The position numbers were made by a program, and so were the translations under genes. From contig CANMAW010000004.1 of the NCBI GenBank assembly GCA_947495915.1, positions 310,001 through 374,000 of the forward strand: DNA of 64,000 bases, written 5' to 3'. Every line of letters begins with the position of its first letter. Position 1 is the stretch's first letter. The stretch comes from Maribacter algarum (ex Lu et al. 2025) (nom. illeg.) (GTDB lineage: Bacteria; Bacteroidota; Bacteroidia; Flavobacteriales; Flavobacteriaceae). The notes beneath the pieces were generated by a model, which ran no database searches, had not been told where the DNA came from, and saw only the letters and a program-made list of their open reading frames with translations. Positions 1-64,000 of the stretch are shown piece by piece.

Positions 1-1694
1 AGCAGCTCGAAGGGCTCTTGGTATACGGACCAAGCTTGTGGCGCGACTCCATTTTTTGGTACGATCTTATACCCTAAAGAGGCGCCTTCAGTTTTTGAAC
101 TAATAGTAATTTTTCCTTCGGAGGAATTGATTGTAGGTTCCAGGGTTACGGGCTTGGTTTTTTCACCATTCCATAATTTTCCAATGAGTTCTTTTTCCGG
201 GAGGTTGGGTTCGTCGCCTATTGCATCCAACCATCGATCCATCTCAGTTCGTAATTCATCTAGTTTTTCCGCATGTTTGGGATCCTTGGCCAAATTGTGA
301 AGTTCAAAGGGGTCGGCCACACAATCAAATAATTCCTCAGCGTCTTTACTGCTTCTAAACCACTGGGCTTGAATGCTATCCAGTTTTCCTTCTTTACGCA
401 AGCGCAGTAACTCGTGCATCGCAGGTATGCGTTCCCGATATGCTACCGGTAAATAATAGCCTTGTTCCGGTCGGTAATTGCGTAGGTATTTGTAACGTTT
501 ATCCCGTACCGCGCGAATAACATCCGTAAAGCCATCAAAGCGGTCGGCAGCAGCGTGAATATATCTTCTATCTTTCTTTGCTTTATATTCTCCTAAAAAA
601 GCCTGCCCTTGCATATATTCTGGAGGATTCATCCCAATTAGGGAAAGTAAGGTGGGTGCAAAATCAACAAAGCTGACCAATTGATCATCTCGCGTTCCGG
701 CATGTAATTGATTTGGAAAACGGACGATCATCGGCGTATTTAGGCCTGAATCATAAATCAAACGTTTTTCCCTGGGTAAGGGTCCCCCGTGGTCTCCGTA
801 GAAAACGATGATCGTATTTTCAAGAAGTCCGTCGGCCTCCAATTGTTTTAGAACAGCACCGACTTGTCTGTCCATCTCAGCAATATTGTTGTACAACTTC
901 CACATATCACGGCGAACGACTTCGGTGTCAGGCAAATACGGCGGAATGTTAAACTTAGTGTCATTAGAAAGATGAATCGGTGTGTCTTCCTCGGCCATTC
1001 TGTTTTGAGCGTGCGAGGCTCCATAATTCTTCCATTTATAATTGCGATCGCCCGATTGGTAATGCCTTGTTTCAATTTCTCGATAGCCATAGGGCTCGAA
1101 CAATCCCGATTCGTGCGTCTCTGTAAAATTCACAACTGAAAAGAAGGGCTGATCCTTGGCGCGATTTCTCCAATGTGCATACGGACTACTTTCATCCCAA
1201 GCCGTTACAGGTGCCTTAAATTGATAATCCTCTTTATAATTATTTGAACAATAATAGCCGTTCATACGAAGTAGCTCACTGACCATTCGGGTTGACGGTG
1301 GCGGAATTGCTTCATATTTAGGTAGGCCCGTCTCCTCGGTATTTGAAGTGGTGCGCATGTGCTTGGCACCAATGCTGGATGGATACATTCCCGTGGCAAT
1401 GGCCGCTCTACTCGGAGCGCAGACACCCGAGGTTGAAAATAAATTTGGATACACTACACCCTCTTTGGCCAAGCGACTCAAGTTGGGCGCTACGATTGTA
1501 GAATCACCAAAAGGTGGAATATAGGGTCCCATGTCTTCTGTGACCAGCCATAAAATATTGGGGCGTTTAGGTAATTCTGTTTTCAATTCGGCTCTTGAAT
1601 CCGTCTCTATTTCTTTGGTTTTTGTTTGGCAACTTGTTAATATATTACCAACATAAAAGAGGATTGTTACCAAAAATAAAGCAGCTTTTTTCAT
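1..1694 (-). CDS. Sulfatase, family S1 (heparan N-sulfatase-like), 3' end cut by window
   Basis: The ATG at 1694 opens a frame that stays open to base 1, so the C-terminus lies outside the window. The N-terminus is a signal or lipoprotein peptide (Lys-rich start, hydrophobic run, then ILTSCQ). The sulfatase core begins with PNILWLVTEDMG, and the formylglycine motif is GVCAPSRAAIATGMY, with Cys as the modified residue. A second metal-site region, VFYGDHGGP, follows. Near the visible end a segment of the form EGKITISSKTEGASLGYKI resembles the small beta domain seen after some S1_8-type sulfatases. It should hydrolyse sulfate esters or sulfamates on a glycan in the periplasm or at the cell surface. 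It is the last visible gene of the eight-gene minus-strand operon, 11 bp after the GH106-like gene. The exact substrate is inferred from context (ulvan). Confidence 0.9.
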   Translation of the reverse strand, partial: MKKAALFLVTILFYVGNILTSCQTKTKEIETDSRAELKTELPKRPNILWLVTEDMGPYIPPFGDSTIVAPNLSRLAKEGVVYPNLFSTSGVCAPSRAAIATGMYPSSIGAKHMRTTSNTEETGLPKYEAIPPPSTRMVSELLRMNGYYCSNNYKEDYQFKAPVTAWDESSPYAHWRNRAKDQPFFSVVNFTETHESGLFEPYGYREIETRHYQSGDRNYKWKNYGASHAQNRMAEEDTPIHLSNDTKFNIPPYLPDTEVVRRDMWKLYNNIAEMDRQVGAVLKQLEADGLLENTIIVFYGDHGGPLPREKRLIYDSGLNTPMIVRFPNQLHAGTRDDQLVSFVDFAPTLLSLIGMNPPEYMQGQAFLGEYKAKKDRRYIHAAADRFDGFTDVIRAVRDKRYKYLRNYRPEQGYYLPVAYRERIPAMHELLRLRKEGKLDSIQAQWFRSSKDAEELFDCVADPFELHNLAKDPKHAEKLDELRTEMDRWLDAIGDEPNLPEKELIGKLWNGEKTKPVTLEPTINSSEGKITISSKTEGASLGYKIVPKNGVAPQAWSVYQEPFEL

Positions 1695-1705
1695 TTGTTC
1701 ATCAG

Positions 1706-3985
1706 TTAATTTGAAACCCAAAAAATCGAACTCACCGGATTCAACTTTAGCCTACATTTTGTATAATATTGACCATCTTTTTGAAAATGGGCGATATTCT
1801 TGAGTTCTGTAATGTTTCCGCTATGTGGATTTGCTTCCGTTAAATGCCGTTTTCCTGTCAATGTGACTTCTGTAATAATAGTTTCATCACTTGAATTGGC
1901 AAAATAATAGATATGCCTGCCATCTTTTATTTTATGAATGTATGAGAACTTACCAAGGTCTGTAGATAAGACTGGGTTTGGCGAAAACTGAACATCGGGT
2001 ATCACATGCCCTTTGATAACCTCTGAAAGGTTTTGTGTTTTAGGGCTGGGGATAAATATAGCTCGTCCACCATTTCCATTGGTCTTCTCTTGAGTTGTAG
2101 AACTGTTTGAGGATAAGGGGTCGATACCAAAAATATCCGATATCAAGTCTTTTACTTTTTTATCCTCGCCCATTTCAGAAGATTTAAAAGGTAATTGAGT
2201 GGTTGATATAACCAGACCCCCACTTTGATAAAAGTCTTTTATTTTTTCGAGTGTTTTATAAGAAATCACTTTACAGCCAGAGAGAATCAACACCTTATAT
2301 TTTTGGATATTTACTTTATTGTTTAGAGTTACACCCCCATCTTCGATGGTGTATTTCTTATTTAGGAACAACTCTGGATGGATAACGGTAAAGTCTTGTC
2401 GAATATCGTTTGTCAATAGTCCACTCACTCTTGGGTAATCAGTTTCTGGCGAAACAAAAAAGCCCTGACGGGTATCGTCGGGATCCTCGAATCGATACCA
2501 ACCCGCCAGTTCTTCGAAAGGATAGAGCACCCCGATATCGGCAACCCGCCTGCCACCTTGGAGCAGCATACAGGATCTACCCACAAATTCGGAATAAGAT
2601 GGCAGAGCCGGAGCTATTTTATCACTATATGGTGAAACCAAGGGAGAAATATAGACCTGCTCTGGATTGTACCATAATCCATGGGGAACAACAAAATTTA
2701 CACCTCTTACAAATAAATCCATCATAGGGCGGTACAGCATCAACGAATCAAAAGATTTCTCTTTGTAGGCCCCATAAATTTCAGTGGCAACAACTGGCTT
2801 ATCATAGTAATCTGCCGCGGAACTAATCAGCTTGTGCCCGTTCTGCCCAAACTGATAGGCTATTATAGCATCGGTCAGCGGAACTGCAGTATGCCTATAA
2901 AATTTAAAAATATCACCGTTCATGTCAATTGGGGTGGGGTCATAATTTCCTGGAGGGTGACCTGTGTCCAAAACACCGTGCTCTTGTGTCCATTGACCTA
3001 CTAGTTTTGGAAACCCCTCAGCCAGAAGCTCGGCCCGTGTATTGAAAAAGGCATGTCGCACAGATTGCGTTTTCGGCCCAATATCATACCAAAGCGCAGG
3101 ATAATAGGGTTTTGGATCATAACCATTTAGTTCCTCAAATTTCCCGTTGAAAAGGCCCGTCCATGTTCTTGGATGTTTCCAGAAACCTACATCATCGAAA
3201 AAAGTCATTTTGATAGTTTTACCAAAATAGGTGCCGAAACGATTATAATATTCGTCATATGTTAGCTCAATCATTTTTCTTACCGCTGTGGTGTCAAGAT
3301 AATCGACCACAGGAAATGCTTTGTGATAGCTGTCTTTCACCATAACGAAATACATGATCTTCCATGCTCCTTGTGGTATTTTCCAGGATAGTAATCCGTC
3401 TTTCAAAAATTCTGAAAGTTCAATTCTTTCCAATGTTTTCTGGTTCATGGCGACCACAGAAAGTAGTTTTCCATCAGGTACGTAGTCCTCAAAATTGGCC
3501 GGACCCTTTATCGACCTTTCTACTTTATCCAACCGTTTCATAGTATGTTGGGGGAAAAGTTCTCCTAATTTTCCCCCGGCCATACCGCTTGGAAAATCGT
3601 TATCATCATATAAAATTACCTGCATGTCCAATTCTTCCGCAGTATCCAAAACATCTTGAAAACGTTCTAAATATTCTTTGGACAGAAATTTAGGAGTTGT
3701 GCCAGGTTTTCCATTTTTTTTCGGTGCCAGGGGCAGCAAACTAATACCACTAAAACCAGCCAATTCTTTAGCATCTTTCATTTGTTTACGAATACCTTGG
3801 GGAGTCAATTCTCCGTTAATGTGCCAAAATGGCATTGGCTTGTATTGTTTGGGCGGATTCCTAAAATCATTGACCAAGTTTTCGGGGAGTGGTGTATTTT
3901 TAGATATGCACGAACTGATTAAAAATCCCATGAATATACATAAGAACAGGACGTTTTGTAGCCTAGTTATTTTAATACTGTTCAT
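1706..3985 (-). CDS. GH106-like glycoside hydrolase (putative alpha-L-rhamnosidase), lipoprotein
   Basis: This 759-residue protein has a lipoprotein signal (hydrophobic run ending LISSC, Cys about residue 26). The mature N-terminus, MPFWHINGELTPQGIRKQM, and the YDDNDFPSGMAGG segment match the layout of GH106-type rhamnosidases: a TIM barrel that opens with a W/H-rich strand and has a P-S-G loop. Later blocks (EIYGAYKE, RGVNFVVPHGLWYN, a D-IGVLYP strand) also fit that layout. It is shorter than typical GH106 proteins and ends without an obvious C-terminal galactose-binding domain. It starts 2 bp after the stop of the heparinase-like gene, so it is translated from the same operon. Alpha-L-rhamnosidase activity on ulvan or rhamnan fragments is inferred. 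A different exo-glycosidase specificity is possible. Confidence 0.68.
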   Translation of the reverse strand: MNSIKITRLQNVLFLCIFMGFLISSCISKNTPLPENLVNDFRNPPKQYKPMPFWHINGELTPQGIRKQMKDAKELAGFSGISLLPLAPKKNGKPGTTPKFLSKEYLERFQDVLDTAEELDMQVILYDDNDFPSGMAGGKLGELFPQHTMKRLDKVERSIKGPANFEDYVPDGKLLSVVAMNQKTLERIELSEFLKDGLLSWKIPQGAWKIMYFVMVKDSYHKAFPVVDYLDTTAVRKMIELTYDEYYNRFGTYFGKTIKMTFFDDVGFWKHPRTWTGLFNGKFEELNGYDPKPYYPALWYDIGPKTQSVRHAFFNTRAELLAEGFPKLVGQWTQEHGVLDTGHPPGNYDPTPIDMNGDIFKFYRHTAVPLTDAIIAYQFGQNGHKLISSAADYYDKPVVATEIYGAYKEKSFDSLMLYRPMMDLFVRGVNFVVPHGLWYNPEQVYISPLVSPYSDKIAPALPSYSEFVGRSCMLLQGGRRVADIGVLYPFEELAGWYRFEDPDDTRQGFFVSPETDYPRVSGLLTNDIRQDFTVIHPELFLNKKYTIEDGGVTLNNKVNIQKYKVLILSGCKVISYKTLEKIKDFYQSGGLVISTTQLPFKSSEMGEDKKVKDLISDIFGIDPLSSNSSTTQEKTNGNGGRAIFIPSPKTQNLSEVIKGHVIPDVQFSPNPVLSTDLGKFSYIHKIKDGRHIYYFANSSDETIITEVTLTGKRHLTEANPHSGNITELKNIAHFQKDGQYYTKCRLKLNPVSSIFWVSN

Positions 3986-3987
3986 AG

Positions 3988-6462
3988 CTAAGCTTTTATA
4001 TTGTATCTCAGAGCGCCTCTTTGTTCAGAATTTGATTTCAGCTCTTTTGTTCCATATTTCAGCAGTTTACCTTGACCTATGTAAAGGATGACGTGGGTCG
4101 TATTGTCGTTAACGGTCTTCCGAACAATTCCAAACCGCCCCTTGAAATACAGGTTTAAGTCTTCATTTTTATAGATAGTATTTTCCCTATCCTGTGAAAT
4201 AATAATATCGGTAATAAGGGATCCATCAACTTTTGAGGTTACGATAGCACCGATTATCTTATCACCATCCAACAAAGGCTCTACCTTTTGAACAACGGAA
4301 TTCTTATCGGTCGAGGGCTCAAAAACACCAATGAAGGGCCGTTCCCAGGCTTCTCCCTGTTGACGAATGGCCAACACTTGGGTCTTTTTATCAACATAGC
4401 CATTTTTTGCCTCACGGGTCGGGGGCGCCAAGGCTTTGGTATATTCCCTTTGCACACCTTCTGGTACAAAGAGGTGCATATATCGGTTATTATGGTCAAT
4501 ATCGAACCGAATTTTTGTGCCCTTATCCGTTATAGGGGTCGTCTTTGTAGCCTCAAAATAGCGCCAACCTGGAGATTTTACGACATCTCCAATATTATTT
4601 TGATAGCGGTCGGTTGCTTTTACTTGCAGCTCTTGGTCGTTAAAAGTACCGATTCGGGTATTGTCCCCTATATTATGGTAAATATAATCGTGGAATTTGT
4701 TTTCGGTACGTGATTTTGAACGAAAGACATCCACATAGTACCCCGTAGTTTCGCTCGTTCTGATGGTACTAAGGGTTCTTTGTTGTTCCGCATGGTTAAC
4801 GGTATCGTCCAAATACTGGGTAGCAAAACTAAATTCCCCTGCAATACCCTCTTTTAAGTGTTTTGGTTCTGCCGCTATATTGACCACCGTATTCTGCCAA
4901 ACATTGGCCTTGTCTTTCCAAGAACCTTCATCCCGGCCATGGGAAGTGCCATTGACCACCACCGTATTATTGCCCGCATACAATCTAAAATAGTGTTCGT
5001 GCAATGGAATTTGGCGTTCGGGAACGGTGCGTGGTAGGCCCGCATTGGGTGCCATAACGTATCCGGCACCATAGAGTTCCATGCTGATTCCAGTCACATG
5101 GGAATGGACGTAATGGGCTCCCCCAATAATGCCACACAATCCGTATAATTCATTGTTATTTTCAACATAATTTCGCTGCAAGGCCACCCCGGCATGTTCT
5201 ACAACCACCGTTTTTTTGTCAAAATCAATTTGACTGTCGAGGTCTTCGGGAATGTCGACCCCCCAGAACAATTCCAAGTGTTGGTATTGGTCGTAAGGAC
5301 CATCGGTTATGATGTTAGGGTGATACCCCCCTTTTGCCCTATCGGCTTGTCCAAGGGCCAATTTTGCTTTTTCAGCGATATTCGTTAAGTTACGTCTTTG
5401 CGCAAAATGGAGGGCATAGCGATAGTTTTTGGCCGAAAAATCGTTGTTGCGCTTGGAATCTCCATACCGTACAAACCGCCTATCTGGATAACGTAGATAG
5501 TCGTACAAAAAACTTCCATTGAAAATATGTTTTGCCCCAGCGGTTACCTCCAATTCGGGTTTTATGCGATCGATGATATTTAAGTTCATGCTCACAATGG
5601 GCATAAAACCATAGCTCAACGATTCTGGCCATAACCCCTGTTCTGAAAAGATGGGCAGTATGGTGTTCTTAAAGGAGTTTTGGTGCGCGGTCCCTTTTTC
5701 CCAAAACACATCGAACAATCGCTCCCTTTCCGCATCGTCTTCAACACATAAAATACCAAAAAGGGCGCCTGGAGAAGTCAATATGGGGTGGTTACTTACA
5801 ATCCGACCGTGAACATCGGGTTTTCCATATTCTTGCAGCACACTTCCCACCATATTCTTTAGGGCTTTTTGAGCCTTTTGGTCGTCGTAAGTAATGTATT
5901 TGCCTTTGGACGGACAGTATACCTTAACGTTTTTCTTTTTTAGAAAGGGATGGATAAAGTCGTAGGCAAGGGCAAAATGCGGATAGGTAGTCCTCGGGTC
6001 AAAAAATGCGTTCCCTGAGATGGTGGTCGTTACTGGTGTACGGGGTGCCAGTTCTTCGATATAAACCAGTAGGATGTCCGCCGCCATTTGGGCATAGGTC
6101 TCATCTTGTTCTAGGTAATAAAGCATGCCAGCTTCAGAGGCTAGTTTCAGTACCTTATGGTGGCCCAATGCCAAAGGGGCCCCCTCTTGTTCCGTTTTTT
6201 TTTCACTTCCGTCGCGAAATACGGGGATGCTGTCCAAGATGCCAGTGGGATCCTTGCGATGCATTTTTAGTCGCTCATCCACATTGAGGTGCAACTGGTT
6301 TACCATATCTTTTGCCCATTGATGTTGACCAATTGTTTTTAAAAGGGCAGGTCTTTCCGATATGGTAGTGTAGATAACGGGGTGCTCAAGGTTTTGGGCC
6401 CATACCATCCCCATAAATAAGAGTAGGGTTAAACTAAGAATTGAACAAGTCTTTTTTCTCAT
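3988..6462 (-). CDS. Heparinase II/III-like polysaccharide lyase or oligosaccharide dehydratase
   Basis: The ATG at 6462 is preferred over an upstream in-frame GTG (6489), because it starts directly at a signal peptide (MRKKTC, hydrophobic run, cleavage near VWAQ). The product has 824 residues. The N-terminal half is an alpha-helical toroid (HPVIYTTISERPALL, then YPHFALAYDFI). The C-terminal half is the heparinase II/III beta-sandwich, with the conserved GGAHYVHSHVTGISMELYGAG block, where His and Tyr would act on a uronate, and a NTVVVNGTSHG segment. Proteins of this fold in ulvan loci include both lyases (PL40-like) and the P29-type dehydratase that removes water from a terminal uronate. The sequence alone does not say which applies here. 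It lies between the ThuA-like and GH106-like genes in the operon. Confidence 0.8.
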   Translation of the reverse strand: MRKKTCSILSLTLLLFMGMVWAQNLEHPVIYTTISERPALLKTIGQHQWAKDMVNQLHLNVDERLKMHRKDPTGILDSIPVFRDGSEKKTEQEGAPLALGHHKVLKLASEAGMLYYLEQDETYAQMAADILLVYIEELAPRTPVTTTISGNAFFDPRTTYPHFALAYDFIHPFLKKKNVKVYCPSKGKYITYDDQKAQKALKNMVGSVLQEYGKPDVHGRIVSNHPILTSPGALFGILCVEDDAERERLFDVFWEKGTAHQNSFKNTILPIFSEQGLWPESLSYGFMPIVSMNLNIIDRIKPELEVTAGAKHIFNGSFLYDYLRYPDRRFVRYGDSKRNNDFSAKNYRYALHFAQRRNLTNIAEKAKLALGQADRAKGGYHPNIITDGPYDQYQHLELFWGVDIPEDLDSQIDFDKKTVVVEHAGVALQRNYVENNNELYGLCGIIGGAHYVHSHVTGISMELYGAGYVMAPNAGLPRTVPERQIPLHEHYFRLYAGNNTVVVNGTSHGRDEGSWKDKANVWQNTVVNIAAEPKHLKEGIAGEFSFATQYLDDTVNHAEQQRTLSTIRTSETTGYYVDVFRSKSRTENKFHDYIYHNIGDNTRIGTFNDQELQVKATDRYQNNIGDVVKSPGWRYFEATKTTPITDKGTKIRFDIDHNNRYMHLFVPEGVQREYTKALAPPTREAKNGYVDKKTQVLAIRQQGEAWERPFIGVFEPSTDKNSVVQKVEPLLDGDKIIGAIVTSKVDGSLITDIIISQDRENTIYKNEDLNLYFKGRFGIVRKTVNDNTTHVILYIGQGKLLKYGTKELKSNSEQRGALRYNIKA

Positions 6463-6544
6463 CGTTGGTGTCTTTTGTGTTAGGGCCACCGAATGCGATC
6501 AAGAAAGCGGAGCCCTTATTACTTTTTTTCTTCAATGGCTATTT

Positions 6545-7534
6545 TTAGTTCGTTATCAATTGAAACGGTCTGCCATTTGGTTCGTTAACCGTTGGAAAAT
6601 CTGGTGGTATTTCTTGGGTAACGTCACCGGTAGCGGCCCATTCCACTCCCCTTGAGAATGAAACGATAAAGCCCACATTTTCAAAAGAATCGGTATCATG
6701 TCCCAAAGTAGTATGAAAAATGCGCCCCTTTCCGTAATCAATGACCATAAGTACAGGCTCGTGACGGTTCGTTGGAGCCTTTTTACTTTGGTCTTTACCT
6801 GTGGCCAAAATAGTCATCCGCTCCGCAGGTCCCCGAAGTTTTGCATAACATTCGTCAATACCTGTTAGCCAAACTTTGGGCATTCCCTTGGTGATGGGAT
6901 GCTCCGTATCACGGACTTCTACAGGAAACCGATGCCGCTCTCCGTGAGCTCCCGCTTCACCGGCAGTGCTATCGACCACCATTTTACCTGCATTGGAGTA
7001 ATAGACATAAGGCCCATCCTTCTCGTCTCGGTCGCCCCAGCCTCCCAAGCCTATCATTTGATTATAGGATTCCCATTCCGGGAACGAATTATCGGCAGCG
7101 TGCACACTTATAAATCCGCCACCATTTATTATATATGCCTCAAAGGCTTCTTGCGTTTCTTTAGGCCAGGCAGCGGCCCTCCATCCGAAATTGGAAATAA
7201 CCACATCATAGTTTTTGAATTCGGGCCCGAACGTCTCATCCACCATCGGTTGTTCTACCACCTCAACATTTCCGGTCTTAGCTAAAGGCAGAAAATCTTT
7301 TTCGCGTTCAGCCTTCCAGACATATTTAGTGCGTCGAATATCGACTTGAAAAAGATCTGTTTCCTCTAAATACTGTTTCATCATAATAGTAGACTTCGGC
7401 CATACTTCATGGTTGTTCTGACCGTCAACAATAAGTACTTTCAACTTTTCCTGGCCACTAATGGTAGAAGACAATAGGAAGATGATACCTAAGAAAAATA
7501 GTTTTGTTCGGATTGCAAAGAGATTGGTTTTCAT
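6545..7534 (-). CDS. ThuA-like domain protein, secreted
   Basis: This 329-residue protein has a signal peptide (MKTNLFAIRTKLFF, hydrophobic core, cleavage near TISGQ). The rest is a class I glutamine-amidotransferase-like ThuA domain: KVLIVDGQNNHEVWPKS at the first strand, NYDVVISNFGWRA, GGGFISVHAADNSFP, and GKGRIFHTTLGHD near the end. ThuA-like domains are common in sugar-utilisation loci, but their biochemical role is mostly unsettled. No Cys nucleophile is obvious in the usual elbow position, which reads SVHAAD. Its ATG overlaps the stop of the upstream gene by 4 bp, so the two are probably translationally coupled. A role on ulvan-derived sugars is inferred only from the operon. Confidence 0.85.
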   Translation of the reverse strand: MKTNLFAIRTKLFFLGIIFLLSSTISGQEKLKVLIVDGQNNHEVWPKSTIMMKQYLEETDLFQVDIRRTKYVWKAEREKDFLPLAKTGNVEVVEQPMVDETFGPEFKNYDVVISNFGWRAAAWPKETQEAFEAYIINGGGFISVHAADNSFPEWESYNQMIGLGGWGDRDEKDGPYVYYSNAGKMVVDSTAGEAGAHGERHRFPVEVRDTEHPITKGMPKVWLTGIDECYAKLRGPAERMTILATGKDQSKKAPTNRHEPVLMVIDYGKGRIFHTTLGHDTDSFENVGFIVSFSRGVEWAATGDVTQEIPPDFPTVNEPNGRPFQLITN

Positions 7535-9549
7535 GGGTTTTCAATATAGTTCAACAAAAGCTTCTCAACATCTTCAACCGTTCCTAATTTTAGACCACCG
7601 TTCGTAGCCCCGGTAATCCAATACAAGACCATACCTGCATCGGAGCAGTCCCACTTTCCTTTTTGAAAAGTGACCACGTCATCGACTTCTGCGATTTTTC
7701 CCAAAAGCCACACCCATTGTATTCTGGGGTCGGAATGGTTTTTTGCCCAATCCCATTTCTCTAAACTAACTTTTAGGTTGACGTTCTGATCTGGAATACG
7801 GACTTCTTCCACACCAAAATCCAAGATCTGCTGCCAAGAATAAAAATCGCCTGCATCATCATTGGCGGGATGATGTGTAACTACTTTGACATATTTGTGT
7901 TTTGATTTATTTGATGCATCCAAGGCGAGACCTATGATATCCGGTTCGCCTGCTTCGATAATCCATAAGGGATTTTCAGCAGTGGAAGCATTTATTGCTG
8001 CGGCCAAATCTTTGACGGTTTCATCTTGTTGCCATTTGGCATCAAAAAAAGTCAAGGCGTCAAACCCACCCCACCGCCTGGCGGTCACATCACATGCCAT
8101 CTGCATTAAAGCGTGCCTTTCTTTCTCTGCCCTTTCAGAAATCCGTTCGACCCTTTCTAGGTCACAGCTATGGGAGTAGTGCGCCAATCTGTCTTCAAGT
8201 CCTGTTGCGCGAAGTAAGGAAATAGAAACTGCCGTGCCACCAAGGTCATCAGGGTCTGGGGAATTCCCATCGGCAACAATCGCAATACGCCCTGCAGGTG
8301 GATTTATCGAGGGCATTCCTGTGGTATCAGACGTGGAAGAATCATCTAAAACGGCATTTCTAACTGCTTCACCTTTACCTACCGGGGTAAAAATGAGTCC
8401 GGCCCAGCGGGCCCTCGCCCATTCCTTGCCATCGGCACTTCCGATTTTTGCGCTCACACTGATGTTGTCTCCTTTGTTCAGTTGGACCTTCTCCCATAAG
8501 GCATTGAAATTACTGCCCTCATCAAACATTTTAAGAGTCATTTCAGGGGAAAAAGAACCCAATTCCATGTCGTTGATGGCCACGGTAAATTCAGATTGCC
8601 CATCGTTTTCACCAACACCAACGAACACTACATCATAAACCCCACTCTTAAAATTGAAGCTTGTGGCGGTCTTGGCTTCTTTTTGTTTATTTGGATTAAT
8701 GGCGAGCCATCTTCTTCCAGCATCACTGTAGAACCCCGTTCCTTCGATAGGAAAATCATCCACAGGCAAGGTTTTGTTTTCAATTACCGAAGTCCCTATT
8801 CGCTGAAAGTACGAAGGTTCGGGCCAATTTATTACTACGCGTGGCCCATTATCTTTGGGGACGTAATTCTTGTCCTTAGTCAAAACGAATTTGTCAAATT
8901 CAAATCCATCTTCACGCATGCTGAATTGAATGTCATGAATACCGCTCTCTGCGATATCCAAATAGATTTCGTGAGGTACACCACAATGCACTTCTTTGGT
9001 TCTTTGTTTGCTGGCCCATGTCCATTCGTTTTTGCCATCGCACCATTGCATGCGCTGGCCATGTTCGGGCCACTCACCGTTCAACCCCACATGTACCCCA
9101 TTATCTTCACCACCTGTGCTAAATGCCCGTACCCAAACATAATAGCGACCAGGATCATTGATCTTTACCTTGTAATGGAGAATAGCCATTTTGCCCGGTT
9201 CATTGGAAAAATTCTCGCCTCGAATCAAGGTATCAGCATGGGTAACACGGGTATCGGGTAATATTTCCATATAGGCATGGTTACTTGCACTACTGCCATG
9301 ATTTTCGTCTTCATCACGACCAACTTCAGGTGTTTCATGCCTGGTAGTCCGATACCATTGGCGAATTTCAGATTTACTTTGTTGGTAAAAATATTCGGCC
9401 TCTACGGCAACTTGACCATTCTTTTCTTCAAAGACATTTTTTTCGTTAAGTATCGGAGCTGTGAATTTTGATTCCTGGGAATAGGACTTCAAACCAAATA
9501 AGGTCAAGGCAATCGTTACAAAGACTAGTAGCTTAGTGTTCATTTTCAT
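7531..9549 (-). CDS. Secreted protein: carbohydrate-binding-like N-terminus plus nucleoside-hydrolase-like C-terminal domain
   Basis: This 672-residue protein has a signal peptide (MKMNTKLLVF, cleavage near KSYSQ). Residues about 35-235 form a beta-rich module starting GQVAVEAEYFYQQ, with YYVWVRAFSTGGEDNGVHVGLNG and a HDIQFSMREDGFEFDKFVL end, like the carbohydrate-binding modules found at GH115 C-termini. A second beta segment follows (about 240-410). From about 425 on, RIAIVADGNSPDPDDLGG is the Asp-rich N-terminal signature of the inosine-uridine nucleoside hydrolase/DUF1593 fold, with a later GEPDIIGLAL strand and a DAGMVLYWITG end. Nucleoside hydrolysis is unlikely in this setting. A glycosidase-like or other sugar role is possible but unproven. 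The 4-bp overlap with the ThuA-like gene suggests the two proteins work together. Confidence 0.75.
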   Translation of the reverse strand: MKMNTKLLVFVTIALTLFGLKSYSQESKFTAPILNEKNVFEEKNGQVAVEAEYFYQQSKSEIRQWYRTTRHETPEVGRDEDENHGSSASNHAYMEILPDTRVTHADTLIRGENFSNEPGKMAILHYKVKINDPGRYYVWVRAFSTGGEDNGVHVGLNGEWPEHGQRMQWCDGKNEWTWASKQRTKEVHCGVPHEIYLDIAESGIHDIQFSMREDGFEFDKFVLTKDKNYVPKDNGPRVVINWPEPSYFQRIGTSVIENKTLPVDDFPIEGTGFYSDAGRRWLAINPNKQKEAKTATSFNFKSGVYDVVFVGVGENDGQSEFTVAINDMELGSFSPEMTLKMFDEGSNFNALWEKVQLNKGDNISVSAKIGSADGKEWARARWAGLIFTPVGKGEAVRNAVLDDSSTSDTTGMPSINPPAGRIAIVADGNSPDPDDLGGTAVSISLLRATGLEDRLAHYSHSCDLERVERISERAEKERHALMQMACDVTARRWGGFDALTFFDAKWQQDETVKDLAAAINASTAENPLWIIEAGEPDIIGLALDASNKSKHKYVKVVTHHPANDDAGDFYSWQQILDFGVEEVRIPDQNVNLKVSLEKWDWAKNHSDPRIQWVWLLGKIAEVDDVVTFQKGKWDCSDAGMVLYWITGATNGGLKLGTVEDVEKLLLNYIENP

Positions 9550-9601
9550 TTCGTTTTAATTCCGTCTTGCTATACAGTACTTAGCGAATAGCAATTTTAT
9601 G

Positions 9602-11077
9602 TTACCAATGCCCAATCACAAAATAATCTTCTTCCTTTAATGTATTAAGCAAAGAATCAGGAATAGTTCTAACGTTGTTGTTTTGGTCTAGCTTAAACCC
9701 CTTGGCAGTTAGTATTGGCATGTTCCCCAATTCATCGTTCAAGAAATCACCTTGTTCTTTCATCCAACTGAAGATTTCCTTTATCAACTTATCTTTTATT
9801 TCTTGAAACTCTGAATCCCCTATTAGGTTGTTTTGCTCAAAAGAGTCATTTTGTAAATCATATAATTCCTCATAAGGTTCATCTTTAAATTTTTCCGCAC
9901 CCCTTCGAATAAAAACATTGACGTTTTCCTTATCTCCTAAATTTTTATCCAACACTTCAATTGAGTTAAAATTTCTGATGTATTTGTAGCGTTTATCACG
10001 AACCATTCTTGACGGAAAAACTTCAGCATTCAAGATGTTCTGATTTGTTCTTACACCATAAACATATTGATGAATTTCAACATCCTGCCCTTTGAGCAGT
10101 GGCAAAAAGCTTTTGCCATCCAGATTAGATGCGGGTTTGCCTCCAGCCATTTCAATAAAAGTGGGGAGCACATCTGTGTAATGAATCAATTGATTCGATA
10201 TCGTTCCCGCTTTGATAACATCCGGCCATCGCACTACAAATGGAACTTTTAAACCAACGTCTTTTACCGTGAACTTTCCCGACACCCCATGATCGGCACT
10301 ATAGATAAATAGTGTATTTATATCCAGATGCTTATCTACTAAATCGAGGACCAATTCGAGCTGTCGATTGTCTTCCTCAATACTTCGATAATACCCTGCT
10401 TTCGTTTTAACGAAGGACGAATCGCTCTTTTTATGTGCATTAAAGGGATAAAACTTGATATTTTCAGCCTTTGCATCAGTGACATCAAAATACTTTCCGT
10501 GAGGATATTTTGACGTGATGAACATACAAAAGGGTTTTTTGGCATGTTCAAAATAATGGGCAATGCTGTCTACGGGAATATATTCTCTTGGAACTCCTGC
10601 TTTTGGAACAGGCTCCCATTCCCTATCCCAGTCGTAAACATTTGCTGGTTTGACATGGCTCTTTCCGGCAAGTACCACCTCATAACCTAATTTTTGCATG
10701 TGCGATGCGACACTTGTAATATCAGGCTTTGATTTGGTATGATTGGCAAAGCAACCATTTTTGAGCGGGTATTGACCCGTGAAAAGTTGTGCCCTACTAG
10801 GGGCACATATAGCTTGTGCCGTAAATGCGTTTTCGAAGAACATACCTTCTTTGGCCAATCGGTCTACTGCCGGCGTATGTACCTTCTCATTCCCATAGCA
10901 TCCGTAATCATATATATCTTGATCGTCGGCTAAATAGAAAACGATGTTTGGGCGTTCTGCTTGAGCAGCCGTACTAGATTGCATGGCCGTTACATCTTTC
11001 TCGGTATTCTCTTTGCAACCTACCAAAACGAAGGTGCAAATAAGAAGCAATAATTGTATTTTGATACCCTTTCTCAT
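9602..11077 (-). CDS. Sulfatase, family S1, lipoprotein
   Basis: This 491-residue protein has a lipoprotein signal (MRKGIKIQ, hydrophobic run, LVGCKE). The sulfatase domain opens with PNIVFYLADDQDIYDYGCYG, where the Asp pair would bind calcium. The formylglycine motif is AICAPSRAQLFTGQYP. YSADHGVSGKFTVKD supplies the later Asp-His metal ligands, and KSHVKPAN and YKYIRNF are typical flanking blocks. It should remove sulfate esters from oligosaccharides in the periplasm. The S1 subfamily cannot be fixed by eye. It lies 52 bp downstream of the next gene's end in a run of sulfatase genes and upstream of the nucleoside-hydrolase-like gene. Visible G+C is lower than in its neighbours. Confidence 0.92.
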   Translation of the reverse strand: MRKGIKIQLLLLICTFVLVGCKENTEKDVTAMQSSTAAQAERPNIVFYLADDQDIYDYGCYGNEKVHTPAVDRLAKEGMFFENAFTAQAICAPSRAQLFTGQYPLKNGCFANHTKSKPDITSVASHMQKLGYEVVLAGKSHVKPANVYDWDREWEPVPKAGVPREYIPVDSIAHYFEHAKKPFCMFITSKYPHGKYFDVTDAKAENIKFYPFNAHKKSDSSFVKTKAGYYRSIEEDNRQLELVLDLVDKHLDINTLFIYSADHGVSGKFTVKDVGLKVPFVVRWPDVIKAGTISNQLIHYTDVLPTFIEMAGGKPASNLDGKSFLPLLKGQDVEIHQYVYGVRTNQNILNAEVFPSRMVRDKRYKYIRNFNSIEVLDKNLGDKENVNVFIRRGAEKFKDEPYEELYDLQNDSFEQNNLIGDSEFQEIKDKLIKEIFSWMKEQGDFLNDELGNMPILTAKGFKLDQNNNVRTIPDSLLNTLKEEDYFVIGHW

Positions 11078-11113
11078 TTTATGATTAGCATAGTTTTCGT
11101 CAACACAGGTCTA

Positions 11114-12544
11114 TTAATGATTTAGAAAATCTTTGCCCCATTTTTCTAGTAGTTCACTAGCTAATTGAGAGACTAGTTCTTTGTATTCTTCCTTTTCAGC
11201 TAGATTAGCTAATTCCAGCGGGTCAGTCTTATGATCAAACAACATCCGCTCATAGGCAATGCCTTCGTCATTGGTCCATTCCGTATAAAAATAATCTCCC
11301 TTTATCAAGGTCACAGCATCCTTAAATTTGGATACCGCGTAGTTTTTTGCTCGCCCCTTTCCGTTTATAAGCGGAACTAAACTCTCACCTTCTAGTTGGT
11401 TCTCTGGCATCTGTAATCCCGCCAGTTCCACTAGACTAGGATATATATCAACAAACTCTGTAATATCGGTTACATGCCGTCCTTTTGTTTTTCCAGGAAC
11501 TTTGATGAGCAAAGGGCTGCGTAACGAAGTTTCAAAGGTGCAATGTTTGCACCATAATTGGTGTTCTCCCAAGTTCCACCCATGATCTCCCCAAAGTACG
11601 ACGATGGTGTTCTCCGATAAGCCCTCTTTTTCCAGTTCATGTAACAGTTTTCCGATTTGTGCATCGACGAAGCTGACACAGGCGTAATACCCTTGTATCA
11701 ATTGCTTCGCCATTGCATTACTCACCGGCCCTTTTTTGGGGACGTTGGAATAGGTTCTGAGTTCGCCAAAATTATGAAAGGCCTTCAATGGTGTTGTCTT
11801 CGGTTGATGGTAGCTTTCTGGGAGGTTTATATTTTCTATTGGATACATATCCCAATATTTTTTGGGTGCATTAAAGGGCAAATGTGGTTTCATAAATCCC
11901 ATGGCCAAGAAAAAGGGTTTGCCGGTCTTCTTTAATTTTTTAAGGTCTGCTATGCCTTTGGCAGTAATTTTACCATCCAAATATTCGCCTTCATCAACCG
12001 CGGCAGCTTCAAAAGGATTGCCACGCTGCTTCTGGGAAATCAGTTCATGATTTTCTTGGTTAAAATAATTCAAGGTTTCTTCACTGGGTCTCCAGACCTC
12101 ATCCCAATCGCTGGCGCTGTCATCAGGGACATGTAGTACCTTCCCATTGGAAATTGTCGTATACCCGTTGGCCTTGAAAAGTTTAGGCAATGTGATGGTC
12201 TCAGTTGCCTGTTCATCTATGCGTGTGTCGAAGGTTAAAAATCGATTTCTAGTCGGTCTTTTACCTGTCAGAATACTTGCTCTGGATGCTCCACAGGTAG
12301 GTACATTGCAATAGGCCCTATCAAAAACCAAGCTTTGAGAGGCCAATTTATCTAGGTTGGGGGAATGAATGTGGGTCGCGCCATAAAGATTGAGTTCCGG
12401 TCGTAAATCATCAACCGCAATGAACAGAATGTTGGGTTGTCCTTGTTGATGCTTTTCTTCTTTTTCTTCGTGCAGCTCCTTTTGTTCAGCTTTACAGGCC
12501 AGAAGAAAAATACTTGCCAGAACGAAAAGGATTGCGCATCTCAT
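11114..12544 (-). CDS. Sulfatase, iduronate-2-sulfatase-like (S1_7-like), lipoprotein
   Basis: This 476-residue protein has a lipoprotein signal ending FLLACKAEQ. The core starts [20 protein letters not shown]. The formylglycine motif is [17 protein letters not shown], with the C-G-A-S-R form usual in iduronate-2-sulfatase-like enzymes. Further conserved blocks are [38 protein letters not shown] and [14 protein letters not shown]. Ulvan contains iduronate and Rha3S, and S1_7 members in ulvan loci act on sulfated rhamnose, so substrate assignment from the family name alone would be unsafe. The gene follows the fusion sulfatase/GH78 gene by 13 bp in the operon. A periplasmic location is inferred from the lipobox. 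Confidence 0.92.
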
Positions 12545-12557
12545 ATTTATCCAACTT

Positions 12558-15500
12558 CTAAAACGAATTGATTTTTAGTTGAATGGTATGCTTCCCCGGG
12601 GAGAGCCTAATGGACTCAAAAGCAGGGGGTACTTTTTCTCCATTGTGGATGAAATCTTTTCCTTCAAGATTGTTCAAGGAAAATTCAGCCACCATGTTTC
12701 CCGGTATCTCAATTTCATAAGTTTGAAGCCTAGGGCCGTTATGGGTATATTTTCCTTTGATGCTTCCTCTTACCGTGGGTACTTCAATGGTACTCGATTT
12801 TAATTTGCTCATTTGCGGCTTAATAGTGGCTATGCCGAATCCAGGCGTTTTTGGCTTAATTCCCCATAAACCTCTTGGAATTATATTTGCAGGCACGGCG
12901 CCCCAAGCATGGTTCCAATCCAGATTATTCTTGTATTTATTATCCCATGCTTCCAAGGTAATCGTCGAACCGATACGAATCATATTGTACCAGCTTCTGT
13001 CACTGGTATCAATTAGTAAATCCAATGCATAGTCCGCCTCACCTGCATTATAAAGTCCGTCCATTAAAAATTGAGATCCATATACACTACAGGCCATACC
13101 TCTGGATTTTACGAAGTCAACGACGGACTCAAAGTGTTCTTCTGGCACCAGACCAAAAGCCAATGGCATCATGTTGGCGTGCAATGAGGCATGGTCGGTT
13201 CCTATTCCGTCTACATAAACGCCTCGTTCTTTGTCGAACATTTGTTCATTGACCGCTTTTTTAGCTTTTGCAGCTCGCAGCTCAAAGTCCAAAACTTCTT
13301 GTGTTTTACCAAGTATGCGGGCAAACTCGGCCATGATTTTCATATTCTCATAAAAGAAAGCGTTAATTACAGTACTATAAGGTTGGAAAACAAATCCATC
13401 ACGTTCTCCGGGTGTCGTACTCCCGTTAAAATTTGCCGGGGGCCAATCTACAATGTCTGTCAACGGTTTTTTGTATCCATCGGGGAAGCCCAGTTTGCGC
13501 ATAAAATCACGATCCACTTTTGTCGACGTAATTAAACCATCTTCATTGGACAATTCGTAAAGTGATTTATGTTTCAAGGCATCGTAATAGCGTTCAATTA
13601 ATTCGGTATTACCCGTATACATGTAATCCGCATGGATTAATAAAGGCACATGCTGTTGCCATTCGGTGGGCCATGTCGGGTTCTTCATAAAATATTCTAT
13701 GGTACGCCTCCCTATGGCAAACTCCCTATCAGTAGTATAGTGGCTCAATTGATTTAAATACGCATCGGCCTCATAGGGAATGCGCTCTCTGTCTCCATCT
13801 ACATATAGACCATTAAATGTTGTTACTTTGATAGAATATTTACATAGATCCCATACCTGATTCAAAATGTCATTGTCGCTTTCAAAGCTACTTGCGCTGT
13901 CATCCCAATAAGTGTGGAAAGCCAATAGTTGAACATTTTCAGCCGTGAGGGTTTCCTGTGCGCCTTCTATCTCCGCATATCGAAAGGGTACCAATGGTGG
14001 AAAACCATCTGGCAGTGGAATAGCTTGATTGGCCCTAGTATTTCGCTCATTCTTTTGTACCTCTATTTGGTATTTGGTTTGGCCTGGTTTTACATCCACC
14101 TTCAATTCTTGGTATCGGATGTTACTTTTTACTGGTGGAGTTCTATTTACATTTCCTTGCTCATTGATCATTTCCCCAATCCTTATGGTCAAGGTGTGGG
14201 GTATTTTCGCATTGTACGTGAAATCCATCGTAGCAAAAGCGGCCTTTCCAAAATCGATAAAATAAAAATCATCTCTTTTCTCAAACAATTCCGGTTTTAC
14301 TTTGGTAGTTACAAACTTGTTTTCGGTTGATACGATGTAGCTATCGCTCTTTCCGGTAGAAAATGTTTGTGTTTTGGAGTAGTTCACCAAACGATTTTCT
14401 TCATCCCAAATTCTTACCTTCCAGTAATACGTCTTCCCAACTTCTAATGCTTCACCGGCATATTCTACGTCTGTGGATGCATTCGAGGACACGCGCTTGC
14501 TATCCCAAACATCGCCATTATTACTATCAATAATCGCTTGGCTGGACGCTACCAAAATTTGATAGCCCGACTGAAATTTTGAAGCCAAGAGCACTGTCCA
14601 TCCAAACTCGGGTTGTAAATCGAATATTTCGACTTCCCTTTCCGGGGAACGTATCAATTCTACGGTCAAATCGGTTGGGGCTGCTCTATGGGCATCACTG
14701 TTTTTTTCGATCAAGGCATCCGTGGATTTCCTAAACGCATTGAGTTTTTCTACATAAGCCGGATCTTTTGCAAGATTGTTGATTTCCTGTGGATCTTTCT
14801 TTAAGTCATACAGTTCCTCAATGGTTTTATCGTTTACGTACCTGAAGTATTTCCAATCTTTTGTGCGAACCCCTTCGCTGGGCGGAATATTCTCAAAATC
14901 CCAAATATGTTCAATCAATACGGTGTCACGTTTAAAGTCTTTTGTCTTATTACTAGCAATTGGCATTAAACTTTTCCCTTGCCAAGTATTCGGTTGTTCA
15001 ATACCTGCCAAATCTAAAATGGTTGAGGGCACATCAATGTTCAGGGCTAGGGCGTCGCTATCCTTCTGTTTCTTTTGTCTTGGGTCAAAAACGATAAGTG
15101 GCACCCGAACGGAGTTATCATACATTAACCATTTTCCGGCCAATTGTCGTTCTCCCAAAAAGTAGCCATTATCTCCCATAAGGATGAGAACCGTGTTTTT
15201 GTCAATTCCCTTTTTCTTGAGTTCTTGACGTATTTTAGCGATTTCACGGTCAATACCTGAAATCATTCTATAGTATCCTTTTACGCTATGCTGGTATTTC
15301 TCTGGCGTATCATAGCGCCATGTCCATCGTAAACGGTTAAAACCATCACGAACAATCTGAGGTTGTGCCTCAAAATATTTATCCTCGCCAAGGGCAGGGC
15401 CTGGCATTTTCATATTTTGTAATAGGGCATCTGATTCTTCTTGCCAAAAATATTGATCCTCAGCAGGGTCATGGGCATGCGGTGCACTGAAACTCAAGGA

Positions 15501-16076
15501 AAGACAGAAAGGCTCTTTAGTATCCGATTTTGCTATATAATCCAAGGCCTTTTGACCTGTATACCTCGTAAGGTGTACGGTATCTTTGCCCAAAGTTTTA
15601 TAGTAGTACCCTCTTCGGTCATCAAAAGAGTTGTCACGGTCATACGATTCATACACATCAAATTGCTTTTCTAGACCTTCATACCGCACGCCATATTTAC
15701 CATAAAAACCGGTATGGTACCCATTTTCCTTAAGAATTCGCGGGTAGGAATTAACCATGTATTCTTCTCTAATGTTCCCCGTTTGAAAGTTAAAATTATG
15801 CGTCCTTTCATATAGTCCTGTTAATATGCTAGCCCTACTTGCAGCACAAATAGGCGTAGTAACCATGGCATTTTTAAAGTATGTTCCCTCCGAAGCCAGC
15901 TTATCCATTTCTGGAGTGGTAATCAATTTATTACCGACATAACCGATGGCATCGAAGCGTTGGTCATCGGTTAGGATGAAAATGATATTGGGTTTTTGAG
16001 TTTGTTGCTGTGTCGATTTTTGCGCCTTTAAGGGAAGGATGTAAACGAGCAAAAGTGCGACTAATAGGGTTCTCAT
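12558..16076 (-). CDS. Two-domain sulfatase (S1) plus GH78 alpha-L-rhamnosidase
   Basis: The ATG at 16076 starts at a signal peptide ([19 protein letters not shown]). A longer frame begins with a TTG at 16100 and is less likely. The product has 1172 residues. Residues about 25-460 are a complete sulfatase: [20 protein letters not shown], formylglycine motif [19 protein letters not shown], and [17 protein letters not shown]. Residues about 470-1170 are a GH78 rhamnosidase: an Ig-like region with YYWKVRIWD, a beta domain, then the (alpha/alpha)6 barrel with [16 protein letters not shown] (acid residues), [20 protein letters not shown] and a final beta domain. The order and size resemble the GH78/S1_25 enzyme P20 of the Formosa agariphila ulvan locus. 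It would remove Rha3S sulfate and the rhamnose in one polypeptide. It is the first gene of the operon. Confidence 0.92.
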
Positions 16077-16367
16077 TCTTATGATTTTATTATTTGACAA
16101 GTTACTTCAAATTAGCACTTAATTTGAAAAATCATTGATGGTGGTGATTCATTTAAGACAGAACCAAACTTATGTTTTACTGTGTTGGAACCCATCCTGT
16201 GCTGTCCTGAAAAAAATTACCCAATTAATATCCTTTTCTTGTTTTAAGAAACACTATTTACTACCTTTTAATAGTGAGTCTGACAACAGTGACATATTCT
16301 TGTATTAGGTCTTAAGGGACTAATACAGCTTTTTAGTCTTAGTTTGCCAATCTTTTAAAATTTAAAT
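16077..16367. promoter_or_regulatory. Divergent promoter region with regulon motif, site A
   Basis: This region lies between the minus-strand polysaccharide operon and the Gfo/Idh/MocA gene. On the minus strand, TAAGTTTG (16172 to 16165) is an exact TAnnTTTG box for the operon. Nineteen bp upstream sits CAGGACAGCACAGGATGG (16209 to 16192), which takes the place of the usual TTTG. The same 18-bp motif at the same spacing occurs upstream of kduI and rhaEW. On the plus strand, TTAGTTTG just before 16360 is a weaker candidate -7 box for the oxidoreductase gene. No RNA gene was recognised. Confidence 0.6.
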
Positions 16368-17342
16368 ATGGAAATCATAAAATGGGGAATTATAGGATGC
16401 GGAGATGTTGCGGAATTAAAAAGTGGCCCTGCCTTTCAGAAGATACCATCTTCAGAATTACTAGCGGTAATGCGACGTAATATTCATAAAGTAGAAGATT
16501 TTGCATTAAGGCACGAGGTACCCATATGGTCTAACAATGCAGAAGACCTACTAAACAATAAGGAAATAAACGCTCTTTATATCGCAACTCCACCCTCAAC
16601 TCATTTGAAATACGCGCTCGAGGCCTTGCATTCTGGCAAAAATGTCTATTTGGAGAAACCCATGGCTTTGACAGCTAACGAAGCCGGCAGCATTGTCGAG
16701 GCCGTTGCCCAAACGAACTGCAAATTAACGGTTGCCCATTATCGTAGAAGACTTCCAGCCTTTGTTAAAGTTAAAGAGCTGATAGAGCAAAACTCAATAG
16801 GAAAAGTATTATTTGCCGACGTTCAAATACTTCAACCTAAAAAATCAAATATGATTGCCGATACCGAGAAGAATTGGAGACTAAATCCTGAAATATCCGG
16901 GGGTGGCTATTTCTATGACATTGCACCCCATCAAATCGATTTAATGTATCATTATTTTGGCGCGTTTGACAAAATTGAAGGGTTTTCAAGTTCAGAAAAC
17001 AATAAGGGTTTGGTAGAGGATACCGTTAATGGCATCATTAAATTCCAGAATGGAATCCAGTTTCGGGGAATATGGAATTTCACGGCTTTCGACGGCAATA
17101 CGAAAGATAAATGCATTATTTACGGAGAAAAAGGAAGGATATGTTTTTCGTTTTATGGTGGAAGTGTTGTGCTTATCAGCAAACAAGGCAATCAGGTTTT
17201 CAATTTTAAAAATCCGAAGCATATTCAGCAACCCATGATAGCCGCCGTAGTCGATTATTTTTTGGGTAAAGCCGATAATCCCTGTACTGCGAAAGAAGGT
17301 CTATTGATAATGCAAGCCCTAGAAAAACTTAGTGGCAGATGA
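16368..17342 (+). CDS. Gfo/Idh/MocA family NAD(P)-dependent oxidoreductase
   Basis: This 324-residue cytoplasmic protein has the dinucleotide-binding start WGIIGCGDVAELKSGPA, the family EKP motif in GKNVYLEKPMALTANEA (Lys of this motif is usually catalytic), and a C-terminal sheet domain with GGGYFYDIAPHQIDLMYH, in which the His is a usual active-site residue. Family members oxidise or reduce sugars and polyols. It is divergent from the sulfatase operon and convergent with the DUF4861 gene, so it appears to be a single-gene unit. A role in handling a sugar from the polysaccharide is inferred from position. The sequence does not reveal the exact substrate. Confidence 0.88.
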   Translation: MEIIKWGIIGCGDVAELKSGPAFQKIPSSELLAVMRRNIHKVEDFALRHEVPIWSNNAEDLLNNKEINALYIATPPSTHLKYALEALHSGKNVYLEKPMALTANEAGSIVEAVAQTNCKLTVAHYRRRLPAFVKVKELIEQNSIGKVLFADVQILQPKKSNMIADTEKNWRLNPEISGGGYFYDIAPHQIDLMYHYFGAFDKIEGFSSSENNKGLVEDTVNGIIKFQNGIQFRGIWNFTAFDGNTKDKCIIYGEKGRICFSFYGGSVVLISKQGNQVFNFKNPKHIQQPMIAAVVDYFLGKADNPCTAKEGLLIMQALEKLSGR

Positions 17343-17357
17343 ACAGCCCATTATTCG

Positions 17358-17390
17358 TTATTAAAACCCAAATTGTCTGGGTAATAAAAA
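17358..17390 (+). terminator. Weak terminator-like hairpin between convergent genes
   Basis: The stem ACCCA/TGGGT, extended by TTATT/AATAA with a bulge, lies 16 bases after the oxidoreductase stop. The T-tract is poor on the plus strand, so the call is tentative. Confidence 0.3.
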
Positions 17391-17466
17391 GCTTAATTTT
17401 CACAAAAGAAAAATAAGTACAAATTCTATCTTAATCTTCTTATACTCTCATTTAAAGAGCTAGGAA

Positions 17467-18645
17467 TTATTTAAACTCTACGACCAAGGGATTTTTTAAG
17501 CTTTGGGCATATCGATTTAAATAGGCATCCCATTCCTCTTTACTCTTGAACTGACCACTCTTTTTCCAACCAAAACCCGCATAATATGTGGCCTTATCGT
17601 TTTTTGTTTTGAGATGCACAAAAAGATTGCTTTCGTCCTTTCTATCGGTTACAAAGTGGTCATGACCTATCATTCCATTTTCAGGTACTACTATACCTGT
17701 ACCAAGTTCTGAATCTTTGTGAGGTTGCCAATAACTGACCCAACCAAGTTCTTGATTTACAACGATTTTTCCATCCTTTTCATGAAGCGTAAGCCCCGCA
17801 GAGATGGTATCGGTTCCCTTTACCGAAATCTCGAATTTGGACAGGTTGCTTCCGTAGTCCAACGAAATCTTTTTCTCTTCGGATATAATATTCCCAGCGG
17901 CATCCCAATTGGCATAGGCCAAGATGAAGCTCGTTCTAATCGGGCCCGTAGCCAATGTTTTCCATGAGGTAAAATTCTTGGAAATGAAATAGGTCGTATC
18001 CACTTTCTTGGCAATGCCCCCTACCCCACGACTTATTCCTACATGAAAATTATCAAGGCCTTCGCCATCGTCCTTATGATAACTGCCATCTGTTTCCAGT
18101 TCTTTTCTATACCACTTATTGATAATAGGATACGCTACACGTTTTAACCATGCATCAATACCGCTTGAAAGTGTACCGCCTTTAACCCCATCTTCTTTCA
18201 TTTTTTGGGCGGTAGGGCCATAGGTCCTAAACGCAACGCGATTGTTTTCCCAGGCGTAGTCGTCGGTACGTTCCGGAACAAATCTGGAGTAACAGGCCGA
18301 AACAGTATCTCTCGACTTGCTGCTTTTCGCAAAATGCACTTCAAAAATTTTTTCGCCATTGGCCGGCATTTCAGGTTGAAACAAGAGTTCGTCCATTTCA
18401 CCGTCACCGTCGAAATCTATTTGCTGAGAAACCACCTCCTGTTTGGTTTGAGCATCCTTCAAAATAATATCTTCCATAGCATCGGAAAGCTCAAGTAAGG
18501 ACAAATCCACGGAAACGGTTTCAAAAGCACGTTCAAAATCCATAGAGTTTTTCACAACAATTTGCTTATTGTTTTCCACTTTTTCCCCACAGGATAAAAG
18601 GAAGATTAAAGTACAAATCGCTACATTAAGGTTTCGCTTTTTCAT
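17467..18645 (-). CDS. DUF4861 family lipoprotein
   Basis: The start was set at the ATG at 18645. A longer frame to 18723 runs into kduD and adds a non-signal-like N-terminus. The resulting 392 residues begin MKKRNLNVAICTLIFLLSCG, a clear lipoprotein signal. The body holds beta-strand-rich blocks such as DFDGDGEMDELLFQPE, HKDDGEGLDNFHVG and LGWVSYWQPHKDSELGTG. I recognise it as the DUF4861 family, which recurs next to kduI/kduD in Bacteroidota pectin and uronate loci, but no biochemical role is established that I can name. It starts 10 bp after kduD ends, so the three genes form one operon. It is probably a periplasmic sugar-binding or sugar-processing protein, by inference only. Confidence 0.75.
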   Translation of the reverse strand: MKKRNLNVAICTLIFLLSCGEKVENNKQIVVKNSMDFERAFETVSVDLSLLELSDAMEDIILKDAQTKQEVVSQQIDFDGDGEMDELLFQPEMPANGEKIFEVHFAKSSKSRDTVSACYSRFVPERTDDYAWENNRVAFRTYGPTAQKMKEDGVKGGTLSSGIDAWLKRVAYPIINKWYRKELETDGSYHKDDGEGLDNFHVGISRGVGGIAKKVDTTYFISKNFTSWKTLATGPIRTSFILAYANWDAAGNIISEEKKISLDYGSNLSKFEISVKGTDTISAGLTLHEKDGKIVVNQELGWVSYWQPHKDSELGTGIVVPENGMIGHDHFVTDRKDESNLFVHLKTKNDKATYYAGFGWKKSGQFKSKEEWDAYLNRYAQSLKNPLVVEFK

Positions 18646-18655
18646 AACAAAAAAA

Positions 18656-19450
18656 TTAATCTTCATTGGAAGGCTTTCCAATCGTTGCCAATATTCCTCC
18701 ATCCACATAAAGCACGTGACCATTTACGAAATCACTTGCTTTAGAGGAAAGGAAAATGGCCGCCCCGGCCAAATCATCAGGGTTGCCCCATTTGGCAGCC
18801 GGAGTACGGTTAACGATAAATTCATTAAACGGATGGCCATCGACCCTTATGGGCGCGGTTTGCGAAGTTGCAAAATATCCTGGCCCGATACCGTTGATCT
18901 GTATATTGTGTTTCGCCCATTCCGTAGCCATATTCTGGGTCAACATTTTGAGTCCGCCTTTTGCTGCGGCATACGCCCCAACCGTATTTCTGCCCAGTTC
19001 GCTCATCATAGAGCAAATATTGATGATCTTTCCTTGTTTACGGGCGATCATGGTTTTGACTACATGTTTTGACATTATAAAAGGACTCACCAAATCGATG
19101 TCGATGACTTCTTTAAAGTCGGCAACTTCCATCTGCTCTAAGGGTGTTCTTTTTATGATACCAGCATTGTTCACAAGAATATCAATAGGCCCAACCTCGC
19201 TTTGTATCTTACCGATGGCATCAACAACTTGGGTTTCGTCGGCTACGTTAAATTTGTAGCGGAACGCTTTTATACCTTCCCTTTCATAGTGCTTGACAGC
19301 ATCATCAATTTTTTGCTGTGACGAATTTCCATTTACAATTAGTGTCGCACCAGCTTTACCCAATCCTTTGGCCATGGCCATACCAAGCCCATGCGTGCTT
19401 CCGGTGACCAATGCAATTTTCCCGCTCAAATCAAATAGTTCAACACTCAT
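18656..19450 (-). CDS. kduD: 2-dehydro-3-deoxy-D-gluconate 5-dehydrogenase (KduD), SDR family
   Basis: This 264-residue classical short-chain dehydrogenase has the cofactor loop TGSTHGLGMAMAKGLG, the NNAG motif (ILVNNAGIIKRTPLE), the catalytic YxxxK (GAYAAAKGGLKML) and the end FVNGHVLYVDGG. It interconverts 2,5-diketo-3-deoxygluconate and 2-keto-3-deoxygluconate with NAD(P)H, the second step of 4-deoxy-5-keto-uronate catabolism in the cytoplasm. The name rests on the SDR motifs plus tight linkage to kduI, which starts the operon 4 bp upstream. Unsaturated uronates released by a lyase or dehydratase in the neighbouring operon would feed it. The following KDG kinase and aldolase are not in the window. 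Confidence 0.9.
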   Translation of the reverse strand: MSVELFDLSGKIALVTGSTHGLGMAMAKGLGKAGATLIVNGNSSQQKIDDAVKHYEREGIKAFRYKFNVADETQVVDAIGKIQSEVGPIDILVNNAGIIKRTPLEQMEVADFKEVIDIDLVSPFIMSKHVVKTMIARKQGKIINICSMMSELGRNTVGAYAAAKGGLKMLTQNMATEWAKHNIQINGIGPGYFATSQTAPIRVDGHPFNEFIVNRTPAAKWGNPDDLAGAAIFLSSKASDFVNGHVLYVDGGILATIGKPSNED

Positions 19451-19454
19451 AGGC

Positions 19455-20294
19455 CTATTTTAATTCAGTTATTTTGGCAACATCCATATCGTTATAGTCC
19501 AAATTTTCACCGGCCATGCCCCAGATAAATGTATAGTTCGAAGTACCCGAACCACAGTGGATCGACCAAGGTGGAGAAACTACCGCTTGGTGGTTTTGCA
19601 TCCAGATATGCCGCGTTTCTTGCGGTTGCCCCATAAAATGGCATACTGACTGCCCTTCAGGTACATCCAAATAAAAATAAACTTCCATTCTACGGTCATG
19701 AACATGGGCGGGCATGGTGTTCCAAACACTTCCGGTCTTTAATTCTGTCATTCCCATCTGTAGTTGGCAGGTGGTCACAACTCCGCCTATAATCATTTGA
19801 CTGACCGTACGGTGGTTTGCCGTTTCCAAAGAACCCAGCTCTATTTTATTGGCCTGTTCAAGGCTTACCTTTTTAGTAGGATATGAAGTATGTGCCGGTG
19901 CGGAATTTAAATAGAATTTTGCAGGTTTACTGGTATCGTCACTTTTGAAAATTACTTCTTGGGCGCCGCTACCGATGTACAGAGCATCCTTATGTCCTAG
20001 GTCATAAGTTGTTCCATCTACTTCAACGGAACCGCTATCCCCAACATTGATAATTCCCAATTCTCGTCTTTCTAAAAAGAACTCGGCCTTTAACGGGTCA
20101 ATGGTTTCTAATTTCAACGGGCTTTCAGGAACTACTGAACCTGCAATATACCGATCATAATGCGTGTAGATTAGATTGATTTTTCCTTTTTGCATAAGAT
20201 TATCAATGAGGAATTCATTGCGCAGTTCGGTGGTGTCATATTTTTTTACTGCCTCTGGACTTGAGGCATATCTTGTCTCGTATGATGTTGCCAT
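19455..20294 (-). CDS. kduI: 5-dehydro-4-deoxy-D-glucuronate isomerase (KduI)
   Basis: At 279 residues it has the usual length of KduI. The metal-binding cupin site is visible as MPAHVHDRRMEVYFYLDVP (two His and a Glu) with a later SIHCGSGTSNYTFIWGMAGEN, which supplies the last His and ends in the conserved GEN. It isomerises 4-deoxy-L-threo-5-hexosulose uronate to 2,5-diketo-3-deoxygluconate in the cytoplasm, just before KduD. The N-terminus MATSYETRYASSPEAVKKYD is full length. It is the first gene of the kduI-kduD-DUF4861 operon and has a TACTTTTA -7 box and the shared 18-bp motif upstream, divergent from the phosphatase gene. Confidence 0.96.
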   Translation of the reverse strand: MATSYETRYASSPEAVKKYDTTELRNEFLIDNLMQKGKINLIYTHYDRYIAGSVVPESPLKLETIDPLKAEFFLERRELGIINVGDSGSVEVDGTTYDLGHKDALYIGSGAQEVIFKSDDTSKPAKFYLNSAPAHTSYPTKKVSLEQANKIELGSLETANHRTVSQMIIGGVVTTCQLQMGMTELKTGSVWNTMPAHVHDRRMEVYFYLDVPEGQSVCHFMGQPQETRHIWMQNHQAVVSPPWSIHCGSGTSNYTFIWGMAGENLDYNDMDVAKITELK

Positions 20295-20383
20295 ATCATT
20301 TTTATATTTAGTATTTATATTTTTTGAGATAGTTTACTTAACGGATTTAATTCTCTTTTAGGTAATCTTACATCGTTGATCTT

Positions 20384-20450
20384 TAAAAGTAATTGGCCCT
20401 TGTAAAATGTCTATCCTGTGCTATCTTGTATTACTTCTTTGACAGGATAG
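20384..20450 (-). promoter_or_regulatory. kduI promoter and regulon motif, site B, with a second inverted half-site
   Basis: Toward kduI the order is CAAGATAGCACAGGATAG (20428 to 20411), 19 bp, then TACTTTTA (20391 to 20384), which matches TAnnTTTG at all but the last base. An inverted copy of the core, ACAGGATAG, lies at 20442-20450 on the plus strand and faces the divergent phosphatase gene. The two cores form a spaced inverted repeat. The same arrangement is seen at sites A and C. Confidence 0.6.
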
Positions 20451-20524
20451 TGCATGACAATTTAATTGAAAGTTTCAGATATTTTAGACCTTTGAGAATA
20501 CCTAGTTAAAAAACTTGAATCAAT

Positions 20525-21436
20525 ATGAAACTTGCCGCTATAGATATCGGGTCGAATGCCATAAGACTTCAGGTCGTAAAGGTTTACGAAGATGAGGACT
20601 TAGTCAGTTTTAAGAATCTACAATTATTACGATTTCCGTTGCGATTGGGGCATGATGTGTTTTCGCGCGGGGAAATTTCCCCCTTGACCAAGGAGAAATT
20701 CATAAAACTGATGAGCATCTTTAAACATCTGATCGACCTTTATGAAGTAGAGGATTATTTTGCAGTCGCCACATCGGCGATGCGAGAGGCAGTTAATGGA
20801 AAAGAGATAAGCCAACATATTCTGGAAGAGGTAGGCTTAAAGATAAATATCATAACCGGCAAGAAGGAAGCCAGCATATTGAATAAGGCGATAAGGCCTA
20901 CTTTAAAAAATCGCAGATATGTACATATTGATGTTGGGGGTGGCAGTACCGAGCTAAATTTAATTGAAGGCGGTCAATTGGTGCAGGGGCGTTCCTTTAA
21001 AATAGGATCCGTGCGTGAATTGACCTCTAAAGAACGGAGTGCGGTTTTTACTTCAATGAAGAAATGGATTAACTCCACGTCATTTCGCAAATCAAAAAAT
21101 ATCGTTGGAATAGGCACAGGTGGTAACATCAACCGGCTTTATGGACTTGCCAACAAAGCTTCGAACATGGCCATATCCTATGCTGAATTAAAGGCATTAC
21201 GTGCCTATGTGAAAGCGTTCACCTATGAAGAGCGAATGTCAATACTAAAGATGAATCCCGATAGGGCCGATGTCATTGTTCCAGCATCTGAAATATATTT
21301 AAGAGTACTCAAAGAAATGGGCAGTGATCAAATCTTGGTACCTAAAGTTGGGCTAAAAGATGGTCTGGCTTATGAACTTTATGAACGAACAACTCGTAAA
21401 AATCTTGATAAAATTGAATATCTAGGTTACTTATAA
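20525..21436 (+). CDS. Ppx/GppA-type exopolyphosphatase or related phosphatase
   Basis: This 303-residue protein has the ASKHA phosphatase fold: AAIDIGSNAIRLQVVKV for phosphate loop 1, ATSAMREAVNG, and HIDVGGGSTELNLIEGG for the second phosphate-binding loop. It matches the short single-domain Ppx/GppA proteins that lack the C-terminal HD part. The family hydrolyses polyphosphate or (p)ppGpp. Such genes usually sit in core regions, yet here one is flanked on both sides by uronate and rhamnose catabolic genes. It is divergent from kduI, with an inverted half-site of the regulon motif facing it. Its substrate is not predictable from the sequence. Confidence 0.85.
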   Translation: MKLAAIDIGSNAIRLQVVKVYEDEDLVSFKNLQLLRFPLRLGHDVFSRGEISPLTKEKFIKLMSIFKHLIDLYEVEDYFAVATSAMREAVNGKEISQHILEEVGLKINIITGKKEASILNKAIRPTLKNRRYVHIDVGGGSTELNLIEGGQLVQGRSFKIGSVRELTSKERSAVFTSMKKWINSTSFRKSKNIVGIGTGGNINRLYGLANKASNMAISYAELKALRAYVKAFTYEERMSILKMNPDRADVIVPASEIYLRVLKEMGSDQILVPKVGLKDGLAYELYERTTRKNLDKIEYLGYL

Positions 21437-21517
21437 ATATCTGGTATAACTGAACAATATATTACGCACAAGTCGGTATTGGCATTAATCTGTGTCACTT
21501 ATTAGAAGATGTTTTGA

Positions 21518-22564
21518 TTATATCGAATTTCTGTCTATAAAATTAAAAGGGTTTTTGACTTTCCCCTCCTCTTTCTCCATAATCATGCGAGCGGCAGTTT
21601 CGCCCATTGCTTTGAAATCGGTTGAGATACAAGTGATGCCCAATAATTGCTTTAAAGGGGTATCATTGTATGATATTACCCCAATATCACTGCCCAATTC
21701 AAATTCTTGATTACGTATCTGATTGACCAAGTTGACAAGATCCGATTCGGTAATAATAATAAATAAATCTCCCTTTTTCAGAATCATATCATCGTAAATT
21801 TCATCAAGCACTTCAAAATCAATGTCGTGCTCAACACAAAATTTGCGAAACCCATGTAATATTCTCTTGGGATAAGGATAGACGGAATTTTCGGGATAAG
21901 CCATAAACAACTTTTCATATTTCGAAATCTTGGCAAATCCTTCTTGCAGCGAATTATAGATGTCGTTCTCAAAATCCTGGTAGATTTCAACGAATGCACC
22001 CTTTATTTCGGCAACTGGATTATCCATAATTACAAGCTTGTTCTTTGGTATCCCATCCAGTGCTTTAACTACCTCAGGGGTAAAACTTACGTGCTTTAAT
22101 TTTTCGGTTTTAAAATGAGGCATGATAACATAATAGTCATAGGCATTCTTGTTTTTTTCCAAAAGATTCAAAAAGAGTTCTTCCTCACAATGGTATATAT
22201 GAAGATCCGTATGTGATGTGCTGCCAATACTATTGACGAAAGAATTATATATCCGCATCTTGTACGAACTCAACTTATTTATCAGGAATAAAATATTGAC
22301 CTTGGAAATCAGTTTAGTTCTTGCAATGTAATATCCTTTTCCCCTGATGGATACGATAACTTTTCGCTCTTTTAATATATTATATGCCTTTTCGACCGTA
22401 TCCCTTGAAAGAAGATACTCCTCACTGAACATGTTTATCGATGGAATCTTGTCATCCATCTTAACGTTCCCTGCAGAAATATTATAAATGATAGCATCCA
22501 CGATCTGTCTGTACTTTGGTACTCGGGAATTCTCATCGATTTTGATGTATTTAAACATTTCCAT
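21518..22564 (-). CDS. GntR-family regulator with LacI-type sugar-binding domain
   Basis: The ATG at 22564 (or 22558) was chosen over the TTG at 22603, because the winged-helix domain begins at once as MFKYIKIDENSRVPKYRQI. The product has about 348 residues. Residues about 5-80 form the GntR helix-turn-helix (PSINMFSEEYLLSRDTVEKAYNIL, ending SIRGKGYYI). The remainder is a periplasmic-binding-protein-like effector domain (KVNILFLINKLSSYKMRIYNSF; GVISYNDTPLKQLLGITCIS; AARMIMEKEEG). It is divergent from the rhamnose operon with 179 bp between them. This is the only transcription factor in the polysaccharide region and is the best candidate to bind the 18-bp motif found at three promoters. Rhamnose or rhamnulose as effector is inferred. 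Confidence 0.88.
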   Translation of the reverse strand: MEMFKYIKIDENSRVPKYRQIVDAIIYNISAGNVKMDDKIPSINMFSEEYLLSRDTVEKAYNILKERKVIVSIRGKGYYIARTKLISKVNILFLINKLSSYKMRIYNSFVNSIGSTSHTDLHIYHCEEELFLNLLEKNKNAYDYYVIMPHFKTEKLKHVSFTPEVVKALDGIPKNKLVIMDNPVAEIKGAFVEIYQDFENDIYNSLQEGFAKISKYEKLFMAYPENSVYPYPKRILHGFRKFCVEHDIDFEVLDEIYDDMILKKGDLFIIITESDLVNLVNQIRNQEFELGSDIGVISYNDTPLKQLLGITCISTDFKAMGETAARMIMEKEEGKVKNPFNFIDRNSI

Positions 22565-22674
22565 GATAGGATTATTAGTTTCTTGACACTCAATTCTCTT
22601 CAAACAAATAAAAGGATTTAAGCGAACATTTGTGCAAAGCTGGTGAAATTATTTTTCTATATTGAAAACTTGTG

Positions 22675-22719
22675 CGGTACAGTACAGGATACAAAGATTT
22701 CTAACATCTTTTATTTTCG
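22675..22719 (+). promoter_or_regulatory. rha operon promoter and regulon motif, site C
   Basis: The motif CGGTACAGTACAGGATAC (22675-22692) is followed by 19 bp and then TATTTTCG (22712-22719), one base off the TAnnTTTG consensus. The operon start codon lies 24 bp further on. No TTTG is present at the usual -33 position; the motif occupies it. This is the layout also seen at sites A and B. Confidence 0.6.
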
Positions 22720-22743
22720 CTAGCAAATGCAATAATTTTACCG

Positions 22744-24849
22744 ATGAAAGATACTATACAGCAATTTAAATACGTCGATTACCTCTGGGACGAAAAGAAG
22801 GCAGCAAGTCTTGGTGATAATCAAGTAGAACTTTTTCTTTACCGTTCAAATATTCTAGGAGCAGATCTTAGAATAACGAACTATGGTGGTGGCAATACGA
22901 GCTGCAAGACTATTGAAAAAGACCCACTGACAAATGCCGATGTCGAGGTCATGTGGATCAAAGGATCTGGTGGTGACATCGGCACTTTGACTAAAGCAGG
23001 TATTGCAGGGCTTTACACCGATAGACTGAGAAACCTTAAAAATGTGTACGGTGGTTTAGAAGATGAAGACCGCATGGTGAGCTTGTTCAATCATTGTATT
23101 TATGATTTAGATAGCCGGGCACCTTCGATAGATACGCCTTTGCACGGCTTATTACCATTCAAGCATATAGACCACTTACATCCCGATGCCCTTATCGCAG
23201 TTGCTGCCGCAAAAAATAGTGAAAAAGTGACCCATGAAATTTGGGGCGATACCATGGGGTGGGTGCCTTGGCAGCGTCCTGGTTTCGACTTGGGCCTTCA
23301 ATTAGAAAAATGCCTTAACGACAACCCAGGAATTCGAGGAATCGTTTTGGGAAGCCACGGACTTTTTACTTGGGGAGATACGTCATATGAATGTTATATG
23401 AATAGTCTCGAAGTCATCGAAATGGCTTCGGATTACATCGAAAATAAAATCAAGGAAAACGGTAGCGTCTTCGGGGGGCAGAAAGTTGACAGCTTACCCG
23501 CTGAAGACCGTCGAGACAAAGCGGCACAATTGATGCCAATGTTGCGGGGCCTCTGCTCCTCACAGAACAGAATGATCGGTCATTTCAATGATAGCGATGT
23601 AGTGTTGGAATACATCAATAGCAATGATCTGGAACGTTTGGCACCAATGGGCACATCATGTCCCGACCATTTTTTGAGGACAAAAATTCAGCCGTTGGTA
23701 CTTCAGTTGGACGCCGATGAAGATCTTTCCAAAACGGAGGCCATTCTTGTTAAACTGAAACCTGCTTTTGAGGAGTATCGAAAAGAATATCAAGAATACT
23801 ATGATAAACATAAGCGTGACAATAGCCCAGCGGTAAGAGATGCCAATCCGGTCATTATCATATATCCAGGTGTAGGGATGTTCAGCTTTGCCAAAAACAA
23901 GCAGACAGCCCGCGTGGCCAACGAATTTTACGTCAATGCCATCAACGTAATGCGAGGCGCAGAGGCCATTACCGAATACACTTCATTACCCAGACAAGAG
24001 GCTTTCGATATCGAATATTGGTTATTGGAAGAGGCAAAATTACAGCGCATGCCCAAAGAGAAACCTTTGTCTAGAAAAGTAGCGGTTGTTACCGGGGCTG
24101 GCGGAGGTATCGGCAAGGCGATTGCCGACAAATTGGCCGAAGAAGGTGCAAATGTGGTTCTTACTGACATAGCAGAGAATAGGCTTCAGGATGGGGTGGC
24201 AACCTATGCCAGGGATACAGCCAGTTATGCGGTTTGCGACGTTACAAAAAGTGATTCAATCGCCGAGGCCTATAAAAAAGCATGTTTGGAATTCGGTGGC
24301 GTAGATATTGTTGTACATAGTGCCGGTCTGGCCATTTCCAAACCACTGGAAGAGACCACTGAAAAAGATTGGGACATTCTTCAAAACGTATTGGTAAAAG
24401 GACAGTTTGAATTGGCCAAACAGGCAGTTACGATCATGCGACAACAAGATTTGGGTGGCGATTTTATCAGTATCGCAAGTAAAAACGGTTTGGTCTCAGG
24501 ACCTAATAATGTAGCGTACGGAACTGCAAAAGCGGCCCAACAGCACATGGCCCGATTGCTGGCCGCTGAGTTGGGTGGTGATAAAGTACGAGTGAATACC
24601 GTCAACCCGGATGGGGTAATCGTGGGCAGCAAGATTTGGGAAGGCGATTGGGCGGAAGGCCGTGCCAAGGCTTATGGAATATCAGTTGATGAACTTCCTG
24701 CTCACTATGCAAAGCGTAATCTGTTAAACGAAATCATTTATCCTGAGGATATTGCCAACGGGGTCTTTGCCTGTGTCGGCATATTGGATAAAACTACGGG
24801 AAATATTATCAATGTTGATGGCGGAATGGCCAACGCGTTTGTACGATAG
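22744..24849 (+). CDS. rhaEW: Bifunctional rhamnulose-1-phosphate aldolase / L-lactaldehyde dehydrogenase
   Basis: This 701-residue fusion combines an N-terminal class II aldolase/adducin-type domain (residues about 20-420) with a C-terminal short-chain dehydrogenase (about 435-700). The aldolase part shows ITNYGGGNTSCKT, MWIKGSGGDIGTL, the metal-binding region PLHGLLPFKHIDHLHPDAL and GIVLGSHGLFTWGD. The SDR part shows VTGAGGGIGKAIADKLAEEG, AYGTAKAAQQHM (YxxxK) and NIINVDGGMANAF. The aldolase splits L-rhamnulose-1-phosphate into dihydroxyacetone phosphate and L-lactaldehyde. The dehydrogenase oxidises the aldehyde to L-lactate. It is the first gene of the operon, directly behind the site C promoter. 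Confidence 0.93.
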   Translation: MKDTIQQFKYVDYLWDEKKAASLGDNQVELFLYRSNILGADLRITNYGGGNTSCKTIEKDPLTNADVEVMWIKGSGGDIGTLTKAGIAGLYTDRLRNLKNVYGGLEDEDRMVSLFNHCIYDLDSRAPSIDTPLHGLLPFKHIDHLHPDALIAVAAAKNSEKVTHEIWGDTMGWVPWQRPGFDLGLQLEKCLNDNPGIRGIVLGSHGLFTWGDTSYECYMNSLEVIEMASDYIENKIKENGSVFGGQKVDSLPAEDRRDKAAQLMPMLRGLCSSQNRMIGHFNDSDVVLEYINSNDLERLAPMGTSCPDHFLRTKIQPLVLQLDADEDLSKTEAILVKLKPAFEEYRKEYQEYYDKHKRDNSPAVRDANPVIIIYPGVGMFSFAKNKQTARVANEFYVNAINVMRGAEAITEYTSLPRQEAFDIEYWLLEEAKLQRMPKEKPLSRKVAVVTGAGGGIGKAIADKLAEEGANVVLTDIAENRLQDGVATYARDTASYAVCDVTKSDSIAEAYKKACLEFGGVDIVVHSAGLAISKPLEETTEKDWDILQNVLVKGQFELAKQAVTIMRQQDLGGDFISIASKNGLVSGPNNVAYGTAKAAQQHMARLLAAELGGDKVRVNTVNPDGVIVGSKIWEGDWAEGRAKAYGISVDELPAHYAKRNLLNEIIYPEDIANGVFACVGILDKTTGNIINVDGGMANAFVR

Positions 24850-24872
24850 ATCGTTAAGTTAGTTTTTTAAGT

Positions 24873-24902
24873 CTTCCATGGGCTCTACTATACCCATGGA
24901 AG
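24873..24902 (+). promoter_or_regulatory. Perfect 10-bp hairpin between rhaEW and rhaI
   Basis: CTTCCATGGG and CCCATGGAAG form a perfect stem around a 10-base loop, followed by TTTATTTT. It lies 24 bp after the rhaEW stop and 32 bp before the rhaI start. It could be a partial terminator or an mRNA processing or stability element that sets different levels of the first gene and the rest. Confidence 0.55.
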
Positions 24903-24933
24903 TTTATTTTCAACCTTAATTTCATAAAATCAC

Positions 24934-26214
24934 ATGAGAATAGATAAAAGTCAACTTGACGATATCAATAAAAAAAATGAAGTTCATCACCGCGAACACT
25001 TCGATTTTTTGGCTGACCGTCTTGCCAAAAATGGTAATGATGTTGAGGGTATTCTGAAAAAACTGTCCGATTTTCAGGTGGCTATACCGAGCTGGGCGTT
25101 GGGTGCGGGAGGAACGCGATTTGGGCGCTTCGGATTTCAGGGTGAGCCTTCAAATCTAGAACAGAAAATAGATGATGTAGGTATTTTGCATACACTAACT
25201 CAGACTGCCGGAGCAATCTCATTGCATATTCCATGGGATGTGCCAAAAGATTATGAGGCAATCAAAGAGTTAGCAAATTCACATAATATCATCTTTGACG
25301 CTGTTAATTCCAATACTTTTCAAGATCAAAAAAACGCAAAAGAAAGCTACAAGTTCGGATCGTTGAGTAACACCAGTAAAGCAGTTCGTGAACAGGCCAT
25401 TGAACACAATACAGATGTAATAAAAATCGGTGACAAACTAGGTTCAAAAAGCTTGACCGTCTGGTTGGCCGACGGTTCCAATTTCCCAGGACAGTCTAAC
25501 TTTCAGAACGCGCTTCAGTATACCGAAGATAGCCTAAAGGATATCTACAAAGCTCTACCCGATGACTGGAAACTTTTAATCGAGTATAAACCGTACGAGC
25601 CTAATTTCTATAGCACTGTAATCCAAGATTGGGGCACATCTTTTATGTTGGCCAATGCCTGTGGCGACAAAGCATATACCTTAGTCGATTTGGGGCATCA
25701 TCTGCCCAATACCAATATAGAACAGATTGTTTCTACTTTGATGCTAAAAGGAAAGTTGGGCGGTTTCCATTTCAATGACAGTAAATATGGTGATGATGAT
25801 CTCACTGTAGGGAGTGTTAAACCTTATGCGCTTTTCTTGATTTTCAATGCCTTGGTCTATGGCATGGAAAACAATACTCAGAACCCATACCCTGCATGGA
25901 TGATCGATGCCAGTCACAATATCAAAGATCCTTTGGAAGATTTGATTCAATCTTTAGAAGCCATTCAGGAAGCCTACGCAAAAGCCCTTCTAGTTGATCA
26001 AAGCCTTTTGAAAAAAGCACAGGAAAACCATGACGTAGTCAAATGCCAAGAAATTCTTCAAGATGCCTATCGAACCGATGTTAGACCATTTCTCGAAAAA
26101 GCAAGATTACACCGTGGCGGGGCAATAAGTCCCATCAATGCCTATCGTTCTTTAAAGGTGAGGCAAAGACTAATTGATGAAAGAGGGGCCGATTCGGTAG
26201 CTACAGGACTATAA
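24934..26214 (+). CDS. rhaI: L-rhamnose isomerase, RhaI type
   Basis: This 426-residue TIM-barrel sugar isomerase matches the Pseudomonas-type RhaI in length and order, not the RhaA type. Visible active-site strands include SLTVWLADGSNFPGQ, LIEYKPYEPNFYSTV (metal-ligand Glu), LVDLGHHLPNTNIEQ (Asp/His) and GGFHFNDSKYGDDDLTVGS (His and Asp ligands). It interconverts L-rhamnose and L-rhamnulose in the cytoplasm, normally with a divalent metal ion. It is second in the operon, followed at 10 bp by the kinase gene. The gene name rests on family shape plus the complete pathway around it. Confidence 0.92.
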   Translation: MRIDKSQLDDINKKNEVHHREHFDFLADRLAKNGNDVEGILKKLSDFQVAIPSWALGAGGTRFGRFGFQGEPSNLEQKIDDVGILHTLTQTAGAISLHIPWDVPKDYEAIKELANSHNIIFDAVNSNTFQDQKNAKESYKFGSLSNTSKAVREQAIEHNTDVIKIGDKLGSKSLTVWLADGSNFPGQSNFQNALQYTEDSLKDIYKALPDDWKLLIEYKPYEPNFYSTVIQDWGTSFMLANACGDKAYTLVDLGHHLPNTNIEQIVSTLMLKGKLGGFHFNDSKYGDDDLTVGSVKPYALFLIFNALVYGMENNTQNPYPAWMIDASHNIKDPLEDLIQSLEAIQEAYAKALLVDQSLLKKAQENHDVVKCQEILQDAYRTDVRPFLEKARLHRGGAISPINAYRSLKVRQRLIDERGADSVATGL

Positions 26215-26224
26215 TTTAATTACA

Positions 26225-27595
26225 ATGAAAACCAAAGTAACAGCCGTTTTCGACATTGGCAGAACCAACAAAAAGTTCTTTCTTTTTGATAGGGATTTCC
26301 ATGAAGTCTATCGCGAATACATCCGATTTGACGAAATAGAGGACGAAGATGGGTATCCAACCGAAAATCTGGAAGCTTTGGCAAACTGGGCAAAAGAAGT
26401 ATTCGATAGAATGTTGAACGCTGAAGAATATGATATTGAGGCCCTAAATTTCTCTTGTTATGGGGCCAGTTTAGTACACATTGACCAAGACGGTAAAGCA
26501 CTCACTCCGCTCTATAATTACATGAAGCCTTTAACAGATGAGGTTTATAATTCCTTCTATACCAAATATGGTCCTGAAAATGAAATTTCAAGAGTGACCG
26601 GCTCTCCAAAATTAGGGATGTTGAATACGGGCATGCACTTATATTGGCTTAAATATGCCAAGCCAGAAGTTTTTAAAAAAATAAAATATTCATTACATCT
26701 TCCGCAATACCTCAGTTACCTATTCACTGGTGTTCCTGTTAGTGAATACTCAAGCATAGGTTGCCATACACTACTTTGGGATTATGAAAAGAAAGACTAT
26801 CATTCATGGGTACATGAAGAAGGGTTACAGGGAAAATTGCCACCTATCGTTTCTTCCAGGGAAACAATCCCTGTAAAATATATGGGGAAAACGATTCAAA
26901 TGGGAGCCGGTATTCACGATAGCTCTTCAGCCTTACTACCTTATATCAGAAGCATTTCCAAATCATTTTTGTTGGTTTCGACCGGTACTTGGAGTATATC
27001 TATTAACCCCTTCAACAAGGGAATGCTTACATTGAACGATATTGAGAGCGACTCGCTCTTTAATATGAGAATAGATGGCAGCCCCGTCAAGGTTTCCAGA
27101 TTGTTCCTTGGCAATGAATACAAGCTTCAGGTCAAGGCCCTGTCCGAACGTTATAATGTTTCGGAGGAATATCATAAAACCGTGAAGTTTGATCAGGATA
27201 CTTTTTTTGAGATCAACAAAGACTTCGTTCACATGTTCAAATGGTCGAGTATTTCTTCCGAGGATATGCCAAGAGAAACAAAAATTCCATATGATAAATT
27301 CGAGCATGCCTATCATCAACTGATGTTGGAACTTGTCTTGTTGCAAGAAAAAAGTATAAGAGCGGCCATTGGCAATGAAAAAATAGAAAGACTTTATGTA
27401 GATGGGGGATTTAGCGACAATGAAGTCTACATTCAACTACTTTCCCAGTACTTAATAAATATGAAACTTAGAACCACGGATTCTTCCTTAGGTTCGGCTT
27501 TAGGTGCGGCCATTGTGATTTCAGATGTAACTTTGGAATCCAAATTCTTAAAAAAGAACTATGCCGTAAAAAAACACAAGTCATTAATCTTATAA
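26225..27595 (+). CDS. FGGY-family carbohydrate kinase, probable L-rhamnulokinase
   Basis: This 456-residue cytoplasmic kinase starts with the ATPase phosphate-1 loop AVFDIGRTNKKFFLFD. It carries a LSTGTWSISINPFN segment (written here as SFLLVSTGTWSISIN) and LYVDGGFSDNEVYIQLL near the end, both typical of FGGY kinases of the rhamnulokinase type. It phosphorylates L-rhamnulose to rhamnulose-1-phosphate, the substrate of the adjacent aldolase. It sits 10 bp after rhaI and 12 bp before the lactate dehydrogenase gene. Assignment to rhamnulose rather than another ketose depends on the operon. Confidence 0.88.
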   Translation: MKTKVTAVFDIGRTNKKFFLFDRDFHEVYREYIRFDEIEDEDGYPTENLEALANWAKEVFDRMLNAEEYDIEALNFSCYGASLVHIDQDGKALTPLYNYMKPLTDEVYNSFYTKYGPENEISRVTGSPKLGMLNTGMHLYWLKYAKPEVFKKIKYSLHLPQYLSYLFTGVPVSEYSSIGCHTLLWDYEKKDYHSWVHEEGLQGKLPPIVSSRETIPVKYMGKTIQMGAGIHDSSSALLPYIRSISKSFLLVSTGTWSISINPFNKGMLTLNDIESDSLFNMRIDGSPVKVSRLFLGNEYKLQVKALSERYNVSEEYHKTVKFDQDTFFEINKDFVHMFKWSSISSEDMPRETKIPYDKFEHAYHQLMLELVLLQEKSIRAAIGNEKIERLYVDGGFSDNEVYIQLLSQYLINMKLRTTDSSLGSALGAAIVISDVTLESKFLKKNYAVKKHKSLIL

Positions 27596-27607
27596 TAAAC
27601 TATCCAA

Positions 27608-28759
27608 ATGGCCAATGAATTCAATTCAGCTTACCCTTCAATGGACGATTTGAGAAACAAGGCCATGCAACGCATTCCCAAGTTTGCTTTTGAATATTTG
27701 GATGGGGGCTGCAATGAAGATGTCAGTATTTCTAGAAATACTGCTGAAATCCGTGAAGTACAGCTACAGCCCAGATACCTAAGAAATAATGGTGTCAGTT
27801 CGACTAAAACCAAGGTCTTGGGCATGGAATTCGACGCACCATTTGGCATCGCCCCTGTTGGTCTTCAAGGCCTGATGTGGCCCAATTCCCCAGAGATTTT
27901 GGCCAAAGCGGCATTTAAACATAACATCCCGTTTATACTCAGCACGGTCACTACAATGAGCATCGAAAGAGCAAGTGAATTGACCGAGGGTAATGCTTGG
28001 TTTCAACTGTACAATCCTGCCGAAGATAGCTTGCGGGATGACATTATTAAACGTGCCGAAGCTGCAGAATGCCCTGTTCTGGTATTGCTTTGCGACGTGC
28101 CCACCTTTGGGTATCGTCCTAGGGATATACGCAACGGTTTGGCCCTACCCCCAAAAATGTCGTTGACCAATATTTTACAGATTCTGGGTAAGCCGACCTG
28201 GGCTCTTAATACCTTGAAATATGGTCAACCCACTTTTGAAACTTTAAAACCCTATACCCCCGAAGGGCTCAATTTAAAACAGTTGGGCCAATTTATGGAC
28301 AAAACTTTTTCCGGTCGTCTCAACGAAGAACGAATAAAGCCGATTCGTGATAAATGGAAGGGAAAATTAGTGTTAAAAGGGGTGGCATCGGAACAAGATA
28401 CCGAAGACGCCATTCGAATGGGTTTTGACGGCATCATCGTTTCCAATCATGGCGGAAGGCAGTTGGATGCGGCACAATCCACCATAAATTCCCTCGCGGA
28501 AATCACTGCTAACTACAGCGGTCAAATTGAGATAATGATGGATAGTGGTCTACGATCTGGACCGGACATAGCGAGAACCATGGCCTGTGGAGCCAAATTT
28601 ACATTTATGGGTAGGTCTTTTTTATATGGATGCGGTGCTTTGGGAAATAAAGGTGGAGACCATACCATTTCGATGTTGAAAACACAGTTTAAACAGGTTA
28701 TGGATCAATTGTGCTGCGAACGGGTGGAAGATTTACCAAAACATCTCATTACCAATTAA
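27608..28759 (+). CDS. lldD: FMN-dependent alpha-hydroxy-acid oxidase / L-lactate dehydrogenase
   Basis: This 383-residue protein of the LldD/glycolate-oxidase family has an early KFAFEYLDGGCNEDVSISRN block, GIAPVGLQGLMWP, WFQLYNP, and the phosphate- and FMN-binding end GIIVSNHGGRQLDAA (His as catalytic base, Arg substrate-binding) with DSGLRSGPDIARTMACGA. It would oxidise L-lactate to pyruvate and pass electrons to the quinone pool. Because the preceding rhaEW gene makes L-lactate from lactaldehyde, this gene completes the rhamnose route to pyruvate. A related 2-hydroxy acid is possible as substrate. It lies 12 bp from both neighbours. Confidence 0.88.
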   Translation: MANEFNSAYPSMDDLRNKAMQRIPKFAFEYLDGGCNEDVSISRNTAEIREVQLQPRYLRNNGVSSTKTKVLGMEFDAPFGIAPVGLQGLMWPNSPEILAKAAFKHNIPFILSTVTTMSIERASELTEGNAWFQLYNPAEDSLRDDIIKRAEAAECPVLVLLCDVPTFGYRPRDIRNGLALPPKMSLTNILQILGKPTWALNTLKYGQPTFETLKPYTPEGLNLKQLGQFMDKTFSGRLNEERIKPIRDKWKGKLVLKGVASEQDTEDAIRMGFDGIIVSNHGGRQLDAAQSTINSLAEITANYSGQIEIMMDSGLRSGPDIARTMACGAKFTFMGRSFLYGCGALGNKGGDHTISMLKTQFKQVMDQLCCERVEDLPKHLITN

Positions 28760-28771
28760 AACCAACTTAAA

Positions 28772-30184
28772 ATGAGTCAACACAATATTGAAGAGGAAAT
28801 CGAAGAAATCGCAGGCGGGGAATTCGAAAGAGAACCTGTTCCCCAATCAAAATTAAAAGGTTGGAAAAGTTTTTTGGGCATGTATGCCGGAGAGCATGCC
28901 GCCGGAACGGAATTCATGATCGGCCCACTGTTTTTAACGGCCGGTGTCAGTGCCTTTGATTTAATCGTCGGCCTATTACTGGGCAATCTTTTAGCGGTTT
29001 TAAGCTGGCGGTTTCTAACGGCTAAAATTGCCGTGAAGAACAGATTGACCTTGTACTACCAACTGGAAAAAATCTGTGGAAAAAAACTGGTGATCGGTTA
29101 TAATCTGGCCAATGGCATTTTGTTCTGTTTCCTAGCCGGTGCCATGATCACCGTTTCGGCCACTGCGGTAGGAATTCCATTCGATATGGAAATGCCGAAG
29201 CTTACCGATACCATGCCCAATGGAGCTACTTGGGTCATCATCGTTATCATTATCGGAGCCGTAATTTCCTTGATCGCATCAAAAGGTTATGACACGGTTT
29301 CCAAAGCTGCAAATTGGATGTCCCCGATAATTGTCCTCGCATTTATAGCTTGCGGCATTGTAGCCCTGAACCAATTGGGCGTTAAAAGTTTTACCGATTT
29401 CTGGAATATTTGGGGGGAAGGTTCCGAACCCTTTCCGGGGCAGCTAAAATTTACATTTTGGCATGTGGTCATCTGGTCTTGGTTTGCCAATGCGGGAATG
29501 CATGTGGGTATGTCCGACCTTTCCGTTTTCCGTTTTGCAAAAAAGGAAAGTGCCGGTTGGACAACGGCCGCCGGAATGTATGTTGGGCACTACATGGCAT
29601 GGATTTCCGCTGCGCTGCTATACGCCGTCTATCTAAAATCCCCGGAGGCACAGGCCTTTTTATCTAATGGTGAGGCACCACCTGTGGCACCTGGCCCTTT
29701 GGCCTATAATGCTATTGGCATTTTTGGAATTATTGCCGTAGTATTAGCGGGCTGGACAACTGCCAACCCGACCATTTACAGAGCGGGCTTGGCCTTCCAG
29801 GCCATAATGCCAAAACTATCTACGTTTTGGGTCACTATTATAGCCGGCACAGTGGCGACCATTGCAGGGCTATTTCCGGCATTTGCCATGAAACTATTGG
29901 GGTTTGTGGCCCTATATGGATTTATTTTGGCCCCTTTTGGGGCGGTTATCGTCTTTGAACATTTTTTCCACAAACAAGCGGGAATCGTAAAAAATTATGC
30001 CGAAGTGGCCAACATCAATTTCAACATGCCGGTATTCTTGGCCTGGGCCATCAGTTTTGGGCTGTTCTATTTTATTTCGTTGCAATTCGATGTTTTTCTT
30101 TCGTTTGTGACCTTACCAGCTTGGTTACTATGTGGAATATTGTTTTTGGTTTTCAGTAAATCGTTTCAGAAGAAATCCATTTAG
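28772..30184 (+). CDS. NCS1-like (purine/cytosine permease family) membrane transporter
   Basis: This 470-residue protein has about 12 hydrophobic segments. It opens with a charged cytoplasmic tail, then GWKSFLGMYAGEHAAGTEFMIGPLF and a Gly-rich first helix, and later LKFTFWHVVIWSWFANAGMHVGMSDLSVFR, a run typical of the NCS1 family. Known NCS1 members import nucleobases, hydantoins and thiamine precursors. Its position inside a rhamnose operon, between lldD and a sulfatase gene, makes L-rhamnose, lactate or a small sugar derivative a more likely cargo. That is inference. No RhaT-type or MFS transporter is present in the operon. Confidence 0.82.
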   Translation: MSQHNIEEEIEEIAGGEFEREPVPQSKLKGWKSFLGMYAGEHAAGTEFMIGPLFLTAGVSAFDLIVGLLLGNLLAVLSWRFLTAKIAVKNRLTLYYQLEKICGKKLVIGYNLANGILFCFLAGAMITVSATAVGIPFDMEMPKLTDTMPNGATWVIIVIIIGAVISLIASKGYDTVSKAANWMSPIIVLAFIACGIVALNQLGVKSFTDFWNIWGEGSEPFPGQLKFTFWHVVIWSWFANAGMHVGMSDLSVFRFAKKESAGWTTAAGMYVGHYMAWISAALLYAVYLKSPEAQAFLSNGEAPPVAPGPLAYNAIGIFGIIAVVLAGWTTANPTIYRAGLAFQAIMPKLSTFWVTIIAGTVATIAGLFPAFAMKLLGFVALYGFILAPFGAVIVFEHFFHKQAGIVKNYAEVANINFNMPVFLAWAISFGLFYFISLQFDVFLSFVTLPAWLLCGILFLVFSKSFQKKSI

Positions 30185-30223
30185 AAAGCTTAAGGCTTAA
30201 TCAGGTCGATTTAAAACATATAA

Positions 30224-31639
30224 ATGAATCTGAGATTTTTTTATTTCATAGGTCTGTTGTTATTCTTCAGTTGTTCTAAAAAACGGAAGAATAAAATCAC
30301 AACACCGAACATCATTTATATATATGTCGATCAACTGAGTGCGAATATGATGGGTTGCGCAGGCAACCAATGGCTAAATACACCCGCCATGGACTATATT
30401 GCCGATAATGGCATACGGTTTACCCGTGCCTATACGACCAATCCGGTTTGTTCTCCTGCACGGGTAAGCCTAATGACCGGGCGCTTTCCGGGGTATTTTA
30501 AGGATGATCAGGGGAAAGAGGTTCGCGAGAATCGGGGTTCTATGAAAATCCCAAAGGTATCGCATGAGGTCTTGAATACTACACTTGCTTCCTATCTTAA
30601 AAAGGCCAACTATGGATTGTATTATGGTGGAAAAGAACACCTTCCGGAATCGTTAAGACCATCTAATCTGGGTTTTACAGACTTCAGTGATAATGAACGA
30701 GAAGAACTGGCAAAAGAGGCAGCCAAGGTTATTACAGCTAATCATGATGATCCTTATTTTATGATGGTCTCGCTTATAAATCCTCATGATATTTGTTATA
30801 TGGCGCTTCGTGAAAAAGCAACTAGCGAGCAAGATGCCGCCATACTGGAACGGGCCTCAATAGAGCTATCAACGCTCGATAGTGCTATGAAAATTCCCGA
30901 CGGTGTTAGCTCCGAAGATTTCTATAAATCGTACTGTCCGCCGCTACCGCCAAACTATGAACCTCAAATCGATGAGCCAAAAGCCGTTAAAAAACTCATC
31001 GAAAACAGACCATTCCGTAAAAATGCAAGGGAGAATTTTACGGATGATCAATGGCGCCACCACCGATATGCCTATCATAGACTAACAGAAATTGTTGATG
31101 GAAAAATTCAGACTATTCTAGACGCCGTTAAAGAAAGTGATCAAGAAGAAAATACACTCATTCTTTTCTCAAGTGACCATGGAGATATGAGTGCAAGCCA
31201 TCGTATGGAGCACAAATCAACACTGTATGAGGAGTCTGCAAATATTCCATTTATGGCCATGTGGAAAGGTCATATTCAGTCTGGAAAAGTAGATAGCGAA
31301 AATTTGGTTTCGAATGGATTAGACCTGCTTCCAACGGTTTGTGATTATGCTGGAATTAAAGGTGTATCCGACCCACGGGGTAAAAGTTTACGACCTCTCT
31401 TGGAAGGCAATGAGGTAACCTGGCGGGAAACACTTGGTGTAGAAAGTGAAATAGGAAAAATGGTCGTAGCTAAAAATGGTTTAAAATACATTCGGTACGA
31501 TGCAGCCGGATTTGAAGAACAGTTATTAGACTTGAAAGAAGACCCCTACGAAACCACGCATTTTACCAATGATGCAAAATACGAGCAGCATCTAGAAAAA
31601 TTGCGAACGATTTATGAAAAGGAGTGGTTTCCGGAATAG
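30224..31639 (+). CDS. Sulfatase, family S1, lipoprotein
   Basis: This 471-residue protein has a lipoprotein signal (MNLRFFYFIGLLLFFSCSKK). The sulfatase domain starts TPNIIYIYVDQLSANMMGCAG, and the formylglycine motif is NPVCSPARVSLMTGRFPG, with C-S-P-A-R. FSSDHGDMSASHRMEHK gives the second metal cluster, and DLLPTVCDYAGI is a usual late block. It is the last gene of the plus-strand rhamnose operon, 39 bp after the permease gene. Having a sulfatase in the rhamnose operon supports rhamnose sulfate (for example ulvan Rha3S) as the source of the sugar. The S1 subfamily cannot be set by eye. Confidence 0.92.
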   Translation: MNLRFFYFIGLLLFFSCSKKRKNKITTPNIIYIYVDQLSANMMGCAGNQWLNTPAMDYIADNGIRFTRAYTTNPVCSPARVSLMTGRFPGYFKDDQGKEVRENRGSMKIPKVSHEVLNTTLASYLKKANYGLYYGGKEHLPESLRPSNLGFTDFSDNEREELAKEAAKVITANHDDPYFMMVSLINPHDICYMALREKATSEQDAAILERASIELSTLDSAMKIPDGVSSEDFYKSYCPPLPPNYEPQIDEPKAVKKLIENRPFRKNARENFTDDQWRHHRYAYHRLTEIVDGKIQTILDAVKESDQEENTLILFSSDHGDMSASHRMEHKSTLYEESANIPFMAMWKGHIQSGKVDSENLVSNGLDLLPTVCDYAGIKGVSDPRGKSLRPLLEGNEVTWRETLGVESEIGKMVVAKNGLKYIRYDAAGFEEQLLDLKEDPYETTHFTNDAKYEQHLEKLRTIYEKEWFPE

Positions 31640-32159
31640 AACTGGTTTTACATGTTTAATTATAGAAACAAGATAAGTATTTGTTTGTTCGTTTGAACTA
31701 TAACTATAATTCGAAGGGGTACCCGTTGAAGAGTTTTAATTGCAATTTATATGATAGGTAAAAATCCTAGCTCATCATAAATAAGTAAAATCGACAATAT
31801 TTTTTAATACATTTTGTTTCTGCTTCCAGTTGAGTCAATACTCTTCCACACCGGTTTTGGACATACTCCCGTACCGCCACCATCACCCTTTTTTTTGATA
31901 GCAAAATAACAACATCCGTTCTTGTAGACGGCATAAAGCCAGCCCCGCAAATTGCGGGGCTTTTTTATACGTCTTTCCCAAGCCCGGATATTGTAGTCAG
32001 TACAGCATCAAAAAAAGGGTAACAGCGGACGGCACTATGGGAAGTAAATCAAAAACATAACAGATGAAATCGTGCAGAATCAACAAAAAGGAAGCGGAAC
32101 AAAAGTTAAAAATCAAAAAAAGGGAAAACGCTCTGGATATAATAAGTAAATCATTCAAA
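31640..32159. other. Intergenic boundary between polysaccharide region and mobile-element remnant
   Basis: No intact gene is seen. The stretch contains a strong terminator (31941-31966). On the minus strand there is also a stop-to-stop open frame of 67 codons (31807-32007) with a C-terminal half rich in Gly, Lys and Cys and no ATG start. A poly-T run sits near 31889. A small plus-strand frame starting at 32064 runs into ssb but has no recognisable content. Confidence 0.5.
31941..31966 (+). terminator. Rho-independent terminator
   Basis: AGCCCCGCAA and TTGCGGGGCT form a GC-rich 10-bp stem with almost no loop, followed by a run of six T. It lies about 300 bp after the last rhamnose-operon sulfatase, so it may have belonged to a lost gene. 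Confidence 0.8.
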
Positions 32160-32184
32160 AACCACTCGAAGGGTTCGGGTGGTT
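32160..32184 (+). promoter_or_regulatory. 11-bp hairpin upstream of ssb
   Basis: AACCACTCGAA, loop GGG, TTCGGGTGGTT: an 11-bp stem with one G-U pair, 29 bp before the ssb start codon. No T-run follows, so it is more likely an mRNA control or protein-binding hairpin than a terminator. Confidence 0.4.
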
Positions 32185-32213
32185 CAAATATAAATCCTTT
32201 AAATATTTTTAGT

Positions 32214-32567
32214 ATGAGTAATCTAAGAAACAAAGTCCAATTGATTGGCAACGTTGGGAACAATCCCGAAATGACCGTTTTGGAAAGCGGTAAAAAAGTA
32301 ATCCGTTTTTCATTGGCCACCAATGAGAACTACAAGAACGCCAAAGGCGAGAAAGTGGAAAGTACCAACTGGCATAATATGGTGGCTTGGGGCAAGACCG
32401 CCGAGATCGTGGAAAAGTATGCCGTCAAAGGCAAGCAAATTGCCATCGAGGGAAAATTGACCTCTCGAAGCTATGAGACCAAAGAAGGCGAAAAACGCTA
32501 TATCACCGAAGTGATCGTTAGCGAGGTTTTACTCTTAGGTGCCAAAAACGAAAACAAGGCAGCCTAA
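32214..32567 (+). CDS. ssb: Single-stranded DNA-binding protein (SSB)
   Basis: The frame extends to 32064, but the conserved SSB start MSNLRNKVQLIGNVGNNPEM is at 32214, giving 117 residues. The OB fold is complete: RFSLATNENYKN, NWHNMVAWGKTAEIVEKY, KGKQIAIEGKLTSRSYE and RYITEVIVSEVLLLG. The acidic C-terminal tail of housekeeping SSBs is missing; it ends GAKNENKAA. Short SSBs of this form are typical cargo of Bacteroidota integrative elements. It would coat single-stranded DNA during transfer. A strong terminator follows at once. Confidence 0.92.
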   Translation: MSNLRNKVQLIGNVGNNPEMTVLESGKKVIRFSLATNENYKNAKGEKVESTNWHNMVAWGKTAEIVEKYAVKGKQIAIEGKLTSRSYETKEGEKRYITEVIVSEVLLLGAKNENKAA

Positions 32568-32588
32568 TGTGTTGACCGATTAAAATTA

Positions 32589-32626
32589 AAGAGGGCATCT
32601 CTCGCAAAAGTTCTGCCCTCTTTTTC
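32589..32626 (+). terminator. Rho-independent terminator of ssb
   Basis: AAGAGGGCA and TGCCCTCTT pair around a 16-base loop, followed by a T-run, starting 21 bp after the ssb stop. Confidence 0.8.
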
Positions 32627-32654
32627 ATTACAAATAACTCTAAAATTAAAAGCA

Positions 32655-32759
32655 ATGAAAGACAAAGTTAACGAAATACGGATAAGTTATAAAGAACGAA
32701 TCCCCTCTCCCTTTTGGCAAAAGATAAATTCCTCAAAGGATGCTGCCGCCAAGTTTTGA
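32655..32759 (+). pseudogene. Truncated radC-like (JAB/MPN domain) gene, N-terminal fragment
   Basis: The ATG at 32655 encodes 34 residues and stops at 32759. The segment VNEIRISYKERI with FWQKINSSKDAA matches, from memory, the N-terminus of RadC-type JAB-domain proteins of flavobacterial mobile elements, whose next residues would normally lead into the conserved E-L block. After DAA the frame enters sequence of the convergent helix-turn-helix gene and stops. All catalytic residues (HxH...D) are gone. This is read as a deletion junction near 32744-32750. Confidence 0.55.
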
Positions 32760-32954
32760 AAAGGGGATGGTTCCGTTTATCCTGAAATTTTGTAGCGTAC
32801 CAGGACTTATTTCAAGTTTGTTCATTACTTGTCCCGACTTGATCCAATGATCAACTCCTACCCTGCCACTAGACACAAGTAATTCTTTTATTTCGCTAAG
32901 AAGTTTAATCCTGAACTCTTCTAAATCTTCTGTTGTAATAATATTTGCTGCCAT
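32733..32954 (-). pseudogene. Truncated excisionase-like helix-turn-helix gene
   Basis: The 73 residues include DHWIKSGQVMNKLEISPGTLQNFRINGTIPFSKLGG, the HTH_17/MerR-like DNA-binding form common beside Bacteroidota integrases. Intact relatives continue after the KLGG turn into a Y-Y-D or Y-Y-N segment with a short C-terminal helix. Here the frame ends four residues later, exactly where it meets the convergent radC fragment. It may be partly functional, because the helix-turn-helix is complete. Confidence 0.65.
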
Positions 32955-33130
32955 AACTTATTTGTTTATGTTAGAATTAAAGTACAGGGAATGAATCAAT
33001 CCTACTTGTAGTAATTTGAATCCCTTTAAACAAATTTGATTATAAACAATGGAGAATATTCACCAGTTAACCCGACCTCTGGTGAAATTTTAACATTTTT
33101 AACAGGAGCTAAGACGAGGGTGACTTTAAA

Positions 33131-33961
33131 TTATGCATCAGCAGAGCCCATGCGATCTTCAAGGCCCTTGGAGAGGTCTTCCATAAATTTAGTACGACTT
33201 TTTTTTCTTCTTCGAATTTCTGAATAGATTTTATAAATATCACCTGAGTCATGGTTAAAAACCCTACGGAGAGCCCTATCGATTATCGAAATTTCAATCT
33301 TACCATCGTTTACCGCACCTACACTCACCAGAGCGTATATGAGTTCAACATAAGCGGTATTTGAAAATGTCCATCTCAATTCACTCTCAGAACATTCATC
33401 GCATGGTGGACAGTCGGAATCAATTTTTGAAAGGCGTTTTTTCAAGTAGTCTATCAACCTCTTATTTGCAAATAACTTGGCCAACAATAAATCGTGGGAT
33501 GTACTGAAATCCTTATCACGATAATAGTGTCTAGAATAAGTAATATTTACATCTCGAAAATATGCCCTAGTAAAGTAATTCTCATCTAGGTGGGTCTTTT
33601 CCTGTTCAATGTATTGAGTAAAATCAAGATTGTACCTAAAGAATCGATTGATTTTATCCATCTTTTTTTGGATATACTCCTTTTGGACATCTTGATTACC
33701 AACTGGAAATTGAATTTCAAATGAACGGAGTTCTGAATAGTAAACCAAATTAGATAAGGGAACCTGCTTAATAATTTTAAAAAAATGGATTTCGGCATCG
33801 GTATTTTTGAACTTGAAGCTTGAAATCTGTTTTTTGAACCGATAGATAACGTCTCTGCATTTCGTGATGGATAGGTCACATTTTTTAATGACCTCTGAAA
33901 TTGTATTCTCAAGGACGTTTAATTCTTCTAATAACTTTTCTGAAAGTAATGCTCTTTCCAT
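33131..33961 (-). CDS. rteC: RteC-family protein of an integrative element
   Basis: The ATG at 33961 is preferred over the TTG at 33979. The 276-residue product starts with a long helical region (LLSEKLLEELNVLENTISEVIKKC). It then shows the family blocks EIHFFKIIKQVPLSNLVYYSEL, RAYFRDVNITYSRHYYRDKDFSTSHDLLLAKLFANKRLIDYL and WTFSNTAYVELIYAL, and a basic end with RRRKKSRTKFMEDLSKGLE. RteC controls excision and transfer genes of Bacteroides conjugative transposons by binding DNA. The gene looks intact, although the element around it is not. Text longer than motif level was compared from memory of the family only. Confidence 0.82.
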   Translation of the reverse strand: MERALLSEKLLEELNVLENTISEVIKKCDLSITKCRDVIYRFKKQISSFKFKNTDAEIHFFKIIKQVPLSNLVYYSELRSFEIQFPVGNQDVQKEYIQKKMDKINRFFRYNLDFTQYIEQEKTHLDENYFTRAYFRDVNITYSRHYYRDKDFSTSHDLLLAKLFANKRLIDYLKKRLSKIDSDCPPCDECSESELRWTFSNTAYVELIYALVSVGAVNDGKIEISIIDRALRRVFNHDSGDIYKIYSEIRRRKKSRTKFMEDLSKGLEDRMGSADA

Positions 33962-34341
33962 ATCCCAAAATTTAGACAATAGTTTATACCATCGTTCATC
34001 ATAGGATTGGGGAATTACTAAATAGAGGTTAGGAAATTCTCTATCAAACTAGCACCAAAAATCATGCCTTGATTATTGACAACTCCAAAATTTACTTGAG
34101 CCAGATAAAAAAATCAAACTGTAATGAGGGAAACTAAGGGTAGGGTTAGTCAAGTGGTTTTTGTAATGAATGAAACTCCAATAAAAAAAGGCTGAATCAA
34201 AAACCTAGTTTGATTTCAGCCTTTTCCCGCAATTTGACCTTCAAGGATAAACATATTGGAAACAAAACATACGGAACCAAAATCGACCGATCTTAACATG
34301 TTTCGAATACCAAAATTTCATAATCCTCAATAAAAGGCTCC
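33962..34341. other. Gene-poor stretch between rteC and the integrase gene
   Basis: The stretch is AT-rich. It contains a hairpin-type terminator (34184-34229) oriented with its T-run on the plus strand and an A-run on the other side, so it may act in both directions. No gene or RNA was recognised. Confidence 0.4.
34184..34229. terminator. Bidirectional terminator-like hairpin
   Basis: AAAAGGCTGAATCAAA pairs with TTTGATTTCAGCCTTTT (one bulged base) around a short AACCTAG loop. A-tract and T-tract flank the stem on both sides. Confidence 0.65.
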
Positions 34342-35592
34342 CTAGGCAACTTTTCTTTCCGTGGATTTAAGTTTTGTTTTTAGGTCCGAAATATCCTCGC
34401 AGATCTTCTTTTCCAATACTCTAGCATAAATCTGGGTAGTCGAAAGTTTTTTGTGACCAAGCAACTTAGATACAGTTTCTATTGGAACACCATTGGACAA
34501 AGTAACAGATGTCGCGAAAGTATGTCTTGCACAGTGAAAAGAAAAAGAAAGGTTCTTGTCTATTTCACATTTGGAAGCTAAGATTTTCAAATATTTATTA
34601 CATTTCTGATTAGAATATACAGGTAAAAGCAAGTCTTCATTCTTCCCGTAAAGTTTATCCGCATATTTGTTCATTATGGTCTTGGCCTTTTCCAGTAATG
34701 GAATCTTTACGAATGTCTCACTTTTTTCCCTTCGCGTGAATATCCAATCATCCCCATCCATTCCAATAACAATATGTTCGGGTTTAAGTTGCTTTGCATC
34801 TATATAGGAAAGTCCCGTATAACAAGCAAAAATGAAAACATCCCGTACATAACCAAGCCCAACGTCCGTCAAAGAAAGATCTTCCATCAAATTCAATTCC
34901 TCAATACTAAGGAAAGGTCGATCGTACCGGTTGAAGTTTGCACGGAAAAACGCAAATGGGTCTTTCTTTATGCAATCCAATTTAAATGCGATGGTCGTCA
35001 TCTTTTTCAACCGTTCCATATGTTTCATGATTCCATTATTTGTCAATGGTTGAGAGGCCTTTAACGGTTTACAATTCCGAAGGTAGTTCTCAAAACTAAG
35101 AACAAAGGAATAGTTGATGTGGGCGAGGTGTACATTCTTTGACTTATACTTCTTTTTGATAAACAATAACAAGTATTTTTCTGTGGCACCATAATTCTTA
35201 GCGGTACCCTGCTCCAACTTCGGTACTTCATTATCCTTATGATATTGAAGCAAGTCCTTAAGTGTTCTAAGAGGAACGTCCTGACCGAGATACCTCAATT
35301 TTACGGACTGGGCAGTAAGGATCCTGCCTTCTTCTAGGAGCTCTTTTTTGCTCTGGGTAATATCTTGGTAAACTTCCATCAAGTAATCGTTTATAGACTT
35401 GGCTCCATTTACCTTGGTTTTTACCCTACCTGTATCATAAGACCAATAGGATTGTAATACAGAATGTTTTGTGCTGACATCGGCTCGGATGCCGTCTACC
35501 GTAATTCGCGCATAAATTGGGATAGTACCATCCTTTTTGGTGGAACGCTTCTTTAGCCAAAATACTACGCTAAAAGTGTGTGTTGTTTTCAT
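34342..35592 (-). CDS. Tyrosine-type site-specific recombinase (integrase)
   Basis: The ATG at 35592 was used in preference to the GTG at 35595, giving 416 residues. The N-terminal arm-binding domain (FSVVFWLKKRSTKKDGTIPIYARITVDG) and the SAM-like core-binding domain (about 100-210) precede the catalytic domain. There the active-site set is recognisable as FACYTGLSYIDAKQL (R region), FHCARHTFATSVTLSNG (H-x-x-R) and LGHKKLSTTQIYARV (H and the nucleophile Tyr). It is of the Bacteroidota conjugative-transposon type. The start codon lies 216 bp from tRNA-Pro, the usual setting for insertion into a tRNA 3' end. Confidence 0.93.
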   Translation of the reverse strand: MKTTHTFSVVFWLKKRSTKKDGTIPIYARITVDGIRADVSTKHSVLQSYWSYDTGRVKTKVNGAKSINDYLMEVYQDITQSKKELLEEGRILTAQSVKLRYLGQDVPLRTLKDLLQYHKDNEVPKLEQGTAKNYGATEKYLLLFIKKKYKSKNVHLAHINYSFVLSFENYLRNCKPLKASQPLTNNGIMKHMERLKKMTTIAFKLDCIKKDPFAFFRANFNRYDRPFLSIEELNLMEDLSLTDVGLGYVRDVFIFACYTGLSYIDAKQLKPEHIVIGMDGDDWIFTRREKSETFVKIPLLEKAKTIMNKYADKLYGKNEDLLLPVYSNQKCNKYLKILASKCEIDKNLSFSFHCARHTFATSVTLSNGVPIETVSKLLGHKKLSTTQIYARVLEKKICEDISDLKTKLKSTERKVA

Positions 35593-35728
35593 CACTTTCG
35601 TTTTAGAGTTATTAATTCCGTTAAACGAAAGTCAAATCGCTGTGAAGATCAATTGCGACGATCTAGGTGTAAGATACAAAATTGATATTTATCAATAGGA
35701 CACCTTCAAATATGATTCTAAAACTATT

Positions 35729-35768
35729 CAAATGAAATCAAGGAAAATGTAATTCCTTGATTTTCATT
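35729..35768. repeat. Near-perfect inverted repeat upstream of the integrase gene
   Basis: AAATGAAATCAAGGAA and its complement (one extra base in the right arm) flank a 7-base centre. The repeat lies between the integrase gene and tRNA-Pro, where an attachment site or recombinase-binding region would be expected. Confidence 0.5.
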
Positions 35769-35775
35769 TGTTTAG

Positions 35776-35800
35776 TAAAAATATGGTATTTAAAAATACC
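35776..35800 (-). terminator. Terminator-like hairpin after tRNA-Pro
   Basis: Read on the minus strand, GGTATTT/AAATACC is followed by ATATTTTT. It starts 8 bases downstream of the tRNA 3' end. Confidence 0.5.
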
Positions 35801-35808
35801 ACTTTTGT

Positions 35809-35882
35809 CGGGGTGGCAGGATTCGAACCTGCGACCTCCGCGTCCCAAACGCGGCGCGATAACCGGGCTACGCTACACCCCG
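35809..35882 (-). tRNA. tRNA-Pro (anticodon TGG)
   Basis: The 7-bp acceptor stem CGGGGTG/CACCCCG closes a 74-nt cloverleaf. The anticodon loop on the minus strand is TTTGGGA with anticodon TGG, and the T-arm GGTTCGAATCC is intact. The CCA end is not encoded. Its 3' end faces the integrase gene, so it is the probable integration target. Confidence 0.96.
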
Positions 35883-35926
35883 AATGGTTATCAAAATATT
35901 GTACTGTCTTCTCACACAGACTCTCG

Positions 35927-36014
35927 CGGAGAGACAGGGATTCGAACCCTGGGTACACTTTTGGTGTACGACGATTTAGCAAACCGTTCCTTTCGGCCAC
36001 TCAGGCACCTCTCC
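35927..36014 (-). tRNA. tRNA-Ser (anticodon GCT)
   Basis: The acceptor stem GGAGAGG/TCTCTCC with discriminator G closes an 88-nt class II cloverleaf. The anticodon loop is TTGCTAA (GCT). The long variable arm GTACACCAAAAGTGTAC and the T-arm GGTTCGAATCC are visible. It lies 44 bp upstream of tRNA-Pro and is probably co-transcribed with it. Confidence 0.96.
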
Positions 36015-36167
36015 TAAACTTTATTAATGAACTTCGCCCGAAAGCGGTTGCAAATGTACATTTTTCTAATACTATAAAGCAACTATTTATAGTATTTTTT
36101 TCAATGAAATTGCACTATTTTTTTACTTTGATGTTAACACCTTGAAAATTAAATAAGAATGATCATA

Positions 36168-38213
36168 CTATTCTGGGTATTCAACTCGTAAATGATAAAT
36201 ATTGGTTAGCTTTTGTTTGAAGACTTTCTTAATAGTTTGTATTTCTTTAAACGTAATGTTGGCATTTAAAAATTGATCAGCTGTCATTTGACCCGCAACA
36301 ATTTTGTCTACGAATTCGTCAATCATTAAAAACGTTGGGTTTTTAAGACTTTTAGAAGCGGCCTCAACCGAATCGGCCATCATTAAAATAGCAGTTTCTT
36401 TAGAAAATGGAATGGGTCCAGGGTATCTAAATAAAGAATCTGAAACTTCTGGGTCAATTTCTTGCTGTTTCTTATAAAAATAATACACCAAAGTAGTACC
36501 ATGGTGACACCTTATAAAATCTATTACCCGATCTGGAAGATTGTTTTTACGGGCCAATTCAATTCCTCCTATTACGTGATCAATGATGATTTTAGCACTA
36601 TCAATAGCAGATAATTCATCATGAGGATTTACATTTGTTATTTGATTTTCGGTAAAATAAGTAGGATTCAACATTTTACCTATATCATGATACAAAGCCC
36701 CTACTCTAACAAGCATTGCATTTGCACCAATTTCATTTGCTGCTGCTTCTGCTAAGTTTGATACTTGCAATGAATGATGAAAAGTACCAGGCGCTTTATT
36801 AGATAGTTCTTTAAGTAATTTTGAATTGGTATCTGAAAGCTCCAACAGTGAAACATCAGATACCAGTCCGAAAACTTTTTCATAAATATAAATCAGAGGT
36901 TGTGCGAAGAGCGTAATCATTCCATTTAATAGAAATAAGCCCAAATTCATCCAAACAATATTGTTCAAATTTCCCTCTTGAATAACCTGAAATGCCAAAT
37001 AACCAACCATATAAATTAGGGTGATTTGCGCAATTGATATAAACAAGTTGGCTCTTTTGTACAACTCAGAAACCGTAAGTATTGTTACAATACCCGCTAT
37101 GATTTGAAGAAAGATATATTCAAAACTATTAGGTACAACAAATCCAAGAATTAGCACGGTTAATACATGAACAAAAAGCCCTAACCTAGCATCAAAAAAT
37201 GTTTTTAAAATTAACGGAAGTATACATAATGGAACTACAAAAACATAAGTTTCATTATATTTCACCACCATGGTCGTTATGAAAACCATCAACACAATGT
37301 TGCTTATAATGAAGGTAACCTTCGTATTGTTTTCATAAATACTTGGCCTATACTTTTTAAGAAATAAAAATAGCATCATAAGCACAAGTGCAACTAAAAC
37401 CGCGTAACCTGAAAGAATATAATACTGATTTTTAACAGACCACACCTCCGATTGGTATTCTTGCCTTAAACTGTTTAAAATTTTAAACTTATCGTCTTCG
37501 ACAACCTCACCTTTGGCAATAATTAAATCACCTTCGCTGATGGTGCCCCTAGTGTGTGATATTCTTGACAGATCATCATTTAGAAACCTATTAGTCAATT
37601 CTTCATCGTAACCAACATTCGGTCGTACTATAGCTAAAAAAAGTTCTTGAAACGGGGCATTAAAACTTTGCAACCCTTCATTTTGCAAAGTCGTTTTCAC
37701 CAAATCTTTCACATCAGAAATTAGAAAAATTTCATCAGCTGATACTTTTCTTGCTTCATTATTTTTAAGTAAAAAAAAATGCTTTACGGGTTTTGTGGTA
37801 TCTGTATAAAGAATACCATACTTATACAATTTATCAAGAATTACATGGCCAGTTAACGTTAAAGTGTTTAATTGGTTTGGGTTATAAGAAGAGGCCGGAA
37901 AAACGTCGCGCAACTTTTCATTGTAGGCCAAACTAACGGCTTGAGCAATGCCAGTATTAAACTGATAATATGCTAATTGACTAGATTTTATTGCCCGTTC
38001 TTCGCGTTCAATTTCACTCGGTTCTTTTTTAATAGAAAAATCAAAAGGCGCTTTTAAATTTTCATATTGCCAAAGCTTTCCTTTTGAAAATTCATATTTA
38101 AACTGACCTCCTTTCGGAAAAAAGAATACAATACAAAATAAAGCTACCCCGTATAAAATATATTTATAGATGAGTGATTGATTTTTATATAGCTGATCAA
38201 GCGATTTGCTCAT
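36168..38213 (-). CDS. 7TM-HD membrane phosphohydrolase (PgpH-like, probable c-di-AMP phosphodiesterase)
   Basis: The ATG at 38213 (MSKSLDQLYKNQSLIYKYILYG) is chosen because the first membrane helix follows directly. An ATG at 38231 is also possible. The product has about 681 residues. One N-terminal helix is followed by an extracytoplasmic domain (about 40-265), seven membrane segments (about 270-450) and a cytoplasmic HD domain with VRVGALYHDIGKMLNP (HD metal site), VIDFIRCHHGTTL and MMADSVEAASKSL. Homologues hydrolyse c-di-AMP. The opposite-strand gene upstream is the thiolase. This is core genome outside the mobile element. Confidence 0.92.
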   Translation of the reverse strand: MSKSLDQLYKNQSLIYKYILYGVALFCIVFFFPKGGQFKYEFSKGKLWQYENLKAPFDFSIKKEPSEIEREERAIKSSQLAYYQFNTGIAQAVSLAYNEKLRDVFPASSYNPNQLNTLTLTGHVILDKLYKYGILYTDTTKPVKHFFLLKNNEARKVSADEIFLISDVKDLVKTTLQNEGLQSFNAPFQELFLAIVRPNVGYDEELTNRFLNDDLSRISHTRGTISEGDLIIAKGEVVEDDKFKILNSLRQEYQSEVWSVKNQYYILSGYAVLVALVLMMLFLFLKKYRPSIYENNTKVTFIISNIVLMVFITTMVVKYNETYVFVVPLCILPLILKTFFDARLGLFVHVLTVLILGFVVPNSFEYIFLQIIAGIVTILTVSELYKRANLFISIAQITLIYMVGYLAFQVIQEGNLNNIVWMNLGLFLLNGMITLFAQPLIYIYEKVFGLVSDVSLLELSDTNSKLLKELSNKAPGTFHHSLQVSNLAEAAANEIGANAMLVRVGALYHDIGKMLNPTYFTENQITNVNPHDELSAIDSAKIIIDHVIGGIELARKNNLPDRVIDFIRCHHGTTLVYYFYKKQQEIDPEVSDSLFRYPGPIPFSKETAILMMADSVEAASKSLKNPTFLMIDEFVDKIVAGQMTADQFLNANITFKEIQTIKKVFKQKLTNIYHLRVEYPE

Positions 38214-38352
38214 AGGAAGGGTATCTACCATCAAAAATAGAAAATTCTAAAAGAATGACTTTCAATGCTTGGTCTTTTTAAAACGCGACAACTACAACAT
38301 TCTGTTATAAAACAACTTAAGCCAGCGCAAAACAGTTGAATTAGCGAACTTA

Positions 38353-38380
38353 TTTGTTCCTTTTAAATTTAGTATTTTTG
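38353..38380 (+). promoter_or_regulatory. Bacteroidota-type promoter of the thiolase gene
   Basis: TTTG (38353-38356) and TATTTTTG (38373-38380), an exact TAnnTTTG box, lie 28 bp before the ATG. The spacer is 16 bp, a little shorter than usual. Confidence 0.5.
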
Positions 38381-38408
38381 ACACTGAAAAAGTAAACAAA
38401 AATTGAAC

Positions 38409-39584
38409 ATGAAAGAAGTTGTAATTGTATCAGCTGTAAGAACACCAATAGGAAGCTTTATGGGAGCTTTGTCTACCATTTCAGCACCTCAGTTAGGTGC
38501 GATTGCCATTAAAGGCGCTCTAAACAAAATTAATCTCGATCCGAAGTTAGTTGAAGAAGTGTTGATGGGTAATGTAGTTCAGGCCGGAACAGGCCAAGCA
38601 CCTGCTCGCCAAGCTGCCATTTTTGCAGGTATACCTGATACCGTACCATGTACAACAGTAAACAAAGTTTGTGCTTCTGGAATGAAAACTGTAATGCAAG
38701 CTGCTCAGTCTATTGCCTTGGGTGATACCTCTATCGTGGTAGCTGGTGGTATGGAAAACATGAGCCAAATTCCACATTATGTACACATGCGAACAGGTCA
38801 AAAATTCGGGCCCGCAACAATGGTTGATGGTATGCAAAAAGATGGTCTTGTAGATGTTTATGATCAAAATGCAATGGGTGTTTGCGCCGATTTATGTGCT
38901 ACAGAACACGAATTCAGCAGAGAAGATCAAGACAATTTTGCCATACAATCATATCAAAGGTCGGCCGATGCTTCAAACACTGGTAAATTTAAAAATGAAA
39001 TAATTTCTGTGGAAGTTCCGCAAAGACGTGGAGAACCTGTTATTGTATCAGAAGATGAAGAGTTTAAGAATGTAAAACTTGAAAAAATACCAGCATTAAG
39101 ACCTGCGTTTTCAAAAGACGGAACAGTTACCGCTGCCAACGCTTCTACTATTAATGATGGGGCCGCCGCTTTAGTTTTAATGAGTGCAGAAAAAGCCAAA
39201 GAGTTAAATTTAAAACCATTAGCTACTATAAAAAGTTATGCAGATGCTGCTCACGAACCTAAATGGTTTACAACAGCACCGGCTAAAGCACTACCAAAAG
39301 CTCTAGATAAAGGTGGGATTGCGATAAATGATGTTGACTATTTTGAATTTAACGAAGCTTTTGCTGTCGTTGGCTTAGCAAATATGAAATTACTTGGACT
39401 TTCAGATAGTAATGTTAACGTTAATGGAGGTGCGGTATCTTTAGGTCACCCTTTAGGCTGTTCTGGTGCTCGAATACTTGTTACATTAATTCACGTACTA
39501 GAACAAAACAAAGCAAAAATAGGTGCTGCCGCCATATGTAATGGGGGTGGTGGTGCATCTGCAATAGTTATTGAAAGAAACTAA
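38409..39584 (+). CDS. Acetyl-CoA C-acetyltransferase (thiolase)
   Basis: The ATG at 38409 gives MKEVVIVSAVRTPIGSFMG. The in-frame TTG six bases upstream was rejected. The product has 391 residues, the normal length. The catalytic Cys is in TTVNKVCASGMKTVM (about 88), the His in FNEAFAVVG follows, and NGGAVSLGHPLGCSGARILVT and CNGGGGASAIVIE supply the last His and Cys. It condenses two acetyl-CoA to acetoacetyl-CoA or runs in reverse in fatty-acid or ketone metabolism. The NlpC/P60-like gene follows 27 bp downstream. Confidence 0.95.
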   Translation: MKEVVIVSAVRTPIGSFMGALSTISAPQLGAIAIKGALNKINLDPKLVEEVLMGNVVQAGTGQAPARQAAIFAGIPDTVPCTTVNKVCASGMKTVMQAAQSIALGDTSIVVAGGMENMSQIPHYVHMRTGQKFGPATMVDGMQKDGLVDVYDQNAMGVCADLCATEHEFSREDQDNFAIQSYQRSADASNTGKFKNEIISVEVPQRRGEPVIVSEDEEFKNVKLEKIPALRPAFSKDGTVTAANASTINDGAAALVLMSAEKAKELNLKPLATIKSYADAAHEPKWFTTAPAKALPKALDKGGIAINDVDYFEFNEAFAVVGLANMKLLGLSDSNVNVNGGAVSLGHPLGCSGARILVTLIHVLEQNKAKIGAAAICNGGGGASAIVIERN

Positions 39585-39611
39585 ATAGTAGTCAATTCTA
39601 TCTCAATTGAA

Positions 39612-40364
39612 ATGCTGTACGGTATTTGTTCTTTAAGTGTTGTGGCCGTTAGGTCTTCTGCTGGTTTAGACAGCGCAATGATTTCACAGTTTTTGTATGG
39701 AGAACATTTTAAAGTTCTTGAACAACGTAAACATTGGAGTAAAGTTCGTTCGGCATTTGATAATTTAGAAGGATGGGTCTTAAATCATCAAATCTTTTCT
39801 ATTTCTCAAGATCAGTATGAAGCAATTAGCAAGATTGAAGACACTAAAGTTGTTTCTGATTTAGTTGCTTTTGTTTCTTCTAAAAATTCAGGGTTGATTC
39901 CTATAGTAATGGGGTCAACTATTAATGATAGTTCGATACTTGATCAAGATTACGAGGGCAACTTTGTAAACTTCAAAAGTTCTAAAAAAGATTTGATTGA
40001 CACGGCATTACAATATATTAATGCCCCGTTTTTACCAGGAGGTAGATCTCCATTTGGTGTTGATGCTTCAGGATTTACTCAGCTGGTTTACAAAATAAAT
40101 GGCCATACCTTAAAAAGAACAGCAGTTGAACAATCGGCACAAGGAGAAGCCTTAAGTTTTATTGAAGAAAGTGAGCCTGGTGACTTAGCTTTTTTTGACA
40201 ATCAAGAAGGTGTTATTGATCATGTAGGTATAATAATGAAAGATAATTACATCATTCATGTGCATGGCAATACTCGAATTGACCGTCTTGATCACACCGG
40301 AATTTTCAACACCGAGTCACGAAATTATACCCATTCACTACGAGTCATTAAAAAAGTTATATAA
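39612..40364 (+). CDS. NlpC/P60 (C40)-like protein with SH3 domain, catalytic Cys replaced by Ala
   Basis: This 250-residue protein has an N-terminal SH3-like domain (LYGEHFKVLEQRKHWSKVRS) and a C-terminal NlpC/P60 domain. The usual D-C-S-G-F motif at the active site reads GVDASGFTQLVYK: Ala152, codon GCT at 40065-40067. The His (VIDHVGIIM) and the third residue (IIHVHGN) are kept. A two-base change from a Cys codon makes a sequencing error unlikely. The protein may bind peptidoglycan without cutting it, or use another residue. No clear signal peptide is seen. It is probably co-transcribed with the thiolase gene and ends at a strong terminator. Confidence 0.85.
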   Translation: MLYGICSLSVVAVRSSAGLDSAMISQFLYGEHFKVLEQRKHWSKVRSAFDNLEGWVLNHQIFSISQDQYEAISKIEDTKVVSDLVAFVSSKNSGLIPIVMGSTINDSSILDQDYEGNFVNFKSSKKDLIDTALQYINAPFLPGGRSPFGVDASGFTQLVYKINGHTLKRTAVEQSAQGEALSFIEESEPGDLAFFDNQEGVIDHVGIIMKDNYIIHVHGNTRIDRLDHTGIFNTESRNYTHSLRVIKKVI

Positions 40365-40396
40365 AAAAACCTCCTTAAAAAATTAAGGAGGTTTTT
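40365..40396. terminator. Bidirectional rho-independent terminator
   Basis: CCTCCTTAA and TTAAGGAGG pair around AAAA, with an A-run before and a T-run after. It lies directly between convergent genes (stops at 40364 and 40417). Confidence 0.9.
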
Positions 40397-40416
40397 ACTT
40401 TCAAACTTATCAGGAA

Positions 40417-41679
40417 TTACTCCCCTAATAATTTCTTAATGCGCATGAAATTTTCATTATCACCCATAGCACCATAAATATTCTTCAGTTGACTAAGAAC
40501 GCCTTGGTTGTCTGGAGTAACTTTCAAAGCATCTTCTAAGATTTTAGCTCCTTCACCAAAAAGGTCGTCTTTCTTTTTCTTTAATTCTTCATATCTAGCT
40601 ATATCGCTTCTTGAATTTCCTAAAGTATTCATTTCATCAATCAATCCATTACCCTCATTTACATAAGTAGTAGATAAATTCAATTGAGCATTTGTATAAT
40701 TAGGATCAACTTCTAAAGCCTTACGGTATGAAGATCTTGCTTGTTCAAGATTGCCTTGTTCCATATTAATAACACCAATATTGTAGTGAAGATCAGCATT
40801 GTCTGGCTCCATTTCTGAGGCTTTAGCCATCATGGTCTTAAAAGTCTCTTTATCACCTAATTTGTAATGTAAATTAGCCTCTTGCAATACTAAGTTCACA
40901 TCATCAGGGTTGCTTGCGCGAGCTTTAGCATATGCTTCTAATGCTTTTTCGTCTTGACCCAATTGGCTGTAAATCATTGCTGTATTCTTAACGATTTCCG
41001 CTCTTTTTGATGGAGTTTTTTCATCAACAGGATCTTTGTAAGTTCCAGATTTAACCATCAAATCTCTTTGTATTTGATCCATAATCTCTACCTCACCAGA
41101 CTCCATGTTTGTAGCTTTATACACTACGCCACTACCATCATAACCAACTTCTTGAAGTTCGTTGTAATATTCTAAAGCTTTCTCATAGTGAGCACCATTA
41201 ACTGCACTACTAGCAGCATAATACAAATACGAAGTATCTTTAGGGCTAATTTTATAGCTCATATACAATTTTTCAGCAGCTTCTTTGAATTTTTTATTTC
41301 CGTTATCTTCAACTGCAGAATTAACCAAATCAGCGGTAATCTTAGCTAATCGCTGGTTTGTTTCATTAGTATACTTTGATTTGCCACTTTTTTCTTCAAT
41401 ATCAATTACATTTCTAAATGAAGAAACGGCCTCATTGTATGCTGTATCATCTCCGCCATTTGCTAATTCAGCATAAGTTTTTCCTCTTAAAAAATTATAT
41501 TGAGCCTGTACTTTGGCGTCAGCTCCTTCAATCATACCTGATGCCGACTCAAGTGCTGTCTTAGCAGCCATTGCGTCACCACCTTTCAGTGCTTTGTCGG
41601 CTGTTTTAATTTCTGTTTTCTGTGCAAAACCTACCATTGTAAATGACATGGCTGCCAGTATAAATACTTTAGTTTTCAT
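40417..41679 (-). CDS. Secreted tetratricopeptide-repeat (TPR) protein
   Basis: This 420-residue protein has a signal peptide (MKTKVFILAAMSFTMVGFAQ). From about residue 20 it is helical throughout, with TPR-like units: YEKALEYYNELQEVG, AMIYSQLGQDEKALEAYAKARASNPD, LHYNIGVINMEQGNLEQARSSYRKALEVDPN and NAQLNLSTTYVNEGN. It should act as a periplasmic or outer-membrane scaffold for protein contacts. No enzyme domain is seen. It starts 38 bp after gyrA on the same strand, so the two may share a transcript. The partner is unknown. Confidence 0.88.
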   Translation of the reverse strand: MKTKVFILAAMSFTMVGFAQKTEIKTADKALKGGDAMAAKTALESASGMIEGADAKVQAQYNFLRGKTYAELANGGDDTAYNEAVSSFRNVIDIEEKSGKSKYTNETNQRLAKITADLVNSAVEDNGNKKFKEAAEKLYMSYKISPKDTSYLYYAASSAVNGAHYEKALEYYNELQEVGYDGSGVVYKATNMESGEVEIMDQIQRDLMVKSGTYKDPVDEKTPSKRAEIVKNTAMIYSQLGQDEKALEAYAKARASNPDDVNLVLQEANLHYKLGDKETFKTMMAKASEMEPDNADLHYNIGVINMEQGNLEQARSSYRKALEVDPNYTNAQLNLSTTYVNEGNGLIDEMNTLGNSRSDIARYEELKKKKDDLFGEGAKILEDALKVTPDNQGVLSQLKNIYGAMGDNENFMRIKKLLGE

Positions 41680-41717
41680 TTTCGAATTAATTAAAATTAG
41701 GGTTTATTGTTTATAAA

Positions 41718-44267
41718 TTATTCTTCTTCTGAACCTTGATCAGTTTGTTCGGTGTTCTTGTTATCAATAGCCGTGCCATCTTCTGCATCCACCTCAATAT
41801 CAAGTATATCAACATCTTCTAAATCATCTTCTTCTTTCATCACCTTGGCTACTGCTGCAATAGAATCGTCACCTTTAATATTTATGAGTTTCACACCTTG
41901 AGTAGCTCTACCCATAACTCGTAAATCTTCAACGCTCATTCGAATAGCAATGCCTGATCGATTAATAATCATTAAGTCATCAGAGTCGGTTACATTCTTA
42001 ATTGCTACTAAACCACCTGTCTTCTCGGTTATAGAAATGGTCTTCACACCTTTTCCACCACGATTAGTTACGCGATAATCCTCAATGCTAGATCTTTTAC
42101 CATATCCATTTTCTGAAACTACCAATAATTCATCTTCGAAGTTATGCACCGAAACCATTCCGATAACCTCATCATTTTCATGTGCCAAAGTAATACCACG
42201 AACACCAGAAGCATTTCTACCCATTGGTCTGGTTTTACTTTCTTCGAAGCGTATCGCTTTTCCTGATTTAAGGCCTAAGAATATTTGACTAGCACCAGTT
42301 GTTAGCTTAGCTTCTAATAGTTCATCACCTTCACGCACACCTATGGCATTAATTCCATTTTGTCGCGGACGTGAGTATTGCTCTAAAGAAGTCTTTTTAA
42401 CCGTTCCTTTTTTGGTAGCCATAATCACATAGTGACTATTTACGTATTCTTCGTCTTTTAAATCTTGTGTACAAATGAAAGCTTTTACCTTATCATCGTT
42501 TTCAATATTAATCAAGTTTTGAATTGCTCTACCTTTCGAAGTTTTACTTCCTTCCGGAATCTCGTACACGCGCATCCAAAAACATTTTCCTTTTTGAGTA
42601 AAGAACAACATATATTGATGGTTTGTACCTACAAACAAATGCTCTAAGAAATCTTCGTTTCTTGTTGAAGAAGCTTTTTGACCTACCCCGCCTCTGTTTT
42701 GAGTTTTATATTCGGTCAATGGAGTTCTTTTGATATAACCCGCATGAGAAATGGTAATCACCACTTGTTCGTTCGGTATCATATCTTCCATACTTAAGTC
42801 ACCACCAGCAAAATTTATTTCTGAACGGCGCTCATCTCCATATTTATCTTTAATTTCAATTAACTCATCTTTAATGATATTCATTCTACGTTCTTTACGA
42901 TCAAGAATATCTTTTAAATCAGCAATAGTTTTAATAATCTCATCATACTCTTCACGAAGCTTGTCTTGCTCTAGTCCCGTTAACTGACGTAGGCGCATTT
43001 CAACAATTGCTTTCGCTTGAATTTCTGATAATTTAAAACGTTCAATCAAATTAGTTCTAGCCTCATCAGCATTTGAAGATGCTCGAATAATCTTTATAAC
43101 TTCATCGATATTATCTGAAGCGATTATAAGACCCTCTAAAATATGAGCACGGTCTTCTGCTTTTTTCAATTCATATTGTGTACGACGTACCACAACCTCA
43201 TGACGATGTTCCACGAAATAGTGAATCATCTCCTTAACATTTAATAATTGCGGTCTACCATTGACTAAGGCAATATTGTTAACACTAAAAGAAGACTGTA
43301 AAGCGGTATACTTATATAAGGTATTTAATACTATATTAGGAATCGCATCTCTTTTCAAAATGTATACGATACGCATACCTTTTCTATCAGACTCGTCTCT
43401 AATACTAGAAATACCTTCAATTTTCTTTTCATTAACTAAGTCGGCAGTCTTTTTAATCATATCTGCCTTATTGACTTGGTACGGAATTTCGGTTACAATA
43501 ATACATTCACGACCCTGAACTTCCTCAAAAGTTGCTTTCGCACGCATTACTACACGACCTCTACCTGTATGAAATGCTTCCTTTACACCATCATAGCCAT
43601 AAATAATACCTCCGGTAGGAAAATCTGGAGCTTTAATATGAGTAATTAACTCGTCTATTGAAATGTCATTATTGTCTATATAAGCTACTGTACCATCGAC
43701 GACCTCAGTTAGGTTATGTGGAGGCATATTAGTAGCCATACCAACCGCAATACCTGAAGCTCCGTTTACTAATAAATTTGGAACTCTTGCTGGTAAAACC
43801 GTGGGCTCTTCTAAAGAATCATCGAAATTTAACTGATGATCAACAGTTTCTTTATCAATATCAGCCAACATGTCATCGGCAATTTTACGCATTCGTGCTT
43901 CTGTATATCGCATTGCTGCAGGACTGTCACCATCTATTGAACCAAAGTTACCCTGACCATCTACCAACATGTATCGTAAACTCCATTCTTGAGCCATACG
44001 AACCATTGAATCATAAACCGAGGTATCACCATGTGGGTGATACTTTCCTAAAACCTCACCAACAATACGAGCCGACTTCTTATGAGCACTACTAGATCGA
44101 ACTCCTAATTCGTACATACCGTAAAGCACTCTTCGGTGTACAGGTTTAAGTCCATCTCTGACATCTGGTAGTGCACGTGACACTATGACCGACATTGAAT
44201 AATCAATGTAGGCTGATTTCATTTCATCTTCAATATTAATAGGAATCAATTTTTCGCCTTCCGCCAT
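41718..44267 (-). CDS. gyrA: DNA gyrase subunit A
   Basis: This 849-residue protein starts [20 protein letters not shown]. The breakage-reunion domain shows the quinolone-region motif [17 protein letters not shown] and the catalytic Tyr in [10 protein letters not shown]. The C-terminal beta-pinwheel has six GyrA-box-like repeats, including [11 protein letters not shown] and [12 protein letters not shown] short acidic tail ends the protein. It carries out negative supercoiling with GyrB in the cytoplasm. The residue equivalent to E. coli Ser83 is Thr, which is usual in flavobacteria and not in itself a resistance change. It is divergent from clpC. Confidence 0.98.
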
Positions 44268-44525
44268 ACTAAAATCTTGTATTTTTTATGTGTTAAAAAA
44301 GTATGCCAATATACGCAAAAACAATGCCTTCGAAGCACACATCAAAACCTTTATTCAACAATTTATCAACACTTTTATCGTTATCTATAGTTGATAATAA
44401 CATTGTTAATTATTTTGTAAATACCGCCTTTTTTCGTCATTTCGAATAAGATTACCGAATATAGGTACGGTATTTGCCTTAGATTGCTTGATATTTATTA
44501 ATTTTAATGCTGATACGCAGAATTT

Positions 44526-47075
44526 ATGGATGATAATTTTTCCCCAAGGGTTAAGGATGTAATTGCCTACAGCAAAGAGGAAGCACTAAGGTTGGGTCAC
44601 GATTTTATTGGAACCGAACATTTGATGCTTGGTTTGTTGCGTGATGGCAACGGTAAAGCAATTAGTATTCTTGATGCACTAGATGTTGACTTAGATCATT
44701 TAAGACGAAAAGTCGAAATTCTTAGTCCGTCAAACCCAAACCCAAGTAGCATACAGAAAGACAAGAAGAACTTACACCTGACGCGTCAGGCTGAGCGTGC
44801 TCTAAAAACTACTTTTTTAGAAGCTAAATTATTTCAGAGTTCTTCCATAAACACAGCGCATCTTTTGTTGTGCATATTAAGAAATGAAAATGACCCTACA
44901 ACAAAACTACTTCATAAATTGAAAGTTGATTATGATGGGGTAAAAGAACAGTTTAAATTTATGATCACTAGTGATGATGATATAGTAGACGCTCCAACTT
45001 CTGAATCTTTTCCTAGCGAAAATGAAGATAGTGGTGAAAGCAAAGAGAGTTCCTTCGGTGGTTCTTCTAGTCAAAAAGGCAACAAAAAATCTAAAACTCC
45101 AGTTCTAGATAATTTTGGTCGTGACCTTACAGCAATGGCTGAGGAAAACAAATTAGACCCCGTAGTAGGAAGAGAAAAAGAAATTGAACGAGTATCTCAA
45201 ATTTTAAGTCGTCGTAAAAAAAATAATCCTTTATTAATTGGAGAACCAGGTGTTGGTAAAAGTGCCATTGCAGAAGGTTTAGCGCTTCGAATTATCAATA
45301 AAAAAGTATCACGTATACTTTATGGCAAGCGTGTAGTTACTCTTGATTTAGCATCGTTAGTTGCTGGTACTAAATATAGAGGGCAATTTGAAGAACGCAT
45401 GAAAGCGGTCATGAATGAACTTGAAAAGAATGATGATGTTATTCTTTTTATTGATGAGATTCACACCATTGTAGGTGCCGGTGGAGCAACTGGAAGTTTA
45501 GATGCTTCTAATATGTTTAAACCTGCATTAGCTAGAGGTGAAATTCAATGTATCGGTGCAACAACCTTAGATGAATACCGTCAATACATTGAAAAAGATG
45601 GTGCTTTAGAACGTCGTTTTCAAAAGGTAATTGTAGAACCTACATCTGTAGAAGAAACCATTGAGATACTTCAAAATATTAAAAGTAAATACGAAGATCA
45701 TCATAATGTTGAGTATACTGATGAGGCCATTGTTGCTTGCGTTAAATTGACCAATAGATATATGACCGATCGTTTTCTTCCAGACAAGGCAATTGATGCT
45801 TTAGACGAAGCAGGATCTCGTGTGCATATTGTCAATATGGATGTACCTAAGCAAATCGTTGAGCTTGAAAAACAACTAGAAGACGTTCGTGTTTTAAAAA
45901 ACAGTGTTGTTAAAAAGCAAAAGTATGAAGAGGCTGCTAAATTAAGAGATGACGAAAAACGAATAGAAAAAGAACTGGCACTTGCTCAAGAAAAATGGGA
46001 AGATGACAGCAAATTACATAAGGAGACAGTTACTGAGGAGAATGTTGCTGATGTAGTTTCAATGATGAGTGGAATTCCAGTTAATAGAATTGCGCAAACT
46101 GAAAGTAATAAACTAGCAGAATTACCTGAATTAATTAAATCAAATGTCATTGGACAAGATGATGCTGTAGCTAAAGTATCTAAGGCAATTCAAAGAAACA
46201 GAGCTGGTTTAAAAGACCCTAACAAACCTATTGGATCTTTCATATTCTTAGGTCAAACAGGTGTTGGTAAAACACAACTTGCTAAAGTATTGGCAAAAGA
46301 ATTGTTTGACTCAGAAGATGCACTTATTCGCATTGACATGAGTGAATATATGGAGAAGTTTGCAATTTCAAGATTGGTCGGTGCTCCTCCAGGATACGTT
46401 GGTTATGAAGAAGGTGGTCAACTTACAGAAAAGGTTCGTCGTAAACCTTATTCTGTGATACTGTTAGATGAAGTTGAAAAAGCACACCCTGATGTATTTA
46501 ATATGCTATTACAGGTGCTAGATGATGGTTACCTAACGGATAGTCTTGGAAGAAAAATTGATTTTAGAAATTCTATTATCATCATGACTTCTAATATCGG
46601 CGCACGTCAATTGAAAGATTTTGGTCAAGGAGTCGGTTTTGGAACCTCCGCTAAAAAATCTCAAGCTGATGCACATCAAAAAGGAGTGATTGAAAATGCA
46701 TTGAAAAAAGCATTTGCACCTGAATTCTTAAATAGAATTGATGATGTAATTGTATTTAACCCATTAGAGAGAGAAGATATACATCAAATTATTGATATTG
46801 AATTAGCGAAGTTATTTGCTCGAATTAAAGACATTGGGTATGACCTAAGTCTTACCGAAGCTGCAAAAGACTATATTGCTGAGAAAGGTTTTGATAAACA
46901 ATATGGAGCCCGCCCTTTAAAGCGAGCTATTCAGAAGTATATCGAAGATTCTTTAGCGGAAGAAATAGTTAATTCTAAACTCGAAGAAGGTGATTCAATT
47001 CATATGGATTTAGATAAAAAGAAAGAAGAGCTTACTATAAAAATAGAAAAGGCAAAAAAATCATCTGAAGCCTAA
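44526..47075 (+). CDS. clpC: ATP-dependent Clp protease ATP-binding subunit ClpC
   Basis: This 849-residue AAA+ protein has two Clp-N repeats (about 1-150), an Asp/Ser-rich linker (about 155-195), a first nucleotide domain with [16 protein letters not shown], a UVR-type coiled coil ([18 protein letters not shown]), a second domain with [17 protein letters not shown], and the C-terminal D2-small domain ([16 protein letters not shown]). It unfolds substrates for ClpP and acts in protein quality control. It stands alone as a transcription unit between gyrA and a small unknown gene. The clean stop is followed by a terminator. Confidence 0.96.
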
Positions 47076-47095
47076 GGTTAGTAAGAAATTAATAC

Positions 47096-47126
47096 AAAAA
47101 GGGTCATAATGCATGGCCCTTTTTTT
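47096..47126 (+). terminator. Rho-independent terminator of clpC
   Basis: GGGTCAT and ATGGCCC form a stem with a G-U/mismatch, preceded by A and followed by eight T. It starts 21 bp after the clpC stop. Confidence 0.7.
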
Positions 47127-47275
47127 TATGCCCTAAAATAAGCTGTGTAAGAATAAAAATACAGTAAACATACGCGACTAGTAGTATGTACGATATTTAA
47201 AGCTATTCATCTAATAATTTTCATCATCGTACCACATCGTTATATTTTCGTCCTAGACACTTTGAATGTAGAAAA

Positions 47276-47677
47276 ATGAACGTGGGAAAACAGAAAAAAA
47301 CGGTAATTATCAAAGAATATCAACTTGAAGTTGGTACCGTAACAGTTTACGATAATTATATGGTCACCTCTTTTGAAGAAGGATCAACTTTAACTTTAGA
47401 AAGAGCATACCAAATACTAGGTATTGCCGAAATTCACTTTAGAAATAAAAATTTTGGTTTTATAAGTCATAGACAAAATTCATATGCCGTTGATCCGACG
47501 GTTTATACGTATTTAAGATCACTTGATAATTTGAAGGCATTTGCAATTGTTTCGGTTAAAGAAATAGATATGCATAACTTTAAAATCGAAAAGCTTTTTT
47601 ACAAAAAACCAATGAAATTTTTCATCCAGTATGATAATGCTTTGACTTGGGTGAAACGCAGGGTAAAAGGTAGATAA
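47276..47677 (+). CDS. Small protein of unknown function
   Basis: This 133-residue protein has no signal peptide or membrane segment. It looks like a single mixed alpha/beta domain: a first strand KTVIIKEYQLEVGTVTVYDNYM, a helix region LTLERAYQILGIAEI, a basic loop and KAFAIVSVKEIDMHNFKIEK, ending with a basic tail (WVKRRVKGR). The fold layout is reminiscent of small SpoIIAA/STAS-like domains, but no motif proves this. It is a separate unit, preceded by a TATTTTCG box at 47243-47250 and followed by a strong terminator. I do not recognise a specific function. Confidence 0.8.
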   Translation: MNVGKQKKTVIIKEYQLEVGTVTVYDNYMVTSFEEGSTLTLERAYQILGIAEIHFRNKNFGFISHRQNSYAVDPTVYTYLRSLDNLKAFAIVSVKEIDMHNFKIEKLFYKKPMKFFIQYDNALTWVKRRVKGR

Positions 47678-47706
47678 TGACAACATACGTTTGGCGAACG
47701 ACTATA

Positions 47707-47740
47707 GGTTCAAGAAATTAAAATCTTGAACCTTTTTTTT
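47707..47740 (+). terminator. Rho-independent terminator
   Basis: GGTTCAAGA and TCTTGAACC pair perfectly around an 8-base loop, followed by eight T. It starts 30 bp after the small unknown gene. Confidence 0.9.
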
Positions 47741-47821
47741 GCAATAAACTCACCTTTCAAACCACTCCAATTCCATGCATTCCATTACCTTACTTCTCAC
47801 AAAAATAGAAACCTCTATCTT

Positions 47822-49375
47822 TTAACCATTGTTAGATCCTTGATCTTCTTGAGCCTGTTGCGGCGGTTCAGGTACCTTGAACAAGTCAATAAATGCTGAG
47901 CCAATTCCTGAAATAATATCAGAGGCAATTTCAGACTGATACCCCGTTTGCTCCACTGCAATATCTCCTGCTCTGCCGTGAAGATATACTCCGAAAATTG
48001 CAGCTTTTAATGGTTCATACCCTTGAGCTATTAACCCTGTGATCATTCCAGTAAGCACATCACCACTTCCCGCAGTTGCCATACCAGGGTTTCCTGTGGT
48101 ATTGACATAACCTTTATCTCCATAAATAATGATAGAATGAGCTCCTTTAATCACTACAATGCAATCATACTTCTTTGAAAATGCCTTGGTTTTTTCTAGT
48201 TTATCAAAATCATCTTTCCAAGCCCCTATTAATCGCTCTAACTCCTTTGGGTGCGGTGTTATAATAGCTTGCGAAACCAATTTCTTAAACCCTTTTGGAT
48301 TTTCGGCAAGTATATTAATTGCATCAGCATCAACTACTAAAGGAGTTTTATTATCAGTTAAGAAATCTTCGAATGCTTTTTGCGTAGCATCATCTGTTCC
48401 TAATCCGATACCAATTCCTACCACTTTCGGTGTTATTTCAAAATCTATTTTAGATATTTTATCTTCATCATTAGTGAGTACCATTACTTCTGGCACGGCC
48501 GTCTGTAAAGGAATATACCCACATTCTGGCACATAAACCGTTACCATACCGCTACCCGATTTTAAACATGCTTTAGCCGCCAATTGTACAGCACCCACCT
48601 TACCTTTACTCCCCCCAATTATAAGCGCATGCCCATGGGTACCTTTATGTGAAAATTTTTCACGCGGAATATAGAATGGTAAAACTTCATTCTTTCCTAT
48701 CAGCTCATAATCTGTTTCATTACCAATCAAAAACTCCGCATCTAATCCTATATCTAAAATTTCCCATTGATTGCTATAAATGCCCGTGTCCGGAAGGAAA
48801 AAAACCAATTTTGGTGCTTGAAAACTCAGCACAAAATTTGACTTGATCACCGCGTTTTTATCAGTAGGTAGTTTATCCGTATATAATCCCGAAGGAATAT
48901 CTACCGAGAGAATAAAGGCTTCAGACTCATGCAAGTGGGCCATTAGCTTTACAACCCATGCATCGGGTGCTCTATTCAAACCAATTCCGAAAATTGCATC
49001 AACTATGATATCATCTCTACCAATTACAGGAAGTTTGCTACCAGATTCTAAAAATTCTGGCCAGATTTTACGGTCTTTCAACCGATCAAGATTTATCAAA
49101 AAGTCTTTTGACCTTGTTTTACTATAATTTACCACATAAACGGCAATATTATATCCATGTTCAAAAAGATGACGAGCCAAGGCTATTCCGTCTCCTCCGT
49201 TATTTCCAATTCCACAGAACAAATGTATTTTTACTGGCGCACCTTGCATTCGAGTATGAATCCAATTAAATATTTGAATTGCCGAACGCTCCATAAGCGC
49301 GTCACTTGTAATCTGTTGTTTTTCAATTGTAAACTTATCAGCAGCATAAATCTGCTTTGCAGAGAAAATCTTCAT
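47822..49375 (-). CDS. nnrDE: Bifunctional NAD(P)H-hydrate epimerase / ADP-dependent NAD(P)H-hydrate dehydratase
   Basis: This 517-residue fusion has an N-terminal YjeF-N epimerase domain (about 1-215) with CGIGNNGGDGIALARHLFEHG and DAIFGIGLNRAP. The C-terminal ribokinase-like dehydratase domain (about 225-500) has KGTHGHALIIGGSKGKVGAV, VDADAINILAENP, TPHPKELERLIG and TTGNPGMATAGSGDVLTGMI. It repairs hydrated NADH and NADPH in the cytoplasm. The C-terminus is a short Gln/Gly/Asn-rich tail. The gene is convergent with the small unknown gene and divergent from the thr operon. Confidence 0.96.
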   Translation of the reverse strand: MKIFSAKQIYAADKFTIEKQQITSDALMERSAIQIFNWIHTRMQGAPVKIHLFCGIGNNGGDGIALARHLFEHGYNIAVYVVNYSKTRSKDFLINLDRLKDRKIWPEFLESGSKLPVIGRDDIIVDAIFGIGLNRAPDAWVVKLMAHLHESEAFILSVDIPSGLYTDKLPTDKNAVIKSNFVLSFQAPKLVFFLPDTGIYSNQWEILDIGLDAEFLIGNETDYELIGKNEVLPFYIPREKFSHKGTHGHALIIGGSKGKVGAVQLAAKACLKSGSGMVTVYVPECGYIPLQTAVPEVMVLTNDEDKISKIDFEITPKVVGIGIGLGTDDATQKAFEDFLTDNKTPLVVDADAINILAENPKGFKKLVSQAIITPHPKELERLIGAWKDDFDKLEKTKAFSKKYDCIVVIKGAHSIIIYGDKGYVNTTGNPGMATAGSGDVLTGMITGLIAQGYEPLKAAIFGVYLHGRAGDIAVEQTGYQSEIASDIISGIGSAFIDLFKVPEPPQQAQEDQGSNNG

Positions 49376-49484
49376 GAATGGTACCTTATTTTATTAAATG
49401 GATTTAGCGAAAATAGCCCAAGTGTAGATGAATTACCATTTTTATTCACGATTTTTAACAATTCTGTAAAAATAGTAACGCAGA

Positions 49485-49515
49485 TTTGTTTAGCAATTCA
49501 AAAGTACTACATTTA
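49485..49515 (+). promoter_or_regulatory. Promoter of the thr operon leader
   Basis: TTTG (49485-49488), an ideal 19-bp spacer, and TACATTTA (49508-49515), one base off TAnnTTTG. The predicted transcript start lies just before the leader peptide ATG at 49532. Confidence 0.6.
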
Positions 49516-49531
49516 CTACTTTAATAGCATT

Positions 49532-49621
49532 ATGCTTTTTCAAAAAACGAACATAGCGACACGATTCACTTCTACAAATGGCTTCAGCTTTACTACTGCC
49601 ACTACAACCCCTTTGGGGTAA
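49532..49621 (+). CDS. thrL: thr operon leader peptide (Thr-rich)
   Basis: This 29-residue peptide contains nine Thr, with the C-terminal run FTTATTTPLG. It ends at TAA, 66 bp before thrA. The last codons overlap a CCCC-TTT-GGGG hairpin (49608-49618). The layout matches a leader peptide for transcription attenuation: slow Thr-tRNA supply would stall the ribosome on the Thr codons. A classical terminator with T-run was not found, so the exact mechanism is open. Confidence 0.75.
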   Translation: MLFQKTNIATRFTSTNGFSFTTATTTPLG

Positions 49622-49687
49622 ACTATTATATATTATTCGTTCGTTTCGCCTATTCAGGTCAGTTAAAATTACCTTAATACCAAAATC

Positions 49688-52129
49688 ATGAAAGTTTTAA
49701 AATTCGGTGGCACTTCGGTAGCCAACGCTGAAAATATTGCATTTGTAAAAGATATTATTTCTAATAACACTACCACATCTATTGTAGTTGTATCTGCTTT
49801 CGGGGGTGTTACAGACGTTTTATTAGAAACCGCTGCCCTAGCTGCGAACCAAGATGCGACTTATAAAGCAAAGCTCAAAGCTTTGGAAGACCGACATTTG
49901 ACTACGGTTAAAGAATTGATTCCAATTCAAGCCCAAAGTGCAGTTTTGAGCAAAGTGAAAAGCGAGTTAAATACTTTAGAAGCTTTATTAGAAGGGGCAT
50001 TTTTAATTGGTGAAATAACACCACAACTTTCAGATAAAATTGTAAGTTTCGGTGAGTTATTATCTTCATTTATCATCTGCGAATATTTCAAACAACAGGG
50101 TCTACATGCGAAACATGTCGATAGTCGTGAATTTATAAAAACGAATGACGTTAACGGTAAAGCCACTGTAAATTTTGACATAACCAATGCTAATTGCCAA
50201 CAATTAATTTCAGAGAACAGCCATGATATTTTGGTAGCTCCCGGCTTCATTGCTTCATCTGAAAAAGGAAACCCAACTACACTTGGGCGCGGCGGATCAG
50301 ACTATACAGCTGCCATTTTTGCAGCAGCAGTAAATGCTGAAGTTTTAGAGATTTGGACAGATGTTAGCGGTATGTATACCGCAAATCCGAAATTGGTAAA
50401 GCAAGCGAAAGCTATACCGCACATTTCATATCAAGAGGCTATGGAATTGTCTCATTTTGGTGCTAAAGTATTGTACCCACCAACCATACAACCGGTATTA
50501 GCAAAAGGCATTTCTATTGTTATAAAAAACACATTTAAACCCGATGACGCCGGCACACTAATTACAAAAGGAAATACGAGTCAAGATAAAACCGTACGTG
50601 GAATAAGTCATATTCCGAATATGGCACTGCTTTCTTTAGAGGGACCTGGTATGGTAGGTATTCCAGGAATTTCGAAACGCTTTTTTGAAGTATTATCGCA
50701 GTCTGAAATAAGTGTTGTTTTAATTACACAAGCTTCTTCAGAACATTCCATCTGTGTTGGTATTTCAGATGATGATATTGAAAAAGCAGTTCAAATTGTA
50801 AATGAAGCCTTTGAATACGAAATAGAGCGTGGTAAAATTAAACCCGTAATAGCCGAAAAAGATTTAGCAATAATTGCTTTAGTTGGTGATCTTATGAAAA
50901 GTCACCAAGGTTTAAGTGGTAAAATGTTTAGTACTTTGGGTAAAAACAATGTAAACATTCGTGTGATAGCGCAAGGAGCCTCTGAACGCAATATTTCTGC
51001 AGTAATTAAACAAGATGACGTTAAAAAAGCTCTAAATGCTTTACACGAAGAATTCTTTGAAGAAAACATAAAACAACTAAACCTTTTTGTAATGGGTGTT
51101 GGTAATGTTGGCTCTAAGTTTCTAAATCAGGTTGGGCAGCAGAAAAAATTCTTAAAAGAAAATTTAAAACTAAGCATACGAGTCATCGGAATTTCAAATT
51201 CTAGAACTATGGTTTTTGAAGAAGGTGGAATTTCTTTGAATAAATGGGAAGAAAAATTAAAATCTGGAGAAAAAGCAGATAAAAAGAAATTTTTAGAAAC
51301 AGTTAATAAACTCAATTACCGCAATAGTATTTTTGTAGATAATACTGCTAGTGCCGAGGTTTCACAAACTTACAACTCGTATTTAGGAAATAGTATCTCA
51401 GTTGTTACATGTAATAAAATTGCGTGTTCATCAGCATATTCAAACTATCAAGAACTGAAAGCTTTAGCGAGAACCTATAACGCTCCATTCTTGTTTGAAA
51501 CGAACGTTGGTGCTGGGCTGCCAATTATTGATACGTTAAAGCATTTAATTGCTTCTGGCGATAAAATCTTAAAAATTCAAGCCGTACTATCTGGTAGTTT
51601 AAATTTTGTATTCAACAATTTCGATGACAAAACTACTTTTCATGATGTTGTCAAACAAGCACAAGAAGAAGGATATACCGAACCAGATCCGAAAATTGAT
51701 TTGAGTGGCGTAGATGTAATGCGTAAGATTTTAATTCTTGCTCGTGAAAGTGGAAATGTATTAGAAATTGACGATATCGTGAACAAATCATTCTTGCCTC
51801 AAGAAAGTTTAGCTACTACTAACAATGCGGACTTTTTCGCTTCCCTTAAAAAGTATGAAGAAGATTTTCAGAAGTTATATTCAAATGCTGTAGAAGCGAA
51901 TAGCAAGTTAAAATATGTTGCGCAATTCGAAGAAGGAAAAGCCAGTGTCGGTTTACAAGAAATTCCTAAGGGTCATGATTTTTATAATTTAGAAGGAAGC
52001 GATAATATTGTGCTGTTTTATACAGAAAGATACCCAAATCAACCAATGATCATAAAGGGTGCAGGAGCTGGAGCAGATGTAACGGCATCGGGAATTTTCG
52101 CAGATATTATTCGAATCGGTAATTTTTAA
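49688..52129 (+). CDS. thrA: Bifunctional aspartate kinase / homoserine dehydrogenase I
   Basis: This 813-residue protein begins with the aspartate kinase domain (MKVLKFGGTSVANAENI; TLGRGGSDYTAAIFAAA). Two ACT regulatory domains follow (about 300-455: VSVVLITQASSEHSICVG type and VNIRVIAQGASERNISAVI). The homoserine dehydrogenase part starts near residue 460 (NLFVMGVGNVGSKFLNQV), with ETNVGAGLPIIDTLKHL and a DPKIDLSGVDVMRKILILAR active-site block. It makes aspartyl phosphate and later reduces aspartate semialdehyde to homoserine. It is the first gene of thrABC, with 2 bp to thrB, and is likely feedback-inhibited by threonine. Confidence 0.97.
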   Translation: MKVLKFGGTSVANAENIAFVKDIISNNTTTSIVVVSAFGGVTDVLLETAALAANQDATYKAKLKALEDRHLTTVKELIPIQAQSAVLSKVKSELNTLEALLEGAFLIGEITPQLSDKIVSFGELLSSFIICEYFKQQGLHAKHVDSREFIKTNDVNGKATVNFDITNANCQQLISENSHDILVAPGFIASSEKGNPTTLGRGGSDYTAAIFAAAVNAEVLEIWTDVSGMYTANPKLVKQAKAIPHISYQEAMELSHFGAKVLYPPTIQPVLAKGISIVIKNTFKPDDAGTLITKGNTSQDKTVRGISHIPNMALLSLEGPGMVGIPGISKRFFEVLSQSEISVVLITQASSEHSICVGISDDDIEKAVQIVNEAFEYEIERGKIKPVIAEKDLAIIALVGDLMKSHQGLSGKMFSTLGKNNVNIRVIAQGASERNISAVIKQDDVKKALNALHEEFFEENIKQLNLFVMGVGNVGSKFLNQVGQQKKFLKENLKLSIRVIGISNSRTMVFEEGGISLNKWEEKLKSGEKADKKKFLETVNKLNYRNSIFVDNTASAEVSQTYNSYLGNSISVVTCNKIACSSAYSNYQELKALARTYNAPFLFETNVGAGLPIIDTLKHLIASGDKILKIQAVLSGSLNFVFNNFDDKTTFHDVVKQAQEEGYTEPDPKIDLSGVDVMRKILILARESGNVLEIDDIVNKSFLPQESLATTNNADFFASLKKYEEDFQKLYSNAVEANSKLKYVAQFEEGKASVGLQEIPKGHDFYNLEGSDNIVLFYTERYPNQPMIIKGAGAGADVTASGIFADIIRIGNF

Positions 52130-52131
52130 CT

Positions 52132-53055
52132 ATGGAAGAAATACGTGTTTTCTGCCCTGCCACCATTGCCAACATTTCATGCGGATTTGATGTGCTCGGT
52201 GTTGCTTTAGATGCTGTTGGCGATGAAATGGTTGTTCGTAAAATACCTGAAAAGGGAATTATAATTACTAAAATTGAGGGCCAAGAATTACCGCTAGTAA
52301 CCGAAAAAAATGTAGCAGGTGTAGCCGGCTTAGCCTTACTTAAACAAAGCAATTACGAAGGTGGATTTGAAATTGAAATTTATAAAAAAATTAAAGCTGG
52401 CAGTGGCATAGGCAGCAGCGCTGCAAGTTCGACCGGGGCCGTTTGGGCAATGAATGAATTGTTAGGCAAGCCCTTTACAACGCTTGACTTGGTGAAGTTT
52501 TCAATGGAAGGTGAAAGGCTTGCGAGTGGTGTCGCACATGCTGATAATGTAGCCCCTGCCCTATTTGGCGGCTTCACTTTGGTTCGTAGCTACAGCCCTT
52601 TAGATGTAATCGCTATGCCATCACCACAAGCCTTGTATGCAACTGTAATTCACCCGCAAATCGAAGTAAAAACTGCTGATTCACGAAAAGTGTTAAAAAC
52701 CAATATCACTTTAGCAGACGGAATTAAACAATGGGGCAATGTTGGCGGATTGGTTGCCGGATTATACACTAGTGATTATGACTTAATCGGCAGATCATTA
52801 ATCGACCATATTGTTGAACCCATACGATCTATATTGATTCCTGGTTTTAACGATGTAAAAAAATCAGCGGAAAAGGCAGGTGCGTTAGGTTGCGGAATTT
52901 CGGGTTCGGGCCCCTCTATTTTCTCATTTAGTAAAGGTGAAGAAACAGCGCAAAAAGTGGCGCTATCCATGAAAAAAGTATATCAAACTATTGGTATTGA
53001 ATATGACGTGCATGTGTCAAAAATTAATACTGAAGGAATAAAAAAAGTATCCTAA
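52132..53055 (+). CDS. thrB: Homoserine kinase
   Basis: This 307-residue GHMP kinase has an N-terminal RVFCPATIANISCGFDVLGVALD block, the ATP-binding motif KIKAGSGIGSSAASSTGAV and a C-terminal GALGCGISGSGPSIFSF. It phosphorylates homoserine before threonine synthase. It starts 2 bp after the thrA stop, and its stop overlaps the thrC start (TAATG), so translation is coupled. Length and motifs are normal for ThrB. Confidence 0.97.
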   Translation: MEEIRVFCPATIANISCGFDVLGVALDAVGDEMVVRKIPEKGIIITKIEGQELPLVTEKNVAGVAGLALLKQSNYEGGFEIEIYKKIKAGSGIGSSAASSTGAVWAMNELLGKPFTTLDLVKFSMEGERLASGVAHADNVAPALFGGFTLVRSYSPLDVIAMPSPQALYATVIHPQIEVKTADSRKVLKTNITLADGIKQWGNVGGLVAGLYTSDYDLIGRSLIDHIVEPIRSILIPGFNDVKKSAEKAGALGCGISGSGPSIFSFSKGEETAQKVALSMKKVYQTIGIEYDVHVSKINTEGIKKVS

Positions 53056-54353
53056 TGAATTTCTATAGTCTAAATAATAAAGCGCCTCAAGTTTCTTTTA
53101 AAGATGCTGTAATTAATGGTATTGCTCCTGATAGAGGGCTGTATTTCCCAGAAAAAATTGAAGCTCTACCTCCATCATTTTTCGAGCGAATTGAAGAGTT
53201 ATCAAATCAAGAAATTGCTTTTAATGCGATACATCAGTTTGTAGGCGATGAAATTCCAAATAACCACTTACGCGAAATTCTTGATCATGTTTTAGACTTT
53301 GAGTTTCCGGTGATTGAAATTGAAGAAAACGTAGGTACTTTAGAACTTTTTCATGGCCCAACCATGGCATTCAAAGATGTAGGTGCTAGGTTTATGGCGC
53401 ATTGTTTGGGCTATTTTTCGCACGGGCAACAAAATGAAGTTACTGTTTTAGTCGCAACCTCTGGCGATACTGGGGGCGCCGTTGCCAATGGCTTTTTAGG
53501 CGTAAAAGGTGTCAACGTAGTAATTCTTTATCCCAGCGGAAAAGTAAGTGATATACAAGAGCGACAATTAACCACGCTAGGTCAGAATATTACAGCTCTT
53601 GAAGTTGATGGTACTTTTGATGATTGTCAGAAAATGGTTAAAACTGCATTTTTAGATGAAAACCTACTAGAAGCCATGCAGTTAACTTCAGCAAATTCTA
53701 TTAACGTAGCGCGTTGGTTACCACAACTGTTCTACTTTTTATTCGCCTACAAACAGGCAAAATCAAACGGAAAAGAAATAGTGTTTTCTGTTCCTTCAGG
53801 TAACTTTGGAAACATTTGTGCAGGTTTGGTAGCTCAAAAATTAGGAATGCCAGTTAAGCATTTTGTGGCAGCTACTAATGTGAATGACACAGTACCTGAA
53901 TTTATGAAAACAGGCACGTACAATCCAAAACCATCTACAGCAACTATTTCAAACGCCATGGATGTTGGTGACCCGAGTAACTTTATACGTATACGACATC
54001 TTTTTCAAAATGACCTAGAAAAATTAGCAGCACATTTTTCTTCCTATACATTTACTGATTCTGAAACCAAAAACGTCATGAAGCAAATTTACGATCAGTA
54101 CAATTATGTTGCTGACCCGCATGGTGCTGTTGGATATTTAGGATTAAAACAGTACCTATCTGAAAACAAAAATTGCTATGGTATTTTCTTAGAAACTGCG
54201 CATCCTGTAAAGTTTTTAGATATTGTAGAAGAGACTATTGACACTACTTTGACACTTCCACCACAAATTCAAAAAGTAATGAGTTCTGAAAAGAAATCTA
54301 TCAAGATTTCAGAATATGATGAACTAAAATCTTTTTTATTGAAAACTAAATAG
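53055..54353 (+). CDS. thrC: Threonine synthase
   Basis: This 432-residue PLP enzyme has the Lys motif HGPTMAFKDVGARFMAH and the phosphate-binding region VATSGDTGGAVANGFLG. Further blocks are LTSANSINVARWLPQLFYF and VPSGNFGNICAGLVAQKLG, with DPHGAVGYLGL near the end. It converts O-phosphohomoserine to threonine, the last step of the operon. It overlaps thrB by one base. No clear terminator is seen in the 210 bp to gcvT. Confidence 0.97.
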   Translation: MNFYSLNNKAPQVSFKDAVINGIAPDRGLYFPEKIEALPPSFFERIEELSNQEIAFNAIHQFVGDEIPNNHLREILDHVLDFEFPVIEIEENVGTLELFHGPTMAFKDVGARFMAHCLGYFSHGQQNEVTVLVATSGDTGGAVANGFLGVKGVNVVILYPSGKVSDIQERQLTTLGQNITALEVDGTFDDCQKMVKTAFLDENLLEAMQLTSANSINVARWLPQLFYFLFAYKQAKSNGKEIVFSVPSGNFGNICAGLVAQKLGMPVKHFVAATNVNDTVPEFMKTGTYNPKPSTATISNAMDVGDPSNFIRIRHLFQNDLEKLAAHFSSYTFTDSETKNVMKQIYDQYNYVADPHGAVGYLGLKQYLSENKNCYGIFLETAHPVKFLDIVEETIDTTLTLPPQIQKVMSSEKKSIKISEYDELKSFLLKTK

Positions 54354-54512
54354 TCCACTTCAAAACTTCTGCTACAAATCTAAAATATTGATTCATAATC
54401 CTTTTAAGATAATGAATTTATGAATGTTAATACATATAAACGGTTCAGCGAATGATGTACATTTTGTCCATTTGATTTAACAGAACATTGTATAAATCTA
54501 AAATCACTATAC

Positions 54513-54543
54513 TTTCTTATCCTTAATTTATTCTCTAGCTTTG
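54513..54543 (+). promoter_or_regulatory. Promoter of gcvT
   Basis: TAGCTTTG (54536-54543) is an exact TAnnTTTG box, with TTTC 19 bp upstream. It lies 20 bp before the start codon, so the gcvT group has its own promoter after thrC. No glycine-riboswitch-like structure was recognised in 54354-54563. Confidence 0.55.
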
Positions 54544-54563
54544 CTGTACTAGAAAAAAAATAC

Positions 54564-55652
54564 ATGAAAAACACAGCACTCACATCTACACACGAAGCTC
54601 TTGGAGCTAAAATGGTACCTTTTGCAGGCTACAACATGCCTGTCTCCTATGAAGGCGTAAATAGCGAACACGAAACGGTACGAAATAGTGTTGGTGTATT
54701 TGATGTTTCACATATGGGTGAGTTTCTAATTTCGGGCCCTTCAGCTTTAGATTTAATTCAAAAAGTGAGTTCAAACGATGCCTCAAAACTTACCGTTGGC
54801 AAGGCTCAATATAGTTGTTTACCTAATGAAAACGGCGGCATTGTTGATGATTTAATCATTTATAAAATAAAAGAGGAGCAATATTTGCTAGTAGTAAATG
54901 CGTCTAATATTCAAAAAGATTGGAATCACATTTCAAAATATAACACACAGTTTAATGCTGACATGAAAGACTTATCAGAAGGGTATTCTCTTTTAGCAAT
55001 TCAAGGTCCGAAAGCTGTGGAAGCGATGCAATCAATAACTTCAGTTGATTTATCTGCAATCAAATTTTACAATTTTGTGGTAGCTGATTTTGCAGGAATA
55101 GAACACGTTATTATTTCTGCTACGGGATATACCGGCTCTGGCGGGTTCGAAATTTACTGTAAAAATGAAGAGGTTCAACAGGTTTGGGATAAGGTTTTTG
55201 AAGCAGGTGCAGACTTTGGCATCAAACCTATCGGATTGGCTGCTCGTGACACCCTGCGTTTAGAAATGGGTTATTGTCTATATGGTAATGATATAAATGA
55301 CAGTACTTCCCCTTTTGAAGCAGGATTAGGCTGGGTTACTAAATTCACGAAAGAATTTGTGAATTCAGAAGCTCTAGCCAAAGAAAAAGCACATGGCGCA
55401 GAACGTAAACTAGTAGCTTTTGAATTAGATGATCGTGGTATTCCTCGTCAAGACTATGATATTGTAGACGGACAAGGAAAGAAAATTGGCAATGTAACTT
55501 CGGGTACAATGTCGCCCATGTTAGGTAAAGGAATTGGCTTAGGCTATGTACCTACTATTTTCTCTGAAGTTGGAAGTAAAATCCGTATCCAAATTCGTAA
55601 AAATGCCGTACCAGCCACCGTAGTGAAACTGCCTTTTTACAAACCTAAATGA
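54564..55652 (+). CDS. gcvT: Glycine cleavage system T protein (aminomethyltransferase)
   Basis: This 362-residue protein has [21 protein letters not shown] at the start, [29 protein letters not shown], the folate-binding [14 protein letters not shown] and [20 protein letters not shown], and ends with the FRK-like [10 protein letters not shown] block. It transfers the methylene group of glycine to tetrahydrofolate. Other glycine-cleavage genes are not in the window. Its stop overlaps the glutaminase start by 4 bp (ATGA). Confidence 0.96.
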
Positions 55653-56563
55653 TTGACTATCAAAACATATTAAGTTCTATAACCTCCAATTGTGTTTCAA
55701 TAAAAGACAAAGGAAAAATAGCGACTTACATTCCTGAATTAGCAAATATAAATGCTTCAAAATTCGGAATCTATTTGGTTGATACACATAAAAATAGTTT
55801 TCATTCAGGTGATGCTCAAGAGCTTTTTTCAATTCAGAGTATATCAAAAGTTCTAACTTTGGCTCAGGCCTTAGGCATGGTTGGTGAAGCGATATGGAAA
55901 CGTGTTGATGTAGAACCCTCAGGAGATCCATTTAATCATTTATCACTTTTAGAATTTGAGGACGGCATCCCTAGAAATCCACTAATTAATGCAGGCGCAC
56001 TTGTTATTGCAGATATTCTAGTATCAAATTTAAAGAATCCAAAGAAAGATTTTCTACAGTATGTTAGAAGGTTAGCCAATGATGAGACTATTAATTATGA
56101 TTCAACAGTAGCTGCTTCTGAAAAGAAAACCGGATTCAAAAATTATGCTGCTGCCAACTTATTAAAATCGTATAGCAATCTAGAAAATGATGTAGAAACC
56201 GTCTTAGATTTCTATTTTCATCAGTGTTCACTGGCTATGACTTGCAAACAATTAACCCAAGCCTTTTATCTTTTTATGAATCATGGTAAATGCCAGCAAG
56301 GTATCACTCATTTAACTATTGGTCAGGTTAAACGAATTAACGCACTCATGCTCACCTGCGGGTTTTATGACGAAGCAGGAGAATTTGCATTTAAAGTAGG
56401 ATTACCAGGAAAAAGTGGAGTTGGAGGCGGCATCGTGGCGGTATTACCTGGTAAATATTGCATAGCCACGTGGTCTCCAGGATTGAATAAAAAAGGTAAT
56501 TCTAAATTAGGAATGAAAGCACTAGAAGAATTTACTACCGCCACCGAACAATCTATATTTTAA
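55649..56563 (+). CDS. glsA: Glutaminase (GlsA type)
   Basis: This 304-residue serine-dependent glutaminase has the beta-lactamase-like S-x-x-K motif in FSIQSISKVLTLAQALG, the N-P-x-I-N-A-G-A block (RNPLINAGALV), Tyr/Asn residues in FKNYAAANLLKSYSN and GLPGKSGVGGGIVAVLPG near the end. It hydrolyses glutamine to glutamate and ammonia. It is translationally coupled to gcvT by a 4-bp overlap. The length matches bacterial GlsA. Confidence 0.95.
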   Translation: MIDYQNILSSITSNCVSIKDKGKIATYIPELANINASKFGIYLVDTHKNSFHSGDAQELFSIQSISKVLTLAQALGMVGEAIWKRVDVEPSGDPFNHLSLLEFEDGIPRNPLINAGALVIADILVSNLKNPKKDFLQYVRRLANDETINYDSTVAASEKKTGFKNYAAANLLKSYSNLENDVETVLDFYFHQCSLAMTCKQLTQAFYLFMNHGKCQQGITHLTIGQVKRINALMLTCGFYDEAGEFAFKVGLPGKSGVGGGIVAVLPGKYCIATWSPGLNKKGNSKLGMKALEEFTTATEQSIF

Positions 56564-56566
56564 ATT

Positions 56567-57388
56567 TTGGAATCGAAAAAAATTCTTATTCTTGGCGGAA
56601 GTGGCTTTCTAGGTAATGCCATCTATAAAGAGTTGTGCAACTATTTTGACACCTACGGCACCTATAATAATGCAAGACGGTCATTTGAAGGTAATAAGCA
56701 ATTCTTTCAATACAATATGGAAGAAGATGATATTTTTGAGGTATTGAACGCCGTGCAACCTCAATTGATAATTTCAGCCGTACGAGGAAATTTTGCCGCC
56801 CAAATTATGGCGCATCAGCATATTGTAGAATACATTTCACAATATGATTGCAAACTTTACTTTATTTCTTCAGCAAATGTTTTTGATGCCTATAGAAAAT
56901 ATCCATCGTATGAGTATGACAAAACGCTCTCTGAAAGTGTTTACGGTCGTTTGAAAATAAAAATCGAAAACATGCTTTTGCGATTACCCAAAAAGAAAAT
57001 GGCAATTTTGCGTGTGCCCATGGTTTTTGGTAATTCATCACCAAGAACTAAAGACATCAAAAGATTTATATGGGACAATGAACCGATTGAAGTATTCCCT
57101 AATTTGATATTAAACGTCACCAATGACGATAAATTAACACAACAAATACACTATCTTATCAATAGAAACAAAAGTGGTATTTTTCATTTAGGCAGTACTG
57201 ATTTGGTTCATCATGAAGACTTTATTAAAGACCTTGTTGAGCGCATTGAGAATGTTAGCCCTATATACAAACGCGTATTCACAACCAATGATGATCGCTA
57301 TTTAGCAGTTTTACCAAAGGATAATAAATTGCCCAAAAATTTACAATTTACTTATCAAGACATCATCGACCATCATAGGTTAACATAA
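56567..57388 (+). CDS. RmlD-like NAD-dependent epimerase/dehydratase family protein
   Basis: The TTG at 56567, 3 bp after the glsA stop, is taken as the start because the Rossmann motif begins right away (MESKKILILGGSGFLGNAIYKEL) and no ATG precedes it. The 273-residue protein is an extended SDR of the dTDP-4-dehydrorhamnose reductase (RmlD) type, with LIISAVRGNFAAQ, the catalytic YxxxK in SVYGRLKIKIE, and ILRVPMVFG. A link to the rhamnose locus at the other end of the window is not supported, because this is a separate operon. Its true substrate is unknown. Confidence 0.8.
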   Translation: MESKKILILGGSGFLGNAIYKELCNYFDTYGTYNNARRSFEGNKQFFQYNMEEDDIFEVLNAVQPQLIISAVRGNFAAQIMAHQHIVEYISQYDCKLYFISSANVFDAYRKYPSYEYDKTLSESVYGRLKIKIENMLLRLPKKKMAILRVPMVFGNSSPRTKDIKRFIWDNEPIEVFPNLILNVTNDDKLTQQIHYLINRNKSGIFHLGSTDLVHHEDFIKDLVERIENVSPIYKRVFTTNDDRYLAVLPKDNKLPKNLQFTYQDIIDHHRLT

Positions 57389-57419
57389 ATTATATACTAC
57401 AAATTAAAAGCATATTATT

Positions 57420-57707
57420 ATGGAAAAATTATCAGACCAACAAATCAGAGAATATCTTGAAAAACTGGAAGGTTGGGAATTTGTAGACGGAGCGATCGAA
57501 ACATCATTTGAGTTTCAAAATTTTAAGGAAGCCTTCGCTACCATGACACGTATTGCATTTGAATGTGAAAAACAAGAACACCACCCTGACTGGAGTAATG
57601 TATACAACAATCTTCATATCAGGTTAAATACACACGATGCTGAAGGCGTAACTGAAAAAGATTTTAAGCTAGCGCATACCATCGAAGAAATAATTGATGG
57701 GGAATAA
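57420..57707 (+). CDS. phhB: 4a-hydroxytetrahydrobiopterin dehydratase
   Basis: This 95-residue protein of normal length has the conserved KQEHHPDWSNVYNNLHIRLNTH core, whose two His and the later His are the active site, and GVTEKDFKLAHTIEEI near the end. It recycles the pterin cofactor after aromatic-amino-acid hydroxylase. It lies 31 bp after the RmlD-like gene, probably in the same transcript. The flanking aromatic hydroxylase gene is not visible. Confidence 0.94.
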   Translation: MEKLSDQQIREYLEKLEGWEFVDGAIETSFEFQNFKEAFATMTRIAFECEKQEHHPDWSNVYNNLHIRLNTHDAEGVTEKDFKLAHTIEEIIDGE

Positions 57708-57844
57708 TTAAGGACGAAAAAAAAATTATTTTATAAAATTGATATTGCATATTCTCATTTAGTTTTAAACCTTACCTCATGGGCCGTTTGTATGCACTTT
57801 TAATTTTCTTAAATTTGTTTTTAGTCAAATAAAATAAATAAACT

Positions 57845-58555
57845 ATGGGAAGAGCTTTTGAGTTTAGAAAAGCACGTAAAATGAAGCGTTGGTCGGCAAT
57901 GTCGAAAGCTTTTACACGAATTGGAAAAGACATTGTGATAGCAGTGAAAGAAGGTGGCCCAGACCCAGATTCTAATTCTAGATTGCGTGCAGTAATTCAA
58001 AACGCTAAGGCAGTAAATATGCCAAAAGACAATGTCGAACGCGCAATAAAACGTGCCAGTGATAAAAGTCTAGGAGATTATAAAGAAGTACTTTTTGAAG
58101 GATACGCGCCTCACGGAATTGCGATTTTAATTGAAACTGCTACCGACAACAATACTCGAACCGTTGCTAATGTGCGTAGTTATTTTAATAAGTGTAACGG
58201 CAATTTAGGAACATCAGGGTCTGTTGAATTCATGTTTGATCATACCTGTAACTTTAGGATACCAGCAGAAGGAATTGACCCAGAAGAATTGGAATTAGAA
58301 ATGATTGATTTCGGCGCAGAGGAAGTATTTGTTGATGACGATGGAATATTAATCTATGCCCCTTTTGAGAGTTTTGGAGCCATTCAAAAAGAATTAGAGA
58401 ACCGAAATCTCGAAATTTTGTCTTCAGGATTTGAGCGAATTCCGCAAGTTACCAAACAACTCAATGAAGAGGAAACTGCTGATGTGGAAAAACTGTTAGA
58501 AAAAATTGAAGAAGATGACGATGTACAGAACGTATATCACACCATGCAAGAATAA
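57845..58555 (+). CDS. YebC/PmpR-family DNA-binding protein
   Basis: This 236-residue protein begins GRAFEFRKARKMKRWSAMSK. It carries the family blocks NMPKDNVERAIKRAS, LFEGYAPHGIAILIETATDN and FNKCNGNLGTSGSVEFMF, and an acidic C-terminal domain (about 130-236). The family includes transcription regulators and, in some bacteria, translation factors for proline-rich stalls. No regulated gene is evident. It ends before the shared hairpin at 58580. Confidence 0.94.
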   Translation: MGRAFEFRKARKMKRWSAMSKAFTRIGKDIVIAVKEGGPDPDSNSRLRAVIQNAKAVNMPKDNVERAIKRASDKSLGDYKEVLFEGYAPHGIAILIETATDNNTRTVANVRSYFNKCNGNLGTSGSVEFMFDHTCNFRIPAEGIDPEELELEMIDFGAEEVFVDDDGILIYAPFESFGAIQKELENRNLEILSSGFERIPQVTKQLNEEETADVEKLLEKIEEDDDVQNVYHTMQE

Positions 58556-58579
58556 AGCAACTAGTAGTTACAAAAATTA

Positions 58580-58608
58580 AAAAGCGATCTAGAAATAGAT
58601 CGCTTTTT
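58580..58608. terminator. Bidirectional terminator between convergent genes
   Basis: AAAAGCGATCTA and TAGATCGCTTTT pair around GAAA, with A- and T-runs. It serves both the YebC gene (plus) and the large T9SS gene (minus). The same GCGATCTA stem is used at 62680. Confidence 0.88.
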
Positions 58609-58630
58609 TAATGTTCAATGATAAGAGTGA

Positions 58631-61600
58631 TTATTTTTTAATCACCATTTGTTTTTGATGGAATGCCCCTGTAGTGTCTAGTGATTTCAAATAATAGGTA
58701 CCTGCAGGTAAGTTATTCACATTTAGTAAATATGCTTCTTGATCTGCTGTTTCGGTACCGCTGTAACGATGAACTAAACGCCCTGTTATATCATATACCT
58801 GTATTTCAATTAACTGTATTGGTTGCTCAAAACTTAAGCGAGTGTTATTAACCACGGGGTTTGGTGATAGTATAGAAGGGTTTATAACAACCGATTTACC
58901 ACTACTACTATTGCTTGAACATGATTTGTCATTTAAACCAAAACCTGAGGGTACTTCTTCTGATTTCGTTATAAATACTTTGTCCAAACCAGCACCATCT
59001 TCTCGGTTGGCGATTTCTAAAGTATTGGTACCATCAGTTAGATTAAACGTAAGTGGAACATATTGCAATTCACGATCATGTATTTGATTCCATTGAAAAC
59101 TATTCACCTGTGGAATATTATTCCAACGTTTCCATGCACCACCGTTTACACGAACATAAAAACTATCTTGGTTCGATGTTGGGGTTTTTACAAGCGCATA
59201 TATTTTGTAAACTCCTTGAGAGGCATTAAAATCAAACTTCACAATATTATCAGCATTATTTGATCCGCTTGAGCTAAATCCTACTGGAGGTAATACATAT
59301 TGTCCGTTTGATGCTCCACTATCATTTACAAAACTCCAATTGCTTCCAACAGTGGCACATTCTGCTTCTAACCAAATGTCTTCTGGGTTTGGTTCTTCGC
59401 AATTACTTAGACTGTGTATTACGAAATCAATGGTTTCACTACAATTTGGAGAGTTAACCAATGTTACCGAATATAATCCCGGTGCTAAATTCTCATTTTT
59501 GTATTTATTTATAGATGAATCATAAACAAAACCCGTACTGTTTTCATCGAAGGAATAACTACCATCAATATAAGCCGTTCCATCTGAACTGGTTTCACAA
59601 GAAGCATCACTCGTCTCTATTACCAAATCCTCAAAATAAACCGCACATTGACTAAATGTCTCATAATTTATACGGACAGTTTCACCTGCTTCGTTGTCAC
59701 CATTATAAGGAACAACCTCTAACAAATATCTGCCTGGAGCGGTTGGTATGCCATCATTTTGACCTATGGCACTGGTGTCTGTGTTAAACGGAACTGCATT
59801 ATCTGTATGTTCGTAAATATAATCACTATCGACTTGCGTAAACTTAAAGTATACTTTTGATGTTTCTTCACTTACTGCGGCCGAGATATTAATTGCAGGA
59901 TAATCACTTTGCTCATCAGTACCGAATTGTAAATTATCGGTCATTATTGTTTCGTCTTCAAACTGATAACCGCCTTGAATAAACAAGGCATTCACTCTCG
60001 CATTCGCAGCAACTACTTCATCATTTAAACTTAAAACTTCTATTGCACTTATTTTAGCTCTTTGAGTAACTCCTGTGAATGCTATAGTTGCAAAGCCATC
60101 ATTAATTTGAATATCATTAAACTCTTTAATTATTGCTGTAGCTGGTGCTGCCTCTGTAAGCATATCAAGATTTGATATCACCTGACTACCTTCCACCGAT
60201 ACATTAAACACTCTTGAACCTACACCACCAGCTTGAATACCGAAATACAATTCTGCAAAATGCAATCGAATCGTATATTCTCCAGATTCTGGTACGGGAA
60301 TTTCATATGTAAACGGTCCTACCGAAGGACCATATATTTCCGTTTGATATAATTCATCATTTGTTGTCTCATTAATAGGAAAATCGACTGTATATATATG
60401 CCCTCCTGTTCTATATTGGTCGGCTAAAAAGGTATTACCAGACCACATTATTTCAGGTCCTCCTGCATTAATTCTAAGAGCAAAATCAGGCACTACTACT
60501 TCTCCATTAACAGTTGCGGAAACCTCATCAAAACTACTTTCGTTTTCATCATCTGTAACGGTTAAACGGAACACATAATTACCTTCCACTAAACCAGAGG
60601 CACTTAAATTTACATCGGTTGTATTTGAAAGCTGCGCTGTATTCGGACCGCTAACTTGATTCCAGAAGTAGGTTACCGTTCCACCATCAGGGTCTGAATC
60701 AGTACCATTTAAGATTACGGAGTCCGTTGGTAGGTTAATTGTCTTGTCGTTTCCAGCATTTGCTATTGGAGATTGGGAAGTATTGTCCGCTTCTAACGGT
60801 ATCCACTTCGTTTCTTTTATAATCGTATTGGAATCTTGTATCGGTCTCCCTCCTGAAACTATCAATCGATCTCCAAAAGCTTGAGCGGCTGCTTCTTCTA
60901 AACCATCTCCTGGTAATTTACAAAGCTCTGACCATGAGTTTAACTGCGGATCAAAAACACTGATATCATTGACAATAGGACCGTTATCAATACCTCCTGC
61001 AATAATTATTTTACCATTATGGAGTGTAGTAGCTGCTTTAAAATGAGATCTGGTTCGATCTAAATCTGTTAAGCGCATCCAAGTATCTGTATTTGGATTA
61101 TAAGCATGTACAAACTTAGTGTCATATTTTGGTCCGTCATGACCAACTTGACCACCAATTGCATAAACAATACCATTTACACTTATACCACTATGGTGAT
61201 TACGTGCGTTTGGCATTGGTGCTGCAGCCGTCCAACCCGAAGCGATGTTCGTTAAATCTAACACCCAATGATCTGCAACATCAGTTTGTCTGTCAGGCAT
61301 TAACCCTCCAAAGAAATGAATTTTATTGCCTGATAAGGCCCCAGCTCCTGACCCCACTAAATTGGGTAAATCAGGACCCACGCTCCAACTATCAGTTTGA
61401 GAATTATAAATCTGTACCGCTTTAACAGCTACTCCGGGATTATCACCTGCAAATCCACCTAAAATCCAAATTTCTGAACCTACAGCAACCGCTGCAGTAT
61501 GGGTAACCGGTATGGGCATTGAAGCCCCTATAGACCACGTATCATTTGTAGTATCATAAATTTCGGTTTCCGGCACGACTAAAACTCCTGGTTTAAATCC

Positions 61601-62533
61601 GCCTAAAACATATAACTTATCTCCTATCTTTTGGCTAATAGCTTCAAATCGTTCAATATTAGCATCCGCTAAAGTATTCCAAGCACAAGAAGGGTCTGTA
61701 ATCATCCAATTATAAGATGTACTTGCGCTGTCATCTCCCTTACTAGCTGTGACAGTTACTTGATAGTTACCATCATTGCTAGAGCCATGATGAGCAGCAT
61801 GATCATCAATTGTACCCGATATTAAACCCGTTGATTGATTTATTGAAATACCCGCTGGCGCTCCTTGCATACTAAATACAAATCCAATGTTAGCATCACC
61901 TCCAGTGGCGCTAGCCGTGAAGTTGACGTTTTCATTAATTTCATTGAACTGGTCTGCAATTGCTTGAATATTAATTTCAGAATTATTGTTATTTGAAACA
62001 ATTTCGATACCATTAATGACTGGATGTCTTTCACCACCTACTTGATCTCTAGAGTCAAAATCAATGTTTAAAACGCCACCAGAGACGGATACCGAATGTG
62101 TTTTTACCAACATAGCATCTGCACCTACTTCAGAAAATATATCTAGATTATCTTCTGCAAGCTGACCTTCTATAGTTACATCAAAAATACGGCTGCCTGC
62201 ACCGCCTGAACCACCACCAGTTGCTCCGAACCAAAGTTCTGCGAAATATAGCTTCACGGTATATACTCCATCGGAAAGTGGAATATTGTATGATAGTTGT
62301 TGCGAACGACTAAAGCGAAAAGACTGAAATGGTTGGGGTAGCCCTGTTTGCGGACGATTTAGCGTTGTGCCAGTGTTTGCGTATTGGTCAGCCATAAAAT
62401 TTTCACCTTGGTAAGTGGATGCAGATCCACCTGTATTGATGCGCAATTCAGTTTGGGCTGAGCTGATTGAAATGCCAAGTAAAAAAATAAAAGCCATTAT
62501 GGCTTTGTAACCTTTTGAGTAGCTAGTTTTCAT
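58631..62533 (-). CDS. Large secreted T9SS protein: malectin, kelch, PKD and CBM-like domains
   Basis: The ATG at 62533 (MKTSYSKGYKAIMAFIFLLG) begins a signal peptide. An upstream TTG (62557) was rejected. The product has 1300 residues. In order: malectin domain (about 35-180, ELRINTGGSASTYQGENFM), Ig/cadherin-like region with DGNYQVTVTASKGDD, kelch repeats (about 280-590, GDKLYVLGGFKPG; GIVYAIGGQVGHDG), PKD domain (about 590-690, NGTDSDPDGGTVTYFWNQV), second malectin domain (about 690-850), a CBM-like domain (about 1080-1215) and the T9SS sorting domain (SPNPVVNNTRLSF; QVYDITGRLVHRYSG). It is exported through the outer membrane and probably binds a glycan. No catalytic site is seen. Confidence 0.9.
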   Translation of the reverse strand: MKTSYSKGYKAIMAFIFLLGISISSAQTELRINTGGSASTYQGENFMADQYANTGTTLNRPQTGLPQPFQSFRFSRSQQLSYNIPLSDGVYTVKLYFAELWFGATGGGSGGAGSRIFDVTIEGQLAEDNLDIFSEVGADAMLVKTHSVSVSGGVLNIDFDSRDQVGGERHPVINGIEIVSNNNNSEINIQAIADQFNEINENVNFTASATGGDANIGFVFSMQGAPAGISINQSTGLISGTIDDHAAHHGSSNDGNYQVTVTASKGDDSASTSYNWMITDPSCAWNTLADANIERFEAISQKIGDKLYVLGGFKPGVLVVPETEIYDTTNDTWSIGASMPIPVTHTAAVAVGSEIWILGGFAGDNPGVAVKAVQIYNSQTDSWSVGPDLPNLVGSGAGALSGNKIHFFGGLMPDRQTDVADHWVLDLTNIASGWTAAAPMPNARNHHSGISVNGIVYAIGGQVGHDGPKYDTKFVHAYNPNTDTWMRLTDLDRTRSHFKAATTLHNGKIIIAGGIDNGPIVNDISVFDPQLNSWSELCKLPGDGLEEAAAQAFGDRLIVSGGRPIQDSNTIIKETKWIPLEADNTSQSPIANAGNDKTINLPTDSVILNGTDSDPDGGTVTYFWNQVSGPNTAQLSNTTDVNLSASGLVEGNYVFRLTVTDDENESSFDEVSATVNGEVVVPDFALRINAGGPEIMWSGNTFLADQYRTGGHIYTVDFPINETTNDELYQTEIYGPSVGPFTYEIPVPESGEYTIRLHFAELYFGIQAGGVGSRVFNVSVEGSQVISNLDMLTEAAPATAIIKEFNDIQINDGFATIAFTGVTQRAKISAIEVLSLNDEVVAANARVNALFIQGGYQFEDETIMTDNLQFGTDEQSDYPAINISAAVSEETSKVYFKFTQVDSDYIYEHTDNAVPFNTDTSAIGQNDGIPTAPGRYLLEVVPYNGDNEAGETVRINYETFSQCAVYFEDLVIETSDASCETSSDGTAYIDGSYSFDENSTGFVYDSSINKYKNENLAPGLYSVTLVNSPNCSETIDFVIHSLSNCEEPNPEDIWLEAECATVGSNWSFVNDSGASNGQYVLPPVGFSSSGSNNADNIVKFDFNASQGVYKIYALVKTPTSNQDSFYVRVNGGAWKRWNNIPQVNSFQWNQIHDRELQYVPLTFNLTDGTNTLEIANREDGAGLDKVFITKSEEVPSGFGLNDKSCSSNSSSGKSVVINPSILSPNPVVNNTRLSFEQPIQLIEIQVYDITGRLVHRYSGTETADQEAYLLNVNNLPAGTYYLKSLDTTGAFHQKQMVIKK

Positions 62534-62674
62534 AAAAATATGGTTTTGGCTACTCAAATATAGTTTCGTGAACTACCCTTTCTTTTTTTATTCGCCCAAC
62601 GGAAATTAATCTCGTTTAAAACTTCACAACTACAACATGCTAAGGTACAAACCCATATTTATCAGGATTTTAAA

Positions 62675-62708
62675 CAAAAAAATGCGATCTACATTTAGAT
62701 CGCATTTT
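62675..62708 (-). terminator. Terminator of the last minus-strand gene
   Basis: AAAATGCGATCTA and TAGATCGCATTTT pair around CATT. On the minus strand a T-run of seven follows. It starts 20 bp after the stop at 62728. Confidence 0.88.
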
Positions 62709-62727
62709 ATAACATAAAACATTAAAA

Positions 62728-64000
62728 TTATTGTTTAACCACCAGCAATTGACCGCTTAGTGAAGTACCATTTTTCATAAGTACTTTGACAAAATAGGTA
62801 CCTGATTGCAATGCTTTTATTTCCAACATATATTTACTATCATCTTTGATTGAAATCGCATCAAAATTGCGTATCATTCTACCATGAGTGTCATAAACGG
62901 CAATCGTTTGAGCAGCAACAGGAATTTTAAAACTAAGCTGTGTTTCGTTGTTCGCAGGATTCGGTGTGATATACATACGATTACTCACTAAATCACTTTC
63001 TTCACTTCTTGTAATTTCAAAATTTAAAGCCAACGAATTACCTTGAATTCCACGTAAGGCATCCTGCGAATAGGGTATTGCTGAAACCGTATAACTTCCT
63101 GTTACAAATACATTCCCTTTGTAATCACCAATAGGAAGGTCTTGAAACAATGCAAAAGGCTCAAGGCTCTCTGTTCTTTCTGTTACAATTGCACCTTTGA
63201 GCGCCAAGCGAACACTTTCAACGTCATCAGTAGTAATAGCACGAATATCTAAATTCAAGGTTGGTAAATCAGCACTATCAATAATCATTCCTTCTTCCAA
63301 TAAAAACAAATCTTCATCAGAATCAGCATTCACGAGCATAAAATCTGTTACAGACAATTGATTATCAAACAGTTCAAAATCAACAGTTAAAGTAGCGCCT
63401 ACATCACCATCTCCTCCATCTTCAGCATAAGGAATTCCAGATACTGTATAGATTCCTGTGTTGAAACTAGCCCCTTTATAATTACCTATTGGTAAATCTT
63501 GAAACAAGGCATATGGAGTTAAACTTTCAATTCTACCTGAATTTATTCCACCTGAAATACTTAAGCCAACACTTTCAACCTCAGCTGTTGTATTCGCTCG
63601 AATATCTAAATTTCGAGTTGGCAAACTATTGATATCGATACGCATCTCATCTTTTAAATCAAAAAGAACTTCGTTAGTATCTGCATTTATTAGCGAGAAA
63701 CTTTCAACTGCTAGTAAATCACTAGATGTTACAACGATAATGGTACTTGCATTAGATTCACAATTAGTAACTTCATCTTTTAAAGTATATGTTATTTCGT
63801 ATTCTCCTTTTCCTATTGCCGGATCAAATACTCCATCACTAACTCCTTCGCCACTATAAACTCCGCCCTCAGGAAACCCTTCAATTAATTCAAAAGGTTC
63901 ATCATTTTCAGAAACTGGCTCAAAAGGAAGTAAAACAATTTCTGGAAGTTCAGGATCTTTAAGTGTAAAACTAAGTTCGGCCCTACAATCATTGGCATCT
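62728..64000 (-). CDS. Secreted T9SS protein with tandem repeats, 5' end outside window
   Basis: The frame is open from 62730 to base 64000, so the N-terminus is missing. A Met at 63645 lies inside the protein and is not the start. At least two tandem repeats of about 130 residues are visible, each with a DLDIRA-type start (TLNLDIRAITTDDVESVRLAL and RNLDIRANTTAEVESVGLSI), an ALFQDLPIGDYKG block and a YTVSAIPY end. The upstream part has beta-sandwich segments with a Cys (EARC, ESCNT). The C-terminus is a T9SS sorting domain (MYITPNPANNETQLSFKI; IAVYDTHGRMIRNF). It is probably a large adhesin or surface protein. No enzyme domain is visible. Confidence 0.9.
   Translation of the reverse strand, partial: DANDCRAELSFTLKDPELPEIVLLPFEPVSENDEPFELIEGFPEGGVYSGEGVSDGVFDPAIGKGEYEITYTLKDEVTNCESNASTIIVVTSSDLLAVESFSLINADTNEVLFDLKDEMRIDINSLPTRNLDIRANTTAEVESVGLSISGGINSGRIESLTPYALFQDLPIGNYKGASFNTGIYTVSGIPYAEDGGDGDVGATLTVDFELFDNQLSVTDFMLVNADSDEDLFLLEEGMIIDSADLPTLNLDIRAITTDDVESVRLALKGAIVTERTESLEPFALFQDLPIGDYKGNVFVTGSYTVSAIPYSQDALRGIQGNSLALNFEITRSEESDLVSNRMYITPNPANNETQLSFKIPVAAQTIAVYDTHGRMIRNFDAISIKDDSKYMLEIKALQSGTYFVKVLMKNGTSLSGQLLVVKQ

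Follow-up and report, generated by a model that had tools for sequence, protein, structure and literature searches.

A DNA motif placed 19 bp from a promoter box appears to control rhamnose-rich seaweed polysaccharide genes in Maribacter, with a neighbouring GntR/LacI-type protein as its probable activator

The window, a stretch of 64,000 nt corresponding to C4:310001-374000 of the genome, harbors three groups of genes, each preceded by one copy of an 18-bp motif. Site A (CAGGACAGCACAGGATGG, 16192-16209, minus strand) lies upstream of a gene for a sulfatase fused to a GH78-type alpha-L-rhamnosidase (12558-16100, minus strand; PF00884, PF16347, PF25788 and PF17389), whose reading frame opens with a TTG start at 16100, the scanned protein beginning at 16076. 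Two more sulfatases found by profile matches (11114-12544 and 9602-11077, minus strand) probably share this operon, as judged from their direction and spacing. Site B (CAAGATAGCACAGGATAG, 20411-20428, minus strand) precedes kduI (19455-20294), an SDR of the gluconate 5-dehydrogenase/KduD kind (18656-19450) and a DUF4861 protein (17467-18645 as scanned), all on the minus strand and presumably one operon. Site C (CGGTACAGTACAGGATAC, 22675-22692, plus strand) is located upstream of rhaEW (22744-24849, plus strand), a bifunctional rhamnulose-1-phosphate aldolase/dehydrogenase matching NF006191, NF006189 and TIGR02632 above cut-off as well as PF00596 and PF00106. The genes following it on the plus strand (24934-31639) are likely members of the same operon and encode an L-rhamnose isomerase-like protein (24934-26214, NCBIfam match below cut-off), an FGGY kinase (26225-27595, profile match), a lactate-dehydrogenase-like FMN enzyme (27608-28759, named after an NCBIfam match below cut-off), a 470-aa protein (28772-30184, no Pfam or NCBIfam match) and a sulfatase (30224-31639, profile match). 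Profile searches assigned no family to this 470-aa protein or to a 639-aa protein.

The three 18-mers occur exactly as given in the sequence-only reading, and its fixed spacing is likewise exact, a TAnnTTTG-like -7 box being found precisely 19 bp downstream of site A (TAAGTTTG, 16165-16172, minus strand), site B (TACTTTTA, 20384-20391, minus strand) and site C (TATTTTCG, 22712-22719, plus strand). With up to three mismatches the full motif is matched four times in the window, compared to a mean of 1.0 in shuffled sequences, of which 2 out of 100 reach four.

Between sites B and C the minus strand encodes the candidate regulator (21518-22564, 348 aa). Its N-terminus forms a GntR winged helix-turn-helix (PF00392, 38.6 bits, cut-off 27) and its C-terminus a LacI/GalR-like effector domain (Peripla_BP_3, PF13377, 30.7 bits, cut-off 26.5), in agreement with the GntR/LacI type assigned to it earlier; at E<=1e-5 these are the sole Pfam domains, an aminotransferase-like domain being absent. 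The predicted model (mean pLDDT 89.4) matches LacI-family structures best, and the DNA-binding domain of AraR (PDB code 4egy) ranks fourth among the PDB sequence matches (E 5.5e-6).

The enzymes point to a sulfated polysaccharide containing L-rhamnose and uronate, of the ulvan type, as the substrate. This assignment rests on the rhamnosidases, the sulfatases, a GH88-family enzyme, kduI and a weak heparinase II/III-like match (25.3 bits, cut-off 24), while no ulvan lyase was identified with certainty in the profile searches of the locus.

The motif is most readily interpreted as a direct repeat of 10 bp, CRGKAYAGYA followed by CAGGATRS. Within the 22-mer site the self-match is highest at shift 10 (0.59), followed by shift 5 (0.53), and does not exceed 0.30 at any other shift between 3 and 14; the two half-sites are 0.67-0.70 identical, and of 184 intergenic matches 19 have an extra copy 10 or 20 bp further downstream. 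A palindrome reaches at best 0.50 over 8 pairs, so that on single sites the margin of the direct repeat is modest. The site spans about -49 to -32 and thus occupies the place of the -33 element, as had been proposed. Among 149 distinct sites, kept for having a box of at least 4/6, a TTG 16-24 bp above the box is found once, as opposed to 23 of 89 other exact TAnnTTTG promoters; this scarcity arises partly because the motif's own letters fill that stretch, and with so few generic promoters carrying a -33 TTG its absence weighs little. In the same 149 sites the downstream box reads T100 A97 n n T91 T100 T66 G73 (percent) and corresponds to the TAnnTTTG consensus of flavobacterial sigma-A promoters at position -12 to -5 (PMC9723704).

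Taken alone the motif is not specific, as a core scan with up to two mismatches gave 111 matches in the genome versus 87 for the backward control, which is near background; for this reason the spacing was included in a composite scan. Motif, 19 bp and box together, with up to three mismatches, are specific: 11 of the 13 matches genome-wide fall into one 54-kb polysaccharide locus (C4:278885-332719), each with the box exactly 19 bp downstream, and the backward pattern gives 4 matches. The scatter over unrelated genes that would have refuted the sequence-only reading was not seen, and the supposed rhamnose/polysaccharide regulon is larger than first noted, with about 11 promoters instead of three. 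All four exact and three of four one-mismatch matches to the degenerate 16-bp core likewise lie within C4:278886-332691, and a box of at least 5/6 is present at 19 bp in seven of these eight. The remaining one-mismatch match, C3:371186, was rejected upon inspection of the printed sequence, having no box at this distance. For a count of the box at ten sites of the locus, the core matches 284712 (minus) and 307683 (plus) were left out after inspection, the latter because of its position inside a gene, and the two-mismatch sites 301853, 302224 and 307079 were chosen for facing genes; since this selection used gene orientation, the composite scan and the following count over 80 loci are the less selected figures.

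Around the regulator orthologues of 80 related loci 139 matches of at least 20 bits were found. After setting aside 7 inside called ORFs (6 of them with a box of at least 5/6) and 10 with a further copy downstream, 122 terminal intergenic sites were left, 117 of which possess a box of at least 5/6, and 120 one of at least 4/6, at exactly 19 bp. Other spacings average 1.06 boxes per 122 sites, hence about one is expected by chance. At a threshold of 18 bits the stronger box is found in 137 of 147 sites. Motif and spacing are kept in 78 of the 80 loci and reach Lewinella and a second family of the order, the conservation asked of relatives by the sequence-only reading. In 18 stretches of the second family, 14 contain a variant site (CGGGAT) with a 6/6 box at 19 bp; L131 shows a different site with a 4/6 box, L160 a 13.8-bit site, and L134 and L135 no site within the fetched stretch. 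The rhaEW promoter carries the site in 52 of the 62 loci having this gene according to the automatic count. Six of the ten misses (L036, L055, L070, L077, L099 and L114) nevertheless have a site with a box of at least 4/6 at 19 bp, L088 also has a site, and the one in L083 is weak (13.4 bits) but followed by a 6/6 box. In L072 and L087 no site was found at rhaEW; a 19.2-bit site with a 4/6 box precedes the adjacent gene instead. This neighbour is RhaT in L072, and that of L087 looks similar.

The motif, its rigid spacing, locus specificity and conservation as well as the regulator's architecture were computed here; the binding protein, the identity of the effector, the direction of control and the substrate are inferred. 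The GntR/LacI-type regulator is probably the binder of the motif and an activator. It would bind the 10-bp direct repeat, which in its bound state would replace the -33 element at about -49 to -32, and may contact the sigma-A polymerase at the TAnnTTTG box next to it; a signal derived from rhamnose and bound in the LacI-like domain would switch it on. We hold this reading as a whole, in which the motif is the operator of a single rhamnose/ulvan-type regulon bound and activated by the hybrid protein, to be reasonably likely. The sequence-only reading had left activation and repression both possible; activation is now favoured.

The same regulator could nevertheless act at the same sites as a repressor that sits over the -33 region until an inducer releases it, like AraR or AusR, and this is the strongest of the competing explanations, albeit an unlikely one. 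Occupation of the -33 position could obstruct sigma region 4. Furthermore, both AraR, which is the described GntR/LacI hybrid, and AusR, a GntR regulator of a flavobacterium, act as repressors, which counts against activation, and AusR reportedly binds single, double or triple operator copies, resembling the tandem arrays observed here. The promoter geometry argues against repression, however. A single exact spacing in 117 of 122 sites exceeds the need of a repressor, and because the motif fills the -33 position a released promoter is expected to be weak. The paralogues differ as well. Two paralogous GntR/LacI regulators of the home genome adjoin 10-bp direct repeats of different sequence, which follow the -7 box closely, in the manner of repressor operators. 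In the paralogue with the larger sample a box ends 3-10 bp upstream in 23 of 24 sites, and in 1 of 24 a box lies 19 bp downstream; the sites of this repressor-like paralogue are on the opposite side of the box. Its spacing is fairly tight too (4 bp in 14 and 5 bp in 5 of 23 sites), and a tight spacing is therefore no proof of activation on its own.

The repeat of the second paralogue, as read by eye, stands out clearly in four of the six loci (home, L167, L168 and L169), is weak in L170 and was not seen in L171. That of the third was found in 21 of 22 loci, L192 having none. Near paralogues of 45-46% identity the rhamnose-type site is absent in three of four loci, the fourth having a 15-bit match without a proper box. 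Tentatively, and with slightly less than even confidence, Bacteroidota GntR/LacI hybrids may share a grammar in which each reads its own 10-bp direct repeat, with repression when the repeat is placed just after the -7 box and activation when it is placed exactly 19 bp before the box, instead of the -33 element. If so, the rhamnose branch would be an activator family born by a move of the operator, on the phylum's unusual sigma-A promoter, which differs from the textbook one, and the contrast between paralogues would provide a rule for reading other polysaccharide loci. For the seaweed-polysaccharide locus, and likewise for the rhamnose operon of many flavobacteria, the analysis supplies a candidate regulator together with an operator and a prediction of how it acts. 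Because the spacing is exact, the activation model can be tested directly.

Considerably less probable is the binding of the motif by an unlinked regulator, for example of the AraC type or a hybrid two-component system, with the GntR/LacI gene as a bystander of the rhamnose operon. Bacteroides rhamnose genes are under AraC-type activators with direct-repeat motifs of 21-bp period, and in two single loci, L091 and L099, the regulator has AraC-type genes in its vicinity. Moreover, regulator and rhaEW are confounded in a survey of 395 genomes of the order. The site is present in all 54 genomes that bear the regulator and in 4 of the 341 that lack it (the backward control matches in 4 genomes); rhaEW, in turn, occurs in 55 genomes, namely those 54 and G388, and tracks the regulator so closely that co-occurrence cannot tell binder from target. 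On the other side, 33 neighbour clusters occur in at least 5 of the 80 loci (regulator 79, rhaEW 62, rhaI 60, rhaK 58), and no second regulator was found by Pfam, with one representative each, among the 13 of such clusters unmatched in the home genome. The 10-bp direct repeats beside the two paralogues also look like a mark of the regulator family. Apart from G388, the genomes that have the site but lack the regulator are G022, G125 and G150, in which there is no relative at E<=1e-15.

In G388 a regulator of 40% identity adjoins rhaT-rhaEW, and one composite site lies about 50 kb from rhaEW. A swapped motif was expected there; a related repeat was found beside this regulator, which neither proves nor refutes binding. 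The repeat, AAGGACTGTACAGGACAG, is present in three of the five loci found for the 40%-identical regulator, G388 itself having a variant and L199, which does not align there, having none; by eye, a 4/6 box follows about 20 bp beyond it. Direct recognition of the motif by an alternative sigma factor, as part of the promoter itself, is highly improbable: rigid spacing and asymmetry do resemble a -35/-10 pair, but the box that follows is the TAnnTTTG one of sigma-A, and tandem copies at 10-bp steps are unexpected for a -35 element.

Compared with known systems, the GntR/LacI-type regulator is best read as AraR-like in architecture without an AraR-like palindromic operator. It shares with AraR of Bacillus subtilis the GntR winged helix, the LacI-like sugar-binding domain and a sugar regulon with several operators. 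AraR, in contrast, represses through a palindromic operator of 16 bp, whereas here a 10-bp direct repeat at a fixed distance upstream of the -7 box is favoured (0.59 versus 0.50 for the palindrome, a modest margin). The MocR-type regulators GabR and TauR likewise combine a GntR DNA-binding domain with direct-repeat operators (CTGGACYTAA repeats for TauR) and activate catabolic genes, the action proposed here; they carry an aminotransferase-like domain in place of the LacI-like one, and characterised MocR repeats are two or three helical turns apart instead of one. AusR of Zobellia galactanivorans, as described in PMC7874173 and PMC8286568, is likewise a GntR-family regulator from a flavobacterium; the polysaccharide locus under its control has one to three operator copies, as here, and it is a reported repressor of alginate genes. 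The RhaR/RhaS regulators control L-rhamnose catabolic genes, in several lineages including rhaEW, and those catalogued belong to the AraC, DeoR and LacI families, whereas the DNA-binding domain here is of the GntR family, a word absent from the main text of that comparative-genomics catalogue (PMC3870299).

In addition to the three sites of the sequence-only reading, and adjoining site B, a weaker and divergent site B' (CAGGATAGTGCATGACAA, 20443-20460, plus strand) with its box at 19 bp (TATTTTAG, 20480-20487, plus strand) faces a Ppx/GppA-family gene (20525-21436, plus strand; PF02541, NCBIfam matches below cut-off), which is a possible member of the regulon through this site. Divergent sites in an arrangement similar to B and B' are also observed in the loci L035 and L045.

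The three 18-bp motif copies that the sequence-only reading had placed before the sulfatase/GH78 operon, kduI and rhaEW are present as exact matches at 16192-16209 (-), 20411-20428 (-) and 22675-22692 (+), and a TAnnTTTG-like -7 box lies exactly 19 bp downstream of each, as claimed. In the 4.17 Mb genome the 16-bp core of the motif has four exact matches, all within C4:278886-332691 (C4 being contig CANMAW010000004.1, on which the window covers 310001-374000), and four one-mismatch matches, three of which fall in the same segment. Seven of these eight are followed at 19 bp by a box matching at least 5 of 6 fixed positions; at the eighth, on contig C3, no box was found at this distance. Without the box and with up to two mismatches the core stays near background genome-wide (111 matches versus 87 for the reversed motif). 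The genome-wide scan proposed in the same reading, with motif, 19-bp spacing and box combined (up to three mismatches), yields 13 matches, 11 of them in the single locus C4:278885-332719, and four for the reversed pattern. Next to the kduI site, a weaker, divergently oriented one at 20443-20487 faces a Ppx/GppA-type gene, which may also belong to the regulon, although such a gene would not be expected under sugar control.

The neighboring regulator (21518-22564, -) combines a GntR with a LacI-like domain. The best 80 of 127 relatives confirmed in named genomes, among them proteins from Zobellia, Maribacter, Arenibacter, Algibacter, Polaribacter, Flavobacterium and Lewinella, were taken as loci and searched with a matrix built from ten home sites, of which the box is not part. 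The comparison with related genomes bears out the conservation of motif and spacing, an intergenic site of at least 16 bits with a box of at least 4/6 at exactly 19 bp being found in 78 of the 80 loci. Among 122 terminal intergenic sites of at least 20 bits in these loci, 117 possess a box of at least 5/6 and 120 one of at least 4/6 at exactly 19 bp, while other spacings average 1.06 sites of 122. Of 18 stretches from another family of the order, whose regulators are about 55-58% identical, 14 show a variant site (CGGGAT) and, at unchanged spacing, a 6/6 box. The regulon is real, locus-specific and widely conserved, with a rigid promoter architecture. In several relatives a fructose-1,6-bisphosphatase gene adjoins the regulator (335-aa ORF in loci L068, L074 and L075, 303-aa ORF in L109; identified by Pfam in L075 and L109, in the others by similar first residues).

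The logo over 149 distinct sites reads CAGKAYAGTA followed directly by CAGGATRS, 19 weakly conserved bases and TAnnTTTG. The two halves of the site are 0.67-0.70 identical; self-match is 0.59 at shift 10, 0.53 at shift 5 and at most 0.30 at other shifts from 3 to 14, and the best palindrome scores 0.50 over 8 pairs. In 19 of 184 intergenic matches an extra copy follows 10 or 20 bp downstream. Taking -12 to -5 for the -7 box, its position in Flavobacterium psychrophilum (PMC9723704), the motif covers positions from about -49 to -32. In agreement with the proposal that it replaces the usual TTTG, one of the 149 sites has TTG 16-24 bp above its box, versus 23 of 89 generic exact-box promoters of the same loci, a scarcity which marks the position of the motif and is not independent proof, because the motif's own letters occupy that place.

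The protein that binds the motif is likely the GntR/LacI neighbor, as already suggested. Among 395 genomes of the order, surveyed as one set for site (at most one mismatch in the composite), regulator (E<=1e-80) and rhaEW, the composite site occurs in 58 and the regulator in 54; the site is present in 54/54 regulator-bearing genomes versus 4/341 others, and the reversed pattern in four genomes. Co-occurrence alone cannot separate binder from target, since rhaEW is found in 55 genomes, namely the same 54 and G388. Of 33 neighbor clusters in at least 5 of the 80 loci, 20 match home-locus genes, and among the other 13 no regulator was found by Pfam with one representative per cluster; two single loci, L091 and L099, do have AraC-type genes close to the regulator. 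In G388 a 40%-identical GntR/LacI protein, possibly a replacement of the rhamnose regulator, adjoins rhaT-rhaEW (G388:C10:442780-447669), and a related repeat precedes rhaT.

The mode of action is addressed mainly, if indirectly, by two further GntR/LacI proteins of the home genome, 37% and 32% identical to the regulator and each beside a SusC-like gene (C9:36146-37159, loci L164 and L166-L169; C1:104409-105419, loci L165 and L172-L193). Each adjoins a 10-bp direct repeat, differing in sequence from the rhamnose motif, just downstream of a -7 box, so that direct repeats appear to be characteristic of the family. One repeat, read by eye and clear in 4/6 loci, is about CAGACTAGAC twice; the other, GTAGCATAGT followed by GTATCATAG, gives 24 sites in 21/22 loci, the box ending 3-10 bp upstream in 23 (4 or 5 bp in 19 of these, thus also fairly tight) and lying 19 bp downstream in one. 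Both paralogues may be repressors, acting on two other loci. In the rhamnose branch, by contrast, the repeat stands upstream of the box at one exact distance, which suits a polymerase-touching activator better than a repressor; the likely mode is activation from the position otherwise taken by the -33 element.

AraR, a repressor with the same domains, has a palindromic operator (PMC4494728, PMC4218819), in contrast to the 10-bp direct repeat read here. Among GntR proteins, those of the MocR type (GabR and TauR, for example) recognize direct repeats and act as activators, but their effector domain differs from the LacI-like one of the regulator (PMC5320631). FarR, NagQ and NanR are other GntR proteins binding direct repeats (PMC4494728), and in Zobellia the GntR-family protein AusR is a repressor whose operators are present in one to three copies (PMC7874173, PMC8286568). 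The regulators named in a comparative analysis of rhamnose regulons belong to the AraC, DeoR and LacI families, the word GntR being absent from the main text of that study (PMC3870299). No earlier description of regulator or motif was found in titles and abstract openings, mostly outside the subscription literature, or in the passages on GntR, rhamnose and ulvan of two papers.

The sites precede genes of one large polysaccharide locus, which harbors three rhamnosidase genes of the GH78 type, one of them as a fusion with a sulfatase, two genes of family GH106, enzymes of families GH88 and GH3, a SusC/SusD pair preceded by two motif sites, five additional sulfatase genes, kduI with a KduD-like gene, rhaEW with isomerase and kinase genes, and a planctomycete-type cytochrome/DUF1501 gene set. 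This content fits a sulfated polysaccharide containing rhamnose and uronate, such as ulvan, as predicted substrate. RhaW is a lactaldehyde dehydrogenase (PMC3870299), and downstream of rhaEW lies a lactate-dehydrogenase-like FMN gene, named from a match below cut-off. Also downstream, at 28772-30184, a 470-aa protein is encoded for which no Pfam or NCBIfam match was found and which has relatives in 45/80 loci. Outside the window, at C4:279084-283393 (L032:9084-13393), the planctomycete-type cytochrome c gene (PSCyt1/PSCyt2/PSD1) and the DUF1501 gene are located behind a motif site.
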